Of a stretch of 64,000 bases of DNA, positions 1 through 64,000 are shown in pieces. The position numbers were made by a program, and so were the translations under genes. The stretch is from the NCBI RefSeq assembly GCF_030253575.1, contig NC_080569.1:23000001-23064000 (forward strand). Reading direction: 5' to 3'. The DNA is from Rhododendron vialii. Lineage: Eukaryota > Streptophyta > Magnoliopsida > Ericales > Ericaceae. The notes beneath the pieces are model-generated. The model saw nothing but the letters and a program-made list of their open reading frames with translations, was not told the origin of the DNA and searched no databases. Numbering within the stretch: position 1 is the first letter of the stretch; each line of letters starts with the position of its first letter.

Positions 1-494
1 TTGAAGCAATTATTGTTATTTTATTTTATTTCGGACAATTATTTGTTATCATCACAGTGAAGATTGTGTCCTCTACGTTTTCAAACCCACGTTTGTTTGT
101 TTATTTGTTTTGCTTTTGTTTTTTTGTTTTTTGCCGGGTTATTTAAATTTTTGAAGGCTTGAAGCTAGAGTTTCTAAAGGGTACGTAATTCTATCAATTT
201 GAATTCTGAAATTTTTCTTATTTTTTATCCGTAACTCTGAAAAATTCTTTGTAATCCCGTTTTCGTTCTACGTACACCTCATGATTAAAGGTTTGATTTA
301 ATCTGAAAACACCGTTATCATAAACAAAAGCCTATGTTTCCTCTCCATTGTTCACCAACTAGTTACATGGGTGCGGAGCCAGGATTTTGATCCAAGGGAA
401 GCCGGCTTGACCCAAGGGAAGCCGGCTTAATCGACATATATTTTTTATCGAAACGTATACTTAGTATATCATAAAGCTTTAGCTTCAAAATACC
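1..494. other. AT-rich intergenic DNA, no gene seen
   Basis: No coding signal is visible. The only structure is a 17-bp direct repeat (ccaagggaagccggctt) at 392-408 and 412-428, just before the T-run that ends the neighbouring LINE remnant. Confidence 0.6.
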
Positions 495-1758
495 TTTTTT
501 TTTTGCTTGACAAAACGAAACATATATATAAAAACTCGAAAGGGTACATCGAGGGGGCTCAAGCGACGTAAGCTAAACAAACTAACACAACCAAGTAGCA
601 AAAGCAGAAAAACAAAAAAGCCACGCCCCTTACAATGACTTCCAACAGAAAATTGGACGAAAAAACAAACACCTCATACACCACTGCAAACAATCTTTAC
701 AGTTTCAACATCCTAATTCCATCCAAAAAAATCTTAAAATCCTCGACCGTGTACACCTTAATGTTGAACTTTGCCTTTATCCACATAGCAACTCTAGCTT
801 TAATTTGCTCGCCCACAACCCCAGCTCCCGATGTGACATTGTTAAAAACATAATCATTTCTCGTCAACCACAAAGACCACAACATCGCAAAGAAAGTAAC
901 TTCCCACAAATTTTTCTCCAAATTTCTAAATCTACTTTCCATCCACCACCCGAAATGAGCTTCCAGAGATGCGGGACACACCCATCTCAAATGCCACCAG
1001 TCTAGAATCTGTGACCAAACAACCCACGAAAAGTGACAGTGCAAAAATAGATGTTACGGAGTTTCCAAGTGCAGCGAACAAAAAGGGCACAGAGTAGATT
1101 GGCCCTCTGGAATCAAATTTCTACCCAAAAGCACAGAACGCGTAGCCACCTTGGATTGCAAAGCCATCCAAGCGAAGATTTCCACCTTAGGAGGGCTAAG
1201 GTTCTTCCACAGAGCACCCAACACCGGATTTCTTAAGTGCTCATTGCTTTCCCACTGATTGTATACCGATTTCACCGAGAACCGATTATCCGAAGACCAT
1301 CTCCAATTCAAGAGATCACGACTGGACGAGTCCAAAAAAATTGGTTGTAACTTCTGCTTTAATTCCTCCACTTGAAGAGATTCCCAATTGCGTAAATCTC
1401 TACTAAAAAACAGATTCCATCTATCCATTCCAATACCACCCGAAATTGCACTGACAACTGCTTCTTTTTTAGTAGAAATTAGATACAGACGGGGATACTC
1501 CTCCCTAAGAGTTGTGTCCCCCAACCAAACATGGTTCCAGAAAGAAATCTCCAAATCGGAACGAATTTGGATTCGAAAACCCTCCTGGATGATACTTCCG
1601 ATACACGAGGACACTTTCCCAATTGCACATATATCCCGCCAAAAATTTGAGGCCTTACCAGAGATTGGCATACTAGGAAACCAGCAACCCTGCTCCAAAT
1701 TGTACTTCCCTCTGATCACCCATTTGTACATTGAAATGATTCTAGCAAAGTATACCAA
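495..1758 (-). mobile_element. LINE (non-LTR retrotransposon) 3' fragment, ORF2 C-terminal end
   Basis: Read on the minus strand this is the last ~350 codons of a plant LINE ORF2 (coding from about 1758 down to 697), followed by a short 3' tail and a T-run at 495-504 that would be the poly(A) tail of a minus-strand insertion. The reverse-transcriptase and endonuclease domains are missing, as expected of a 5'-truncated copy. What remains is the zinc-binding reverse-transcriptase tail (zf-RVT): a WKNLSPPKVEIFAW block, CPFC, and a HCHFSWVVWSQ block. One in-frame stop (about 1054-1056) splits the frame between CPFC and the HCHFSW block; otherwise the frame is continuous. I found no clear target-site duplication, so the ends are approximate. 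Confidence 0.85.
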
Positions 1759-3233
1759 TCATTTATTTTTTTTTCCTTTAGGATACTTCAACAATCACGT
1801 GCTTATTTTTTATTTCTGAAAGAAATTGAGAAATAAGAATGTAAAATAACCGATTTTTTACTAAGTCAAATCAAAATTATTAAGATCATAAGTAGCTGTG
1901 CACACAAATAATTATCAATAATATTTAAAAATCAAGTATATATAAAATAAAAATTTTAAAACTCGTGAGCTTGGAGGGTTGGGGGCCGGGGTATAGCTCT
2001 GCCCCTGCATGAGTCGCTGTTGGCTCGTCTCTCCCATACCGCCAACATGCATCATCTATCTATTATCTATTATATTTATAATTTATCAAGGGAGAGTGCC
2101 ATTTGATGCCCACCCTTTTTGTGATGCCCTATGGACTTTTAAGTTTACTAAATTTTCTTTAATTTTTATTAGTTTTACACTGTAGATTATTATTATTATT
2201 ATTTTTTGTCTCTGTGTAGAATAGCTGCTTCGGACAAACTAGAAATTCAATCAGAAACCACCTCATCGCACATGCCTGCTTGCATTTTCCTTATTTTTCT
2301 CCTCACTCACGTAGCTAGTTAGTGCCCCACTTCTAGTAAAAAGGAATGAAAGATGAATTAAAAGACTTCAATCTTAGATAAGTTGATGACTTTTATCATT
2401 TATGATACAGATATACCGTCTGTTGTATTACTAAATGAATAATCGTACACTTCTTTAGTAAACGGCCGGTGCTAGCTAGTTATCATTTTTTCCTCAGTAA
2501 GGCCATGGTCCGTTAAAATTCTTATTTTTCAAGTTTTTATTTTTCGTTTTACGAGACATATCATTCTCTATCATTTTACGAACGGGAAATAAGTACTTAA
2601 AAAGTAAGAAACTTTAGCGGAACGGGTCTAACTATTTTCGGTTCCAAATAAAATCCCCCTTTAATTCCTCAAACTTGGCCATGGGTATTTATGTCATTTT
2701 ACATGTTTGGTATACTGAGCTTTTGCGTCATTGTACTGGATTTGGTTATTTGATGACAGGGGACGTTGAAGAGGAAATGGTCATTACTCGATCATTTGGT
2801 TTACACCACCAGGTAGACCCCATCCCTTTTGCTACTTGGCTCTCAGTCGTTTTCAACTTCCGGCCAACGCATCAATTCTCACGAGAATCAAATATTAAAG
2901 AAGCCAAGGCATATGAGTCGATGACCCGGTTCATCTCTCTCTCTCTCTGTCTCTCTCTCTCTCTCTCAATGATGTCTGGATCTGCTTGCGAACCTTTCAA
3001 TTGCCCAAGGATTGAAATGTTTGGCTTCTGTGGAATACAAACATGCGATCTTGTGAATGATAAACACTTATTTGTTTTTTGATGTCCACTTGACCAAATT
3101 CTTGAGATTTTTTCTAACAATGTATTTGGGCTTACTTACGTTTTTCTTGTAATTTGGATCTCAAAGTTAACAATCGAACAAATACCTAGTTGCCCAAGGA
3201 TTTTTTACTAGCAGGAAGTGTCGGATTATCTTT
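1759..3233. other. Intergenic DNA with a (CT)n tract
   Basis: No gene recognised. A reading frame at 2675-3082 has no family resemblance and crosses a (CT)n microsatellite at about 2934-2967. The rest is AT-rich with homopolymer runs. Confidence 0.5.
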
Positions 3234-3660
3234 AGGATGCGTTTGGTTAGATGGAATGAAATACCAATCAGAATAGAATGAAATTGGAGGAATTGATTGA
3301 TATTGGGATAATTATTCCTCTTCCCACATTTGGTTGTGGCTATGAATCAATAGCAAGAATGAAATTTGCATTCAAATTCATGTGTTTGTTATACTAGAGT
3401 CACATCTCAAAGGAATGGAATTTGGGAGGCAATAGTAATTTTGGGGGTGACAATAGTAATTTTAGGAGTGGCATTAGCAAAATTTGGAGTGGCATTAGTA
3501 ATTATGTGAGTGACATTAACAATTCAAAAAGAAATGGTGGAATGGAATTGTAATTCTTTTACTTTTCAATTGGAATAGTTATTCTTTTATTTGGGTGGAT
3601 AATTCAATGTGGAATGATTAGTCCTTCAATTTTTAGTAAACCAAACATCGGAGTAGACAT
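3234..3660. mobile_element. Possible non-autonomous DNA transposon remnant
   Basis: The segment opens with gatgcgtttggttag and closes with a loose inverted counterpart (agtaaaccaaacatc). Between them are repeats of ggaatg and 'agtggcattagtaatt' type. The ends match only over about 12 bases and no target duplication is certain. A segment of similar word use (25670-25800) flanks the foldback element. Confidence 0.35.
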
Positions 3661-4717
3661 TCCATAGGAATAACCTTTCCATTCTACTAACCCCAAGGGA
3701 GTTTGCCAAAATGATTGTAAGAAAGCAATAAGTGCTCCTCTATGACGTCACATCTTTCATTTCCACGGAGGTTCCAAACCTTAGAGCCACTAGGGGTTAT
3801 GACAGGTCGTTACTTTTAGAGCCCCGAAATTAGCGCAAGCTGGCCTAGACATGCCCCTCTGATCTAAGATTGTGACATAAATCAAAGAAAAATATAACAT
3901 TCTTCTAACTAAGCAAGTAGTAAAATTGAGCAGTACCATGTACACGAGTTTTTCCGTTGTTAGCTGCTACACATTGGCAAAAGATGAACTAATTGTCACC
4001 CATTTTGTGTTCAAATTAATTAGCGCGAATGCGTAAAGAAATTAATTTGCAATTCTGACATACTAATTGTTTTAGTTAACAATTGTTGCAAAACTTTTTT
4101 TACGTATTGAGTTTAATTAATAACAATCTGATTAGGACTTTTAGCTGGTAAAAGTAGCAAACATGCAGAATGTTTTGTTCATCCCGTCATCCATCAAACC
4201 AATTAACACGGTAGCGTCACGGTGACTTAGGGGTGGGTGGGTGTGTGTATCACCATCTTCATCATAGTTTATAACAGGGTGGTAGCGTCACGGTGACTTA
4301 GCTAGGAGTGGGTGGGTGTGTGTATCACCATCTTCATCATAGTTCATAACAGGGTGGTATTTTACCTTTCGGATAACGTACCTTCGTATCTCACGCTTTC
4401 AAACCAAAAGCTAATGAAAGTTTTACGATAATGTTATTTTTGACATTGTTTTTAGCTTTGGGTTTTTTCGTGTTTCTTACATTAGGGAAAAAATGCGAAA
4501 ACGAAATCAGTCAAATTAGAGTTAAAAACATGTTTAGAGAAAGTTGACATGAGCACTTCACAGATGTGTACTCGATCTTAATTAACTACTCTGGTACATT
4601 AGGTTAGAGTTAGAAAAAGCAATTTAAAGAAAAATGCTTCCTTAATTAATTACCCTATTTAAGCAAAACTTGTGCATATTGTTGTGATTAATGAAAGTGA
4701 TACTTCAGTTGTTGCTT
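3661..4717. other. Intergenic DNA, no gene seen
   Basis: AT-rich sequence without a credible reading frame or splice pattern, apart from the tandem repeat listed at 4210-4357. Confidence 0.5.
4210..4357. repeat. Two-copy tandem duplication, unit ~71-76 bp
   Basis: The unit starts ggtagcgtcacggtgactta at 4210 and again at 4281 and ends with ataacagggt. The copies differ by a 4-5 bp insertion (gcta) and one or two substitutions, so the duplication is recent. Confidence 0.85.
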
Positions 4718-4956
4718 ACTATTCGATCCGTCCTTTTTTAAATGTCCATTACAGTTTTGCGTGTCATTTTCAATTGTTTATATCTCTCAATGTATATTGC
4801 AATAAAAATATGCAATATGTTTCTTATTTGGTAAATTTCAATTATTTCTATAAGATAATGATTTTAAAAACGTAAAACATAATATATGTCGAGAGATATA
4901 AGTCATCGAAAAGGGCACGCAAAATTGTGGTAGACAATTAAAAGTGACAGAGAGAG
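4718..4956. mobile_element. Stowaway-like MITE (Tc1/mariner type), degraded
   Basis: The segment is flanked by TA on both sides (4716-4717, 4957-4958). Its ends are inverted repeats of the 'actccctccgt' plant family: the left end reads into a gatccgtccttttttaaatg block and the right end shows the reverse (ttaaaagtgacagagagag). The middle has no coding sequence. Confidence 0.55.
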
Positions 4957-4958
4957 TA

Positions 4959-6039
4959 GTTGGCTTGAATTTTATGTACACCTCCCAATATTTCCCATGG
5001 CCGAGGGCTTCAAACGTGTAGCACTCTTTTAGTAATTATTATGCTAAGTTATCGAAGCAAATGCACTTTGCATCGATAATTACTTGTTCCCTCAGGATTT
5101 GTAGACAATAGAAACAATGTAGTAATTACGAGCGATTCTACTTGTACGCACAAAATGCACATAAAAATTGCGAAGAAAAATCATTGAATACCCAACTGCA
5201 CAATATCCTACCTTTATTTTATTTTATTTTTTTGTGCACTTTTCTTTTGTATTTTTTGTGCACGTATATTTGTGTATATATTATAATTGCATATTAAGTT
5301 ATATCTACCTTTTGGCAGACGATAGAATGTTAGAGTTTAGTAATTGCTTCGAAGTAGGATTATTGCATATTCGATGTCGAATGAACATAATTGGACATTC
5401 GGATCGAGGAATAAGTTTTGGGCTGAAACACAAGTGTAGAGTCAGCCCAAACTAAAGATTGGGCCTAAATTCCTACCACAAACATTGGAGGCAAAACAAT
5501 GGGAATGGCTATGGCCCAAATCATATGGGTTTGTTTCGGCTTAATTTACAGCCCTTTTGGTGGTAACCAATTAAGAATGTTCATATAATTACCACAAGTT
5601 GTGGGTAATTTTACAATTCGACGCAACTTAAGGTTTGATCTTGACAGCAGTAAAATATCTGGCTTTTAACTTTTGGAAAAATTAGACATAAGGACGGTAA
5701 AATAGTTTTTATTTAGGGGAAGAACGCCAACAAAATAATTTTCAGTAGAGATCCTTCAACTTTTTGAGTTTTTTAGTCATAAGGCCAAAACATTTTTAGG
5801 CATTTTTATAAGATTTTAAAGTATACTTTCCTCTTATAAGATTTTAGTGGTTTTGGCACTTTCTTATATAGGGTACCATAGGGTTTTAAGAACTTTCATA
5901 GGGTACCGTAGAATTTTATGCACTTTCCTTTCGTATGGTACTCTATGGGTTTTAGGCACATTTATCCTTATGTTTGACTGCAAAAGGTGCGTGTCCGCTC
6001 AAAAAATGTAAATGAGGGATTTTTGGCTAAGTCTCTCTA

Positions 6040-6080
<41 letters not shown>

Positions 6081-7145
6081 CAACTTTTTTGTAAAGTAAA
6101 ACATAGAATTAGGAGATCAATACTGCAACCTTGACCTACAAACATAGGATGCATTCGGAGAAAGGTAAAACCCAGAGATGCGCGCCAGATATTATTAACT
6201 GTCACTTTTATCTTCTAAAAAGCAATCTGACGAAGTAAATTCGAAGCAGTCACCGAGATCAAGATTATAATCCGTAAACTAGTGGCCTGAAATCAAGTCA
6301 TCTCCGCTCACTTTCAATTCCGTACTATTAATGTCATGCGTACCACGTACTGGAATCGTATCTTGTCCAACTAGAGCTTGAGCAAGAAGATCCCCGCTAT
6401 AAGTCACATACACCGTACCAATGTCGGCCCTGAGCAAGGCAATCGCCTTGGGCCCCCAAAATTTCACTAGAATTTGGTGCCAAATAGTACTGAAGGGTGA
6501 CGCTATGCTTTTGGAGATTGTTTTGTTTTGCATTGTAATGTGGAGATGAAAGCAATGGTATGCTATTACCTTTCATTAGTTGAAGCTTCTTGTCCCATAA
6601 CCTTCAACAAATCTTCATCGAATATACTTACGAACAATCTTCATTCTGCAAGTTGAACTGGGATGAGCATCTTTCGGGCCAAAATCACTTGCTGAAATGA
6701 CTTTTTATGCTGAGTGGCAGCAAAAAGACATTGAGGACCCTGTTTCACATTCTAGAATTCAAATTGTTTCTTTTGCGAGCAGAGCATACGGTGGTACAGT
6801 ATTAGGATACAGGTCCAAATCATATGGAAAACTAGCTAAAACTTCCATCACACAACTACAGAATCGAATCCCTACATGTATTTACTCCTTTGTCGAAAAT
6901 CCAAGAAATAAAAAGGTTATCCCATCTTCACTAATTGTTATCATCCTCAAACATTTGTTACATCTTTTGTCTCAGCTCTCTAGTCCCCATGTAATTTCGG
7001 GCGTACACTCCATTTCATGTAAATCTCGCATAAGCTATGCTTATGTCTTCAATAACCAGCTGCATCCCTAGTACAGAAAGGGGACTTCTCAATCTCTAAT
7101 ATGCACATCGAAAACACTTCCGTTCTTGGCTCATACTCAATAGTT
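4959..7145. other. Spacer and 3' flank of the RIC gene
   Basis: This contains a (CT)n tract at 6043-6079 and two unassigned frames (6279-6533 minus, 6697-7071 plus) without recognisable motifs. The part next to 7146 is probably the RIC 3' untranslated region, since the gene is read leftwards. Nothing else is supported. Confidence 0.5.
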
Positions 7146-10100
7146 TTACATCACTTCTAGATTTGGTGGTCTGGTCTTGTCCTCAACATATTTAGCCTTC
7201 AATTTTGCTGCTCGTGACGATCTTGATGAAGAGGAAGACTTAGGGGAGGAAGTCGATTTGATCTTCTTCCGCTTATGCTTTTTTGGATTATTGGGAAGGT
7301 CTGTGGGCTGAATGTCTTTGAAAGTCTCAGATACTGGTTGCTGGTCCATTGATTCAAAGTCTGTTATGAAGAAAATGAAGGAAAAACAAAGAAAAATATA
7401 GTACATAAGAAGTGTGAACAAGCTTGTAAAATGTACCATAAATTGGAATGATTAAATGGAAAAGGTTGCACAAATTAGTGTACCATCTGCATTCTTTAAT
7501 AGCTGTGATATAATCATTCAATCAAAGCTATAACTGGTCATCCACCAAAGAAAGGCCTAATTACATTAAAAAAGGAATTAATGAAAAAAGGCTGCCCATC
7601 TGCACTCTTTGATGGCCATTATACAATTGAAGACTAATGATGGGAGCAAGTTGAAAGGTTTAGGTAGTCTATGGTAATCAAGTGTCAGGTTTTATAGTTT
7701 AGGGGGTATTTTGAGAAAGTGTAATACTTTGGGGGTAAGATGCAATTACACCTTAAAAAAAAAGCTACAACTAGTCTAATCTTTTGGAATTACCAAGAAA
7801 TGTTTCAATGGTAATTGTCGATAAAGAGGAAAAATGCAAACCATGAATGAAAGGGGTAGAATTTTATGTAACAAAATACTCCAAAGGAAAGAGGAAAGAA
7901 AAATCAAAAGGGTCAAGCCACAAATCTAAGAAAGATACAGTCACGTACATGACACGACACGTACATGCGGATATGTTCTTACTCTAGTCTAGAATGTAGG
8001 ACACGGACACCTTGGGAATACGTTTAACTATATCTATACAAATATATTGTAGAGCACACAAATAAACGAACCATCCGTCCGAAATTAACACAAATCACCA
8101 TGAGCATAAAAAAGATACAAAAAGTTATGGAGAATTTATATTCACATGTGAGTCATGTGACTCAAAAAATTCTTAAAAAATAAGACGTGCACGATTCAGA
8201 ATCCTCAAAAATCTTTATAATTTAGATATGATTAATCCTAAGAATTACTTTTCTTCAACTTTGTACATCACAATGATATGTCAAATTCCAAAGTCTTTGA
8301 TATTCGCATGTTAGCTAGTGTCTAAAAAGTGTCAATGACATTTATTTCTTAGTCATAGACACCAAAGAAGTGTAGACATGTCGAAAGATTAACGAACAAG
8401 AGTCCAAATGAAGATTTTATTTTCTAATAAGTAATAATGGATTCTCGGACACGTGTCCGAGAAGTGTCGGACATGGACACTTGTCCAAGCAGTGTCGGAC
8501 ACAGACACGCCACCTTCTTTTAAGTGTCCATGCTTCTTAGCCGCAAACACGACAAATAGAACAATCCGTTCTTGGGAAATTCAGTTTGCAACATAAAAAC
8601 AAAACAAACTTCAGACAGAATCAGCTACCACACAAAATAGACCAAGTCATACACAAATTACATATTTCAGCAGAGAATTTTCAGTTTTAATCAAGAAGAA
8701 AAGGAGACAAAGGACAAATTATGAAAACAGTTCACTTTCACAAATTTAAAAATAACATTAGCAGAGGCTTAACCTTGCCTAAATACTCTTTTTGCCGATC
8801 AAAAAAAAAAAAAAAACGTGCCTAAATATACCATCATAACGGCCCAAGTCCAGCAACACCTTTATGGATAGCGTGTATAGTGATTTCTCAAAGAGTACGA
8901 ATCAGAATCTAAAACATTCTTCCAAATCGTTTAATAATTTCCACATTTTTACCATGTGTGAAGTGTTATAGCTGGTTGGAATTATAACATGAGGTTCCTA
9001 GTATAATTCTAGTCCCTCAATTTGGGATTGGATGGGCGCATTTTACACAATTGCCAAACATGGCTCTTCTTATATGAAGCAAAGAATCCAGGGACCTTTT
9101 TCTACCTTACAAGATTAGGGAGCTCCAATTTTGAAGTAAATGAAGACAAATCTATCATATCTCTAAATGTTCCAACCGGCGAAAAGGCCATGATTGCCTT
9201 TGCCTAATTGGGAACATGGCACATGACATCCACAAGGGCCCAAGTCCAGCAACACCTTTATGGATAGCGTGTATAGTGATTTCTCAAAGAGTACGAATCA
9301 GAATCTAAAACATTCTTCCAAATCGTTTAATAATTTCCACATTTTTACCATGTGTGAAGTGTTATAGCTGGTTGGAATTATAACATGAGGTTCCTAGTAT
9401 AATTCTAGTCCCTTAATTTGGGATTGGATGGGCGCATTTTACACAATTGCCAAACATGGCTCTTCTTATATGAAGCAAAGAATCCAGGGACTTTTTTCTA
9501 CCTTACAAGATTAGGGAGCTCCAATTTTGAAGTAAATGAAGACAAATCTATCATATCTCTAAATGTTCCAACCGGCGAAAAGGCCATGATTGCCTTTGCC
9601 TAATTGGGAACATGGCACATGACATCCATCGTAGACTAACTGTTCTTATTCGAAGTCTCTGTAAGCTCTTGACAAACTACCCACATGACCACATAGCTCT
9701 AAGATGATAACTGTAATCGGGAAGACATATATCCCTGTCCTAGGGTAATTAATCTCTCCGCTCTTAGTACATACGCAAATCCCAATAAGATAGTAATCTC
9801 TTTTCAATCAGAACACATGCAAATTCTTTGTTGTTGAAAGATTGGAGGACATGAATCAAGCAAAGAAAATGAAAAAGAAGAGAAGAAAAGAGACAAACCT
9901 TGAGATGACCATGTGGATATTGCAGAACTGGTGCCTCTTGTTCCGGTAATATTGCCAATAGATGTTGCCGCGAAATCGGATGCTACATTGAACTCATTCA
10001 TCTGAGCCAATGAAACAACAAAAGAAATTAATAATAAGAGTTCACCATTAGCCTTAAAAGTAAAACAAGAAACCATAACTCTGAAGTAGAAGAATGTGCA

Positions 10101-10429
10101 CACAGAGACATCTATTTGGATTACATACCCAACTAGGAGCACTACCAGATGGGCCATCCCACCCAATATGTGCCACATGCTTAACATCCGTTGGGTACCC
10201 AATTTCCATCTCACGCTCCTTCACAACTGCAAATAAAAAAGAACCCAAATTTTCATCCAAACCCTAGAATTCAAAATACCCATCAAAGAGAAGAGGAAAA
10301 TAACCCCATACAAATACACAAAATATATGTATATACACCCAAAGAGAGAGAGAAAGAGAGGCAGGAATTACCAAATATTTGGGTAATGTACTTGAACCCC
10401 TTATAGATCCCTTTAATTTTGGTCGCCAT
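7146..10429 (-). CDS. ROP-interactive CRIB motif-containing protein (RIC10/RIC11-like)
   Basis: RIC proteins are effectors of plant ROP/RAC GTPases, binding the GTP form through the CRIB motif and relaying it to actin, microtubules or secretion at the plasma membrane. Four coding exons join in frame: 10372-10429, 10129-10226, 9899-10001 and 7146-7360 (474 nt, 157 residues). All junctions are GT-AG. The start is the ATG at 10429; the protein begins [19 protein letters not shown], the N-terminal block typical of the RIC10/11 group. The CRIB motif lies at residues ~28-46 ([19 protein letters not shown]) and is complete. The C-terminal half is low-complexity, Lys- and Ser-rich (KKHKRKK, then a Ser run), a possible basic membrane or nuclear-targeting patch. 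The third intron is about 2.5 kb and contains a young tandem duplication. Family assignment is firm; subgroup is inferred from the N-terminus and small size. Confidence 0.9.
8841..9629. repeat. 396-bp tandem duplication inside the RIC intron
   Basis: The block starting ggcccaagtccagcaacacc occurs at 8841 and again at 9237, an exact 396-bp offset. I see two substitutions (c/t near 9014/9410 and c/t near 9096/9492) and a divergent last few bases, so about 0.5% divergence. A 61-codon open frame is duplicated with it. It lies within intron 3 and resembles no protein family I know. Confidence 0.9.
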
Positions 10430-11060
10430 TGTGAAAACTAGAAGCCAAACCCAAGATATGACTTAAAGGAGGAAGAACACCAGATAAATGTGAAGAAAGT
10501 GATTCCTTTACCTGTGCAAAAGCAAACAAACATAATAGAAGATAATGTTCACAAATTTCACAACTTTTACCCTCAAAAGTGATCAAGAAACAAAAAGGGT
10601 TAGGAACAGTTTGCCTGCGAAATGGGGTTGGTATCTGCACCATGGAATAAAGAGGGAATAATACAACTACTCATTGCTAAAGGCATTTAGAGATCCATAA
10701 CCCACAAATGAAACAAGAAGCAAAATTTGTGGGGGAAAAAAAACACCTTTTTAGAGAGAGGATGAGGTGGTGTAACAAGGAGAACCAATTTCTCCTCCTC
10801 CTCCAGCGAAAATGCGCATTGCACTATTCCCCTTCTTTTTCTTCACCCATTCTTGGCATGTGCTGGGCTCAGAGAAAAAGATAAACTCAACAAATCCAGA
10901 CAATGAGTGATGATGGTAGAATGCCAGGAGAAGAGGAAGAGGTGAGGAGAGAGGAGAGAGAGGGAGGAGAAAACAAAAGATGGACAACCACGAAAACCTC
11001 CCAAATTGAAAAATGAGAGGTGGGTTTTGGAGGACGGGGAATATGACTCGAGTCAAATGC
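10430..11060 (-). promoter_or_regulatory. RIC 5' leader and promoter region
   Basis: Upstream of the RIC start codon, a ttttgcacag acceptor-like site near 10511 suggests a 5'-leader intron. Read on the minus strand, 10910-10975 is a long CT-rich stretch, common near plant transcription starts. No clear TATA box was picked out. Confidence 0.45.
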
Positions 11061-12390
11061 TTAATGATAAATTTGGGCAGCTTTTTGTTGTTAATTTGTT
11101 AATGCCGTATTAATGGAGGTAGGTTGGTGCATGGAATTGTGTATTTGTGTGCGGTGGAATTTTGCCCCGGTGGTTGAAGTCTCGAGTCTTTTTCCGTTCC
11201 TTTCTTTTGGGTTGCTTAAAATTTGCAAGGCATCGCTTAATATGGTGGCAAAATACTGTATATCTCTACCAGAAATTATTAAGTGGTCTTGCCACCGTCG
11301 TGTGCTGCCCCAATAATCTTTTCTGTCACAAATTTTGTGAGATTCACATCTTTCGTAAATTAGTTCTAAACTCCATAAAATATGTGGTGAAGAAAAATGT
11401 TGGACACTAGTGTTCCAGAATTATTGAATAATTCTTCCTTCACCAAGGGAGAAAATGTTGGTGATTAATTTAGTGTTCTGTAAATTATAATTCTTTTGTA
11501 ATTGGTTCAACTCACCGTGCTACATCCTATAAGTAAGATCGATTGACGAGGTGAACAAACTAAGAAAATTCATTTTTAGTTTGAAAACTCAACAACTTTT
11601 AAGTACATGTTCGCACTTAACTTCTTTATGACACAAACCATTTTTAAATGAGTTTTAATTAAGCCGATCTCGAGTAGTTGAATATTTTATATACATCATA
11701 AAATGAATCCAAGTTGGATAAAATAAAATAAAATGAATCCAAGTAGTATTTTGATGGATAAAAAAATTAAAGTTCATTCTTTCAATGCATTTTTTATTGT
11801 TCGATTAATTACGCTTTTTTTTTGTTGGTTCATTCGTTACGACTTTTTGTTATGTTTGTTCCATAATATTTTGATAATTTACGATTGGCTAAGTATGGCA
11901 CGCGAAAAAATATATTACGAATTATTTTGACTGAGGGGGTTTTTCCGGTAGTGAAAATTTTGTACATTTTTATTTGTAGTTGAAAAATTGTTAGGTGTTT
12001 CCAGTAGTGAATAAGTTATTGAGAAATGTTAAGTTGTTTCCGGTAGTGAATAACTTGTTGATATGTTTATGAGTAGAGTTACTGAAGTAAAAAGAGTTTT
12101 TGTTGACAACCTATTTATTCGTGGAAACGAGATGGTAAAATATTAAAACTTTTTTGTTAGTGAAATCGAGATAATAAAATACGTTAAGTTTTAATGCTTT
12201 TTTAGTCCTCCATTATTAATTATTACTCCAGATTACACAAGTAGTAATGGTCAAAGGTGAACTATGGTTTTTGCCATTTTAATACGTCATTCCCGACTGT
12301 ACGGTCTGTTTTGTCACATGCACTTGATAATCGTAATCTTTGTAACACAGTTGCCTTGCTTTTATTTTTGCAAGTGGAAATATTGTTTAA
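11061..12390. other. Intergenic DNA, no gene seen
   Basis: The short frames here lack family motifs. A small direct repeat, 'ttccggtagtgaa', recurs with variation at about 11945, 11999 and 12039. Confidence 0.5.
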
Positions 12391-12769
12391 AGGGAAATTT
12401 ATAAAAATGGTCCTTCTAGTTTCACCCGAGTCTCATTTTCGTCCTTTAAGTATCAATTACAATTCTTTTGACTTTTAAGTTTGGTTTTCATACCAAGTTG
12501 GTCTAATTGATTACGTCTGTCAACCAAACTAGACGGAAAAAATCAGATTGAGGGCATACGTTATCAATTGAACCAACTTGGTATGAACTGCAACGTCCAA
12601 ATTGTCATTAATCTGATTTTTTCCGACCAATTTGGCTGATTGAAGTTATCAATTGGATCAATTTGTTATGAAAACCAAACTTGAAGGTCAAAATAGTTGC
12701 AATTGATACTTGAAGAATGAAAATGAGACTCGAGTGAAAACTAGGAGAATCATTTATATAATTTTTCCT
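12391..12769. mobile_element. Foldback MITE, 379 bp, with >100-bp inverted arms
   Basis: The left arm (from agggaaatttataaa) and the reverse complement of the right arm (aggaaaaattatataaa) align over more than 100 bases, including the shared blocks gagtctcattttc and aagtttggttttcata. The 7-bp sequence tgtttaa flanks both sides (12384-12390 and 12770-12776). There is no coding content. The superfamily is uncertain; 7-9 bp duplications suit Mutator- or hAT-type elements. Confidence 0.8.
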
Positions 12770-12776
12770 TGTTTAA

Positions 12777-13762
12777 ATTATATGCGTGTTCATATGTATC
12801 TCATACATAGAAATGTTGGGAATTGGATTAGCCACAACACTTAATTGATAGTATGAAATAATGCTAGAAATAGTAGAAAATGAGATAAAATGGTCGATGC
12901 ATAACTAATATAAATGAACAATTTTAAAATTGAGCTAGAAGAAAACCTCTATAGACAGTTAGGGCTGACAAGATTGGGAAGAATGGAACGCATTTCCCTT
13001 GAGCACATAAAAAAACTAGAAGAAAATAATAATATCCTAGAAAATGAAAACAAACTCATATTACATGAAGCAGGTTATATACGTGGAAGAGGAAAAAAAT
13101 ATTTTTATCTTTAACATATTACATGAAGTAGTCATACTTCATATATCCATAATAATCTACTATTGTAAATACATCAACAACAATTAGTGTTATTAAGTAA
13201 AATTTAAACAAATATTTACTCGTTAAGAAGACCTCAATTAACCCATAAATTAAATAAAAAGCTTTAAAATGTTTTAAAACCTAACTTTGGAAATTAAGTA
13301 AATATAAACTTGTAAACTTTAGAGATATAATATAAGAGAAATAATTTTGACACTCCTTTTTTATCCATTTTCTCTCCTTTCTTTGTCTTTATCTATATGA
13401 AATTATCAAATTATCCTCAAATGTAAAAAGTTAATGTAGAAGTAAGGATAATTTAGTAATTTCATGTGAGTAATGACCAAAAAAGAAAAGAAAAAGAATG
13501 CATGAGGATATAAGAGGAGTGTGAAAATAATTTTTCATAATACAATTAAATAAACTTGAGGACAACTTTGAGATTAGAAAAAATGAGATTACAACTAATC
13601 AAAAACCTTAAGGGCGAGATTTAAACACTTTAAAACACAAAGCACCAAAATGAAACCTAGCTATAATTCTGAGGACACATTGAGATATTCTAAAATATAA
13701 GGACCAAATTGAAACCTGCCTATAACTATAGGGACCCAAATACTGGATAAGCCAAAAAATTA
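12777..13762. other. Intergenic AT-rich DNA
   Basis: A 66-codon frame at 12914-13114 encodes a Glu/Asn/Lys-rich, coiled-coil-like peptide but has no gene context. Short degenerate repeats (ggaccaaattgaaacctgcctataac and relatives) occupy 13620-13735. No supported gene. Confidence 0.5.
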
Positions 13763-14086
13763 GAGCGCTGCTATTCGCAGCCCTCTATTTACTCTCATAG
13801 CCCGTTAAAAATTTCCAATTATACTCGACAGTTAGTTACCGAAATTGAGATATATTTTCAGCGTCCAATTACCGAAATATAATATTTTTTTCAACAGATG
13901 TTTACCGAAAATGCATGTTCGGCAGTTGTTTACCGAAAGTTGAACATATTTTCGACATGTAGTTACCGAAATATAATCTTGTTTTCAACAGCAATTTACC
14001 GAAATGTTATTTATGATTTTCAACAATCATTTACCGAAATTTAGTGGGCTACGGGAGTAAATAGAAGGCTGCGAATAGCGGCGCCC
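13763..14086. mobile_element. MITE, 324 bp, with ~40-bp TIRs and an internal TTACCGAAA array
   Basis: The left end (gagcgctgctattcgcag) and the reverse complement of the right end (gggcgccgctattcgcag) match for about 40 bases with a few substitutions. An 8-bp duplication, aaaaatta, flanks both ends (13755-13762, 14087-14094). Inside, the word ttaccgaaa occurs seven times at roughly 35-bp spacing, each preceded by a variant of ttttcaacag. There is no coding sequence; transposition would need an enzyme from elsewhere (hAT- or Mutator-type by duplication size). Confidence 0.9.
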
Positions 14087-14350
14087 AAAAATTATTTGCA
14101 CCACCTGATACTGTAAGTTGCTGTTAATTGCAAAGCTTATCTGATCCGCTGTTAACATCACTAATTTAATTCTTAATTTGGTAAGCCTATCTGATTCACT
14201 TGAGCTGTCAGCTGTGGCCTACAACTTTAGTGGTTATAAATTTCTTAATTCCACAACATAAATTAAGGAATTAGGTGGATTTCCCATGTTGTTTGGAGTT
14301 ATCGGAGGTAGATGGTTGATGTGTATCGATTCATTTTGCTTGTTTTGATA

Positions 14351-14583
14351 CTCCCTCTGTTTCAAATTGGATGTCAATTTTGATATCCGTGTTAATTTCA
14401 ATTCTTTATATTTTTCAATATGGATCTCAAAAAATATGCAATATAAATCTTGTTTGATAGTTCTCGATTAATTCTATTGTACAAAGTTTTCAAACTTATG
14501 AAAAATATTATGGATTGAAAGATATAAACAATGAAAAATGACACGAGTTTCAAAAATTGTCATCCATTTTGGGACGAATGGAG
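14351..14583. mobile_element. Stowaway-type MITE, 233 bp
   Basis: The element is flanked by TA (14349-14350, 14584-14585). The left end, ctccctctgtttcaaattgg, and right end, ccattttgggacgaatggag, are the inverted termini of the widespread plant 'ctccctccgt' Stowaway group (Tc1/mariner). It is non-coding. Confidence 0.8.
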
Positions 14584-14585
14584 TA

Positions 14586-16028
14586 CTTCATTAGCCTTCT
14601 GCAATGCATATATACTTTCAAAGAAATTTCTCAAGTTTGATTATATTTCTACAACCTTTAATTCACATGCTAATTTAGATGTTGATTTGGTGGGCAACAG
14701 TCTTCACTTGAGGTGTTAACCGTGGCCTACACAATTAGTGGTTAACCAGTTCCTTAATGACATTTCCTAATCCAACGAAGTAGGTGAAGATTTCCAGGTT
14801 GTTCAGGTGATGTAACGTTCGATCTCGTCTGCAATTATGGATTCAACGATCACGTTAAGCATACATATAAAATGAGACCGACGACTATGCATACATATAA
14901 AATGAGCATAGATTCGAGCTACTCATTCAATTGAAAATAATTTTCAAGTCATTCCGTAAAAAATCAGCTCACTTGAATAAGATTATATGAAAGAAAAGTA
15001 AGCCTAAATTAAACAAAATATTACTCCGCAGTTTGGCAACAAGTTTTCATTTATTTTTCAATCTTTTTGGCATTAGTGTAGTTTTTTCCAAATCGTCAAA
15101 TTTTCAACTTTCTAGGCCTTGCTATTCTCTATTCTTTTTTATTTTCGTTTTTTATTTTTTATTTTAGCTCCATTGCTTTTGATTTATACAAATGGGTTCT
15201 GTTTAAAAGTGTGCAATTAGTTCCCCGAGACAGCTGTCAATTTTGAAGAAATTCAAACAATAAATCTCGTTTAAAATTTGACTTATTAAAAAGTTGGTGA
15301 GTGTTCGGATAAAAAAAAAAAGGTTGGCTCGGACTCTTGCATTTCACTAAGAGGTCAGCGTTTCAGTCTCCCCACCTACGTGTGGGTACTCTTCCCTTAG
15401 AGGGCTTTTCCTTTTTTTCTTTGTTTCTCTACCCTATAATGGGCTTATTTATTGTGTTGATTGAGTTGTTGGGTTTGGTGGTCTCTTGGACTCTCACAAT
15501 TTATGTATTGTCCCAAGTTTGTACCTTGTACTTTATATCTGATGTAAAATAATCTCTTCTACCGATCGACAAGAAAGAAAAAAAAAGTTGTTGCCCTGTA
15601 GCTGCTCACCTCATTTAATTGCACCATTTACCTCATGGACGCAAACTTGCTGGAAATTTGATCATCCTAGTCCAAGGTAGCCCAAAAAATTGGATCCCTC
15701 TACAAAAAGAACAACAATCAAAGAGGAAAACAAGAACGACAAAGCCCGCAACAGCTAAAACTTGTACGTGATCGATCACCATCTCCAGCACAAAATTAAG
15801 ACAGACAATGGAAGCTCGATCATAACCCGCGAGAGAGCCAGAGAAAATTATTTATGAAAGCCCAGAATATTATGCCATCCCATGAGCTACGTACTTTGTT
15901 CGCTGAGCGCGAAACGAAAACAAAGACCCATATATGCTAGCACACATAACACATTATTAGAGAGTAACCTAAGAACCAAAGCAAGTGCTGGTAGAACAAG
16001 GGAACAATATAATACATAGGAACATCAT
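14586..16028. other. Intergenic DNA; right part is 3' flank of PME gene 1
   Basis: No gene is supported. The last few hundred bases before 16029 lie downstream of the first pectin methylesterase gene and may include its 3' untranslated region. Confidence 0.5.
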
Positions 16029-19000
16029 TCACAAGCCTTCTGTATAGGTTACCCCAGTGGACTTCAACCACACCCCTCCTTGTATCAGCTCAGCCACTGT
16101 AAATTTCCTGGCTTCAGCCGGATTCGTGATGACCCTGTAACCCGCCCACTTGACCCGTTTACTGGTACCGGCTCCAGGCCCTTTATTCATGTACTCGCCG
16201 TAGTACAACGTTTTCAAACCGAAATCTCCGCTCCACACCGACCAACCCGTCGGGTCAATGTGGTTGCCGATATTCGATTGCATGTAAACGGTCCTGGAGT
16301 ACGCCTTCCACGGGCGGCCCAAGTACGATTTTATGGTACCCTTGACGGGCTCCAGATCCGGGCTGGCTGTCACGTTGCAGCTCTGGATTGAAGTTCCCGT
16401 GTTTTGGTTTGGGTCTTCTCGGCCTTGGGCCGTTACCATGTTGGCCTGTCCACTCATGGGCTTTCGGGCCACTAGTTTGCAGTTTTGAAACACGACGGCT
16501 GCGTTGCCGAAGACGAAGTCCACTGTGCCAGTAATATAACTGTCTCGGTAGAATTGCCTGTTGGTGTGGGTATAAAGGGTGTCCTGATAGGCATCGATGC
16601 GGCAGCGGTTTATGACCGACATATCAGCTCCAACGCGTAATGCCACGGCTTGATGCTTCTTGGGCCCGGCCGTGTTTTGGAACCAGATGTCTTGAGCCAT
16701 GAATCCATCCCCAACAGCAGCTACATTGATCAGATCAATCAAGTTACTAATATGTAGTCGTTTGAGTTTCTGCAGTGTGGTATTTGATCTATTTTAAGGT
16801 AGGCTGGGGAAGCACAAGGCAAATTAATAGCCCACCCACAATGGAGATCAACTCTTTGGGCACGTTGGCTGTCCTGTTCCTAGGCTCGCCCCTTTGACCA
16901 AATTTAAAACATGGCCCAGCAAGAGCCAGAGAAAGGCCTAATGAAAATGAACTTCGATAATATGAGACATTTTCCCACTAACGATTGGAATTTAAGAAAC
17001 TAATACCAGTATCATTTGTCGAAGTTCTGAGACTCGCATAGATATTGTGAGATTCCTCTGTTCACATGGGTTTGATTTTGTTTTTCATAGACGATAGGAT
17101 GCTAGTTGTTAGTATAAGTTAGATTACTACGAGGATCAACCTCCTGTCCATTAGAGTCAAACTCCGAACCTCATGCCCCAAAGGAGTGCTACACAATCAT
17201 TGAGCCCCCAAGGTTCACATTGGGTTCGATCAAAAGAAGAAAAAAGGCCCCCAAAAAAGAGAGGAGATGAAAGTATCATTGTTTTTACGCAAAGCCTTGC
17301 CAAATTCTTTTGGCACTTGTACGTATCGTCATCATTTCAGGGGGTAATTGAAGTAAAATCAGCAGTGCAAGTAAAACATTTAAGCATCCGTCTCTAGTTC
17401 GAATCCCACCAGGCCCCATTTGAGTCCTCGGAGTTTGTTTCCTAAATTTCCTAATTCTGGCCGAGAGATTAGTCCAAGTGTGCATAAACCAGTCTATACA
17501 CCTCTAAGCGGCCAAACCAAAATAAAATCTCACCGAGATATTGTGAGATTCCTCTGTTCACAAGGTTTTGATTTTGTTTTTCCCAGACGATAGGACTTTA
17601 GTTGTTACTTGTAAGTATAAGTTAGATCACTACGAGATTCAACCTCTTGTCCATTAGAGTTGAACCCTGAACCTCACACTGCTACACAATCATTGGACCA
17701 AACCTCAAGGTTCACATTGGGTTCGATCAAAAGAAGGCCCCAAAAACATTGGGTTCGATCAAAAGAAGGCCCCAAAAAGAGAGAGGAGATGAAATGAAGT
17801 AAAATCAGTAATTTGCCAAATACTTTTGGCACCAGTACGTATCGTCAACGTTTCAGGGGTAATTGAAGTAAAATCAGCAATTCAAGTAAAACATTTAAGC
17901 AGCAGTCGCTAGTTTGAACCCCACAAGGCATAGTCATTTGAGTCCTCGGAGCTGTTTGTTTCATATATTTTCCTGATTTTGGCGTGGATAGGATACTCTG
18001 TCTCTAATCGGACCAAGGGATTAGTCCAAGTGTGCATAAACCAATCTAGACACCTCTAAGCGGCCAAACGAAAATTAAATTTCAACAAAGGTTGGCTATA
18101 AATCAGTAAATGTAGATAGATACAAAGGCTAATCTAAAGGGTAAGAACCGTTACCAACAGTTGCAGAATTGAACGTTGTTGAACCATCTATAACATTCAA
18201 GCTACCGGTAATAACGGTAGAATCCATGCCGTCACCCACAAGCATCACATTCTTCTTGCTTGACCCTATCCGAACATTTTCCTTGTACGTTCCCTTCTTC
18301 ACGTAAATAATGTACCGAGTCTTCCCCTTGTTTGGTGCGGATGCCACGGCTTCGGTGACAGTCTTATAATTCCCACTCCCATCCTTCGCCACTACCACGT
18401 TGGCTTTTATGTCCTTCGCCGGAGCCATCAAAAGCCTCCGGTCTCCACTAGCAATCCACCTAGGAAGCCCGTTAAGTGGCCGGAGGAGCAGCTCGTCTTC
18501 TGGCAGTGGTGGCGATACTGCCACCACCATGGCAAGGGAATTTCTTGCTCTCGCTATTAAGTTATTCAGGGCCGGCTCCATCATAGGCCGAGCCGGCCCA
18601 TTTTGCCCGTCCAAACACGTAATGTGGTTGGTAAGCACACTGCTCAGCCACGAATGGGCGTCCGAATGGGAACGGCCCGTTCGCTTCTTGAGTGCTAGCA
18701 CAGAGTCTGTGATTCGGCCCATGGATAGGTCCATCAACTCCAGGCAATCGGCCAAAGCCGCTTGATCCTTTCGGTAGTTGATCCGTCGGTTGACATCGCT
18801 CGTTGTCTCCACAACGTCTCGTATGGCTGACGTGGATTTCTTTAGAAACTCCCGCAACAAATCTACACCGTCCATTTGCATCAAGTCCCCTGATGATGCT
18901 GTTTCCGACACCATAGCCCAGCATGAGGCCCGGTCGACGGCCCTGTCACAAAGCTGGCTCGATAGAGGAGGATTAGGAGAGGTGGGATTGGTTAGCCTTG

Positions 19001-19121
19001 TGGTGACTATGGCAATTGGGCCTATGATGGCAACTAGAGAGAGAAGAAGAAAGAGAGATTTGGAGAGAGAGGTTCTGGTTTTGGGGGTACTGTCTAGCAA
19101 AGGCTGATGAGTTGTTGCCAT
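16029..19121 (-). CDS. Type-I pectin methylesterase with inhibitor prodomain (cluster gene 1)
   Basis: The enzyme removes methyl esters from cell-wall homogalacturonan. Two exons, 18155-19121 and 16029-16720, joined by a GT-AG intron of 1434 bp, give 552 residues. The start at 19121 gives MATTHQPLLD, then a hydrophobic signal/anchor at ~22-40. The PMEI inhibitor-like domain (~55-200) carries its conserved cysteines. The RRLL at ~228-231 is the known subtilase processing site between pro-part and enzyme. The catalytic domain (~240-552) shows GTYKE, QAVALR (Gln346), QDTL (Gln368, Asp369), DFVFGNA (Asp390) and YLGRPW (Arg458), so all expected catalytic residues are present. It is the most divergent of the three tandem copies. 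The intron holds a ~0.5-kb tandem duplication. It looks functional. Confidence 0.95.
17041..18075. repeat. ~496-bp direct duplication in the PME gene 1 intron
   Basis: gatattgtgagattcctctg occurs at 17041 and again at 17537. Homology then runs through the acgataggact, gttcgatcaaaagaag and tccaagtgtgcataaacca blocks of both copies. Copy 2 carries an extra ~32-bp internal duplication around 17718-17778. The copies are clearly diverged, so this is older than the duplication in the RIC intron. Confidence 0.8.
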
Positions 19122-19187
19122 GATTTTAGCAAAATGTGATCTTCAGCCCCTTTCTAGCACTGAGTTTCTCTTCTCCTCTTGTCCTCC

Positions 19188-19195
19188 TTTAAATA
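19188..19195 (-). promoter_or_regulatory. TATA-like box of PME gene 1
   Basis: TATTTAAA on the minus strand lies about 70 bp upstream of the start codon. The same position in genes 2 and 3 has TATTTAA, supporting a shared core promoter. Confidence 0.6.
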
Positions 19196-21585
19196 GAATT
19201 AATCTTGAGGAGGTTAATCAAGACTCAGGATATAATTTTCTAATACATGACAATAGTGATAAGGTTCAATATACATATTGAAACTATGGGTCGCCGCATA
19301 AACAAGGATGGACATAGCGACAAATGATACTGGGCGACCGTCCTACCCAAGTTCTATATTTTGTTCATAATTGTAGTAGTTTTTCCGTAAAACTATATAG
19401 ATTTGCCCATCCAACGTTTTTTTTTTTTTTTTCCTTTCGAAACCTAAAACCCGCCCATCCAGGTTCCATTATAAAGGCATCTAACACTATGAAAGAGTGT
19501 CGATTATAATTTTAGATTCTGACTTTTACATAGTGATTTAACACTATAGGTTTTATATTTTGCTTTTGAAATAGATATGTATCCACACATACGCATGTAT
19601 GTTATATGCGATCCGATTTTTTATTCCCATTTCAATAAATGCATGCATGTGTACGTTGATCAAATAAAATATACTATGATACTATAATATTTTTTACAAT
19701 CAGCTCACCATACCAAGTGCTTGTTTAATTGTTTACAGCCTGTGGATAAACACTAACATGGCCTTTCCTATATGAAAAAGCACTCTGCAAAGGCATCCTC
19801 CATCATATTTTAAGTAAAAATCCATGTGCACATGTTTTGACAATATGATTCTTCGCCCTTTTCCTCCATAGCCTCTTTTGCAGAGCAAATCTATGGTACT
19901 TCCCGTGACCAACACATAGTATGTTATACCATTTGTGGTTTCTTTCTTCCATATAAAGGAAATCGGGCAATTCGTAATATTATGATCTAAGACACTGTAA
20001 ATAAAGTCATGATTTTGAAAAACGGTGTGCCATTTTAATTTAAAAAGAGTTATACAATGATATATATTATGAAAATGTTTTGCCTTCGTTTGCTAAATGT
20101 TATATCATTTTATTGGTATTATTTTGTTACGCTGTTCTTTTTTATGGTGTAAAATGAAGGGAGATATGATATCCCCAAGACCTTAGCATTCTCCTCTTCT
20201 ATAAAGTAAGGAGTAGTAGCTTTAAATGATGACTTAAACAGATATAAAGCTAACTTTGCGCACTAAAAGCTGATATAATAAGGCGTACAAGGCCGACATG
20301 ATTAATTATGGGCATAGGACAAAAATATTCCATTAGGTTTTTCAAAGCTACTGGGCCCAAGGCGCACGACGGCACCCCATTGTGGAAAATGTACCATCCA
20401 TTTCATTTGGCTTTTGAACATTTTAATGGTTTTTGATAGTGCAATATTATTGCAATGTGACACCACCATGTAGAGGCGGCAGGCTGCTTCCGTCGGGTTG
20501 CCTATTGAACTGCGCGGGTGCAGCCCGGCAATTTTCCGTCGGGTTGCCTATTAAACATGTTTGCTATTGCTCTAACTTGAACTTGGGATATTCAGTTTCT
20601 AAACTACCACTCCCACCACTGCGCCACTTATCATTTCATTGATTATACTGCAAATTTAATATATATTATTGTTTGAATTTTTTTTTGAAGTAATCTATGT
20701 ACAATATATATCGATATGTATTATTTATTTAAAATATATTGAAATTTTCAAAATTTTAAAAGTAATTAGTCTTGCATTTGGCGAGGAAATAGAAATTTCA
20801 TCACCAAAAGGAACCATTTGGTGACGAAATACTGAAATTTTCTCATAGTCTCTATCTACAAAATAGTTTCTCTATACTCATAAGGCACGTTTGATTGTCA
20901 GATTATTTTTAGGAAGGACTAAATAATATGGAATTAAGGATGGAGATATATGGGACAAGTGGGGCTTACGATATAATAGATATGATTACATGAATACTGG
21001 AATTAGTTGTACTGTGTTTGGTCAGAGTGAGATATAAAAGATGGGATAAAGATGATAAGAATTAGTGTTTCTTACAACTTTTAGTTTGAATCCTTAATCC
21101 GTGCAAAGCCAACCAAATTACAGAGCATTCATGAATCCAGTTGATTAGCTTTGAGTCAAAAGCTCAAATTTTAATTTGAGAATACAACAATCAGAGTACT
21201 CGTTTGGTTTCGCGTCTTATTGGCTTACACAGCACCCCCACCAGCTTCATAAACTAGTATTGCAAACTAACTTCTTTTTCCCCCCCTTTTTGGTACTGTT
21301 CTTAGTTCTTAGCAAGAAGTATCAGCAGAAGAAAAAGAACCAACTTATGCCTCAGAAGCCAGAAAAGGAAAACAGAAAACCAGAGAGAAGAAAGATCATT
21401 TGCGCCTCCGTAGCAAAACGTCCGATTTATTTCATTGCACAAAGGGAAATGACAGCATGACACAATAAGAGAACATTGAGGGAGCAACAATACCAAAACA
21501 TGTTGCAAACTGATCCTACAAATTATTGGGATGTAGCGTAGACCACGAGAGACAAGCCACCGTAGATAAAGAGGGATGGACTAAT
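19196..21585. other. Spacer between PME genes 1 and 2 with remnants of the duplicated upstream module
   Basis: Parts of 19720-20310 (ggataaacactaacatgg, tgacaatatgattcttc, gccgacatgattaattatgg) echo the upstream modules of the later copies. About 21070-21240 is homologous to 27400-27550, the 3' flank of gene 3. So genes 2 and 3 share both flanks. A short direct repeat, ttccgtcgggttgcctatt, sits at about 20489 and 20536. No other gene. Confidence 0.6.
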
Positions 21586-24326
21586 TCACAGGCCTTCAGT
21601 ATAGGTTACCCCAGTGGACTGCAACCATGACCCTCCTTGTATCAGCTGAGCCACAGTATAGTTCGCAGCTACAGCAGCATCGGTAATGACATGATAACCC
21701 TCCCACGCGACCCGATCACTAGTTCCTGCCCCGGCCCCATTGTTCATGTACTCGCCGTAGTACAATGTGCTCAAAGCGAAATCCCCACTCCACGGCGCCC
21801 ATCCTGTTGGATCGATAAGGCTGCCAATGTAAGACTGCATGACAACAGTCACGGCATACTCTTTCCACGGTCGGCCCAAATATGACTTTATGGTCCCTAT
21901 CACAGGCTGCAAGTCAGAGCTCGCCGTTATATTGCAGCTTTGGATTGAAGTTCCGGTGTTTTCGTTCGGGTCGGTTCGGCCTTGGGCCGTTACAGTGTTG
22001 AATTGTCCGCTCATTGGCCTTCTGGACACAATTTGGCAGTTTTGAAATACTACGGCTGCATTGCCGAATATGAAGTCTACGGTGCCAATAATATAGCAGT
22101 CTCTGTAGAATTGCCTGTTGCTGATTGTATACAGAGTGTCCTGGTAGGCATCGATGAGGCAACGATTTATGACCGATTGATCAGATCCGACTCGTAATGC
22201 CACTGCTTGATGCTTCTGCGGCCCGGCGGTGTTCTGGAACCAGATGTCTTGGGCTATGAATCCATCGGCAACAACAGCTACATTGTTTCGTAAAAAAAGG
22301 TTTCTCAGGAGTAGTTTAAATTTCTCGGGAAGTTAGTTCATCTAAAGAAACACAAGAATTGTGTGCCTTGTACAAAACCAAGATAATTAGTTCTGTGAGG
22401 ACTCCATGTTATATAGGCTTCTTCTATACATATCAAGTACTCGTGTCAGACACACCAAACTCAGATGATACTGCGGGCTCTGTGTCCGACACTCTTTGTT
22501 GGATATTTAACTTGCAAACATATACTGCACGAGGACTTAAATTTACCATAATTATGCATAGAACTCCTATATTATGCTTGAAATGCCATATGACACATTT
22601 TAAACACATTTATCCTACAATGATTTGCTCTTGAATATTTCAGTCTGTCCCCGTGTTCTTAAGACATAATAGAAGGAATCCGACTTCCAGACACATATCT
22701 GAACTTGACACCAGTATCTGAGTCGATTTAACATTAAGGCGTTCACAGTGTAAGAAGAATAACATATAAGTATGTGAACATCTATGCACTATGAGCAAAG
22801 AATCCTAACAAATACTTGTATGAATGACATCCTTTCCTCAGTGGCCACTGGGCCAACATCGAGGAGCAGCAATTTACATTACAACTTTGAACTGTTGAGA
22901 GTGTGCATTGGGTAGGATTTGGAATACTAGGGAATAGGCCACTAGCCAACCACAAAGCCAGATCCATTCTTTCTGGTCAAGTGAAAACAATGGTGTAGGT
23001 GACTCATTTTCTTCTTTTAGGCCACCACAATCTTTTTACAAGTTTTCCCCAAGGAGTACTAAATATGCAGTGCCAAAAACTTGCCTATGGCTGCACTCAC
23101 GTTTCCAGGTTCGAGGCTCGGTCTTGTCTCTCTTCCCCAAAACTTGCATCAATACATATTCCTATAAGTACAATAAAAACCCTAAATTCAAATTCGGTTA
23201 AAGGTCGCAATCTATTTTCTTCCGTTTTGAGGATACTTTTTTTCCCTTCAGTAAAACGCAATTGAAAAACAATGTTTGAACCAGTGCCTATATAAACAAT
23301 CATACATGGACATGTACGTATAATATATGTATGTATGTGTGTATGCATATTAGGTAGATCTTTACCAACTGTTGCAGAATTGAAGGTTGTTGAGCCATCC
23401 ACAACATTCAAGCTACCGGTGATAATCGTCAAATTCATGCCATCACCAACGAGCATCAAATTCGTCTTGGCCTTTGCTATCCGAACAGTTTCATTGTATG
23501 TTCCCGCCTTCACGTAGATAACATAGCGAGTCTTCCCCTTGTTCGGTGCAGAGGCCACCGCGTCACCGACAGATGTATAGTTCCCACTCCCATCCGTGGC
23601 CACCACCACATTAGACACGATGTCCCTAGCCGGAGCCTCCAACAGCTTTCGGTCCCTGCTTGTGACCCACCGTGGAAACTTCCCATTAAGTGGTTGTACC
23701 ACCTCATCAGCCGGTGGAGGTGTCACTGCTACTACCATGGCTAGAGAGGCTCTTGCTCTTGCCATCAAGTCTTTCAGCTTAGGCTCCATCATGGGCCGGG
23801 CTGGGCCATTCAGCCCGTCCAAACACGTTACGTGGTTGGTGAGTACACTGCTGAGCCAGGAATGGGCATCCGAGTGGAAATGGGCTGTTCGCTTCCCAAG
23901 AGCTAGTTTAGAGCCCATCACCCTGTCAACGGAAAGATCCATCAACTCTAGGCAATCTGCTATAGCCGCTTGCTCTTTCGGGTCATTAATCCGACGGCTG
24001 ACACTGCTCGCCATCTCCATTGCGTCCTGTATGTGTGATGTGGATTTTTCCAGGAACATCTGCAGTAAATCTACGCTTTTCATTTGCATCGTATTCCCTG
24101 ATGCAACTTCTGATACCATGGCCCAGCATGAGACCCGGTCGAGGGCTGGATCGCAAATCTGGGCTGATAGAGGAGGATTATAAGATTTGGGATTGCTTAG
24201 CCTTGTTGTAACTAGAGTAATTGAGCCTACGATTGCAGCTGCAGAGAGAAAAAGACAGAAAGATTTCCACAGGGAGGTTTTTCTTTTGGGATTACCGTCT
24301 AGCAAAGGCTGATGGGGGGTTGCCAT
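21586..24326 (-). CDS. Type-I pectin methylesterase with inhibitor prodomain (cluster gene 2)
   Basis: A secreted cell-wall pectin methylesterase. Exons 23366-24326 and 21586-22277 join across a 1088-bp GT-AG intron to give 550 residues; intron position and phase equal gene 1. It has an N-terminal MATPHQPLLD and hydrophobic anchor, the PMEI domain, RKLL as processing site (~226-229), and the catalytic set Gln344, Gln366, Asp367, Asp388 and Arg456. Exon 2 differs from gene 3 at only about 10 of its first 205 aligned residues, whereas exon 1 is clearly more diverged. At the junction this gene reads AVVADGF where gene 1 reads AAVGDGF. It looks intact. Confidence 0.95.
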
Positions 24327-24378
24327 GATGTTAGCAAAGTGTGCTCAACTGAGCTTCTCTTCTCTTCTCATGGTGTAC

Positions 24379-24385
24379 TTAAATA
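24379..24385 (-). promoter_or_regulatory. TATA-like box of PME gene 2
   Basis: TATTTAA on the minus strand lies ~55 bp upstream of the ATG, at the position conserved in the other two genes. Confidence 0.55.
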
Positions 24386-24439
24386 TGCTGCAAGGAGATT
24401 AAGCGAGAGTCAAGACTCAAGTGCCAAATAGAATAAGGA

Positions 24440-24720
24440 ATATTTTACAAGAAATGCATCACTGGATAAACACCAACTTGCTTTGCATATTTTTTTTAAC
24501 ACTATATAACGACAACTGCAGTGTTTTAAAGGCCAAAAGCAGTAGGTTAATTGATCAGTCTTCATGTGTAAATGGCCAAAAGATTTGAAACAATCTTCGT
24601 TAACTAAAAACTAAGATGGTATGAAATAATTAACGCCGACATAATCATGACTATATGACCAACATTACCTAATTACATGAGTTTTCTGAGAGATGGTAGG
24701 GACACTGTAAATGGTGTATG
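24440..24720. repeat. Upstream module of the PME cluster, copy next to gene 2
   Basis: Shares aatgcatcactggataaacacc, aaaagatttgaaac and cgacataatcatga blocks, in the same order, with 31385-31705 and 32155-32470. These are copies of one ancestral upstream region carried along with each gene duplication. Confidence 0.8.
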
Positions 24721-25795
24721 CATCCCATGTGGCCATTTGTCCAATTCGGTTTTACTTTATTCTCTTATTTAAGTTTATCAGATTACTTCGACTTGTAAGC
24801 ATGTTTAAGGTTAGGGAAAGAACAAGCAAATACAAAGAACAAGAAGGCATACCTTATATATACACAGCAAAAGCATCAAGAAAAAGGCTAAAAACTAGGT
24901 TGAAACAGCAACAGCAGACTTGGGAGTAATTTGCCAAGAGTGGCACAATGCCAATTGCCAAGTTTACGGGGGTGGGTTTAACCTTTGCAAATCGGGACCC
25001 CATAGCTCTAACATCGAACCTAATTTTCTCGAGGACTGAAGACGGAAGAATTTGAATACCCTGAAAATTCCTAAAAACTACTCCCCAAACAATTAATGAT
25101 CACCGATGCAAAATAGAACAAAATCACATCGCTTTCTCACCAACTTTAGGATTATGGCTGGAGGGCATATGCCTTGCGTACGAAAGAGTTCTTGAGTCTA
25201 GGACAGCCGGATACTTCAATTGGATCAGTTGAAAGGTAAGGGGTAAAGATACCGAGTTAAGCACCAAAATACTATAAGAATTTGTGAGGAGAACAACAGC
25301 ATATCAATGCCATTTCAAGGCAATTGCCTTTTAATTTCCTTTCAGTAATCAAGAGACACGTACAAAAACAAGAAGAGACCAAAAGGAAACAAAGGGAAAA
25401 AAAAAATTAACTAAAAGGTTCCAGACAGTGCAAGGTCTACTTCCAGAGAGAGAGGTAAAGCAGAAGGGGGAGTGCAGATCCAATGAATGGAGATGGAGGG
25501 ATTCAATTCTCATTTGCTTGGCCAAAGTTTCCCCCCATAGTGGAATTTGAGGTCGAGTGTAGATTCTATTCAAAATGAGAACAGTCTAGCTAGCACAACA
25601 GTGTATGAAACTATGAAAAAATCTGTAAATTTTATGCAAAATGAGTGCAAGTATGATACTTCACTTCTTTGGCTTTGTTTAATTCAATGGAATGACGTTG
25701 GAATCAAGTCCAGTTGAGACCCGAATGGAATGCCAGATTGGAATGATCATTCTTATTCCTATGTTTAGTTATGCATAGGAATCAATTGAAAGAGG
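24721..25795. other. Spacer upstream of PME gene 2
   Basis: No gene seen. 25670-25795 is a repeat-like stretch (ggaatgacgttggaatcaag and similar) interrupted by the foldback element that follows and resumed after it at 27203. Confidence 0.5.
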
Positions 25796-25803
25796 AAAAG
25801 AAT

Positions 25804-27194
25804 GGGAGTTTATAAATGCAACTGCGAATTTACTGCATATAACGTCTACTAAATGAAACATCCAAATTTTATAACAATTTACTACATACAACCTAAAAAA
25901 TACCCATGATCTTCCCAAATTACCCTTCCCTACCTAATTTTTTCCCAAAAAATTGAACTTCAACCGTTCCCCCCGGCCCCCTTCGACCCTTCTCTCTCTC
26001 TCCCATTGTCAATTTCTTCATCTTCGTCTCCTTTATTCAATTCTTCTCTTCCTCAGACCACCAGCACAAGTAGCGTCCACCACCACGCCACACCACCACC
26101 AGCCTATTGAACATGTTCCTTCTTGTGTGTTAGTGCTAGAAGAGTGTGTAAACTAGTGAAGCAATTTAGGCTGTGCAATGGAAATGGAAGTTTGGAAGAG
26201 GTAGCCATGGATGTTGTAGTTTCGGAGCTGAAATCATAGCAAGAGTTAACTCATCACTCCTCCATTTTTAACCTTGTTCTGTTCCGACATTGTCAGATTC
26301 TAAAACTTGAAATTATGCCAAAATTTCAAGCTCTAGAGTTTGAAAATTGACGACAATATCATATTCTAAAACTCGGAATTCTGCCAAAATTTCAATCTCT
26401 AGAGTTCAAAAATTGTAGACAATAATCACTCCTCCATTTTTAACCGGGTTTTGGCCCGACATTGTTAGATTCTAAAACTTGAAATTATGCCAAAATTCCA
26501 AACTCTAGAGTTTGAAAATTGACGACAATATCATAAATTTTTAGAAAATATCATATTTTGAACATGTCCCGACGGTATATTTTTCGGATTCTACAATTTG
26601 ATATTCACTATAAATTTCGGATTCTAGAATATGATATTTTCTAAAAATTTCAGATTCTAGAGTTTGAAATTTTTAAATATAATCAAGCTCTAGAATCTGA
26701 TAATGTTGGGATAGAGAAACATAAATTGGAGGAGCTTTGCTTTTGCTGCGATTTTGGCTCCAAAGCTACAACATCCGTGGCTACCTTTTCTTTCTCAACT
26801 ACCATGTTGGTTGCATATTGCTTTTATTTGTTGGGTCAAATACTTATTCTCTAGCAAGGAGGGAGAGGAAGAAATTGAGATTTTCATTGAGAGTTGGGAG
26901 GTGAGATTTAGAAGGTGGAAGGTGGGCTAGGTCAATGGTGGGAGCTCCTGGTTTTCCAAAGTTTCAGCTATGGTGGAAGGGAGCTATGGTGGAAGGGAGG
27001 AATGCAAAAAGATAATGGATGGAATAGGAGGGAGGAGTGGGTTGTATTGTAATGGTGTGGTGTATGAATGTGGTTATATGTACTACATTTAAGGGCATTT
27101 TTGTCAATTCTATTAAGGGCATTTTTGTCCAAATATTTCTTACTTAAAAAACGGATCGTATGCAGTAAATTCGCAGTTGCATTTATAAACTCCC
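25804..27194. mobile_element. Non-autonomous foldback/Mutator-like DNA element, 1391 bp
   Basis: The first 36 bases (starting gggagtttataaatgcaact) are a perfect inverted copy of the last 36. The 8-bp aaaagaat flanks both sides (25796-25803, 27195-27202). Inverted similarity continues inward in patches: gtagccatggatgttgtag near 26205 faces its reverse complement near 26785. Near the centre a ~65-bp unit containing attctaaaacttgaaatt is repeated about three times directly (26295-26530) with inverted versions at 26590-26700. No transposase is encoded. TIR length and leading G favour a Mutator-like origin; the 8-bp duplication would also fit hAT. Confidence 0.85.
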
Positions 27195-27202
27195 AAAAGA
27201 AT

Positions 27203-27991
27203 TTGAAGTGCGACAACCAAAATATCCCTGCCGCAATATTTTTGCCTTCAAAAGTAACAGATTTTGATGACTTCCAGTTATATACCATGAAATCTAACTA
27301 TCATCGTTCCTGATTTTCATTTTTTGAGAAAAAATAAAATTAAAAACATGATTCTGTGTTTTGTCACCTCCATATTTCCCTTCGTTCTTACTAGATTTAG
27401 TTTGAATCCTTCCAACCAAATTACAGAGCGTTTATGGATCCGGTTGATTAACTTCGAGAGCAAAAGCTCAAATTCGAATTGAGATATAGAACAAACGGAC
27501 CGTTTGGTTGTTTGGTTTGACGTCTTATTTGCTTATAATACACCACTAACTCCCTAAAAACTAGGAGTATTGTGAACATCTTTCCCCCTTTTCCCCTTCT
27601 ATACTGTTTTCAGTTCTTAGCAAATACTATCAGCAGAAGAAAATGAAATCACCCAGGCCATTTTCCATGCACCATTGCTGCAAACGGCAACTAATCAAGA
27701 ACAAAGCTCGTCATAACCACCTCATGCCAAGGAACCAAAAAACAAAAGGAAAACGAAAAACACGAGAAGAAACGTTCTACACTCCCCCTAACAAATCATC
27801 CGATTTATTTCATTGAACAAACGCAAGGACTGCATGACACAAGAAGAGAACATAGAGGAGTACGAGTACCCAAACAGGGGGCGAGCTAATCGTACAAATT
27901 ATTCAGAGGTAGCATAGACCACGACGGACTCTCCAAGAACCACAGTAGATGAGAGAAGACCAGCGAACAAAATAAAGATGGATGGACTAAT
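27203..27991. other. Spacer and 3' flank of PME gene 3
   Basis: 27400-27560 is homologous to 21070-21250 beyond gene 2, marking the left edge of the duplicated gene unit. No gene seen. Confidence 0.6.
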
Positions 27992-30827
27992 TCACAGACC
28001 TTCAGTATAGGTTACCCCGGTGGATTGCAACCATGACCCTCCTTGTATCAACAGAGCCACAGTATATTTCGCAGCTACAGCCGCACTGGTAATGACATGA
28101 TAACCCCCCCAATTAACCCGCTTACTAGTTCCCGCCCCAGGCCCATTGTTCATGTACTCACCGTAATACAATGTGCGCAAAGCGAAATCTCCACTCCACG
28201 GTGCCCAACCTGTTGGATCGATAAGGCTACCAATGTAAGACTGCATGACAACAGTCACCGCATACTCTTTCCATGGGCGGCCCAAATATGACTTTATGGT
28301 CCCTACCACAGGCTGCAAGTCGGAGCTCGCCGTTATATTGCAGCTTTGGATTGAAGTTCCTGTGTTTTCATTCGGGTCGGTTCGGCCTTGGGCCGTTACA
28401 GTGTTGAATTGTCCGCTCATTGGCCTTCTGGACACAATTTGGCAATTTTGAAATACTACAGCTGCATTGCCGAATATGAAGTCTACCGTGCCAATAATAT
28501 AGCAGTCTCTGTAGAATTGCCTGTTGCTGATTGTATACAGAGTGTCCTGGTAGGCATCAATACGGCAACGATTTATGACCGATTGATCAGATCCGACTCG
28601 TAATGCCACTGCTTGATGCTTTTGCGGCCCGGCAGTGTTCTGGAACCAGATGTCTTGGGCTATGAATCCATCGGCAACAACAGCTACATTGTTTTGTAAA
28701 AAAAGGTTTCTCAGTAGTGGTTTAAATTTCTTGGGAAGTTAGTTCATCTAAAGAAAAACAGAACTTGTGTGCCTTGTACAATACGAAGATAATCAGTTCA
28801 GTGAGGACTCCATGTTATACAAACTTCTACATATATCAAATACTGTGTCGGACACACGACATTTAGATGACTACGGGCTTCTTGTCCGACAATCTTTGTT
28901 GGACATTTACCTTGGAAACAAGCATAGTAATTATCGTAGTTAAACTTTACCATGAACTGTGCATAAAACTCATATATTATGCTTGAAATTCCATATGACG
29001 CATTTTAAACACCATATATCCTAGAATGATCTGTCCTCGTGCGTTTAAGACAGAATTGAAGTAGTCTGACTTCCCTGATACCCGTATCCAAGTCGATTTA
29101 ATATTGAGGTCTTGAGAGGACGAAGAAAAGTGCGCAAGTTTATGAAATTGTGAACATATAAGCACTAGTAGAGCAAAGAATCCTAACAGTTTTTTTGTGA
29201 ACAACATCCTTTCCCAGAAGCCACGCAACATCAAGGAGCAACAATCAACATTTCCACTTCAAATTGCTGAGATTGTTTAACGCAGATCCAATATTTTGGG
29301 TCAAGGAGTACTGGAGTACTAAATATGATGAGAGGTCCTACATACATTAACCTCAACTGTATGAAGGCATCTAACTTTAAAAAGAATAACAAATAAATAA
29401 AATATGGGACCAGCGATCGCAGCCTGAGCTTCAGGTAGGCCCGAGGCAGGGACAGTTAACGAATTTGGCCAGCTTGCTTCGCTTGGAATTTGTCTAGAGC
29501 CAAGCATGTTCAACTAGAGCCTATACGAGACCAACAGAAAACAGGGCCTTACCAGGCTGGCTCAGACCATTTTACATGATAACCTTCATGGAAAAACTTC
29601 AAGTATGACAGAGTAGAAATACCTCACGTTCGAGGCTCGGTCTTGTCTCTCTTCCCAAAACTTGCATACAATACATATACCCATAAGTACACAAAACCCC
29701 TAAAGTTCTCATTAGTTACATGGGTTCTGTTGTTGTTGAATACTCATATTTCCTTCTCCCTTCAGTAAAATGCAATTGGAAAACAATGTTTGAACGCATA
29801 TAGATACATACACCAGCATACATGAGTACATATATAAACGTTTTATCTAATGAGAAAGATCTTTACCAACTGTTGCAGAATTGAAGGTTGTCGAGCCATC
29901 CACAACATTCAAGCTACCAGTGATAATCGTCGAACCCATGCCATCACCAACAAGCATCAAATTTGTCTTACCGCTTGCAATCTGAACATTTTCTTTGTAC
30001 GTTCCCGCCTTCACGTAGATAACATAGCGGGTCTTCCCTTTGTTTGGTGCAGAGGCTACTGCTGCACTGACAGTCTTGTAGTTCCCAGACCCATCCGCAG
30101 CCACCACCACATTGTATGCGATGTTCTTAGCTGGAGCCCCCAACAGCTTCCGGTCCCTGCTTGTGACCCACTGCGGAAACCTCCCATTAAGTGGCTGTAC
30201 CAACTCATCCGCCAGTGGAGGTGATATTGCCACTACCATGGCTAGAGAGGCTCTTGCTCTTGCTATCAAGTCATTCAGCTTAGCCTTCATCATGGGCCGG
30301 GCCGGGCCATACAGCCCATCCAAACATGTTACGTGGTTGGTGAGTACACTGCTGAGCCAGGAATGGGCATTCGAATGGAAACGAGCTGTTCGCTTCCCAA
30401 GAGCTACTACAGAGTCCATGACCCTGTCAACAGAAAGGTCCATCAACTCTAGGCAATCTGCTATAGCCGCTTGCTCTTTCGGGTCATTAATCCGACGGTT
30501 GATATTGCTGGCCATCTCTATTGCATCCCATATGAGTGATGTGGAATTTTTCAGGAACATCTGCAGTAAATCTACACTGTTCATTTGCATCATATTGCCT
30601 GATGCAACTTCTGATACCATGGCCCAGCATGATACCCGATCGAGGGCTGGATCGCAGATGTGGGCTGATAGAGAAGGATTGTAAGATGTGGGATTGGTTA
30701 GCCTTGTTGTAGCTAGAGTAATTGAGCCTATGATGGCAGCTACACAGAGAGAAAGACCGAAAGCTTTCCATAGAGAGGTTTTTCTTTTGGGAGTACGGTC
30801 TAGCAAAGGCTGATGGGTTGTTGCCAT
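27992..30827 (-). CDS. Type-I pectin methylesterase with inhibitor prodomain (cluster gene 3)
   Basis: A secreted cell-wall pectin methylesterase. Exons 29867-30827 and 27992-28683 with a 1183-bp GT-AG intron give 550 residues, the same structure as gene 2. Visible parts: MATTHQPLLD start with hydrophobic anchor, PMEI domain with conserved cysteines, RKLL processing motif (~226-229), and the catalytic QAVALR-type, QDTL, DFIFGNA and LGRPW blocks with all catalytic residues. The intron shares blocks with the gene 2 intron, such as cgaggctcggtcttgtctct. The promoter is nearly identical to gene 2 around agtgtgctcaactgagcttc. It looks functional. Confidence 0.95.
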
Positions 30828-30874
30828 GATTTTAGCAAAGTGTGCTCAACTGAGCTTCTCTTGTCATGGTGCCC

Positions 30875-30883
30875 TTAAATAAA
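30875..30883 (-). promoter_or_regulatory. TATA-like box of PME gene 3
   Basis: TTTATTTAA on the minus strand, ~50 bp upstream of the ATG, conserved in position with genes 1 and 2. Confidence 0.55.
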
Positions 30884-32593
30884 CTGCAGGAGACTAAGCA
30901 AGAGTCAAGAGCTACATAAAATAAAGTATTTTAAAATTTATAATACAGGCAATGTTGACAGGATTCAATACAAAATTAATTGGTGTACAGATATATAAAC
31001 TTGTAGGATTCACGTGTTGTATCATCTTTTGTGCAGAGAAAACGAACATATATTTGTATAGGAGATTACCGCATGTGCAACTTAATATCATCCTGGGTGA
31101 GGTTGCACTATACCAGATTTGAATCTGTCAGTTAGCCAAAAGGTTAATCTGAAGGTCACATACCATGTGAAGAATACATCTATTGTAACAGAGGTGAAAC
31201 TTAAAAAGATTCACTAATCCTTAACAATGCAAATTGATGAAAACATAACTCAGACAAAGGGTCAAGAAACCATTGGGTACGAGGCCACCATCAACCCCAA
31301 GCAGACAAGTTGGAATGTCTGTAGTTGTTTATGATAACTATGATGAGGCTCACTGATCAGGTAGCATTTTTTTTTTTTTTTTCCATAATGAGTATATCAA
31401 GAAATGCATCACTGGATATCCACCAACTTGCTTTCCATTTTTTAACACTAGATAATGACAACTAAGCATTTTAAAATGCAACAGCATGTGAAATGTGCAT
31501 TTACAATATGATTTCTTCTTCTCAATCTTCAAAGGTAGTAGGTTTAGTAGGTCCATGTATAAACGACCAATATATCTGAAATGATCTTGGACCCTTGGTT
31601 AAGGAAAACTAGAATGGGAAGCCATGTGACACCGACATAATCATGAGCATAGGACAAACATTACCATTAGTTTTTAAGAGATGCTAGTGACACTGTAATT
31701 GGTGCACCATATGCATTTCTAGTGTCACGAGACTTTCCCATGGGTTTCTTCTTCTTTTCGATAATGCAAAATTGTTGCGCAAAAGTGAGTATGTATAATA
31801 TATTGGAAGTTCACAAAACATATGCATATTCCATTTGACCAGAATATGGTGAGGCCAACAACACTCTAGTAATGACATGAACCAAGTGTGCACTTGGTTA
31901 GCCAAAAGGTTCATCTGAACTTCACATAGCAGGGGAAGAATACATCTACTGTAACATAAATGAAACCAAAAAGACCCTCCAATGCTTTATCAGTCAGCTT
32001 GATGGAAACATAATTCAGACAAAGAATCAATTAACCGATGTGGATGACTTACGAGGCCACCGTCAAACACTAGCAGCTCAAATTGAACAATCTGTATTTG
32101 TTTATGATAACTCTTACGAGGCTCACTGGTCAAGTAGCTTTGTTTTTTCCACATTGAATATAACAAGAAACCAATCAATGGATAAACACAACTTGGTTTG
32201 CGTACTTTATCACAATAATGACACCAACAACATTTTAAAAACCCAAAAGCATGTGCGAAATGCGTTTTTACAATATGATTCCCTCTTCTGCTCATGACCC
32301 CCTTCTAAAAGTAGTAGTAGGGTTAGTCTTCTGTAGAAATAACCAAAAGATTTGAAACGATCTTGTTAATGAAAAACTAATATAGTCAGCCATATAATGC
32401 TGACATAATTATGAGTATACGACAAACATTAAATTAGTTTTTGAGAGATCCCAAGGCCCCTGCAAATGGTGGATTTGAATAGTCACAAGACTTGCCCATA
32501 GATTTCTTCTTTTACTGCTTAAACACTTTTGGAACAACTTGGCCATGTAGGGGCCATTAAGCCAGAGGGTATTGATCAGTTTTAGCTTTCAAA
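30884..32593. repeat. Two successive copies of the PME upstream module
   Basis: Copy A (about 31340-31710) and copy B (about 32110-32475) share, in order: gaggctcactg, a T-rich run, ggata/ccaac, gtgcgaaatg-like, tttacaatatgatt, gaaatgatctt/gaaacgatctt, and cgacataatcatgag-like blocks. Both match 24440-24720. The stretches between them (31710-32110) also pair with the area before copy A (31100-31330, for example the gttagccaaaaggtt block). No coding sequence survives. Confidence 0.75.
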
Positions 32594-32765
32594 TAGTGGT
32601 TAGCCTTGTTGTAACAAGAGTGATTGAGCCTATGATGGCAGCTACAGAGAGAGACCACAAAGAGGTTTTTCTTTTGGGAGTACGGTCTAGCAATGGCTGA
32701 TGGGTTGTTGCCATGAGTTTAGCAAAGTGTGCTCAACTGAGCTTCTCTTGTCATGGTGTCCTTAA
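32594..32765 (-). pseudogene. Truncated fourth pectin methylesterase copy (first ~40 codons plus leader)
   Basis: On the minus strand, the ATG at 32714 opens MATTHQPLLDRTPKRKTSLW and runs through the hydrophobic anchor (SVAAIIGSITLVTTRLT) before homology stops near 32594. The inhibitor domain, RKLL site and catalytic domain are absent. Compared with gene 3, about five codons are missing just before the anchor. The leader (agtgtgctcaactgagcttc) matches genes 2 and 3 up to the ccttaa of the TATA region at ~32765, where a 79-bp tandem repeat begins. It has lost both its body and its core promoter. Confidence 0.9.
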
Positions 32766-32915
32766 GAACAACAGAAGGTAGGGGGATAAGATTCATGACT
32801 TCATGCATATCTAACCGCGAATAAAAGGAATCGTTTCTTCTTAAGAACAACAGAAGGTAGGGGGATAAGGTTCATGACTTCATGCATATCTAACAGTGAA
32901 TAAAAGGAAATGGAC
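32761..32915. repeat. 79-bp tandem duplication at the breakpoint of the truncated PME copy
   Basis: cttaagaacaacagaaggta starts at 32761 and again at 32840. The two units match closely (ccgcg versus cagtg is the main difference). The first unit begins exactly where homology to the PME promoters ends. Confidence 0.85.
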
Positions 32916-33287
32916 ACAAACTAAAAAACATTTGAGAAGATTGGGACACCAGCAATTGATCATAACAAGCGAAGTTCCAGTTAGAAATCTTTGACAATAA
33001 AGTTCTAGGTAAATTTTCACACTATATTAGGGACCTCAACCTCATAGATAGGAAAGAACACTGCTATCACTGGTAAGTGGGTATTGTAGACACCCTATTT
33101 TGGACTTTCTAGATTAGTTTACTTACGGTATTTGATTCCCCAATGATGAAACGGATCAAGAACACCCCGGAAATGTTAGTGTGTTTGAGCTTTGAGCATT
33201 CCAAAAACCCTTTCAAATCCCTTTCGAACTCTCTAAACCAGAACCAAAAGGCCTCAACAAAACCCTACTTTCTTACGCCAATATTGT

Positions 33288-34626
33288 GCTGGCGTGCGCT
33301 GGTTTTCTACCACGTGTCAGTCATCGGTCAACTTTGACCGTTGACCAGACTTGAACTGGCGTATGCCAGTTATCTACTGGCGTACGCCGGTCAAACTTGT
33401 GTTTTTAAGCATGCAGAAGCCATGGGTAGGGGTTTACAGCACTTGGGAACCTTCCAATCTATTGAAAAAGCATTCTCCGCCGGGGGACATTTCTTACACC
33501 TATCCCATCACCTTGTCCTCTCATCCAATGAGAAGGAAGGCTTAAGGGCTAAGGCTCCAGTCCCTTTGACTGGCCTTAACCCCTTTCCCCCTATATATAC
33601 CCCCTCCATTAGTCTTTCAAAAGGGTTGGTTCTCCAAGTTTCAAGCTCCAAGTCTATTTCTTTCTCTTGGTTTTCTTGCTTGCTCTTCTTTCATCCATTG
33701 AAAGAGTAAACAAGAGACCCCTCCATACACTTCTTACAGTCAAACATCCACACAACCATCCTCCAAGCATCATCCAATCAATCCATTCATTCAAAGCTCA
33801 AACATTCCATCAAGCTCTAAACAAAAGGTATACCACTTGGGTATATTTCTCTGTTTTGATCCCTGAGGGGAGCTGACAGGATCAAGGCTGGTAATCAATA
33901 CCAGTCCTTGCCCTAAAGCTGTCAAGGTTTCAAAAACAAAAAAAAATCGTTTCTGACTAGAATCGGCGTGCGCCGGTCATAAGCCCGCGTATGCCGGTCT
34001 GTGACAGTACGTACGGTTTTAAATTTGATCTGTCTGGAACCGGCGTACTCCAGTTAATAACTGGCGTACTCCAGTTCCGAGCCCTCCGGAACTGGCGTAC
34101 TCCAGTTGTGAAATGAGATCCAGATCTTTGTTTTATGCTTTATTTCCTGTCTATTCATCACCTTATTGCATGCCAAAAACTAGTTTACTGCTTTCTGTAT
34201 TTAGAACTGTTTAGTTGTAGCATTCAATATTTGTTCATATCTGTTTTAGAAAGCCTCTGGGATGCGTTCTGGTCATGTTCCAGAGCCCAGATGATGCAAA
34301 GCCAAGCACTGGGTAAGGGGTATAACTGGCGTACGGTCTCATACTAGTGGCGTACGGCAGTTATGCCAAGATCCAGTGGCTGGCCCTTGCATCTTAACTT
34401 AGTCTTGGCCTTTTTTATGTTCCCACACTGTTTATGGGGTGTTTCGTTTATTTTCATGGCTTAAAGCTATTTCATCTATCTGTAATTATATAACCGCTTA
34501 TATATTGACTGCGTGGTTTGTCCTGGGTGTGCGCTGGTCCATTCCAGAGCCCAGAGGGTTGCAAACAAAGACTGTGAGTTCATGGTAAGTGGAGTATGCT
34601 AGTGATGAGGTGGCGTGCGCAGGTTG
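33288..34626. repeat. Dispersed palindromic motif array (actGGCGTACGCCagt type) in the solo LTR
   Basis: About eleven variants of ctggcgtacgccag occur, near 33288, 33353, 33375, 33964, 33986, 34034, 34053, 34090, 34325, 34349 and 34610. Several come as close pairs. Full forms are inverted-symmetric around GTAC, and many copies are bordered by aac/gtt. Confidence 0.75.
33591..33600 (+). promoter_or_regulatory. TATA box within the solo LTR
   Basis: ctatatatac follows a C-rich run and precedes a CT-rich leader; this arrangement suits an LTR core promoter reading rightwards. Confidence 0.55.
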
Positions 34627-35175
34627 CGTTAGTATGCAGTGGCCTGGCCGGTGCATATTGGTGCGATACCTACTCACATCCCTTCAGAGCAGCATACTCC
34701 ACCTTACACAAACTGCTCTCGGTGCTTGTTCTCAATCTGTTTATTATTGCAAGCAAATCATCTATAAACATTTTATCACATAATTGCAACTTATTACAGT
34801 TTTAATCCCCATTAACTACTCCCCCTCCCTAACTGGCTAAAAATGATTAATGAGAGAAAAATGCAAACGTTTTACGAAATGCCTGAGTAGAGACCGATCT
34901 CCGAATTGGGTGAAAGGGGTGCCATAAAATCCTTCCCCTCTCGTAACCTGGCTTCCGAACCTCAGATATCGAAGGTGACGACGGACCAGTCTACGCCTTT
35001 TCAAAAATCAAACGAATGTAGCAAACGTTTTCGAGTTCGGTTCCTTGGGTGTTTTCACCGCTAAAACCCGAGTGGTGACTCTGAATCGAAGCGTTTCGCC
35101 GCGCTTTTTTTCCAAAAAGGGCCGCACCCAAATTTTTCAAAATAAAAATTTTCCGGGGCGTCTGCCCACAGGTAT

Positions 35176-35526
35176 CCTTTCAAACACGTTACGAAACCGC
35201 CACATTAGTAATGAAGTACCGAAAGCAAGACTTGGCACTCAACAACATAGCACAGGGAAGACTTTTCAGGTATCACACTCATGCAGAATTAACATATGGT
35301 GTTACAAAAAGGATATATAGAAGGCTATCAAGATAAATTAGACATATCTTAGGAAAATCTGCCAGGAAGTCATTTAGTCTTTTATTTGACCACGACACTG
35401 ACAAATTTTCTTGCTAGATAATGGACGATTCCATCAGGAAAGTCAAAGCAAAACCTTGTAGCGAGGGGAAAAAGGATCTTCGTATGCTAAGTCAATAACA
35501 ACCTACAGACCCCAAATAGAGAGAAA
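35176..35526. other. Spacer between solo LTR and copia element
   Basis: Ordinary non-repetitive sequence, continuous with 41214 onward across the copia insertion. No gene recognised. Confidence 0.5.
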
Positions 35527-35531
35527 GCAAC

Positions 35532-35687
35532 TGTTGTTTGGAAGGAGAGAGTAAGAAAAGTGTATAGGGTATTAATTAACCCTAACACAAGAGAGAGCTT
35601 TTATTTATATTACTTAGTGACTTGTTACATAACTCCAACTATCCGATGTGGGACAAAGACTAACTATTCTAATACTCTATTCTAACA
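35532..35687 (-). repeat. Copia 3' LTR
   Basis: 156 bp, tgtt...aaca ends. It is 3 bp longer than its partner and otherwise nearly identical. Confidence 0.93.
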
Positions 35688-35694
35688 CTCCCCC

Positions 35695-38600
35695 TCAAGC
35701 TGGAGAATAAATATCACAGAACCCCAGTTTGTTACATAATAACTCTAAACGTGGTTTAAATAACGGTTTGGTGAAGATATCTGTCAACTGAGCTCCTGTA
35801 GATACAAAAGGGGTAGCCAACACGCCACTATCTATCTTCTCCCGAACAATATGACAATCTACTTTGATATGTTTGGTTCTCTCATGAAATACCGGATTCG
35901 AAGCGATGTGTATTGCTGCCTGATTATCACAATACATAGGAATAGGTAACTGTACGCCAAATCCCAACTCCTTGAGCAAAGCTCTCAACCATACAATCTC
36001 GCACGTAGTATGAGCCATGGCACGATATTCTGCTTCAGCACTGGACCGAGCAACAATAGTTTGTTTCTTGCTCTTCTAGGTAACTAGATTTCCACCAACA
36101 AAAGTACAGTATCCAGTTGTTGACCTTCTATCAGATGGTGATCCTGCCCGATCAGCATCAGTAAAGGCCTCAACACGCAAATGACCATTTGAACGATAGA
36201 ATAGACCACGTCCAGGATTAGCCTTGAGATACTTCACAACACAAAGACAAGCTTCCCAATGGGGAAGACGAGGGGCTGACATAAACTGACATATCATACT
36301 GACAGCAAATGAGATATCAGGCCGTGTATTGGTGAGATAATTCAATTTGCCAACTAAGCGACGATAACGGTCTGGATGAGGAAATATCTCCCCCTGATCG
36401 ACACACAATTTGACGTTTGGATCCATAGGAGTCTCCACAGGTTTTGCTCCCAATAAACCAGTTTCCTCTAGAATATCTAGCGTATACTTTCTTTGGGATA
36501 GACTAATCCCCTCCTTCGATCTTGCTACCTCAATACCCAAGAAATATCGCAGTTTACCTAAATCTTTGGTGTGAAACTGACGTTGTAGAAAGTGTTTTAG
36601 CTCATCAATACCTTTCTGATCATCCCCAGTAATAATGATATCATCCACATACACAATCAACACTACTTTTCCCCGATCGGACTGAATAGAAAAGACAGAA
36701 TGATCAAAATGAGAGCGACGCATACCAAACTGCAACACAACATCACTAAACCTGCCAAACCAAGCTTGAGGTGACTGCTTAAGACCATAAAGAGCTTTGC
36801 AAAGGCGACACACCTGAGAACGCTCCCCCTGAGCAACAAACCCAGGAGGCTGCTCCATATACACCTCCTCAAGTAGATCACCATGGAGAAACGCATTCTT
36901 GACATCCAATTGAAATAAGGGCCAACCAAGATTGGCAGCCATAGAAATAAGAACTCGAACAGAGGTAATTTTGGCCACCGGAGAGAAAGTCTCTGCATAA
37001 TCAACCCCATATGTCTGAGTATAGCCTTTGGCCACAAGACGGGCCTTGTACCGTTCGACGGTGCCATCTAGATTATACTTAACTGTAAATACCCATCGAC
37101 ATCCAACGGTAGACTTACCTGGAGGAAGAGGAACCAACGCCTAAGTGCCATTGTCGTGAAGAGCAGACATCTCAGCCTCCATAGCTGTCCGCCACTCAGA
37201 AATAGACAAGGCCTCCTGAACATTGTTAGGAATAGAAATGGACGAAACAGAAGTAGTAAAAGCACGAAGAGACGGAGACAGATGATCATAGGAAACAAAC
37301 CGAGCAATAGGATAAGAAGTGCAAGACCGAATACCTTTGCGTAAACCGGATCTTGGGACGAAGGAGGCGCAGTGGTAGGCACCGGTGGGGCTGTTAATAC
37401 ATGTCGCCGACGAACATATACCTGCATGGGTGGCATCAGCACACACAAAGTGACGACGAAGAGAAGGTGAGTAACACTTATACCCTTTTTGAGTGCGCGA
37501 ATAACCAAGAAAGACACCGGATCGACCGGGGGTCAAGTTTATCCCGGTCAGGATCAAGCGCATGAACATAACAGGTGCACCCGAAAACCCTAGGGGGTAA
37601 TGAGTGGAGAGGACGATCGGAAAATAAAACTTTGTGAGGTATCTGTCCACCAAGAACAGTGGAAGGCATACGGTTAATCAAGTAACAGGCTGTAAGAACA
37701 GCATCACTCCAATAAGATTTAGGAACCTGAAACTGTATTAACATGGCACGCATAACCTCAGTTATGAGTCTGATCTTACGTTTAGCAACCCCATTTTGTT
37801 GTGGAGTCCGAGCGCAAGAAGACTGGTGAAGTATCCCATGATCATCAAGAAAACGAGAGAGAGCATTATGAAAATATTCGCGTGCATTATCGGAACAAAG
37901 TATACAAATGCAGGTATCAAACTGAGTCTTTATTTCGGCATAAAATGACTTAAAAACAGAAGACAATTCTGATCGCGTTTTCATAAGATAAAGATATGTA
38001 ACACGAGAGAAATCGTTTACAAAAATAACATAGTACTGAAAACCAGCTATAGTGGGAACATGAATAGGACCCCAAATATCCGAATGTACTAACTGAAAAG
38101 GACGCGACACACGATGCTCAATTCTAGGATAAAAGGACACTCGACGGTGTTTACTAAACTCACAGACCTCACATTGCAAATCCTTAATATTGCTACATGA
38201 TGGAACTAGACGCTGCAAATTTGAAAGAGAAGGATGACCCAGACGACAATGTTGTTGATATGGTGATACTGATGACCGAAGGGCAGCAGACGCAGGATAG
38301 ATGTCATCGGCAAAGTAATATAAGCCGCCACTTTCAGTACCCCCACTAATCTTCCTCCCCGTCTTCAGATCCTGAAACACACAACCATGAGGAAGAAATG
38401 TGACGGAGCAATTTAAAGACTTTGTAAGTTTACTAACAGACATAAGGTTAAAAGGAAAACGAGGAACATGTAACACTGAGTCCAAAGTAAAAGATGAAGT
38501 GATAAGAACAGAATCGAAACCAATAAGTTCTGTGGTAGAACCATCTGCTAAGGTAACATGAGATGGTTTACCAACAGACTGACGACGAGAAAACAGAGTA

Positions 38601-38761
38601 GAAGTACCAGTCATATGATCAGAGGCACCAAAATCAATAACCCAAGGAGTAGAAGTGGAGGAAGATACAACACAACCAACGGATGAACCTTTCTGAGCAA
38701 GCGTAGCAGTGGAGGAAGAACTTGCAGTTGGAGACTGAAATGACATAAGGCGCTGGTACTC
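35695..38761 (-). pseudogene. Copia pol region: integrase, reverse transcriptase, RNase H (fossil)
   Basis: Read leftwards: a gag-pre-integrase HHCC-type zinc region (CRLGHPSLSNLQR, then CEVC), the integrase core (LVHSDIWGP ... FVNDFSR), copia reverse transcriptase (YGLKQSPQAWF, YVDDIIITGDD) and the copia RNase H end (AEAEYRAMA-like region through YCDNQAAIHIA). Family identity is secure. The region is no longer a single open frame and is treated as a fossil. Confidence 0.92.
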
Positions 38762-38769
38762 CTCTGTAG

Positions 38770-39405
38770 CAATGTTCTAAATGGCGCTTGGCGCTAGTAG
38801 GGCGGAGACCCACCTCCAAGCGCCAAGCCGCCTAAGCGCCCGCCTAGGCGCCGCCAAGCAATTTGGCGTTTTTTTTTTTTTAACAAACCATTATCCAATC
38901 AAACTATATTTTATGTATCCATAATACAAGTTCAAAGTTCTACATAACCATAATGCAAAATTAAATGTACAAACCCAAATGAAATTAAGTAGTAGCAACT
39001 AGCAAATAAGTTGAATAAGACAATAAGTAGAAATAAACGAGATCGGAGATTCCTAATGCCGAGTTAAAAGTTCATCTCCTTTCTTTAACTCTTCTCCTCC
39101 ATACACTTCCACAAAACTTGATCTACATTAGTTTAATACTATACATTTTAGGCCGCCAAAGGCCTCCAAAGACGTCGATGATGCCGCCAAGCCCCGCCAA
39201 GGCCCGCCAAGACCGCCAAGGCGGCCGCCAAACACCGCCAAACCTCCTTGGGCGCCAAATCGCCGAGACTGCCATGGCCGCCAAGGCCACCTAGGCGGCC
39301 GCCAAGACCGCCAAACCTCCCTGGGTGCCAAATCAAACGCCAAGGGGTATTGGCATGGCGGCAGGGTACCTCCAAGCGCCTCGGCGGCCGCCATTTAGAA
39401 CACTG
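38770..39405. mobile_element. Non-autonomous hAT-type element nested in the copia element, 636 bp
   Basis: The ends are inverted (caatgttctaaatggcg on the left; the right end reads cagtgttctaaatggcg in reverse complement), and the 8-bp duplication ctctgtag lies on both sides (38762-38769, 39406-39413). CA...TG ends with an 8-bp duplication are the hAT signature. The interior has a T-run, an AT-rich middle and two GC-rich arms full of gccgccaag words. No transposase is encoded. Confidence 0.92.
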
Positions 39406-39413
39406 CTCTGTAG

Positions 39414-40388
39414 AGATAGTCACCACATTGTCAGCAGAAGCATCCTGAGAGATAGCAACCTGATGAGCCTGAGGGAAACCGTGGAGATCATAACAGAACT
39501 CCACCGTATGATTGGTTCCCCGACAATGAGTACAAAACCTGGAATCCCGGCCGCGACCACGGCCACCTCCCCCTGATATACGACCCCCACGAGTACCAAA
39601 ACTAGAGTCACGACCAACAAAACCACGACCACTATCTCCAGAATCACGACCACGACCATTGAACCCAGAATCACGGCCACGACCACGGCCACGACTAAAG
39701 GAAGAGCCAGAACCACCAAATACAGTGGAAGCTAATGCTGAAGGATCAGGAGGTGGCACAGGCATAGATACAGAAGACTGACGAAGTCGACTAAAAACCT
39801 CGCTAAGAGAAGGTAAATCTCGAGATCCCAAAAGCTGATTACTGACGGGACCATAAGTAGTCGATGATACACCAGATATGAATCGAGTCACCTGCATACG
39901 CTCGTGCTGGCGCCGCATAAGCTGAACATCAGTAGAAATAGGCTCACAGATATTGAGCTCCTCACAGATACCACGAAATTTGGCATAATAAGACTCCAAG
40001 GATAAATCACCCTGTGAGATAGAAAAGGACTGATGAAGATCATATGTGCGATGGAGATTGTTAACACCAGAATACATCTCCTGAGCCTGTGTCCATACTT
40101 GTTTGGCTGTAGGTAAGAAGACCAGTGTACTAGAAATATGGTCGTCCATGCTATTCCATAATTCAAATCGAATCCGAGCATCCTCGGACACCCATGCCCC
40201 ATATGTGGCAGCAGTCGCTGCAGGGGGGTCATCTGTCAAAAAATGATACAATGTCTCACCCAAACAACATATTTTTTGCCATTCAAAAGTGTAGAGGTAA
40301 TAGACAGCCTCTCCCGAAATCGAGAAGAACGAGCAGAGCTACCAATAACAGCGGAAGAAGAAGCAGACTTAGTCTCCTCTGCAGACAT
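39414..40388 (-). pseudogene. Copia gag region (fossil)
   Basis: Gag of the copia 'UBN2/Retrotran_gag' type: WVSEDARIRFELWNSMDDHI, then LESYYAKFRGICEELN, an Arg/Gly-rich stretch, and a zinc knuckle (CTHCRGTNHTVEFC). Its 3' end is separated from pol by the hAT insertion. Confidence 0.85.
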
Positions 40389-40798
40389 TGTACCGTACAA
40401 AATAGAGGCAATCCAAACAATACATGACCACGCACCTTCAAACTACTAAACAATCGACCGATCAAACCTTGGATGCCAACTAATCAACAGCTAACAACTA
40501 ATAACCCAAATCATCCAACCCAACAGCATGCGACATCAGTAACAGCAACAAACCATACCAACCCAAGTGTTCAACGAAATCAATAAAGGCAACAACCCAA
40601 CAAAACTTCAATAATCAATACACAACATCAGTAATACCCAAACTGAAATACCCAACTGAAATATGCACAAATCATGAATACCCAATTGAAATACCCAACT
40701 TACATCAACGTGGAGTAAAGATCAAACTAAACAAGAGCAGAATGGAGTACGAAATTAACAGCAGAAGTCAGAATCAGCAGCCAGGAGGGTACCAGAGA

Positions 40799-40880
40799 GT
40801 TCGCCGGAGACTGGTGAGGGTCGCCGGAGGCTGGGCGAGGGTCGCCGGAGGCTGGGCGAGGGTCGCCGGAGGTTGGGTAA
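40799..40880. repeat. 21-bp tandem repeat in the copia leader
   Basis: Three to four copies of a unit built on gggtcgccggaggctgggcg. It lies between the primer-binding site and gag. Confidence 0.85.
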
Positions 40881-41055
40881 CGGTCGGCAAGGGTCGCCGG
40901 TTGCTGGATGCAGTCTGGGTTGGCTGGGTTTAGGGTTTTGCTGGGTTTAGAATTGTCGGGGGTGATGAAGTCAGTAGATGGATGATGGGTGGGTTAGGGT
41001 TGGTGGATTTAGACGCATATAATCTAAGGTGGATTAGGGTTAGGCTCTGATACCA

Positions 41056-41208
41056 TGTTTGGAAGGAGAGAGTAAGAAAAGTGTATAGGGTATTAATTAA
41101 CCCTAACACAAGAGAGAGCTTTTATTTATATTACTTAGTGACTTGTTACATAACTCCAACAATCCGATGTGGGACAAAGACTAACTATTCTAATACTCTA
41201 TTCTAACA
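41056..41208 (-). repeat. Copia 5' LTR
   Basis: 153 bp, adjoining the primer-binding site at 41043-41055. Confidence 0.93.
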
Positions 41209-41213
41209 GCAAC

Positions 41214-43226
41214 CTGCTTTTGTATAAAGGGATAAAACGTAGTAGTTTATAGAAAAGGGATGAGGTAGAAAAAGTATGTTGGCATCTCACCACAGAGAGT
41301 GGAAAATTATCTTGTCAAGAAAATCTGTCGCTTCAGGTAAGTGCACATTCTCCGAGGCCATAAAATAAGAGGAAAAAAATTGTGGTTGAACTAAGAAAAT
41401 GTTCCTTCATGCTTTAAGGATAATTGAGAGCTCTCAACAAATGCACTTTAAGCTTCACTTACACAAGTACTTGAGTAGCAGCACACATGCTAAATGTTGT
41501 CATATGTGAAAGAAAATGTTGCAATTTACTAACAGGAACTACTAGTAATAACACTTCTCCAATACCTCATATTTCACTTGTTTTTAGGCCTTCATTTTCA
41601 CTCTTTTTTATTAACAAATTCCAAGTCTGCAAAGGTACTAATCCTCTAGCCCCAGTATAATTTCAGAATCCCCACAATTTGCAGTTCTCCGAGGAGTACA
41701 AAGGAATCTACCAAAAGCACCAGACTTGTATCAGGAAAAACATTACACAATCCTACTGCATTGAGAGTTAATCGTAGCAAGAACTATGAAAATCTAGTCT
41801 ACAAGGAACTTACACCAGCAACAGACCACCATAGCAGCATATAGCTTGAACTGCAGTTATTACTTATTAGCTACACAACATCAAAACACCTACTGAGTCT
41901 AACTTGAGACATGCGTGCCCCCAATGTATCCCATGACTAAATGTAAGAAAACTAGTGGACACGCAACTTGGCATGTTCACTACGTTTCCATGGCGTTGTC
42001 GCAACTCGCATGGCCACCACAAATATGGCAACCAGATAGGGGGCCTTGGTGCTTCAAAGTTCATAGAGACTGAGCTGCTACAGTATTGGTCACACACTAT
42101 GAGGGTGCAATCTTTGGTAGCTTTACAACTTTTGTGTTTGGAGCACATGGTTGTCCAAGGATAGAGAACTCAAAACTTGCAAGATTCAGAGAGGTTGTAA
42201 ATTCCGACTTGAACAGCACTGTTTAGAATTCAGGTTGAGTTTCCACTTTCCAGGAATGGATTATATTGCCAGAGCTATTCATTTGTTCATGTGCACAATT
42301 GGAAAGGTTTCTATTCCGTGTTAGTCAGTAAGATGCAATAGGTCAACTAATTTGCAAACAACACCAAGTAATAAGGAGACAAGAATAGACAGATACTACT
42401 TGGTCAATCAAAACCTCACCAACCGCAAAGTGGAACAAAGCATCCTGGTTAGGAAGAAGGGGGACACATAATAGTTGTAAACAAAAACATGGTAGATCAT
42501 GATCTACCAGCAATTGTGAAATACAACATCTGCTCCAACAAACCTAATGCCTACGGATGAACAAGCTAGTAGGGAAAAGAAGTTGCTTACTAAAGGGAGA
42601 CTAACAACATTCAATCGTGCTTGGGAGTTCACTGTGGACTTCCATCGGAAGCACCTTTGATTCATTTCAATAAGTACCTGTGGCACAACTAGAGAATATC
42701 ATCAAAGGAAGAAAATATTGAAAATCTCTAAGAGTGAACTGTACAAATGCGTTACAATACCACACATCCAATGTTTCAAAATTTGGTTTCATCCTTCATT
42801 TCTATTTCTCCTTTAAGATAGCAGGACTGTAAGCAGGATGAATCCCATGGCTGCGGGGTTGCTAATCCAATAAGCCCTGTGCAATTGCTGCTCAATCCTC
42901 ATTTCATCAAACATCTTCCATATTATATCAGTTTACGAATGAATGGGCAATAATTCAACAGAATAACCAAAACTACAAGGAGAGACACAAACAGAAAAAC
43001 ACAGTACCACTGCATTATGAAATTCATCACAAGGGCAAGAACTTAGATCAACATATTCAACAACAAAACTGAGTATCGCATTACAGAAAATAGCACGAGA
43101 TCACATTCAAAATGTAACTATCTGGTCTCATAAACGTTCTGAGCAAAAAACAAGCACTCATCAAATTACCAACTAATCTGAACTTATTCTGCGGCCTATC
43201 TTGCTTCGGCACTGCTGCCCTCGATC
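41214..43226. other. Spacer between copia element and OST3/6 gene
   Basis: No gene is supported. The last few hundred bases before 43227 are probably the OST3/6 3' untranslated region. The short frames here carry no motifs. Confidence 0.5.
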
Positions 43227-44264
43227 TCACTGCCAACTCGAAGGCCAATACATATTAATCCCGTACCCTGTCTTCCAATTATCCAAGAACACCACCTTCG
43301 TCACCGCCCAATAAGAAACCACTAACGCGAAAATCATGACCGCCCTCTGCACCTTCACATCCCTCACCCTCACAAGGACATGAGTCACAAAAGCCAGTAA
43401 CAACCCCACAACAGTATACAAAAACCCCACAGCAAACCCCTCAGCCCCCAGCTGCATCCCCGACCCCTGGTAAAAGAAAACCAGCTTCGACGGATCGTCA
43501 CGGTCCACCATAAACATCGGCATATGCCGAATTATATTATGCATAGCCCCAGAAACACTAAAGAAGTATACAAACACAGCTCCAGCCAACCACAAATTGG
43601 GATCGTGCAAAAGGGTTTCGCCCGCAACCACTCTTTTAATGACGAAAGGCATCAAGACCAGCAAACCAGCAACCATCACGATGACCTGTTTCTTGGAAAC
43701 GACCGGGGGTCGGTGGATGGGGCCGACGGTTAACTGGGTTTTGGACTCGACGAACTCGGCCATGGACTCGGCGAGGCGGGAGAAGTCCCCGGCTTCCATT
43801 TGGATCGAGTCGGCTTTGAGGTCGAGAGCGGTGGAGGGGACGAGGCGGATGTGGGGGAGGGAATTGACGGCGAAGAGGGCGAAGGATTGCTGGGATTCTC
43901 TGAACTCGAGGTCGCAGAAGAAGAGGTGAGGTTTGTTAGGGTTAGGATTAGGGTTGTTTTGGATGAAGGAGGAGGCGAGGAGGGAGAATTCAGATTTCAA
44001 GGGTTTGAGGCGGAGCTCGGACTTGTCGTGGAGCTGTTGGGCGTCGAAGAAGAGGAGGAGGGAGAAGGGGCGGGGAGGGGAGGTGGAGGTGAGGAGGCGG
44101 GAGATGAGGGAGTCGGTGAGGTGGATGACGCCGGCGGGGGATTGGGATTGGAGGTTGAGGAGGTCGGAGACGAGGTCGGAGGTGGCGGTGGTGGTGGTGA
44201 GGAGGGGGAGGAGAGAGAGGAGGAGGAGGAGGAGAGAGAGAGGGGTGGATCTGGGGGTCGCCAT
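43227..44264 (-). CDS. Oligosaccharyltransferase complex subunit OST3/OST6 family
   Basis: This subunit of the ER oligosaccharyltransferase helps N-glycosylate nascent proteins. It is a single exon of 345 residues. I take the ATG at 44264 (MATPRSTPLSLLLLLLSLLP), which has a good context (ATGG, A at -3) and starts directly with a signal peptide; the frame continues a little upstream but without a better ATG. Residues ~30-185 form the luminal thioredoxin-like domain (FSLLLFFDAQQLHDKSEL; HLFFCDLEFRESQQSF). Four membrane segments follow (~195-215, ~225-245, ~280-305, ~315-335), with the family block SGAMHNIIRHMP between TM2 and TM3 and the end GYGINMYWPSSWQ. The CxxC redox pair of yeast and animal homologues is not seen in the luminal domain. 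The N-terminal coding half is strongly GC-biased. Confidence 0.93.
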   Translation of the reverse strand: MATPRSTPLSLLLLLLSLLPLLTTTTATSDLVSDLLNLQSQSPAGVIHLTDSLISRLLTSTSPPRPFSLLLFFDAQQLHDKSELRLKPLKSEFSLLASSFIQNNPNPNPNKPHLFFCDLEFRESQQSFALFAVNSLPHIRLVPSTALDLKADSIQMEAGDFSRLAESMAEFVESKTQLTVGPIHRPPVVSKKQVIVMVAGLLVLMPFVIKRVVAGETLLHDPNLWLAGAVFVYFFSVSGAMHNIIRHMPMFMVDRDDPSKLVFFYQGSGMQLGAEGFAVGFLYTVVGLLLAFVTHVLVRVRDVKVQRAVMIFALVVSYWAVTKVVFLDNWKTGYGINMYWPSSWQ

Positions 44265-45060
44265 TGATGGGTCTTCTTCAGAAGTCTTCTGAAGAAAGGG
44301 AGAAAGCAAGGGTTTTGTTTTGTTTTGTTTTGGCTTTGGATCGGCGATGACTTCCGATCGGACTTGAGACGGTTGACTATACTACTACTATTGTGCAGTT
44401 TATTATTTATTTTTGAAAAGATATTGTGCAGTTTATTAGGTTTTGGTTTAGGCCTTGTTTGGTTTCAATCTAAACGCAATAAGACACAAAAACCATACGG
44501 GAATCATGTAGGGCGCCCTACATGCTACATGCTATAGGGTTGGATGCATCACGCCAATCGTTCATCTCAGTAATTAATAGTCTAAAATTAAAACAAGCTC
44601 TTTTAATTTGTTTGAAATCCGGACCATCGAAAACGCGCGGTTGATGCCCTATAACCGCTGTAATGCAGGAGTGCCCTACAGCTTTTGTAGTGCATGAGTG
44701 CACTACAGGTTTCCGAATCTGAACAATATTGATAGATTTTCTGAAATGCTATCTTCTGCTGTCAAGAATGAGAAAATCATTTTTGGCACCAATTTGGGGT
44801 TAGCGAAATTTTCCGTTTTTATTCAATTAATTTGATTTGTATAAAAATGGGATGAAATAAATTTAATGGTCCGAGTTTGAAATTATGGGGAAATTGCAAT
44901 AGATCGATGAAGCAGATATGCTACAATTTGGCTTTTTGACATAACAACAAACCATAAAAATGACTTTAGCGAAGAATTTTGGCACCATTTCAATTTTCAG
45001 GTGCTTGCTCTAAGACATTTTTTCTTGTCGCTAGCATAAAATATCAAAAAAGAGAAAGAG
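44265..45060. other. OST3/6 upstream region and spacer
   Basis: 5' flank of OST3/6. It contains the candidate MITE at 44498-44716 and otherwise no gene. Confidence 0.5.
44498..44716. mobile_element. Candidate small MITE with imperfect ends
   Basis: The left end (cgggaatcatgtagggc) and the reverse complement of the right end (cggaaacctgtagtgc) are similar over ~25 bases at ~70%. The left end includes the perfect 16-bp palindrome tgtagggcgccctaca. No certain target duplication was found. Confidence 0.4.
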
Positions 45061-45069
45061 ATAAAGAAA

Positions 45070-45287
45070 GAGTGATTTGCCTTTATATCCCTTCGATTTA
45101 TGTGAAAAGTTCAACTTAGTCCTTCCAGTTTCAATTTCACCCAACTAAACCTTCGATTTCCAAAATTATTTCAATGTCATCCTTCCAATGCCTCTCGTCA
45201 TTAAATTGGACAGAAAAGGGCCATGTGCCCATCACATGAGCCTCCCCCCAAGGGCATATTTGCCCATTCCCCCCTCCCCTAACCCTA
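45070..45287. repeat. MULE left terminal inverted repeat
   Basis: 218 bp, paired with 61641-61857. It probably contains the promoter region for the GRF gene. Confidence 0.95.
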
Positions 45288-45379
45288 TATCCATTGGAGG
45301 GAAATGCCTCCATTTATACCGCCATTTCACCCATTATCCATACCTCTGTCTCTCTCCTCATCACTGGTTAGCATGTCTC

Positions 45380-45383
45380 TCTT

Positions 45384-45420
<37 letters not shown>

Positions 45421-45563
45421 GTCTCTCTCTCTCTCTCTCTCTCTTATATATATATATATATATTTCTATCTGTAACTCTCTCTCTCTCTCTCTATCTTTC
45501 TATCTGTAACTCTGTCTCTATCTCTCTCTGTCTCTGTCTCTTTCTGTCTCTCTCTCTCTTTCT
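45380..45563. repeat. (CT)n/(TA)n microsatellite in the GRF gene leader
   Basis: A long run of ctctct with interspersed gt and a (ta)n block at about 45445-45462. It ends ~30 bp before the GRF start codon and is expected to be length-variable. A ttttacag acceptor-like site at ~45566-45573 could mark a leader intron. Confidence 0.85.
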
Positions 45564-45593
45564 CATTTTACAGGTTATCATCTCCCACCCACC

Positions 45594-45986
45594 ATGGATT
45601 CTTCATCTTCAACAAGCACAAATGCAATGATTCCTAGGTACAGAACTAAATATTGCCATTGCAAGCTCCAGGCAGTCATCAAAGTGACTAATTCAGATCC
45701 AAACAGAGGAAAATTATATTACTCATGTCCAAATGGAGTCTGTGAGATATGGGATTGGTGCAAGCCAATTAACACAGTCCTAAGTGTGCCAACCCAAAGG
45801 AGGTTTGTCCATGAAGATGAGACAGAAAAGGCAACATATGGGGATGAAAATGCAAGACGTAGGGTTGATAATGCAATGGTAGCTAGGATGCAAGTGCTTG
45901 AAGGGCAGCTAGGAACTGTAAAGATGATGGTGGCCATGTGCCTCATCACCATTGTCTTGTGTTTTTTTGTTATCCTACTGAAATGA
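45594..45986 (+). CDS. GRF-type zinc-finger protein with C-terminal membrane anchor (At4g04775-like), inside the MULE
   Basis: A 130-residue single-exon protein; the ATG sits in a strong context (caccATGg). The GRF zinc finger is at residues ~20-57: Cys21-His-Cys23, RGKLYYSC with Cys45, Cys50, then W-D-W-C with Cys56. GRF fingers bind single-stranded nucleic acid in other proteins, for example NEIL3 and TOP3A. Residues ~85-108 are charged and helix-prone, and the last 20 residues form a hydrophobic tail anchor (MCLITIVLCFFVILL). The layout matches the uncharacterised At4g04775-like plant family. The frame is intact although the transposase gene of the same element is not. A role in transposition (in the manner of mudrB) is only a guess; it may be a captured host gene. 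Confidence 0.85.
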   Translation: MDSSSSTSTNAMIPRYRTKYCHCKLQAVIKVTNSDPNRGKLYYSCPNGVCEIWDWCKPINTVLSVPTQRRFVHEDETEKATYGDENARRRVDNAMVARMQVLEGQLGTVKMMVAMCLITIVLCFFVILLK

Positions 45987-46248
45987 ATGTAATGCACCTA
46001 ATGAATGAAATGAATCAGCTTTTGTGGGTTTGGAAACTTGTGTTTATTTACATGGCATTACAATAGACAAAAGGCAGTTCAATAATATACCTAATTGCCA
46101 AACCATATGACAGTTGATGAATAAGACAATTCATTGAAGAAGAAGACAGTTGCATTAACTATAATATCAGTTTAAAACTTGCCAAAATCAGTGCAATACA
46201 ACCATTCAACATCAGTCAATACATAAACCAAATACCAACTTAGGAACC

Positions 46249-46377
46249 AACCATTCAATATCCAGTTAACACAAAAACCTACTTGCCAACCAACCATTCA
46301 ATATCCAAACATTACAAAAACTTACTTGGCAACCAACCATTCAATATCCAAACTTTACATAAACCTACTTGGCAAAC
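46249..46377. repeat. Three 43-bp tandem repeats between the convergent MULE genes
   Basis: The unit starts aaccattcaatatcca at 46249, 46292 and 46335. It lies just beyond the stop codon of the transposase gene (46387-46389), so in its 3' flank. Confidence 0.85.
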
Positions 46378-46451
46378 AAAATAAACCTATTGTGCTGGTG
46401 GTTGTGAAGCCCTACCCCTTCCATAACCCCTGCCCCTTCCAACAGTCTTTC

Positions 46452-47143
46452 TGTGGGGCTCCATTTTGGGTGGTTCGTCCTTTTTGAGTTGTGGTTCGGG
46501 GTTAGCTCCTATCTCCTTTGCTCAATCCTGCAAAAAGAAGCACGACTAAGAGACCACACCGGAGGTTCTCCGGGATGGCCCTCCGGTGCAAGAGTCAGTT
46601 TGCTTGCAAGGCAGAGTTAGAGATTTGGAGCTAGGGTTTTGTTTGAGCATACCTCTTCCAAGAAGGCATAATGGGATATTTATAGGAAACCCTTCGCTTG
46701 ATCTCCAAGATTGCACCAACGCTTGACACGCGTCGGCTGATGTCACTGTTGCATCACGTTTAGGGTTTTGCAACCGTTTTTATGATGAGCTGGCACCTTC
46801 ACGTGCCACCATCATTGTCCTCATAACCGTTCGGATGACGTCACGACCATCATCATAGCCATGGTTGCTGTTCTGATGCGGATGAGCTGGATCGTCAGCC
46901 AAGCCATGCTCGACACCGAGCATGTTGTGGCACCTTCGGCAGCTATCCAAACGAACGTATCCTCCACCCCGAGCAGGTGTAGGGAATGAACCATGAAAGG
47001 AGGTGTGATTAGAGGAACCCTCGGCGACGGGGACCTTCGGCTACGGTTGCTGATCCGAACGTCCAAAGGGAGATGTCTTGGAGTTGAAAGTAATACTTGA
47101 TCACGCTCGGAATGGACCGAGCCATTTTGCTCGGCCTGCTACA
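46452..47143 (-). repeat. Tat element 3' LTR
   Basis: 692 bp. Near 46673-46690 it contains a TATA-type box on the minus strand (ctataaatatcc). Confidence 0.95.
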
Positions 47144-47411
47144 ATAGCCCCTCAACCCTTGCCGAGGCTCTTCACTAGGTATGGGTTCATTTAAGACTTG
47201 GCCGAGCTTGAACCTTCGGCAGATTAATCCGAGCCCCACATAAGATAACAACTGTCGAGTATTCGAACGGGTGTGTCAGTTGAAAGGACGTTTTGGCAGA
47301 CGAGGAGACGGCTAGCATGGGCAAGGGCTTCAGTTGCCACGTGTCACGTAGAGGTTGGCGAGGGGTTCGGCGGTGAAATGATGGGCTGGAAATTCGAAAA
47401 GCCCCGCCCCG

Positions 47412-47421
47412 TTTATAAATA
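47412..47421 (+). promoter_or_regulatory. TATA box of the antisense gene
   Basis: tttataaata stands ~30 bp before a CT-rich leader (tttctctctctagcgcttgg). It is well placed for an independent promoter. Confidence 0.7.
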
Positions 47422-50400
47422 CCGGTGAAGGAGGAGAGAGAAAGTTCTTCTGCACTTTCTCTCTCTAGCGCTTGGAGCTTCTCTCTCTACATTTCCATTC
47501 CAGAACTCAGCTTGAATCCAGATCCTCAACTTCAAGCCCCAAATCAACTGAAATCTTCAGGTATGTCATCGATTCTTATCGTTTTACTCTTTCTCTCGCT
47601 TTTCATGCTTATTTTCTGGGTTTTTGGAATGACTTTGGGGGTTTTTTGTACTGTATGAACAGTAGATTTCTGGGGAGAACGATGATGTTCATCCCTGAAC
47701 TCAACTTGTTCTTCCGAGCCCCCATAGGAAGTCTGGGGCTCGCCGAACGATTTCTTTTGATGGGGGTAAATAACCGAACGTTCCCCAACTCTCTTATTTT
47801 GCCGAACGTAGGGAGTCTTTATAGAAGTACCGAGCCCACTATAGGTTAGCATGTGACTCGTGAGCCGATAAGATGAACCGAACTTCCAAACGATCTTCTT
47901 TGCCGACGCAGATTTCAATAGCTTAATACCCCTTTGTTCTTTTCCTAGGTCTGGCTCATGAGGTCATCGACGTGTCATCTGACTCGGATTACTCGGAAAC
48001 CGAATCCGATCGTCAATTCCTCAGCGAACTTATCGAGTGGCGTAGGTTAAGGAATAGCCGAGCGGTTGTATCTTCTTCAACAAGGATGTCGGCAACTTCT
48101 CCAGTGTCAGACGATTCTAACGCCGAGCGTGATTACGAATACGCCGCCGATGACTTCCTCACGGAGCCCGAGATAAGCTTCTCGCCAGAAACCCAATCCG
48201 AAACCGAGCCACAAGTCGGGCAAGAAGCCAAGTCCAGGCTTATGTCAGGAGCCGAAGCTTCGACATCGGTTTTAAGCGACACCGACCTTTTTGACAAGGG
48301 CTTGCTATGCCCCTACGCTCATTATTTCAGCGGCAGCCCTGGGGAGTACGAAGCCTTCCGAATGAAATACAACATTCCCGCGGATGTTCTGCTTCATAGA
48401 GTCAAGAGCACTGACATAAAAGACCATAGGGATCACCGTCCCGAGCATATAACCGTGCCTTTAATGGCCATTTGTGAGGCCGAGCTTCGGTTCCCAATTC
48501 ACCCCTTCCTTAGGGAAATTCTTTGGAAATTCAATTTAGCCCCCCATCAACTCGCGATCAACAGTTACCGAATCATTATGTCGGTAATTGCCTTGATCGA
48601 GAGTCAAGATTTGGATTTTACGCCGACGGACCTCTTTTTCACATACACCATGTCTAGACACGGGAAATCTGGCCGTCGGTATTTGTCGACGCGTCCCAAA
48701 AAGCAGCCTCTGATAAACGGACTTTCGGATACCGACAAATGGGCTGACTTTTACCTCGAAGTGCATGGAAACTTCGAGTTCGGCGACGGTCTCCGTCGGT
48801 TCACCGTTCCGAAAGTGGCTGATACAAGAGGTGATCAGACCGAACGTGCTTAAGTCATTTATTGCATTCTACTTTTGTCTTCTTTTCTGCTGAGGGTATT
48901 TCTTGAATTGCTGTTTTTTTTTTTTTTTTTTTTGCAGAGCTTGGCCCTATTTCCAAGGGACTTAACACCAACTCTCGGGAGAAGGCGACCGAGACGCTGC
49001 TTGCCCAGGTTTGCCGTCACGCTCCGACCCTTCTTGAATACCGACCCTCCTACAAAGGTGTACTTAGGAGGAAGGAGAAAGGGAAAGAGGTCGCCCAGAG
49101 CAATAAAAAGGCACCCAGTACTCCAGCTGCCGAGACTGTACAAAAGAAGAAGGGAAATTCCAACGCCGCCGGAATTAAAAAGAAGAGGCAACAAGGAGGG
49201 GTGAGATTGCCGAAGATTGGATTTACAGCAGAGGAGTGGCTTACTCCGTTTGATTCTGCCGAACTTCCCCAATCCTCCTTCGAAGACATGTCAAGAAGGA
49301 ACATTCCAAGGCCCGTGATCCCAACGAAGACGGCTAATCCTGGCCGAAGCCGAAGCTCTACCGAGCAGCATAGTCAGAAGGAGAAGAGACAGAAAACGTC
49401 AGAGGACGTTGTTCTGCCGAACATCTCACAACCCGTGCCTCTTGACACTCTTCAAGCCCCTTCAACAAAGGATCAGGGGAATTTGGTTGAACCTCACATT
49501 GATCTTACCGATCCAGCCACCGAGGCCGCCGTCCGTCGCCAGTTCAGCCCTTCATATACGATGCCTGATGGCAGGGTTCTCCTTCAGAACGACTCAGTAA
49601 AAGAAGAGCCGAACCTTGCCATCACGCTTCTGAGGGGGCTGGCCCTGCCGAGGGATTATGATCAGGTTCCAACCGAGCTCCTTCCAAGGCTGGGTGAGAT
49701 GTGTTCTCATCTTGTTCAGGTTTGTTCCCTTCTTTCTTTCCTCCATCTTTTCCCTGTTTATTTCCTATCTCCTCCTTTTTTTTTTACTTTGCTCTTTTGA
49801 TTAGGCTGGGCAGGCTGCACTGAAGGCGTATGACAAAGCTTCTAAGGTCTCTGCCGAACGAGAGAGGTATAGGTCTGACCGAGATTCTTGGCGAACCAAG
49901 TTTAGGATCTCGGAGCAATAGGTCAAGGATGAGGAGGTCGAGATGGAGAGGTTAAAGAAGGAACTTGCTGAAGCTAGAGCCGCTGCCGAGACTGCTGAGG
50001 CCGAGGTGATAAAGCTGAAGGATGAGGAGAAAGAGAAGATTACATCTGCCGACGCCCGTGGTTATGAGGCCGGGATCCAGAGAGCCGCCTTAGAATACAC
50101 CCAGGTTGCTCATAAAATGGTCAACGACGAACTTGAAGTTCGGTTACCGGACTTCTTCAAGCTGGGATATGCTGCCGGTGCTGACGCCATGGCTGGTGTT
50201 ATGGCGATTCAGCCTGAGTCAGGTTTTCTGAAGCAACTTCCCGAGCCGGCTGTACCTGACCTTGACCTTCCATACACCGAGGAGGAGTGTCAACCTCTTC
50301 CTCCAGAGGATGACGATGAAGAGATGGCCGAAGCGGCTGTGGCTAATCCTCAGGGGAAGGCTGGAGGAGATGAGGACCATCCCGAGGCTCAGGACAAGGC

Positions 50401-50422
50401 TGCTGAAGATACCCCAGTTTAG
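47412..50422 (+). CDS. Antisense gene of the Tat element (Transposase_28 / 'putative gypsy type' family)
   Basis: It is transcribed opposite to gag-pol, between pol and the 3' LTR, the place where Tat-lineage elements such as Grande and Retand carry an antisense gene. A TATA box lies at 47412-47421. Coding blocks at 47950-48853, 48938-49720 and 49806-50422 are bordered by intron-like GT/AG junctions, including a long T-run before the acceptor at ~48937. The first block has an acidic Ser-rich N-terminus and the Transposase_28 core (FPIHPFLREILWKFNLAPHQ; INSYRIIMSVIALI). The last block is coiled-coil (AEARAAAETAEAEVIKLKDE) with an acidic end. It is treated as part of the fossil element; it may not be fully open. 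The function of this family is unknown despite its name. Confidence 0.7.
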
Positions 50423-50699
50423 GATTTCCCTTAGGCTTTTATTTTGTTTTTAAGGTATTTTGAACTTTGCTTTTGGACTGGATGGCACCGAACATTTGGG
50501 ATTTTGCCATGCCAGATGTAATAGTTTTAAGGGGGTCGGCATCAAACATTTCACTAAGCCGAGCCCTCTTCGTAGGAGTTTTTTGAATTCCAAGTTTATG
50601 TTTAAATGGTGACTTAGAAGGAATTCTCAACTTTGTTACTGCACTGAATTTTTCTCCATGCCTTAGAAATTTTTCCTGATTTTGGCTGCCGAGGGTTAA

Positions 50700-51130
50700 G
50701 CAACCTTGGCTTGCTTTGAAAGTTTTGATAGTTACTCATGATAGCCCCTACTTTGGTGTAAGGCTCGGCTCATAATGCCAGTCTTATGCCAAGGTAATGG
50801 GTAGAGTAATTGTTTGATGTGGCCATTTAGTTCAAGTCAAATTATGAACATAGCCGTACTGAGGATAAACTTTCAAGTTCATCTATTGCTTTCTGTTTGG
50901 ACTTTAAGTTGTCCGAATTGTTTATGATTTACTCAAAACAGCCCCAATGCTGGTATAAGGCTCGGCTCAAAATGCCAGCCTTGTAACAAGGCAATATGTT
51001 AAGTAAATGCTCTAAGTGTGGACATTGCCGAATCAATTTGTTTAATCGAGTTGTGGCTGGAAATCAAATTGTTCGAGCCATAATCATGTTTGCACTAAAG
51101 AAATCCGAACGTAGCTGTAATTGTTAGAAT
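50700..51130. repeat. ~200-bp tandem repeat pair in the Tat spacer
   Basis: The blocks taaggctcggctca...aatgccag recur at about 50759 and 50957 with similar surroundings (agcccc before; caaggcaat or caaggtaat after). This spacer separates the antisense gene from pol and has no coding signal. Confidence 0.7.
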
Positions 51131-51310
51131 ACCGAGCTTATAGCGATTGATGTTTGAATCATTGTAATCAAATATAGAGAACACTGATGCTTCAGAAGTA
51201 GGAGAGGCTTTTCATTAAATAAAAGATGGTCAAAACAAGTACAGCATTGTTGTATGAGAAAAGTAATAGTCTTGAGGGCTTTTGTGATAGATTGAGACTG
51301 ATGAGAGACT

Positions 51311-54300
51311 TCAAAGGTAGGCCTTCCTGAGGTTCAGAGCGTTCCAGGGGTTCTCAATTTCCCTTCCCTCTTTGTCTTCTAACTTGTACGAGCCGTGGCC
51401 GACCTCTTTAATCACCCTGTAGGGTCCTTCCCAATTTGGTTTGAATTTTGTCTTTTGATTGGCTCGGACAACCTTTCTCCAAACCCAGTCATCGGTTCTG
51501 AACTTCTTAAGCCTTACGCTTCGATTGTAGCCCCGAGCGACTTCTTGCTGATAGTTGGCTAACTTGAGCTGAGCGTCGTCTCGCTTTTCTTCGGCTAAGA
51601 TTAGCTCGGTTGCCACTGCATCATTGTTAGATTCTAGATCAAAAGTTTCGGTACGCAGGGTCGGGAACTTTGATTCCAATGGTATGACAGCCTCCATGCC
51701 GAAGGCCATTGCAAAGGGAGTTTGGCCAGTGGAGCGTCTGGGAGTGGAGCGATAGGCCCAAAGGACCCTAGGCAGTTCCTCGGCCCATTTTCCTCGTTTT
51801 GAGTCAAGCCGATGTTTGATGCCCGCGCGAACAGTTTTGTTAGTGGCCTCGGCCTGGCCGTTGCCCTGGGGGTAGGATGGGGTTGAATTGAAGAATCTAA
51901 TTCCGAACTCAGCATAGAGCCCAGTTAACTCTTTTCCAACGAATTGGGAGCCATTATCTGACACAATTGCATAAGGCACGCCGAACCTTGTGACGATGTT
52001 TCTCCAAACGAATCGCCGAACGTCTGTTTCAGTTGTTGTGACTAACGGCTCCGCTTCCACCCACTTTGAAAAGTAATCCGTTGCAGTGATTAAAAACTTG
52101 AAGCCCCCAGGGGCAGTTGGAAGTTTGCCTACTATATCCAAGCCCCACTGAGCAAAAGGCCATGGACTAGTGATAGGTTTGAGAGATTAAGCGGGTTGCC
52201 TTGGTATGGGGGAGAAAAGTTGGCAAGGCTTGCACTTTTTGACCACTTCTTCATAATCCTTCTTCATTCCTTTCCAGAAGTATCCCTGACTGAGAGCTCT
52301 TTGGCATAGGGAACGTCCGCCAGAGTGACAACCGCAGCTGCCAGAGTGGAGCTCGGTTAAAATAATTGGGACCTCGGTTGGGTGAACGACTCGGAGATAT
52401 GGCCCGGTGAAGCTTTTCCTGTATAGTTGGCCGAGCTCAGAGATCCAGTGGTAGGCTGCTTTGCTGCGTACACGGTGGGCTTCCTTTTTGTCAGAGGGAA
52501 GAGTATCATCCTTGAGGAACGAGATGATTTCATCCATCCAACTTGGGCCGAGGGAAATGTTGTATACTTCTTCCGATACTTCAAAGCTCGGCTGGTGAAT
52601 CTCGCCGAGGCTGATGTGTCGGTATTCAGATGCTTTGCTTGCCGAGGCCAAACTTGCAAGAGCATCGGCATGAGCATTGTTCTCTCTGTTGATCTGTTCG
52701 ATTTGGAATCCTTTGAACCCTCGGATTAGCTCTAGAGCGGTAGCTTGATACTTAATCATTCTTGGGTCCCGAGCTTCATAATCACCTGTTATTTGATTGA
52801 CGATCAGCTGAGAGTCGCAGAACACTTGTAAATCTTCAACTTGTAAACTTGCCGCGGCTCGGAGGCCAGCAAGCAAAGCTTCATATTCGGCTTCGTTGTT
52901 TGTGGCTTGGAAGTTGATTGTGATAGCACTTTCATGAAGGACGCCACAAGGGTTTACAAGAACAACCCCTGCGCCCGAGCCATTGCTGTTTGATGCCCCG
53001 TCAACATGCAATTTCCAAACGTCTCCGCTAAATAAGTTCCAAACTTTCCGAGCCTCTTGTTGTTCTAGCATCCCATAATTAGGCTTGACCAATGTTTCCT
53101 CGTCCAGGCTTCCAGGGGTGAACTCAGGGATAAAGTCTGCCAATACTTGTGCCTTGATTGCAGTTCGAGGCTCAAAGTGGATATCAAAATTTGCTAATTC
53201 GACCGCCCACTGAGATACTCTGCTTGATAGATCAGCTTTCCTCAAGAGATTTTTAAGTGGAAACTCCGTGAGAACTATGATGGGGTGCTCTTGAAAATAA
53301 GGGAGCAATTTTCGAGCTGTTGTAACCAATGCTAGAAGGAGCTTCTCCAGTGGCAGATATCTAGTCTGTGCCGGGAGCAAGGTTCGGCTAGAAAAGTAGA
53401 TTGGTTGGTCTTCAAGGCCTTCCCGTCGGACAAGTGCCGAGCTCACGGCGTGTGGAGAGACAGCTAGATAGAGATGAAGAGTTTCGAAAGCTACTGGTTT
53501 GACAAGAAGAGGGGCCGAACTGAGATAAGATTTCAGCTCGGCGAGGGCTGCATCACAATCTTCCGTCCACTTGAAACTTCGTCGGCTTTGCTTCTTAAGC
53601 GTTTGGAAGAAGACATGGCATTTATCCGACGAGCGGCTGATAAACCTGTTGAGAGCCGCTGCCATCCCAGTTAGCTTCTGAATTTCCCGAGGAGTTGATG
53701 GTGGTTTCAATTGCTGAATAGCTGAGATCTGGTTCGGATCTGCTTCGATACCACGCCGAGTAACCAAATAGCCGAGGAACTTCCCGGAGCTAACTCCAAA
53801 GGCGCATTTGTCGGCATTAAGCCGTAGCTTGTGCTTCTTCAATATTGCAAAGACCTCGGCAAGATGAGAGAGGTGATTCTCGACCTTTAGACTTTTCACC
53901 ACCATATCGTCAATATAAGCCTCCATGATTTTTCCGATGAGAATTCCGAACAACAGGTATACCATTCTTTGGAATGTGGCACCCGCATTCTTAAGGCCGA
54001 ACGGCATAACCAGGTAGCAGAAGAGGCCTCTGGGTGTGATGAATGCCGTCTTTTCCATGTCGTCGGGATCCATGGCTATCTGGTGGTAACCTCGGTAAGC
54101 ATCCAAGAAACTCAGCCGAGCATGACCCGCCGTTGCATCTACCAATTGATCAATTTTTGGAAGGGGAAGACAGTCTTTCAGACAAGCATCATTCAAGTTG
54201 GTGTAGTCCACGCAAACTCTCCATTTCCCATTCTTCTTTTTCACCACCACAGGGTTTGCGAGCCAGGTGGGGTATTGTACTTCTTTGATGGCGCCAGCCT

Positions 54301-55659
54301 CGAGGACTTTGCCGACTTCTTCATTTACTGCGTCGGCGTGAATGCTGGCCGACCGCCGAGGCTTCTGAATCGCAGGCTTTGCTGATTTTGAAACTTTGAG
54401 GGAGTGCTGGATGAGCTTTGGGTCAATGCCTGGCATTTCGTACGGCGTCCATGCAAAAACTTCGATGTTGCTTTTGAGGAACTGCAAGGTTTCTTCACTC
54501 TCGTCTTGGGATAGACCAGCGCCGAGCATGAAATAACGTGATGCATCCTCGTTAAGAGGGAATTTGATAAGATCCTCAATTGATTTCTCTTCAGGAAGAG
54601 ATCCGACGTCTTCGAGAACTGGTTTGTCAGGGACTTCAACCCAATGTATTCTTTTGGAGCTCGATGACTTTCCAATGGCCGAGACGTAACACTGTTTGGC
54701 TTGTAACTGATCTCCAAATAGGTCTTCTTGTTTGCCGTTAGCGTCGATGTACCTGACCACTTGATGGTAGGTTGAGGCGACGGCCTTGATTGAATGGAGC
54801 CAATTTCGGCCAAGGATTGCGTTGTATGGGCTCGGTGCATCTACAACAACGAATTCTTGATTAGAAGCAACCGAGCCCGTAACGACGGGGAGGGTAATCC
54901 TTCCGAGAGGCCAAACTGAAGTGCCACGAAACCAATTAATGGGACTTCTGCTGGTAATAGGCATGACTGTGGTATTTTGAGCTCGTTAAAGAGAGATAGA
55001 TACATCACTTCTACCGAGCTTCCTTGATCAATAAGCACCCTTTTGACCGAGTGAGTTGAGATTTGGAGTGTGACCACCAGAGCGTCGCAATGTGGAGTTT
55101 GGATGCGTTGAAGATCTTGCTCGGTAAATGAGATTGACCAGGGACGCTCGAGCATTTTGACTCTTTTTGGAGCACGATCGATGGAAAAAACTTGGGTAAC
55201 ATTCTCAGCTTTGACAAGCTCTCGGCGAAGCTGTTTTGCTGCCTCCTTTGTTGTTGACCCATGAATAACGTTGATTACTCCGACTGGTCGTGGAATGAGG
55301 TTTTGTCCACCAGCGTTCGGCTGTCTCCTCGGCGTCTTTGTCCAATCGATATGATCATCAAAAAGTCCTTGTGCCGCTAGATTTTCCAAAAGTGCCTTAT
55401 ACGGAGCGCAAGCCGTGGTGTAATGCCCGAGCTCGTTATGGTACGAGCATCTCTTTCGATTGTTGTTATTGCCTTCTTCTGTGTTCAATTTGGGAGGGTT
55501 CGGCCAAACAAAGAACGGTTCCCTCTCAATCGTACGGAGGAGGAAATAAATTGGCTCTTTGAAAACTGTGGTTTCAGCTATATAGTCATGAGCTTTCGGC
55601 CCCTTTTTGTCTGCTACCTTGACTGTGTTGACCTGCTTCTTCGGCTGGACAGCGACCAC
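51311..55659 (-). pseudogene. Tat pol region: protease, RT, two RNase H, integrase (fossil)
   Basis: Read leftwards: a zinc knuckle-like region, aspartic-protease-like block (VLIDQGSSVEVMYL), reverse transcriptase (FLDAYRGYHQI, YIDDMVVKS), the usual gypsy RNase H (YFSSRTLLPAQTRYLPLEK), a second archaeal-type RNase H (LHVDGASNSNGSGAGVVL; NNEAEYEALLAGL), HHCC integrase finger (CQLF block) and integrase core (ATDYFSKWVEAEPL; VSDNGSQFVG). The dual RNase H is a hallmark of the Tat lineage. Confidence 0.92.
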
Positions 55660-55719
55660 AGGCTTCGGTGGCGCGATTTGGGGCGTGGGAACATGAAGGC
55701 TTTGAGGTACAATTGAGTT

Positions 55720-57404
55720 CTATCCTCCTTGGAGTTCTCGCTCGGCGAGGAACTCTTCGTAGGTGCAGAACTGTTCTACCGTCCTCATTAGCTCGTTCAT
55801 TCCATGAGGCGCCCTTATTGCCAGCTCATCCAAGATCTTGCTTCCAGTTTCCAAACCATTCTTAAAATTCCTTGCCGCCCAGTATTGATCAACACCGGGT
55901 ATCTCGTTAAACAACTGCCAGTAACGTTCGGCATACTTCCGAAGCGTTTCGCCGGGCCTCTTTCTCATCTGTGCCAAGGCATCTTCTTCCTTGGCTTGCT
56001 TGTTGCTAGTGATGAACCGATAGTTAAAGCTCTTTCAAGCTCTTTGAAACTATGGATCGATCCAGCCTCTAATTGGTTGAACCAAAGCAAGCCGAGGCGC
56101 CCAAGACTTGAGGGGAATGCTTTACACATGATGGCATCGTCGTCGGTGACACACGAGATGGTGCTTCTGTAACTGATGAGATGGGTGTATGCCTCGGTCG
56201 TGCTGGGATCGAACTTCTGAAACTTTGGGAGATGTAGACCTAGCTTCGGCAACGTGGCTTGGATCTTTGCCGAGAAGGGTGATTCTGTCAGCTTTTTCAA
56301 TTGGTACTCGTGGGTTGGCCGAGGGGGAAGACCTTCCCGAGCGTTTCGAAACTTCTTTGATGCTCGGAATTCTTGTTCCCTTTGTTTTCCTTCGTTCTCA
56401 TCCTGCCGACGTTGAAATCCCCTCTCCTTCTTCTCTATGGGGACCTTTCTGTACTCTTCTTCTGGAAGATTTTCAGTATGGTAAACCCTTCGTTGGCTAG
56501 GGCGATCGTCTTGCCGAACGACGACACTTACACTCCTTTCACGGTTTAACCTCCGAGTGCTTACTGAATTTGTTGCTCGTCCTTCGTGGGCCTTTTCCCG
56601 AGGGACTTCATCATGTTCGATCCGATGGCTCTGGGGACCTTTCCCGTTTCTTCTCGGCGTTCGGCTTCTTTGCCGTTCGGATTTGTACGGGATGAGAGCC
56701 TGATCGTTGTCTTGGAATCCCACGGTATCGTAGCTTTGGGAGCCCTGGGAGTATTCGTCTCCAGCCGATGAACTTGAGAAAACAGTATGCGGGCTCCCCT
56801 CTCGCTGTCCTTCTCCGCCTCTATGTCCCGCACCATTGCCGAGACGTTTATGAACTGGTGAGAGCTGCTGCCTAAGGCGAGCGCTATCCCCAGTTCGATG
56901 GTCTGTCAATAGTGGGTCCAGGCGGTCGTGGACTGAAATTCTTTTTGGCCGCGCATCAACACCCAAAGGAGGAGGGGGTGGCAGATTTCCTCTCTGGCGC
57001 CGACCCTGAGATCCGGAGTGGGATGCCGTTGGAAATTCTTTGGCCTTAATTTTTTCGATTTCCATTCGTAGGAGGGCTACATCAGCGTTGGTCTGTTCTT
57101 GTTGCTGTTCTAGCATTTGTACGTATGCTAGAGCATCTTCACTCAGGCCCACTGGACGTTGGATGGAAGAGCTCACGCCTGGAGGAGTAAATCCTGGAGG
57201 GTGAGATGGGGAGGCAGCGTTGATACCAGTTTCAGAGGTGATGTGCAAAGAGGAACTGAGGGGTTGAAAGAGAGGCGGTGGTGGTGGCGCTCCGCCCATT
57301 GTTCTTTGGAGGAGACTGGTGGAGATCTCGAGAGGTGAAGTTTTTAGGTACGAACGAGGCGGTCGAGGTGGAGGAGCCGCCGTGGATCTGAGAATCAAGC
57401 TCAC
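55720..57404 (-). pseudogene. Tat gag region (fossil)
   Basis: Starts close to the primer-binding site with a Pro-rich N-terminus and a coiled stretch (LEQQQEQTNADVALLRMEIE), then an Arg/Ser-rich middle, then the retrotransposon gag domain (YTHLISYRSTISCVTDDDAI; RKRPGETLRKYAERYWQLFN). Family identity is clear. Confidence 0.85.
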
Positions 57405-57420
57405 GTCAGGTTCACCAAAT

Positions 57421-58112
57421 TGTGGGGCTCCATTTTGGGTGGTTCGTCCTTTTTGAGTTGTGGTTCGGGGTTAGCTCCTATCTCCTTTGCTCAATCCTGC
57501 AAAAAGAAGCACGACTAAGAGACCACACCGGAGGTTCTCCGGGATGGCCCTCCGGTGCAAGAGTCAGTTTGCTTGCAAGGTAGAGTTAGAGATTTGGAGC
57601 TAGGGTTTTGTTTAAGCGTACCTCTTCCAAGAAGGCATAATGGGATATTTATAGGAAACCCTTCGCTTGATCTCCAAGATTGCACCAACGCTTGACACGC
57701 GTCGGCTGATGTCACTGTTGCATCACGTTTAGGGTTTTGCAACCGTTTTTATGATGAGCTGGCACCTTCACGTGCCACCATCATTGTCCTCATAACCGTT
57801 CGGATGACGTCACGACCATCATCATAGCCATGGTTGCTGTTCTGATGCGGATGAGCTGGATCGTCAGCCAAGCCATGCTCGACACCGAGCATGTTGTGGC
57901 ACCTTCGGCAGCTATCCAAACGAACGTATCCTCCACCCCGAGCAGGTGTAGGGAATGAACCATGAAAGGAGGTGTGATTAGAGGAACCCTCGGCGACGGG
58001 GACCTTCGGCTACGGTTGCTGATCCGAACGTCCAAAGAGAGATGTCTTGGAGTTGAAAGTAATACTTGATCACGCTCAGAATGGACCGAGCCATTTTGCT
58101 CGGCCTGCTACA
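57421..58112 (-). repeat. Tat element 5' LTR
   Basis: 692 bp, same length as the partner LTR and five substitutions away. It holds the promoter for the gag-pol transcript. Confidence 0.95.
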
Positions 58113-60659
58113 CTTTCCTCATCCACCATCACCTATTCTCCTTCCACCATCAGTCATTCCCCTTCCACCATCACCCCTTCCTCGTCCACCATCACCCTTT
58201 CCCCTTCCACCATCAGTCATTCCCCTTCCACCATCACCATTTCCCCTTCCAGCACCACCCTTACCCCTTAATGCTTGGCCTCCTTCAGTTGGTGCAACAA
58301 TAAGTCCCCTTCCTCTACTACTAAATGCTTGGCTTCCTTCTTGCCTTGGCCTTCCTCTTGGCTTTCCAGTTGGCCTATTGAATACTAACCCTCCACTAGG
58401 CCTCCTCCTAATGTCAAGATTAACTTCATTTTTGTAGCTCCTGATGTTATGGCTCCATTGACCACATTTGTCACACCTCAATGAAGTATTCTATCTCTTT
58501 AGCTTATCTGCATCAGGATTCTCCATCTCTTCTCTTTCCTTCCTTCTAGATTTCTTTGGTCTGCCAGTAGACCTGCCATAGTTGGGAGGGAGAACTAGGA
58601 CACATCCACTTGAATGCCACATGGTCCAACCATTGATGGGGTAAATGATACCCTTGTAGATGTTGGCACTTGTCTCCTTTCCATAGCAAGGGTGGCAGTA
58701 ATCTAGTATGTTTTCATGTTTGAAAGTAATGGCAACAATAGCATGAACACATGGGATACCTTTCAAAATCTCATCTTCTAAAGCTATATGTGTGGTCCAC
58801 CAAATTCAAACTATACTGCTCTGGTGGAGGGCAATGTATTTGGAAATGTCCCTCACCATACTATATTGGGTTATAACCACTGACTCTTTTCTTATACTTC
58901 TCTATTTTTTTATGACATTGGAGCTTATGTTGTGGTCCCACTTGGTTATTTTGTCTCTCCTTCTAGCCATTCTTTTCATTAAGTAGCACCTGATCCCTTC
59001 CAACATAGTTATAATTGGTTTATCTCTAGCCTTCCTTATGTCTTTGTTAAAACCCTCACATAGGTTGTTAACAAGAATGTCACAATTATTAAAAGTGAAA
59101 AAGTGAGACCTGGACCATTAACTGGCTAGTTTTTCTACTAGCCACTTGTATGCCTCCACATCAGTAGTCCTCATCAAATCCATTGCTTTATGAAATTTTG
59201 TGAATGTTGTAGCTCTAGCTGCTGCCCATAATTGTTTCCTCAACTCCATCCCCTTATGTGAATCTCTGAAATTTGTATACAAGTGCCTAGTGCAGAATCT
59301 CATCTCTACATTTGGCATCACTTTTTGTAATGCTGGAACCAGACCCTACAAAGTGAAGTATGAGAAGATGAAATTAAATATACTTTTGCAGCATTAAATA
59401 AACAAGATGAAATGAAAACAAACTAGTGAAGCTTTACCTTTTATTTGTCTATCATGAATGTCCATGCACTTGTGTTTTGAATTTCTAAGTCTTCAACCAC
59501 CAACTCCAAAAACCAGGTCCATGTGTCCTTGGTTTCACTCTCAGTAACATCATATGCAAATGGGAATGACTGATTATTAGCATCTATCCCCACATCAACT
59601 AACAACTAACCCCTATGTGCTCCTTTCAAGTGGCATGCATCCATACATACCAACCTTCTACAACTAGCTAGCATTCCTTGCTTTAATGCCCCCAAACATA
59701 CATAAATTCTCTCAAATATTGGCTGACCATCTGGAGTTGGAGAAGGTATAGTTTTCATGATGATTGTGGTGCTAGGGTTTGTTCTCCTTATCTCTTCACA
59801 ATAATCCCTTAACCTGACAAATTGTTCCAAATTTGTTCCCTCAATGAGGTTAAGTGCTTTCCTCTTAGCCCTATATGCTTGAGTGTAGGAAATGTCAACC
59901 ACAAGATCCTTCCTCACTCTTTGTTGCAAGTGATCCAAAGGCATATTAGGATTGGATCTTATGCTATCCACATACTTCTTAGCAAGGTACTTTGAGGTTA
60001 CATGCCTTACTTTGAATGATCCGAGACAATTATGTTCACTTTTGTGGGTTTTAACTTGAAATGATTCACCTTTTTGAGAAAGTGAAGCCATAACACTCCA
60101 ACCACATCTCTCTGTAGCACATTTAGCTTTTACTTTTGTGGTCTCATTCTTTACAAACTTAATGTCTTTTCCTTCTTTTATTGAATACTCTCTTATTGCT
60201 TCCCTAAACTCTTTTGCTGAGGGAAACTTCATCCCTACAATAAACTGGACCTTTCCCAAATCAGTTTCTCTTCTATACTCATGAAACTTGTCTTTCTTCC
60301 TATCATCATCAGAGTTTGAACAAGCACTATGGAGATCATCTGATGAATCATCTCCATAATCTTTGCCATCATCATCATCATCTATGTCATCATTCAAGTC
60401 TGGTTCTTTCCCTTTACTGTTGTCAAACCCTGCCCATTCAGCCTCTTCATCAATATTAGCCTCATATAACCCATCATCATCAGACTGCTCATAGTTACTA
60501 TCTACCTCAAATGACACATCAGACTCACTAGTTCTATCACCTAAATCTTGAACATCTACCTCATCACAAGTTGTACCATCACAAAAACCATCTTCAAAAA
60601 AAGCATCATCAACAAGAAAATCTTTCATAGTTGACTTCATGACATGGCCCTCCCTTATC

Positions 60660-60860
60660 AGTTGGACCCCTCGTATCACTTCTAGAACCCTTATCAGTTT
60701 GACTTGGACCCCTCCTTATCATTTCTAAACCCCTTATCAGTTTCAGTTGGACAGTCCTTTTCAGTTCTAGACCCCTTATCAGTTTGAGTTAGACAACCCT
60801 CATCAGTTTTACACCCCTTCTGAGTTTGAGTTGGACTCCCTTTATCAGTTGGAGTTGGAC
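60660..60860. repeat. Degenerate ~20-bp tandem repeats in the transposase linker
   Basis: Repeats of ccccttatcagtttgagttg type, coding on the minus strand for LIRGVQL-like words. The reading frame changes within this array. Confidence 0.7.
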
Positions 60861-61640
60861 CCCCTCATCAGTTTGACTTTCCATCATTTCAATGGGAATA
60901 ATTGGTTCTACATACATGTCCACTATCCTACTTGGGGGAAGTTGCTTAATCGTCTCTATTACATCACTGTCAGTCAATAACATTCTCAACCCATTGTTAA
61001 TGTTTTTCCCAGTCATCACATAGTAATAATTTATCATACCCATGTACCTCATTGCCCCAACAATATCACAAACAATAATTAAAGACATTATATCTGGGTC
61101 ATATTTTTCACAGGAATCAGCACAACCACCTTCGTACCTGATTGTGGGCTTATTAAAGAACTTTCCCCCATGATGAATCTGTATAGTGAAATGGCCTCCT
61201 GTACATGATTAAACAATGTTTATGGGACCACAATCAGAAAGGAACACTACAACGGACAAAACAAACCCAGCGCTTTTCAAAAAACAAAAGGCAACCGACA
61301 CATGCAAACAACCCAATCCAGAACCCAATAAAGCATATATGTTCAGAAAAATAGTTTTTCTTTACTGAAAAGGACAACTTGTATCAATTTCTTCCCAAAA
61401 TTTATGCCATTTATTCTACACATAACCGAATGAATAACTCACCTAGGTTTTTTCTCTGTTCCTTGGCATGCTTCAAGATCGTCTGGGAAATCGACCACGA
61501 TTCCCCTGTTGTAGTCTCTCTCTTACTCGACCTCCAATCCCCCTTCATCCCTTCGTCGTCTCAACTTTTTGGGTTAAGAGGAGAAATTAGGTCGTTTGAA
61601 AGTCATCTGAAGGTAGAGTGAGAAAGAGTGGAAATCGATT

Positions 61641-61857
61641 AGGGTTAGGGGAGGGGGGAATGGGCAATTATACCCTTGGGGGGAGGCGCACGTGATGGGC
61701 ACATGGCCCTTTTCCATCCAATTTAATGACAGGAGGCAACGAAAGGATGACATTGAAATAATTTTGGAAATCGAAGGTTTAGTTGGGTGAAATTGAAACT
61801 GGAAGGACTAAGTTGAACTTTTCACATAAGTCGAAGGGATATAAAGGCAAATCACTC
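61641..61857. repeat. MULE right terminal inverted repeat
   Basis: 217 bp, paired with 45070-45287. It lies about 90 bp upstream of the transposase start codon and probably carries its promoter. Confidence 0.95.
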
Positions 61858-61866
61858 ATAAAGAAA

Positions 61867-63240
61867 TTAGCATACTACTTTTAAAGAACAATCCTCTTTC
61901 ATAAAACTACTTTTGTTAATCTATTAATCATTTAAGCTCTATAATTTTGCTTCTCAAAAAATGGAGAAATGTATTTTCACAATTTTCACCATTTCCAGGA
62001 TTTTGTTTCCACAATGTGAAAGAAAACTAAAAAAATAGCAATTCCTATTGTGATATTTTTATTCATATCTTCTCCAATGAATAAATCATACTTACTAGTC
62101 TATTAACCATTCAATGAGGTGTTTGATATTGCTAAAAGTTTCCACTTGACATAGAGCCTAGCTAGAGATATGATTCTTGATTGATCCATGAAGTCAAAGT
62201 AGCTTTGTAACATGACTACATTAATATATGTCGGCTTGAATCTGGGGTTAAATATCGTTTGGTATCGTTTATATGCTTCAACAAAACTTGTAGTGCATAT
62301 TTTGTTAGCAAAATTTAGGATGGTCTCATATATAACTGTTAGCACCTAGAAACCTAAACATCCCTGAGGTTAGGACTAGCGTCCCTTGCTACCATAAACC
62401 AAATTCATCCTCAGGCAACTGGGACGTGAGTGGAGGTTCCAGTGGTATATGCAACTGCATTTGTGAGGTGAAGCTGCTACGTAAGTTCTGGGACCGTGAT
62501 GAAGCCAGAGGTAGTTCCAACACTACATTTAGTCGGGTACCTGTAATTTCTAGTGGATATATACCAAACCAAATCCACATAAAACACTCTGTGAATCATA
62601 ATTGGAGAACCATAAAGACAATTGTTTCCTGGAAAAATGCAAGGAATAGACCTCTGATACATGTGTTACTCTAAGTCTATCTCAAAAGCAACATATTATT
62701 ACAAACCTATAAACTATGATTGGAACGGTTATATAAAGCCAAGTCTCCGTACTTCTTTTTATCTATGTATGATCGCTTTGAACAAGAACAAATGAGTTGC
62801 ATAGAAATTTCATGATCACTGTAGAAATATAGGCATACAATAACAAAGAATAATTTTCTAACGACATTATTAAGTGACAAAGACATGTTATCCATAGTTC
62901 CCAATATTAAACTGCCACAAGTATGTACAAGCACATTAAAAGGTTTCGAGCCTCTGGCCCCCAATACCATTGAAATGTACAATTTCATTTTGCAGATGAC
63001 AAAACACAATTCCATAGTTGACATATGCTAAAGATAAATTAATTATTTGATATTTTCAAGATTAGAGTGGGAAATTTTACATGCCTAATCATTTTCACAA
63101 ACCATATCTTTCAAAGAAAAAGAAGCCCTAAAAAGTATATATGAGCATCGAAATGTAGATATCCACCAACCATTTGTATCTCCGCGTTTAATGTAGGCTA
63201 CTCATTGGGCGTATGATTTACAAAAAACTGTCATGACAAA
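61867..63240. other. Spacer and 3' flank of the PPR gene
   Basis: Short frames on both strands have no family motifs. Sequence next to 63241 is downstream of the PPR stop codon and may be its 3' untranslated region. Confidence 0.5.
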
Positions 63241-64000
63241 TTATTTAAAACTAGATATCAGGTGTTTATATGTTTTTCCATCAAGTTTAAGACCCAATTT
63301 CATCATTTCATCATGCATTTTTATGGCTTTCCTTAATTCCTTCTCCTGGGAAAGCCCATTGATGATAGTTGAAAAACTTGCACTGCTCAGCAGCTTTTTA
63401 GCTCTCATGTAATCAAACATCTTGACTCCTTCTTCAACCCTCCTTTCTTTGATTAATCCATCAAGAAGTATATCATACGTCAGTATATCCAAAATACCAT
63501 TCACTTTCACCACCTTATTATGCAAGGCAATAGTTGAATCAACCTGGCCCTTGACCTCCTACAATAATGTTCATCCAATGAGGAGCAACACGAAGAATCT
63601 GGAAGAAAACCTTTCTTCAAAATTGCATTCAAAAGTTCTTCCATTTCTCTCCATCTACCTTTGGCACATTGAGAGGTTACAAAAGTGGACAAATCTAATG
63701 CATAAGGATTAAAGCCTCTCCCAATTATGTCCTTTAACAATCCGTTGATTTCCTGTGACGGATCCTCCTTGCAAAGAACCTTCACCAATGCATTACAACA
63801 ATTTTCATTCACTTCAATTTCCCTTTCTAACATTTTATGATAAACCCCAATCGCTTCCTTCACTCTTCCTTCCTTAGAAAATGCCCTTAGCATGCATCCA
63901 TAAGAAGGACCAGAAAATGCCCTTAGCATGCATCCATAAGAAGAACCCCATAGCTCACTCCCCCCCGTATAAGCTCTCTTGTAAAACGTATCCATCGCAT
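63241..64000 (-). pseudogene. Pentatricopeptide-repeat (P-class) protein, 3' part, frameshifted; runs off the window
   Basis: PPR proteins bind organelle RNA through tandem ~35-residue helical pairs. Read leftwards from the window edge, four or five PPR units are visible: KEGRVKEAIGVYHKMLERE, then YALDLSTFVTSQCAKGRWRE, then DILTYDILLDGLIKERRVEE, then SASFSTIINGLSQEKELRKA, and the stop at 63241. No E or DYW domain follows, so it is P-class. The reading frame shifts by one base near 63550-63580: the upstream repeats are in one frame and the last two and a half in another. A 36-bp exact tandem duplication (63877-63948) also lengthens one repeat by 12 residues. It is likely a pseudogene, though a sequencing error cannot be excluded. 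The 5' part lies outside the window. Confidence 0.85.
63877..63948. repeat. 36-bp tandem duplication in the PPR coding sequence
   Basis: The unit containing gcccttagcatgcatccata occurs twice at 36-bp spacing. It keeps the frame (12 codons) but breaks the 35-residue PPR spacing. Confidence 0.9.

Follow-up and report, generated by a model that had tools for sequence, protein, structure and literature searches.

A decayed Mutator-like element with a predicted GRF zinc-ribbon gene beneath a nested Tat insertion

We analysed a 64,000-nucleotide stretch of Rhododendron vialii DNA (the window) and found in it a Mutator-like element (MULE), whose features are collected in table 1. The element is bounded by long terminal inverted repeats (TIRs) that align over 226 columns with one gap and a score of 342 bits, against 24.7 bits for the best alignment among 100 pairs of Markov-generated 600-base sequences. 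The divergence between the TIRs (K = 0.060) is unusable as a clock. The TIRs are flanked by a perfect 9-bp target-site duplication (TSD), ATAAAGAAA, whose two copies are the sole occurrences of this sequence on the plus strand of the window; at one preset position, nine bases would agree by chance with a probability of about 5e-6. The MULE sits upstream of an OST3/OST6 gene. To class an element as a MULE we looked for long TIRs, a TSD of 8–11 bp (usually 9) and a MULE transposase with a DDE triad. All of these were present here, the transposase being represented by PF03108 and PF10551 pieces and by D, D and E residues in a broken frame.

Table 1. Features of the MULE and of the Tat element nested within it (window coordinates).
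Feature	Position	Strand	Basis or remark
MULE TSD, left copy, ATAAAGAAA	45061–45069		sequence match
Left TIR	45070–45295	+	212/226 columns identical to right TIR
Predicted GRF zinc-ribbon ORF, 130 aa, intact	45594–45986	+	PF06839 match; C-terminal hydrophobic stretch at about residues 111–129
43-bp tandem repeats between the convergent genes	46216–46379		43-bp unit
Transposase frame end and stop, severed by Tat	46387–46446	−	Gly/Arg-rich frame continues across the insertion, except for a stop at 58119–58121
Tat TSD, left copy, CTTTC	46447–46451		sequence match
Tat-type Ty3/gypsy element	46452–58112	−	LTRs 46452–47143 and 57421–58112; domain matches
Tat TSD, right copy, CTTTC	58113–58117		sequence match
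Decayed MuDR-type transposase	58118–61199	−	N-terminal region, repeat linker, DBD_Tnp_Mut, MULE catalytic domain, Gly/Arg-rich tail
Possible transposase exon 1	61443–61548	−	ATG at 61548, donor after 61443; splice sites by eye
Right TIR	61633–61857	−	pairs with left TIR
MULE TSD, right copy, ATAAAGAAA	61858–61866		sequence match

The MULE is interrupted by an 11,661-bp insertion, without which it measures 5,122 bp. It interrupts the transposase gene at the 3′ end of the coding sequence, and the flanking sequences belong to one Gly/Arg-rich frame, broken by the stop at 58119–58121. Elements of the Tat type are long and combine a gypsy-type reverse transcriptase and integrase with a second RNase H and opposite-strand open reading frames (ORFs). 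Profile matches in the inserted element predict a reverse transcriptase (RVT_1), RNase H, a second RNase H (RVT_3), an integrase zinc-binding domain (H2C2) and an integrase core (rve), and opposite-strand ORFs are located at 47927–50422, between pol and the left LTR. By these domains and ORFs, the nested element can be assigned to Ty3/gypsy Tat. Because it is nested inside the MULE, it must have inserted later, and its two 692-bp LTRs are 99.28% identical (K = 0.007), which indicates that the insertion is recent.

A preliminary description of the locus had proposed a single MULE bounded by long TIRs and a 9-bp TSD, with 70% of its present length occupied by a gypsy element. Both proposals hold: the Tat element, delimited by paired LTRs and its own TSD, takes up 69.5% of the MULE span. 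The TIRs had been given as 218 bp; that they are long is confirmed, but the alignment length is 226 columns.

The larger of the two MULE genes encodes a transposase on the minus strand. A Pfam profile search identified its DNA-binding domain (PF03108, E = 1.2e-15) and, in two adjacent pieces, the catalytic domain PF10551, the first with an E-value of 3.4e-6 (27.9 bits, cut-off 27.6) and the second with 0.0012 (19.6 bits, below the cut-off). The catalytic D, D and E residues are all retained. Remnants of a SWIM domain and of a zinc knuckle were recognized by eye, without a Pfam match, and a sequence search of the PDB with the DNA-binding piece returned no relative of note. The gene is broken by seven in-frame stops, at 59606, 59441, 59118, 58902, 58806, 58491 and 58119 (lowest base of each codon). 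In addition, the N-terminal and DNA-binding pieces lie in different frames around 60660–60876, which reflects either a frameshift or an unrecognized intron. An exon 1 is possible upstream, judging from an ATG and a donor site.

We then consider the second gene, an intact ORF on the plus strand. Its predicted GRF zinc ribbon scores 26.2 bits in the surrounding 158-aa frame (PF06839, E = 8.5e-6), which barely exceeds the Pfam cut-off of 25.9. Comparison with the GRF repeats of NEIL3 gave a weak match (whole-sequence E = 0.013) in which no individual stretch was significant. In a structural model of the protein (mean pLDDT 56), the zinc ribbon was poorly modelled, while a helix spans residues 76–129, with a pLDDT of about 93 over the last 20 residues; hydropathy in the C-terminal stretch rises up to 3.09. 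The intactness of the ORF was rejected as proof of selection, because at the stop rate of the transposase about 37% of 130-codon stretches would be expected to stay open, and 54 of 1000 Markov-generated left arms contained an ORF of this length or longer. The GRF segment could in principle be a small element in its own right that inserted into the MULE, which already hosts one nested insertion, the Tat element. Against this origin, which we think very improbable, a search for inverted repeats of at least 14 bases in 45296–46446 yielded an AT microsatellite only.

The TIRs enclose both genes, whose reading frames converge. A distance of 299 bp separates the inner end of the left TIR from the GRF ATG, and 85 bp separate the right TIR from the putative start codon of the transposase; each gene therefore starts beside a TIR. 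When the Tat element is excluded, the two stops are 400 bp apart. This is the layout of MuDR-type elements, in which a second gene on the opposite strand converges on the transposase gene. The preliminary claims of a MuDR-type transposase, which the PF03108 and PF10551 matches bear out, and of a second gene entering from the opposite end are thus upheld. The preliminary description of the MULE as complete is apt for the anatomy, but fails in the functional sense because of the seven in-frame stops in the transposase. An autonomous MULE has an intact transposase gene, and here we found these stops and the change of frame. A PB1-like domain had further been placed at the N-terminus of the transposase. 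This assignment found no profile, sequence or fold support: for the N-terminal region, hmmscan (E up to 10) and NCBIfam matched no family and phmmer against the PDB matched no PB1 structure, and a single-sequence fold of the region, at pLDDT 32, is useless for fold assignment. A PB1 domain encoded in a short 5′ exon has been published for the MULE-derived MUGB (MUSTANG B) genes, according to the available text of PMC3435246.

The anatomy of the locus is as good as certain: TIRs, a 9-bp TSD, transposase domains, a GRF ORF that converges on the transposase, and a Tat element that inserted later. We think it probable that this is a defunct copy of a MuDR-type MULE with two genes; its GRF protein may have been an element-borne helper. 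In living relatives, the transposase would bind the TIRs and mobilize the element, and both genes would be transcribed inwards from the TIRs. The zinc ribbon of the helper would presumably bind single-stranded nucleic acid, as in APE2 and NEIL3, and its C-terminal helix may serve as a membrane anchor or take part in a coiled coil. Casting the GRF protein as a helper is the weak step of this explanation and is proposed with some doubt.

Alternatively, the GRF gene could derive from all or part of a host gene that was captured once by Pack-MULE style transduplication, and have no role in transposition. We find this origin rather doubtful. MULEs often capture genes, as stated in the available portions of PMC6446971 and PMC13317346, and a single copy is at hand. 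According to the available part of PMC9168764, a rice relative of Abermu that lacks the opposite-strand ORFR seems to move, so opposite-strand MULE genes may be dispensable. The GRF ORF, however, encodes an entire small protein with its own ATG and stop codon, adjoins the TIR and points inwards, as second genes do.

The element may represent a plant lineage of MuDR-type MULEs in which a GRF zinc-ribbon protein with a C-terminal helix is the regular second gene, analogous to mudrB, and many small genes annotated as 'GRF-type' in plant genomes may belong to these transposons; we regard this reading as possible, on balance with some doubt. The evidence base for a two-gene MULE with GRF is one copy, which cannot show whether the GRF partner helps the element to move. 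Within the window there were no further MULE or GRF copies (all eight query pieces matched themselves only). One protein scan of viral contigs matched a single locus (L001, 30 residues at 37%) and a second matched none of two stretches; scans of prokaryote genome contigs matched none of 37 and none of 16 stretches, and the 19-base TIR end had no match in viral contigs. These misses say little because such collections should hold little plant DNA.

For the question of what second genes do in MULEs, a recognizable nucleic-acid-binding zinc ribbon would give a testable handle. A GRF-bearing MULE could also account for a class of small genes in plants, which would be cargo of transposons. For annotation, the locus is a warning that a nested LTR element can mask a MULE and make its GRF gene resemble a host gene.

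MuDR has long TIRs, a 9-bp TSD and convergent genes, and to our knowledge its mudrB carries no GRF domain. A pairing of GRF with a MULE was absent among the matches listed in the open PMC literature. Words beginning with 'GRF' do not occur in the main texts of PMC6446971, PMC9168764, PMC13317346, PMC3435246, PMC2528002 and PMC8616336, and the available part of PMC10359422 describes no such pairing. The comparisons that follow draw on the available portions of the cited papers. Maize MuDR combines the mudrA transposase with an oppositely directed second gene (PMC9168764, PMC6446971); the function of that gene, mudrB, is described as unknown, yet it is apparently required for integration in maize (PMC6446971). 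Our element likewise pairs a MuDR-type transposase with a second gene read from the other strand, but this gene is a GRF ORF and the transposase is broken. Dupeyron et al. (2019, their Table 1) list an antisense plant mobile domain (PMD) in most MUDR and often in MUDRAVI2 elements, with TSDs of 9–10 bp where indicated, TIRs of 30–320 or 80–290 bp and a SWIM-type transposase (PMC6446971). These plant MULEs resemble ours in their TIRs, TSD, SWIM-type transposase and antisense second ORF, which encodes PMD there and GRF here. Barley Abermu is a transposase-bearing MULE with an extra opposite-strand ORF, ORFR, that has no similarity to MURB; it differs from our element in having three ORFs and no GRF (PMC9168764). 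Kaonashi, VANDAL, melon and grapevine MULEs carry Ulp1 or VANC genes, in some grapevine families the extra gene lies opposite to the transposase, and both Vandal and Kaonashi are counted among the non-TIR MULEs (PMC13317346, PMC2528002). They too have an extra gene, encoding a protease domain or an anti-silencing function where ours encodes GRF. MUGB genes share the MuDR DNA-binding, MULE and SWIM domains (PMC3435246), but are domesticated genes and not transposons. Convergent two-gene MULEs are already known, namely MuDR, the PMD-bearing MUDR elements and Abermu; what is unusual here is GRF as the partner.

A single Mutator-like element (MULE) is bounded by terminal inverted repeats (TIRs) that are identical in 212 of 226 columns of a pairwise alignment and score 342 bits, compared with a best score of 24.7 bits among 100 pairs of Markov-generated sequences. 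In the window, the plus strand contains the 9-mer ATAAAGAAA at just two places, precisely the outer ends of the MULE, which agrees with the perfect 9-bp target-site duplication of the preliminary description. The MULE lies in the upstream region of an OST3/OST6 gene, its left end approximately 0.8 kb from the ATG. The window content is plant DNA (pectinesterases, the OST3/OST6 gene and a PPR gene). The tandem pectinesterase-like cluster (15971-32911, minus strand) comprises three main repeat units plus, at 31.1-32.8 kb, a shorter remnant; its longer pairs are 75-85% identical, and one piece matches PF01095. A 398-bp head-to-tail duplication (99% identical) occupies 8835-9628.

Features of the MULE, its nested element and the adjacent gene
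Feature	Position	Strand	Remarks
OST3/OST6 gene	43230-44381	minus	PF04756, E 7.5e-75; MULE in upstream region
Left TIR	45070-45295		aligned to right TIR
GRF ORF	45594-45986	plus	130 codons
Tat LTR, first copy	46452-47143		692-bp direct repeat
Tat LTR, second copy	57421-58112		692-bp direct repeat
Catalytic E	59055-59057	minus	transposase frame
Catalytic D, second	59447-59449	minus	transposase frame
Catalytic D, first	59639-59641	minus	transposase frame
Tandem repeats, linker of N-terminal region and DNA-binding domain	60660-60876		frame change here
Right TIR	61857-61633		aligned to left TIR

The nested element measures 11,661 bp, or 69.5% of the MULE span, matching the earlier estimate that a gypsy element makes up about 70% of the present length; the MULE without it is 5,122 bp long. 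Its LTRs are 99.28% identical, start with TG, finish with CA and are flanked on both outer sides by CTTTC. Minus-strand frames between them encode reverse transcriptase, two RNase H types, and the integrase zinc-binding and core domains, while plus-strand ORFs lie at 47927-50422, one with a sub-threshold PF04195 match. This domain content, together with the opposite-strand ORFs, fits the usual criteria for Tat. Elsewhere, a minus-strand Ty1/copia element (35535-41208) has 153-bp direct repeats, 99.3% identical and likely LTRs, and frames that by eye appear broken in places; a minus-strand fragment with a zf-RVT match (1057-1758) is probably a LINE remnant.

The MuDR-type assignment of the transposase held up: PF03108 matched at E 1.2e-15, PF10551 matched two adjacent pieces (E 3.4e-6, just above the cut-off, and 0.0012, below it), and the D/D/E residues are present. 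The gap between the two PF10551 pieces looks like an intron. By eye, a SWIM remnant retains the final C and H, and the remains of a zinc knuckle begin at 58475; a Pfam search matched neither. Next comes a Gly/Arg-rich tail made up of 21-bp repeats, within which Tat inserted; beyond Tat the frame picks up and ends at the stop 46387-46389. Described earlier as complete, the MULE does keep its TIRs, target-site duplication and both genes, but seven in-frame stops break the transposase, one of them (59606-59608) truncating the catalytic domain. Individual stops might fall in introns, but taken as a whole the gene looks dead. Its N-terminal and DNA-binding pieces are in different frames, with no single frame open through the repeats between them; the change reflects either a frameshift or an intron that went unrecognised. 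Separately, in a protein scan a viral contig (L001:5001-5090) gave a 30-residue match (37%) to residues 249-278 of the transposase query, around or just before the first catalytic D.

The N-terminal domain had been called PB1-like. A Pfam search of the piece 61199-60879 found nothing even at E values as high as 10, and for 61199-60873 there was no NCBIfam match, no relative of note in a PDB sequence search and an uninformative structure model. The region resembles plant MULE N-termini called PB1-like in databases and may be such a domain. In MUGB genes, the published PB1 domain lies within a short 5' exon (PMC3435246).

The frame of the second gene scored 26.2 bits against the GRF profile (cut-off 25.9, E 8.5e-6) and weakly against NEIL3 GRF repeats (whole-sequence E 0.013, no individual stretch significant). 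Residues 111-129, a hydrophobic stretch, form the last part of a long helix in the structure model. By eye, an AG acceptor stands directly ahead of the ATG, which suggests that an intron in the 5' untranslated region runs through the CT-rich tract. Discounting Tat, the GRF and transposase stop codons are 400 bp apart on opposite strands, and the two genes therefore converge, as proposed. Without selection, the GRF frame would stay open beside a decayed transposase in a computed ~37% of cases, and when the CT-rich left arm was simulated with a Markov model, 54 of 1000 versions contained an ORF as long; the domain match, not length, thus marks this ORF as a gene. GRF and transposase are physically paired within one unit bounded by TIRs and target-site duplication. 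A standing partnership is possible, and pairing in one unit is not proof of it.

The MULE is real and its preliminary description good. Many plant MULE groups carry extra motifs or ORFs, mostly the plant mobile domain, which is frequently antisense in MUDR groups; GRF is absent from those listed per group in the relevant part of that survey (Dupeyron et al. 2019, PMC6446971). An Asteraceae genome paper, in its section on gene-family evolution, names GRF-type zinc fingers alongside transposon domains (PMC10359422); this would fit GRF genes being carried by transposons but is no proof. Grapevine MULEs bear Ulp1, in some opposite to the transposase (PMC2528002), and Ulp1-bearing MULEs also occur outside grapevine (PMC13317346). 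Like the present MULE, barley Abermu has an extra opposite-strand ORF; in Abermu this ORF, ORFR, is without similarity to MURB. A rice relative without ORFR seems mobile (PMC9168764), which weakens the idea of GRF as a helper in transposition. Against this background a nested, decayed MULE is ordinary, and what is mildly new is its second gene.
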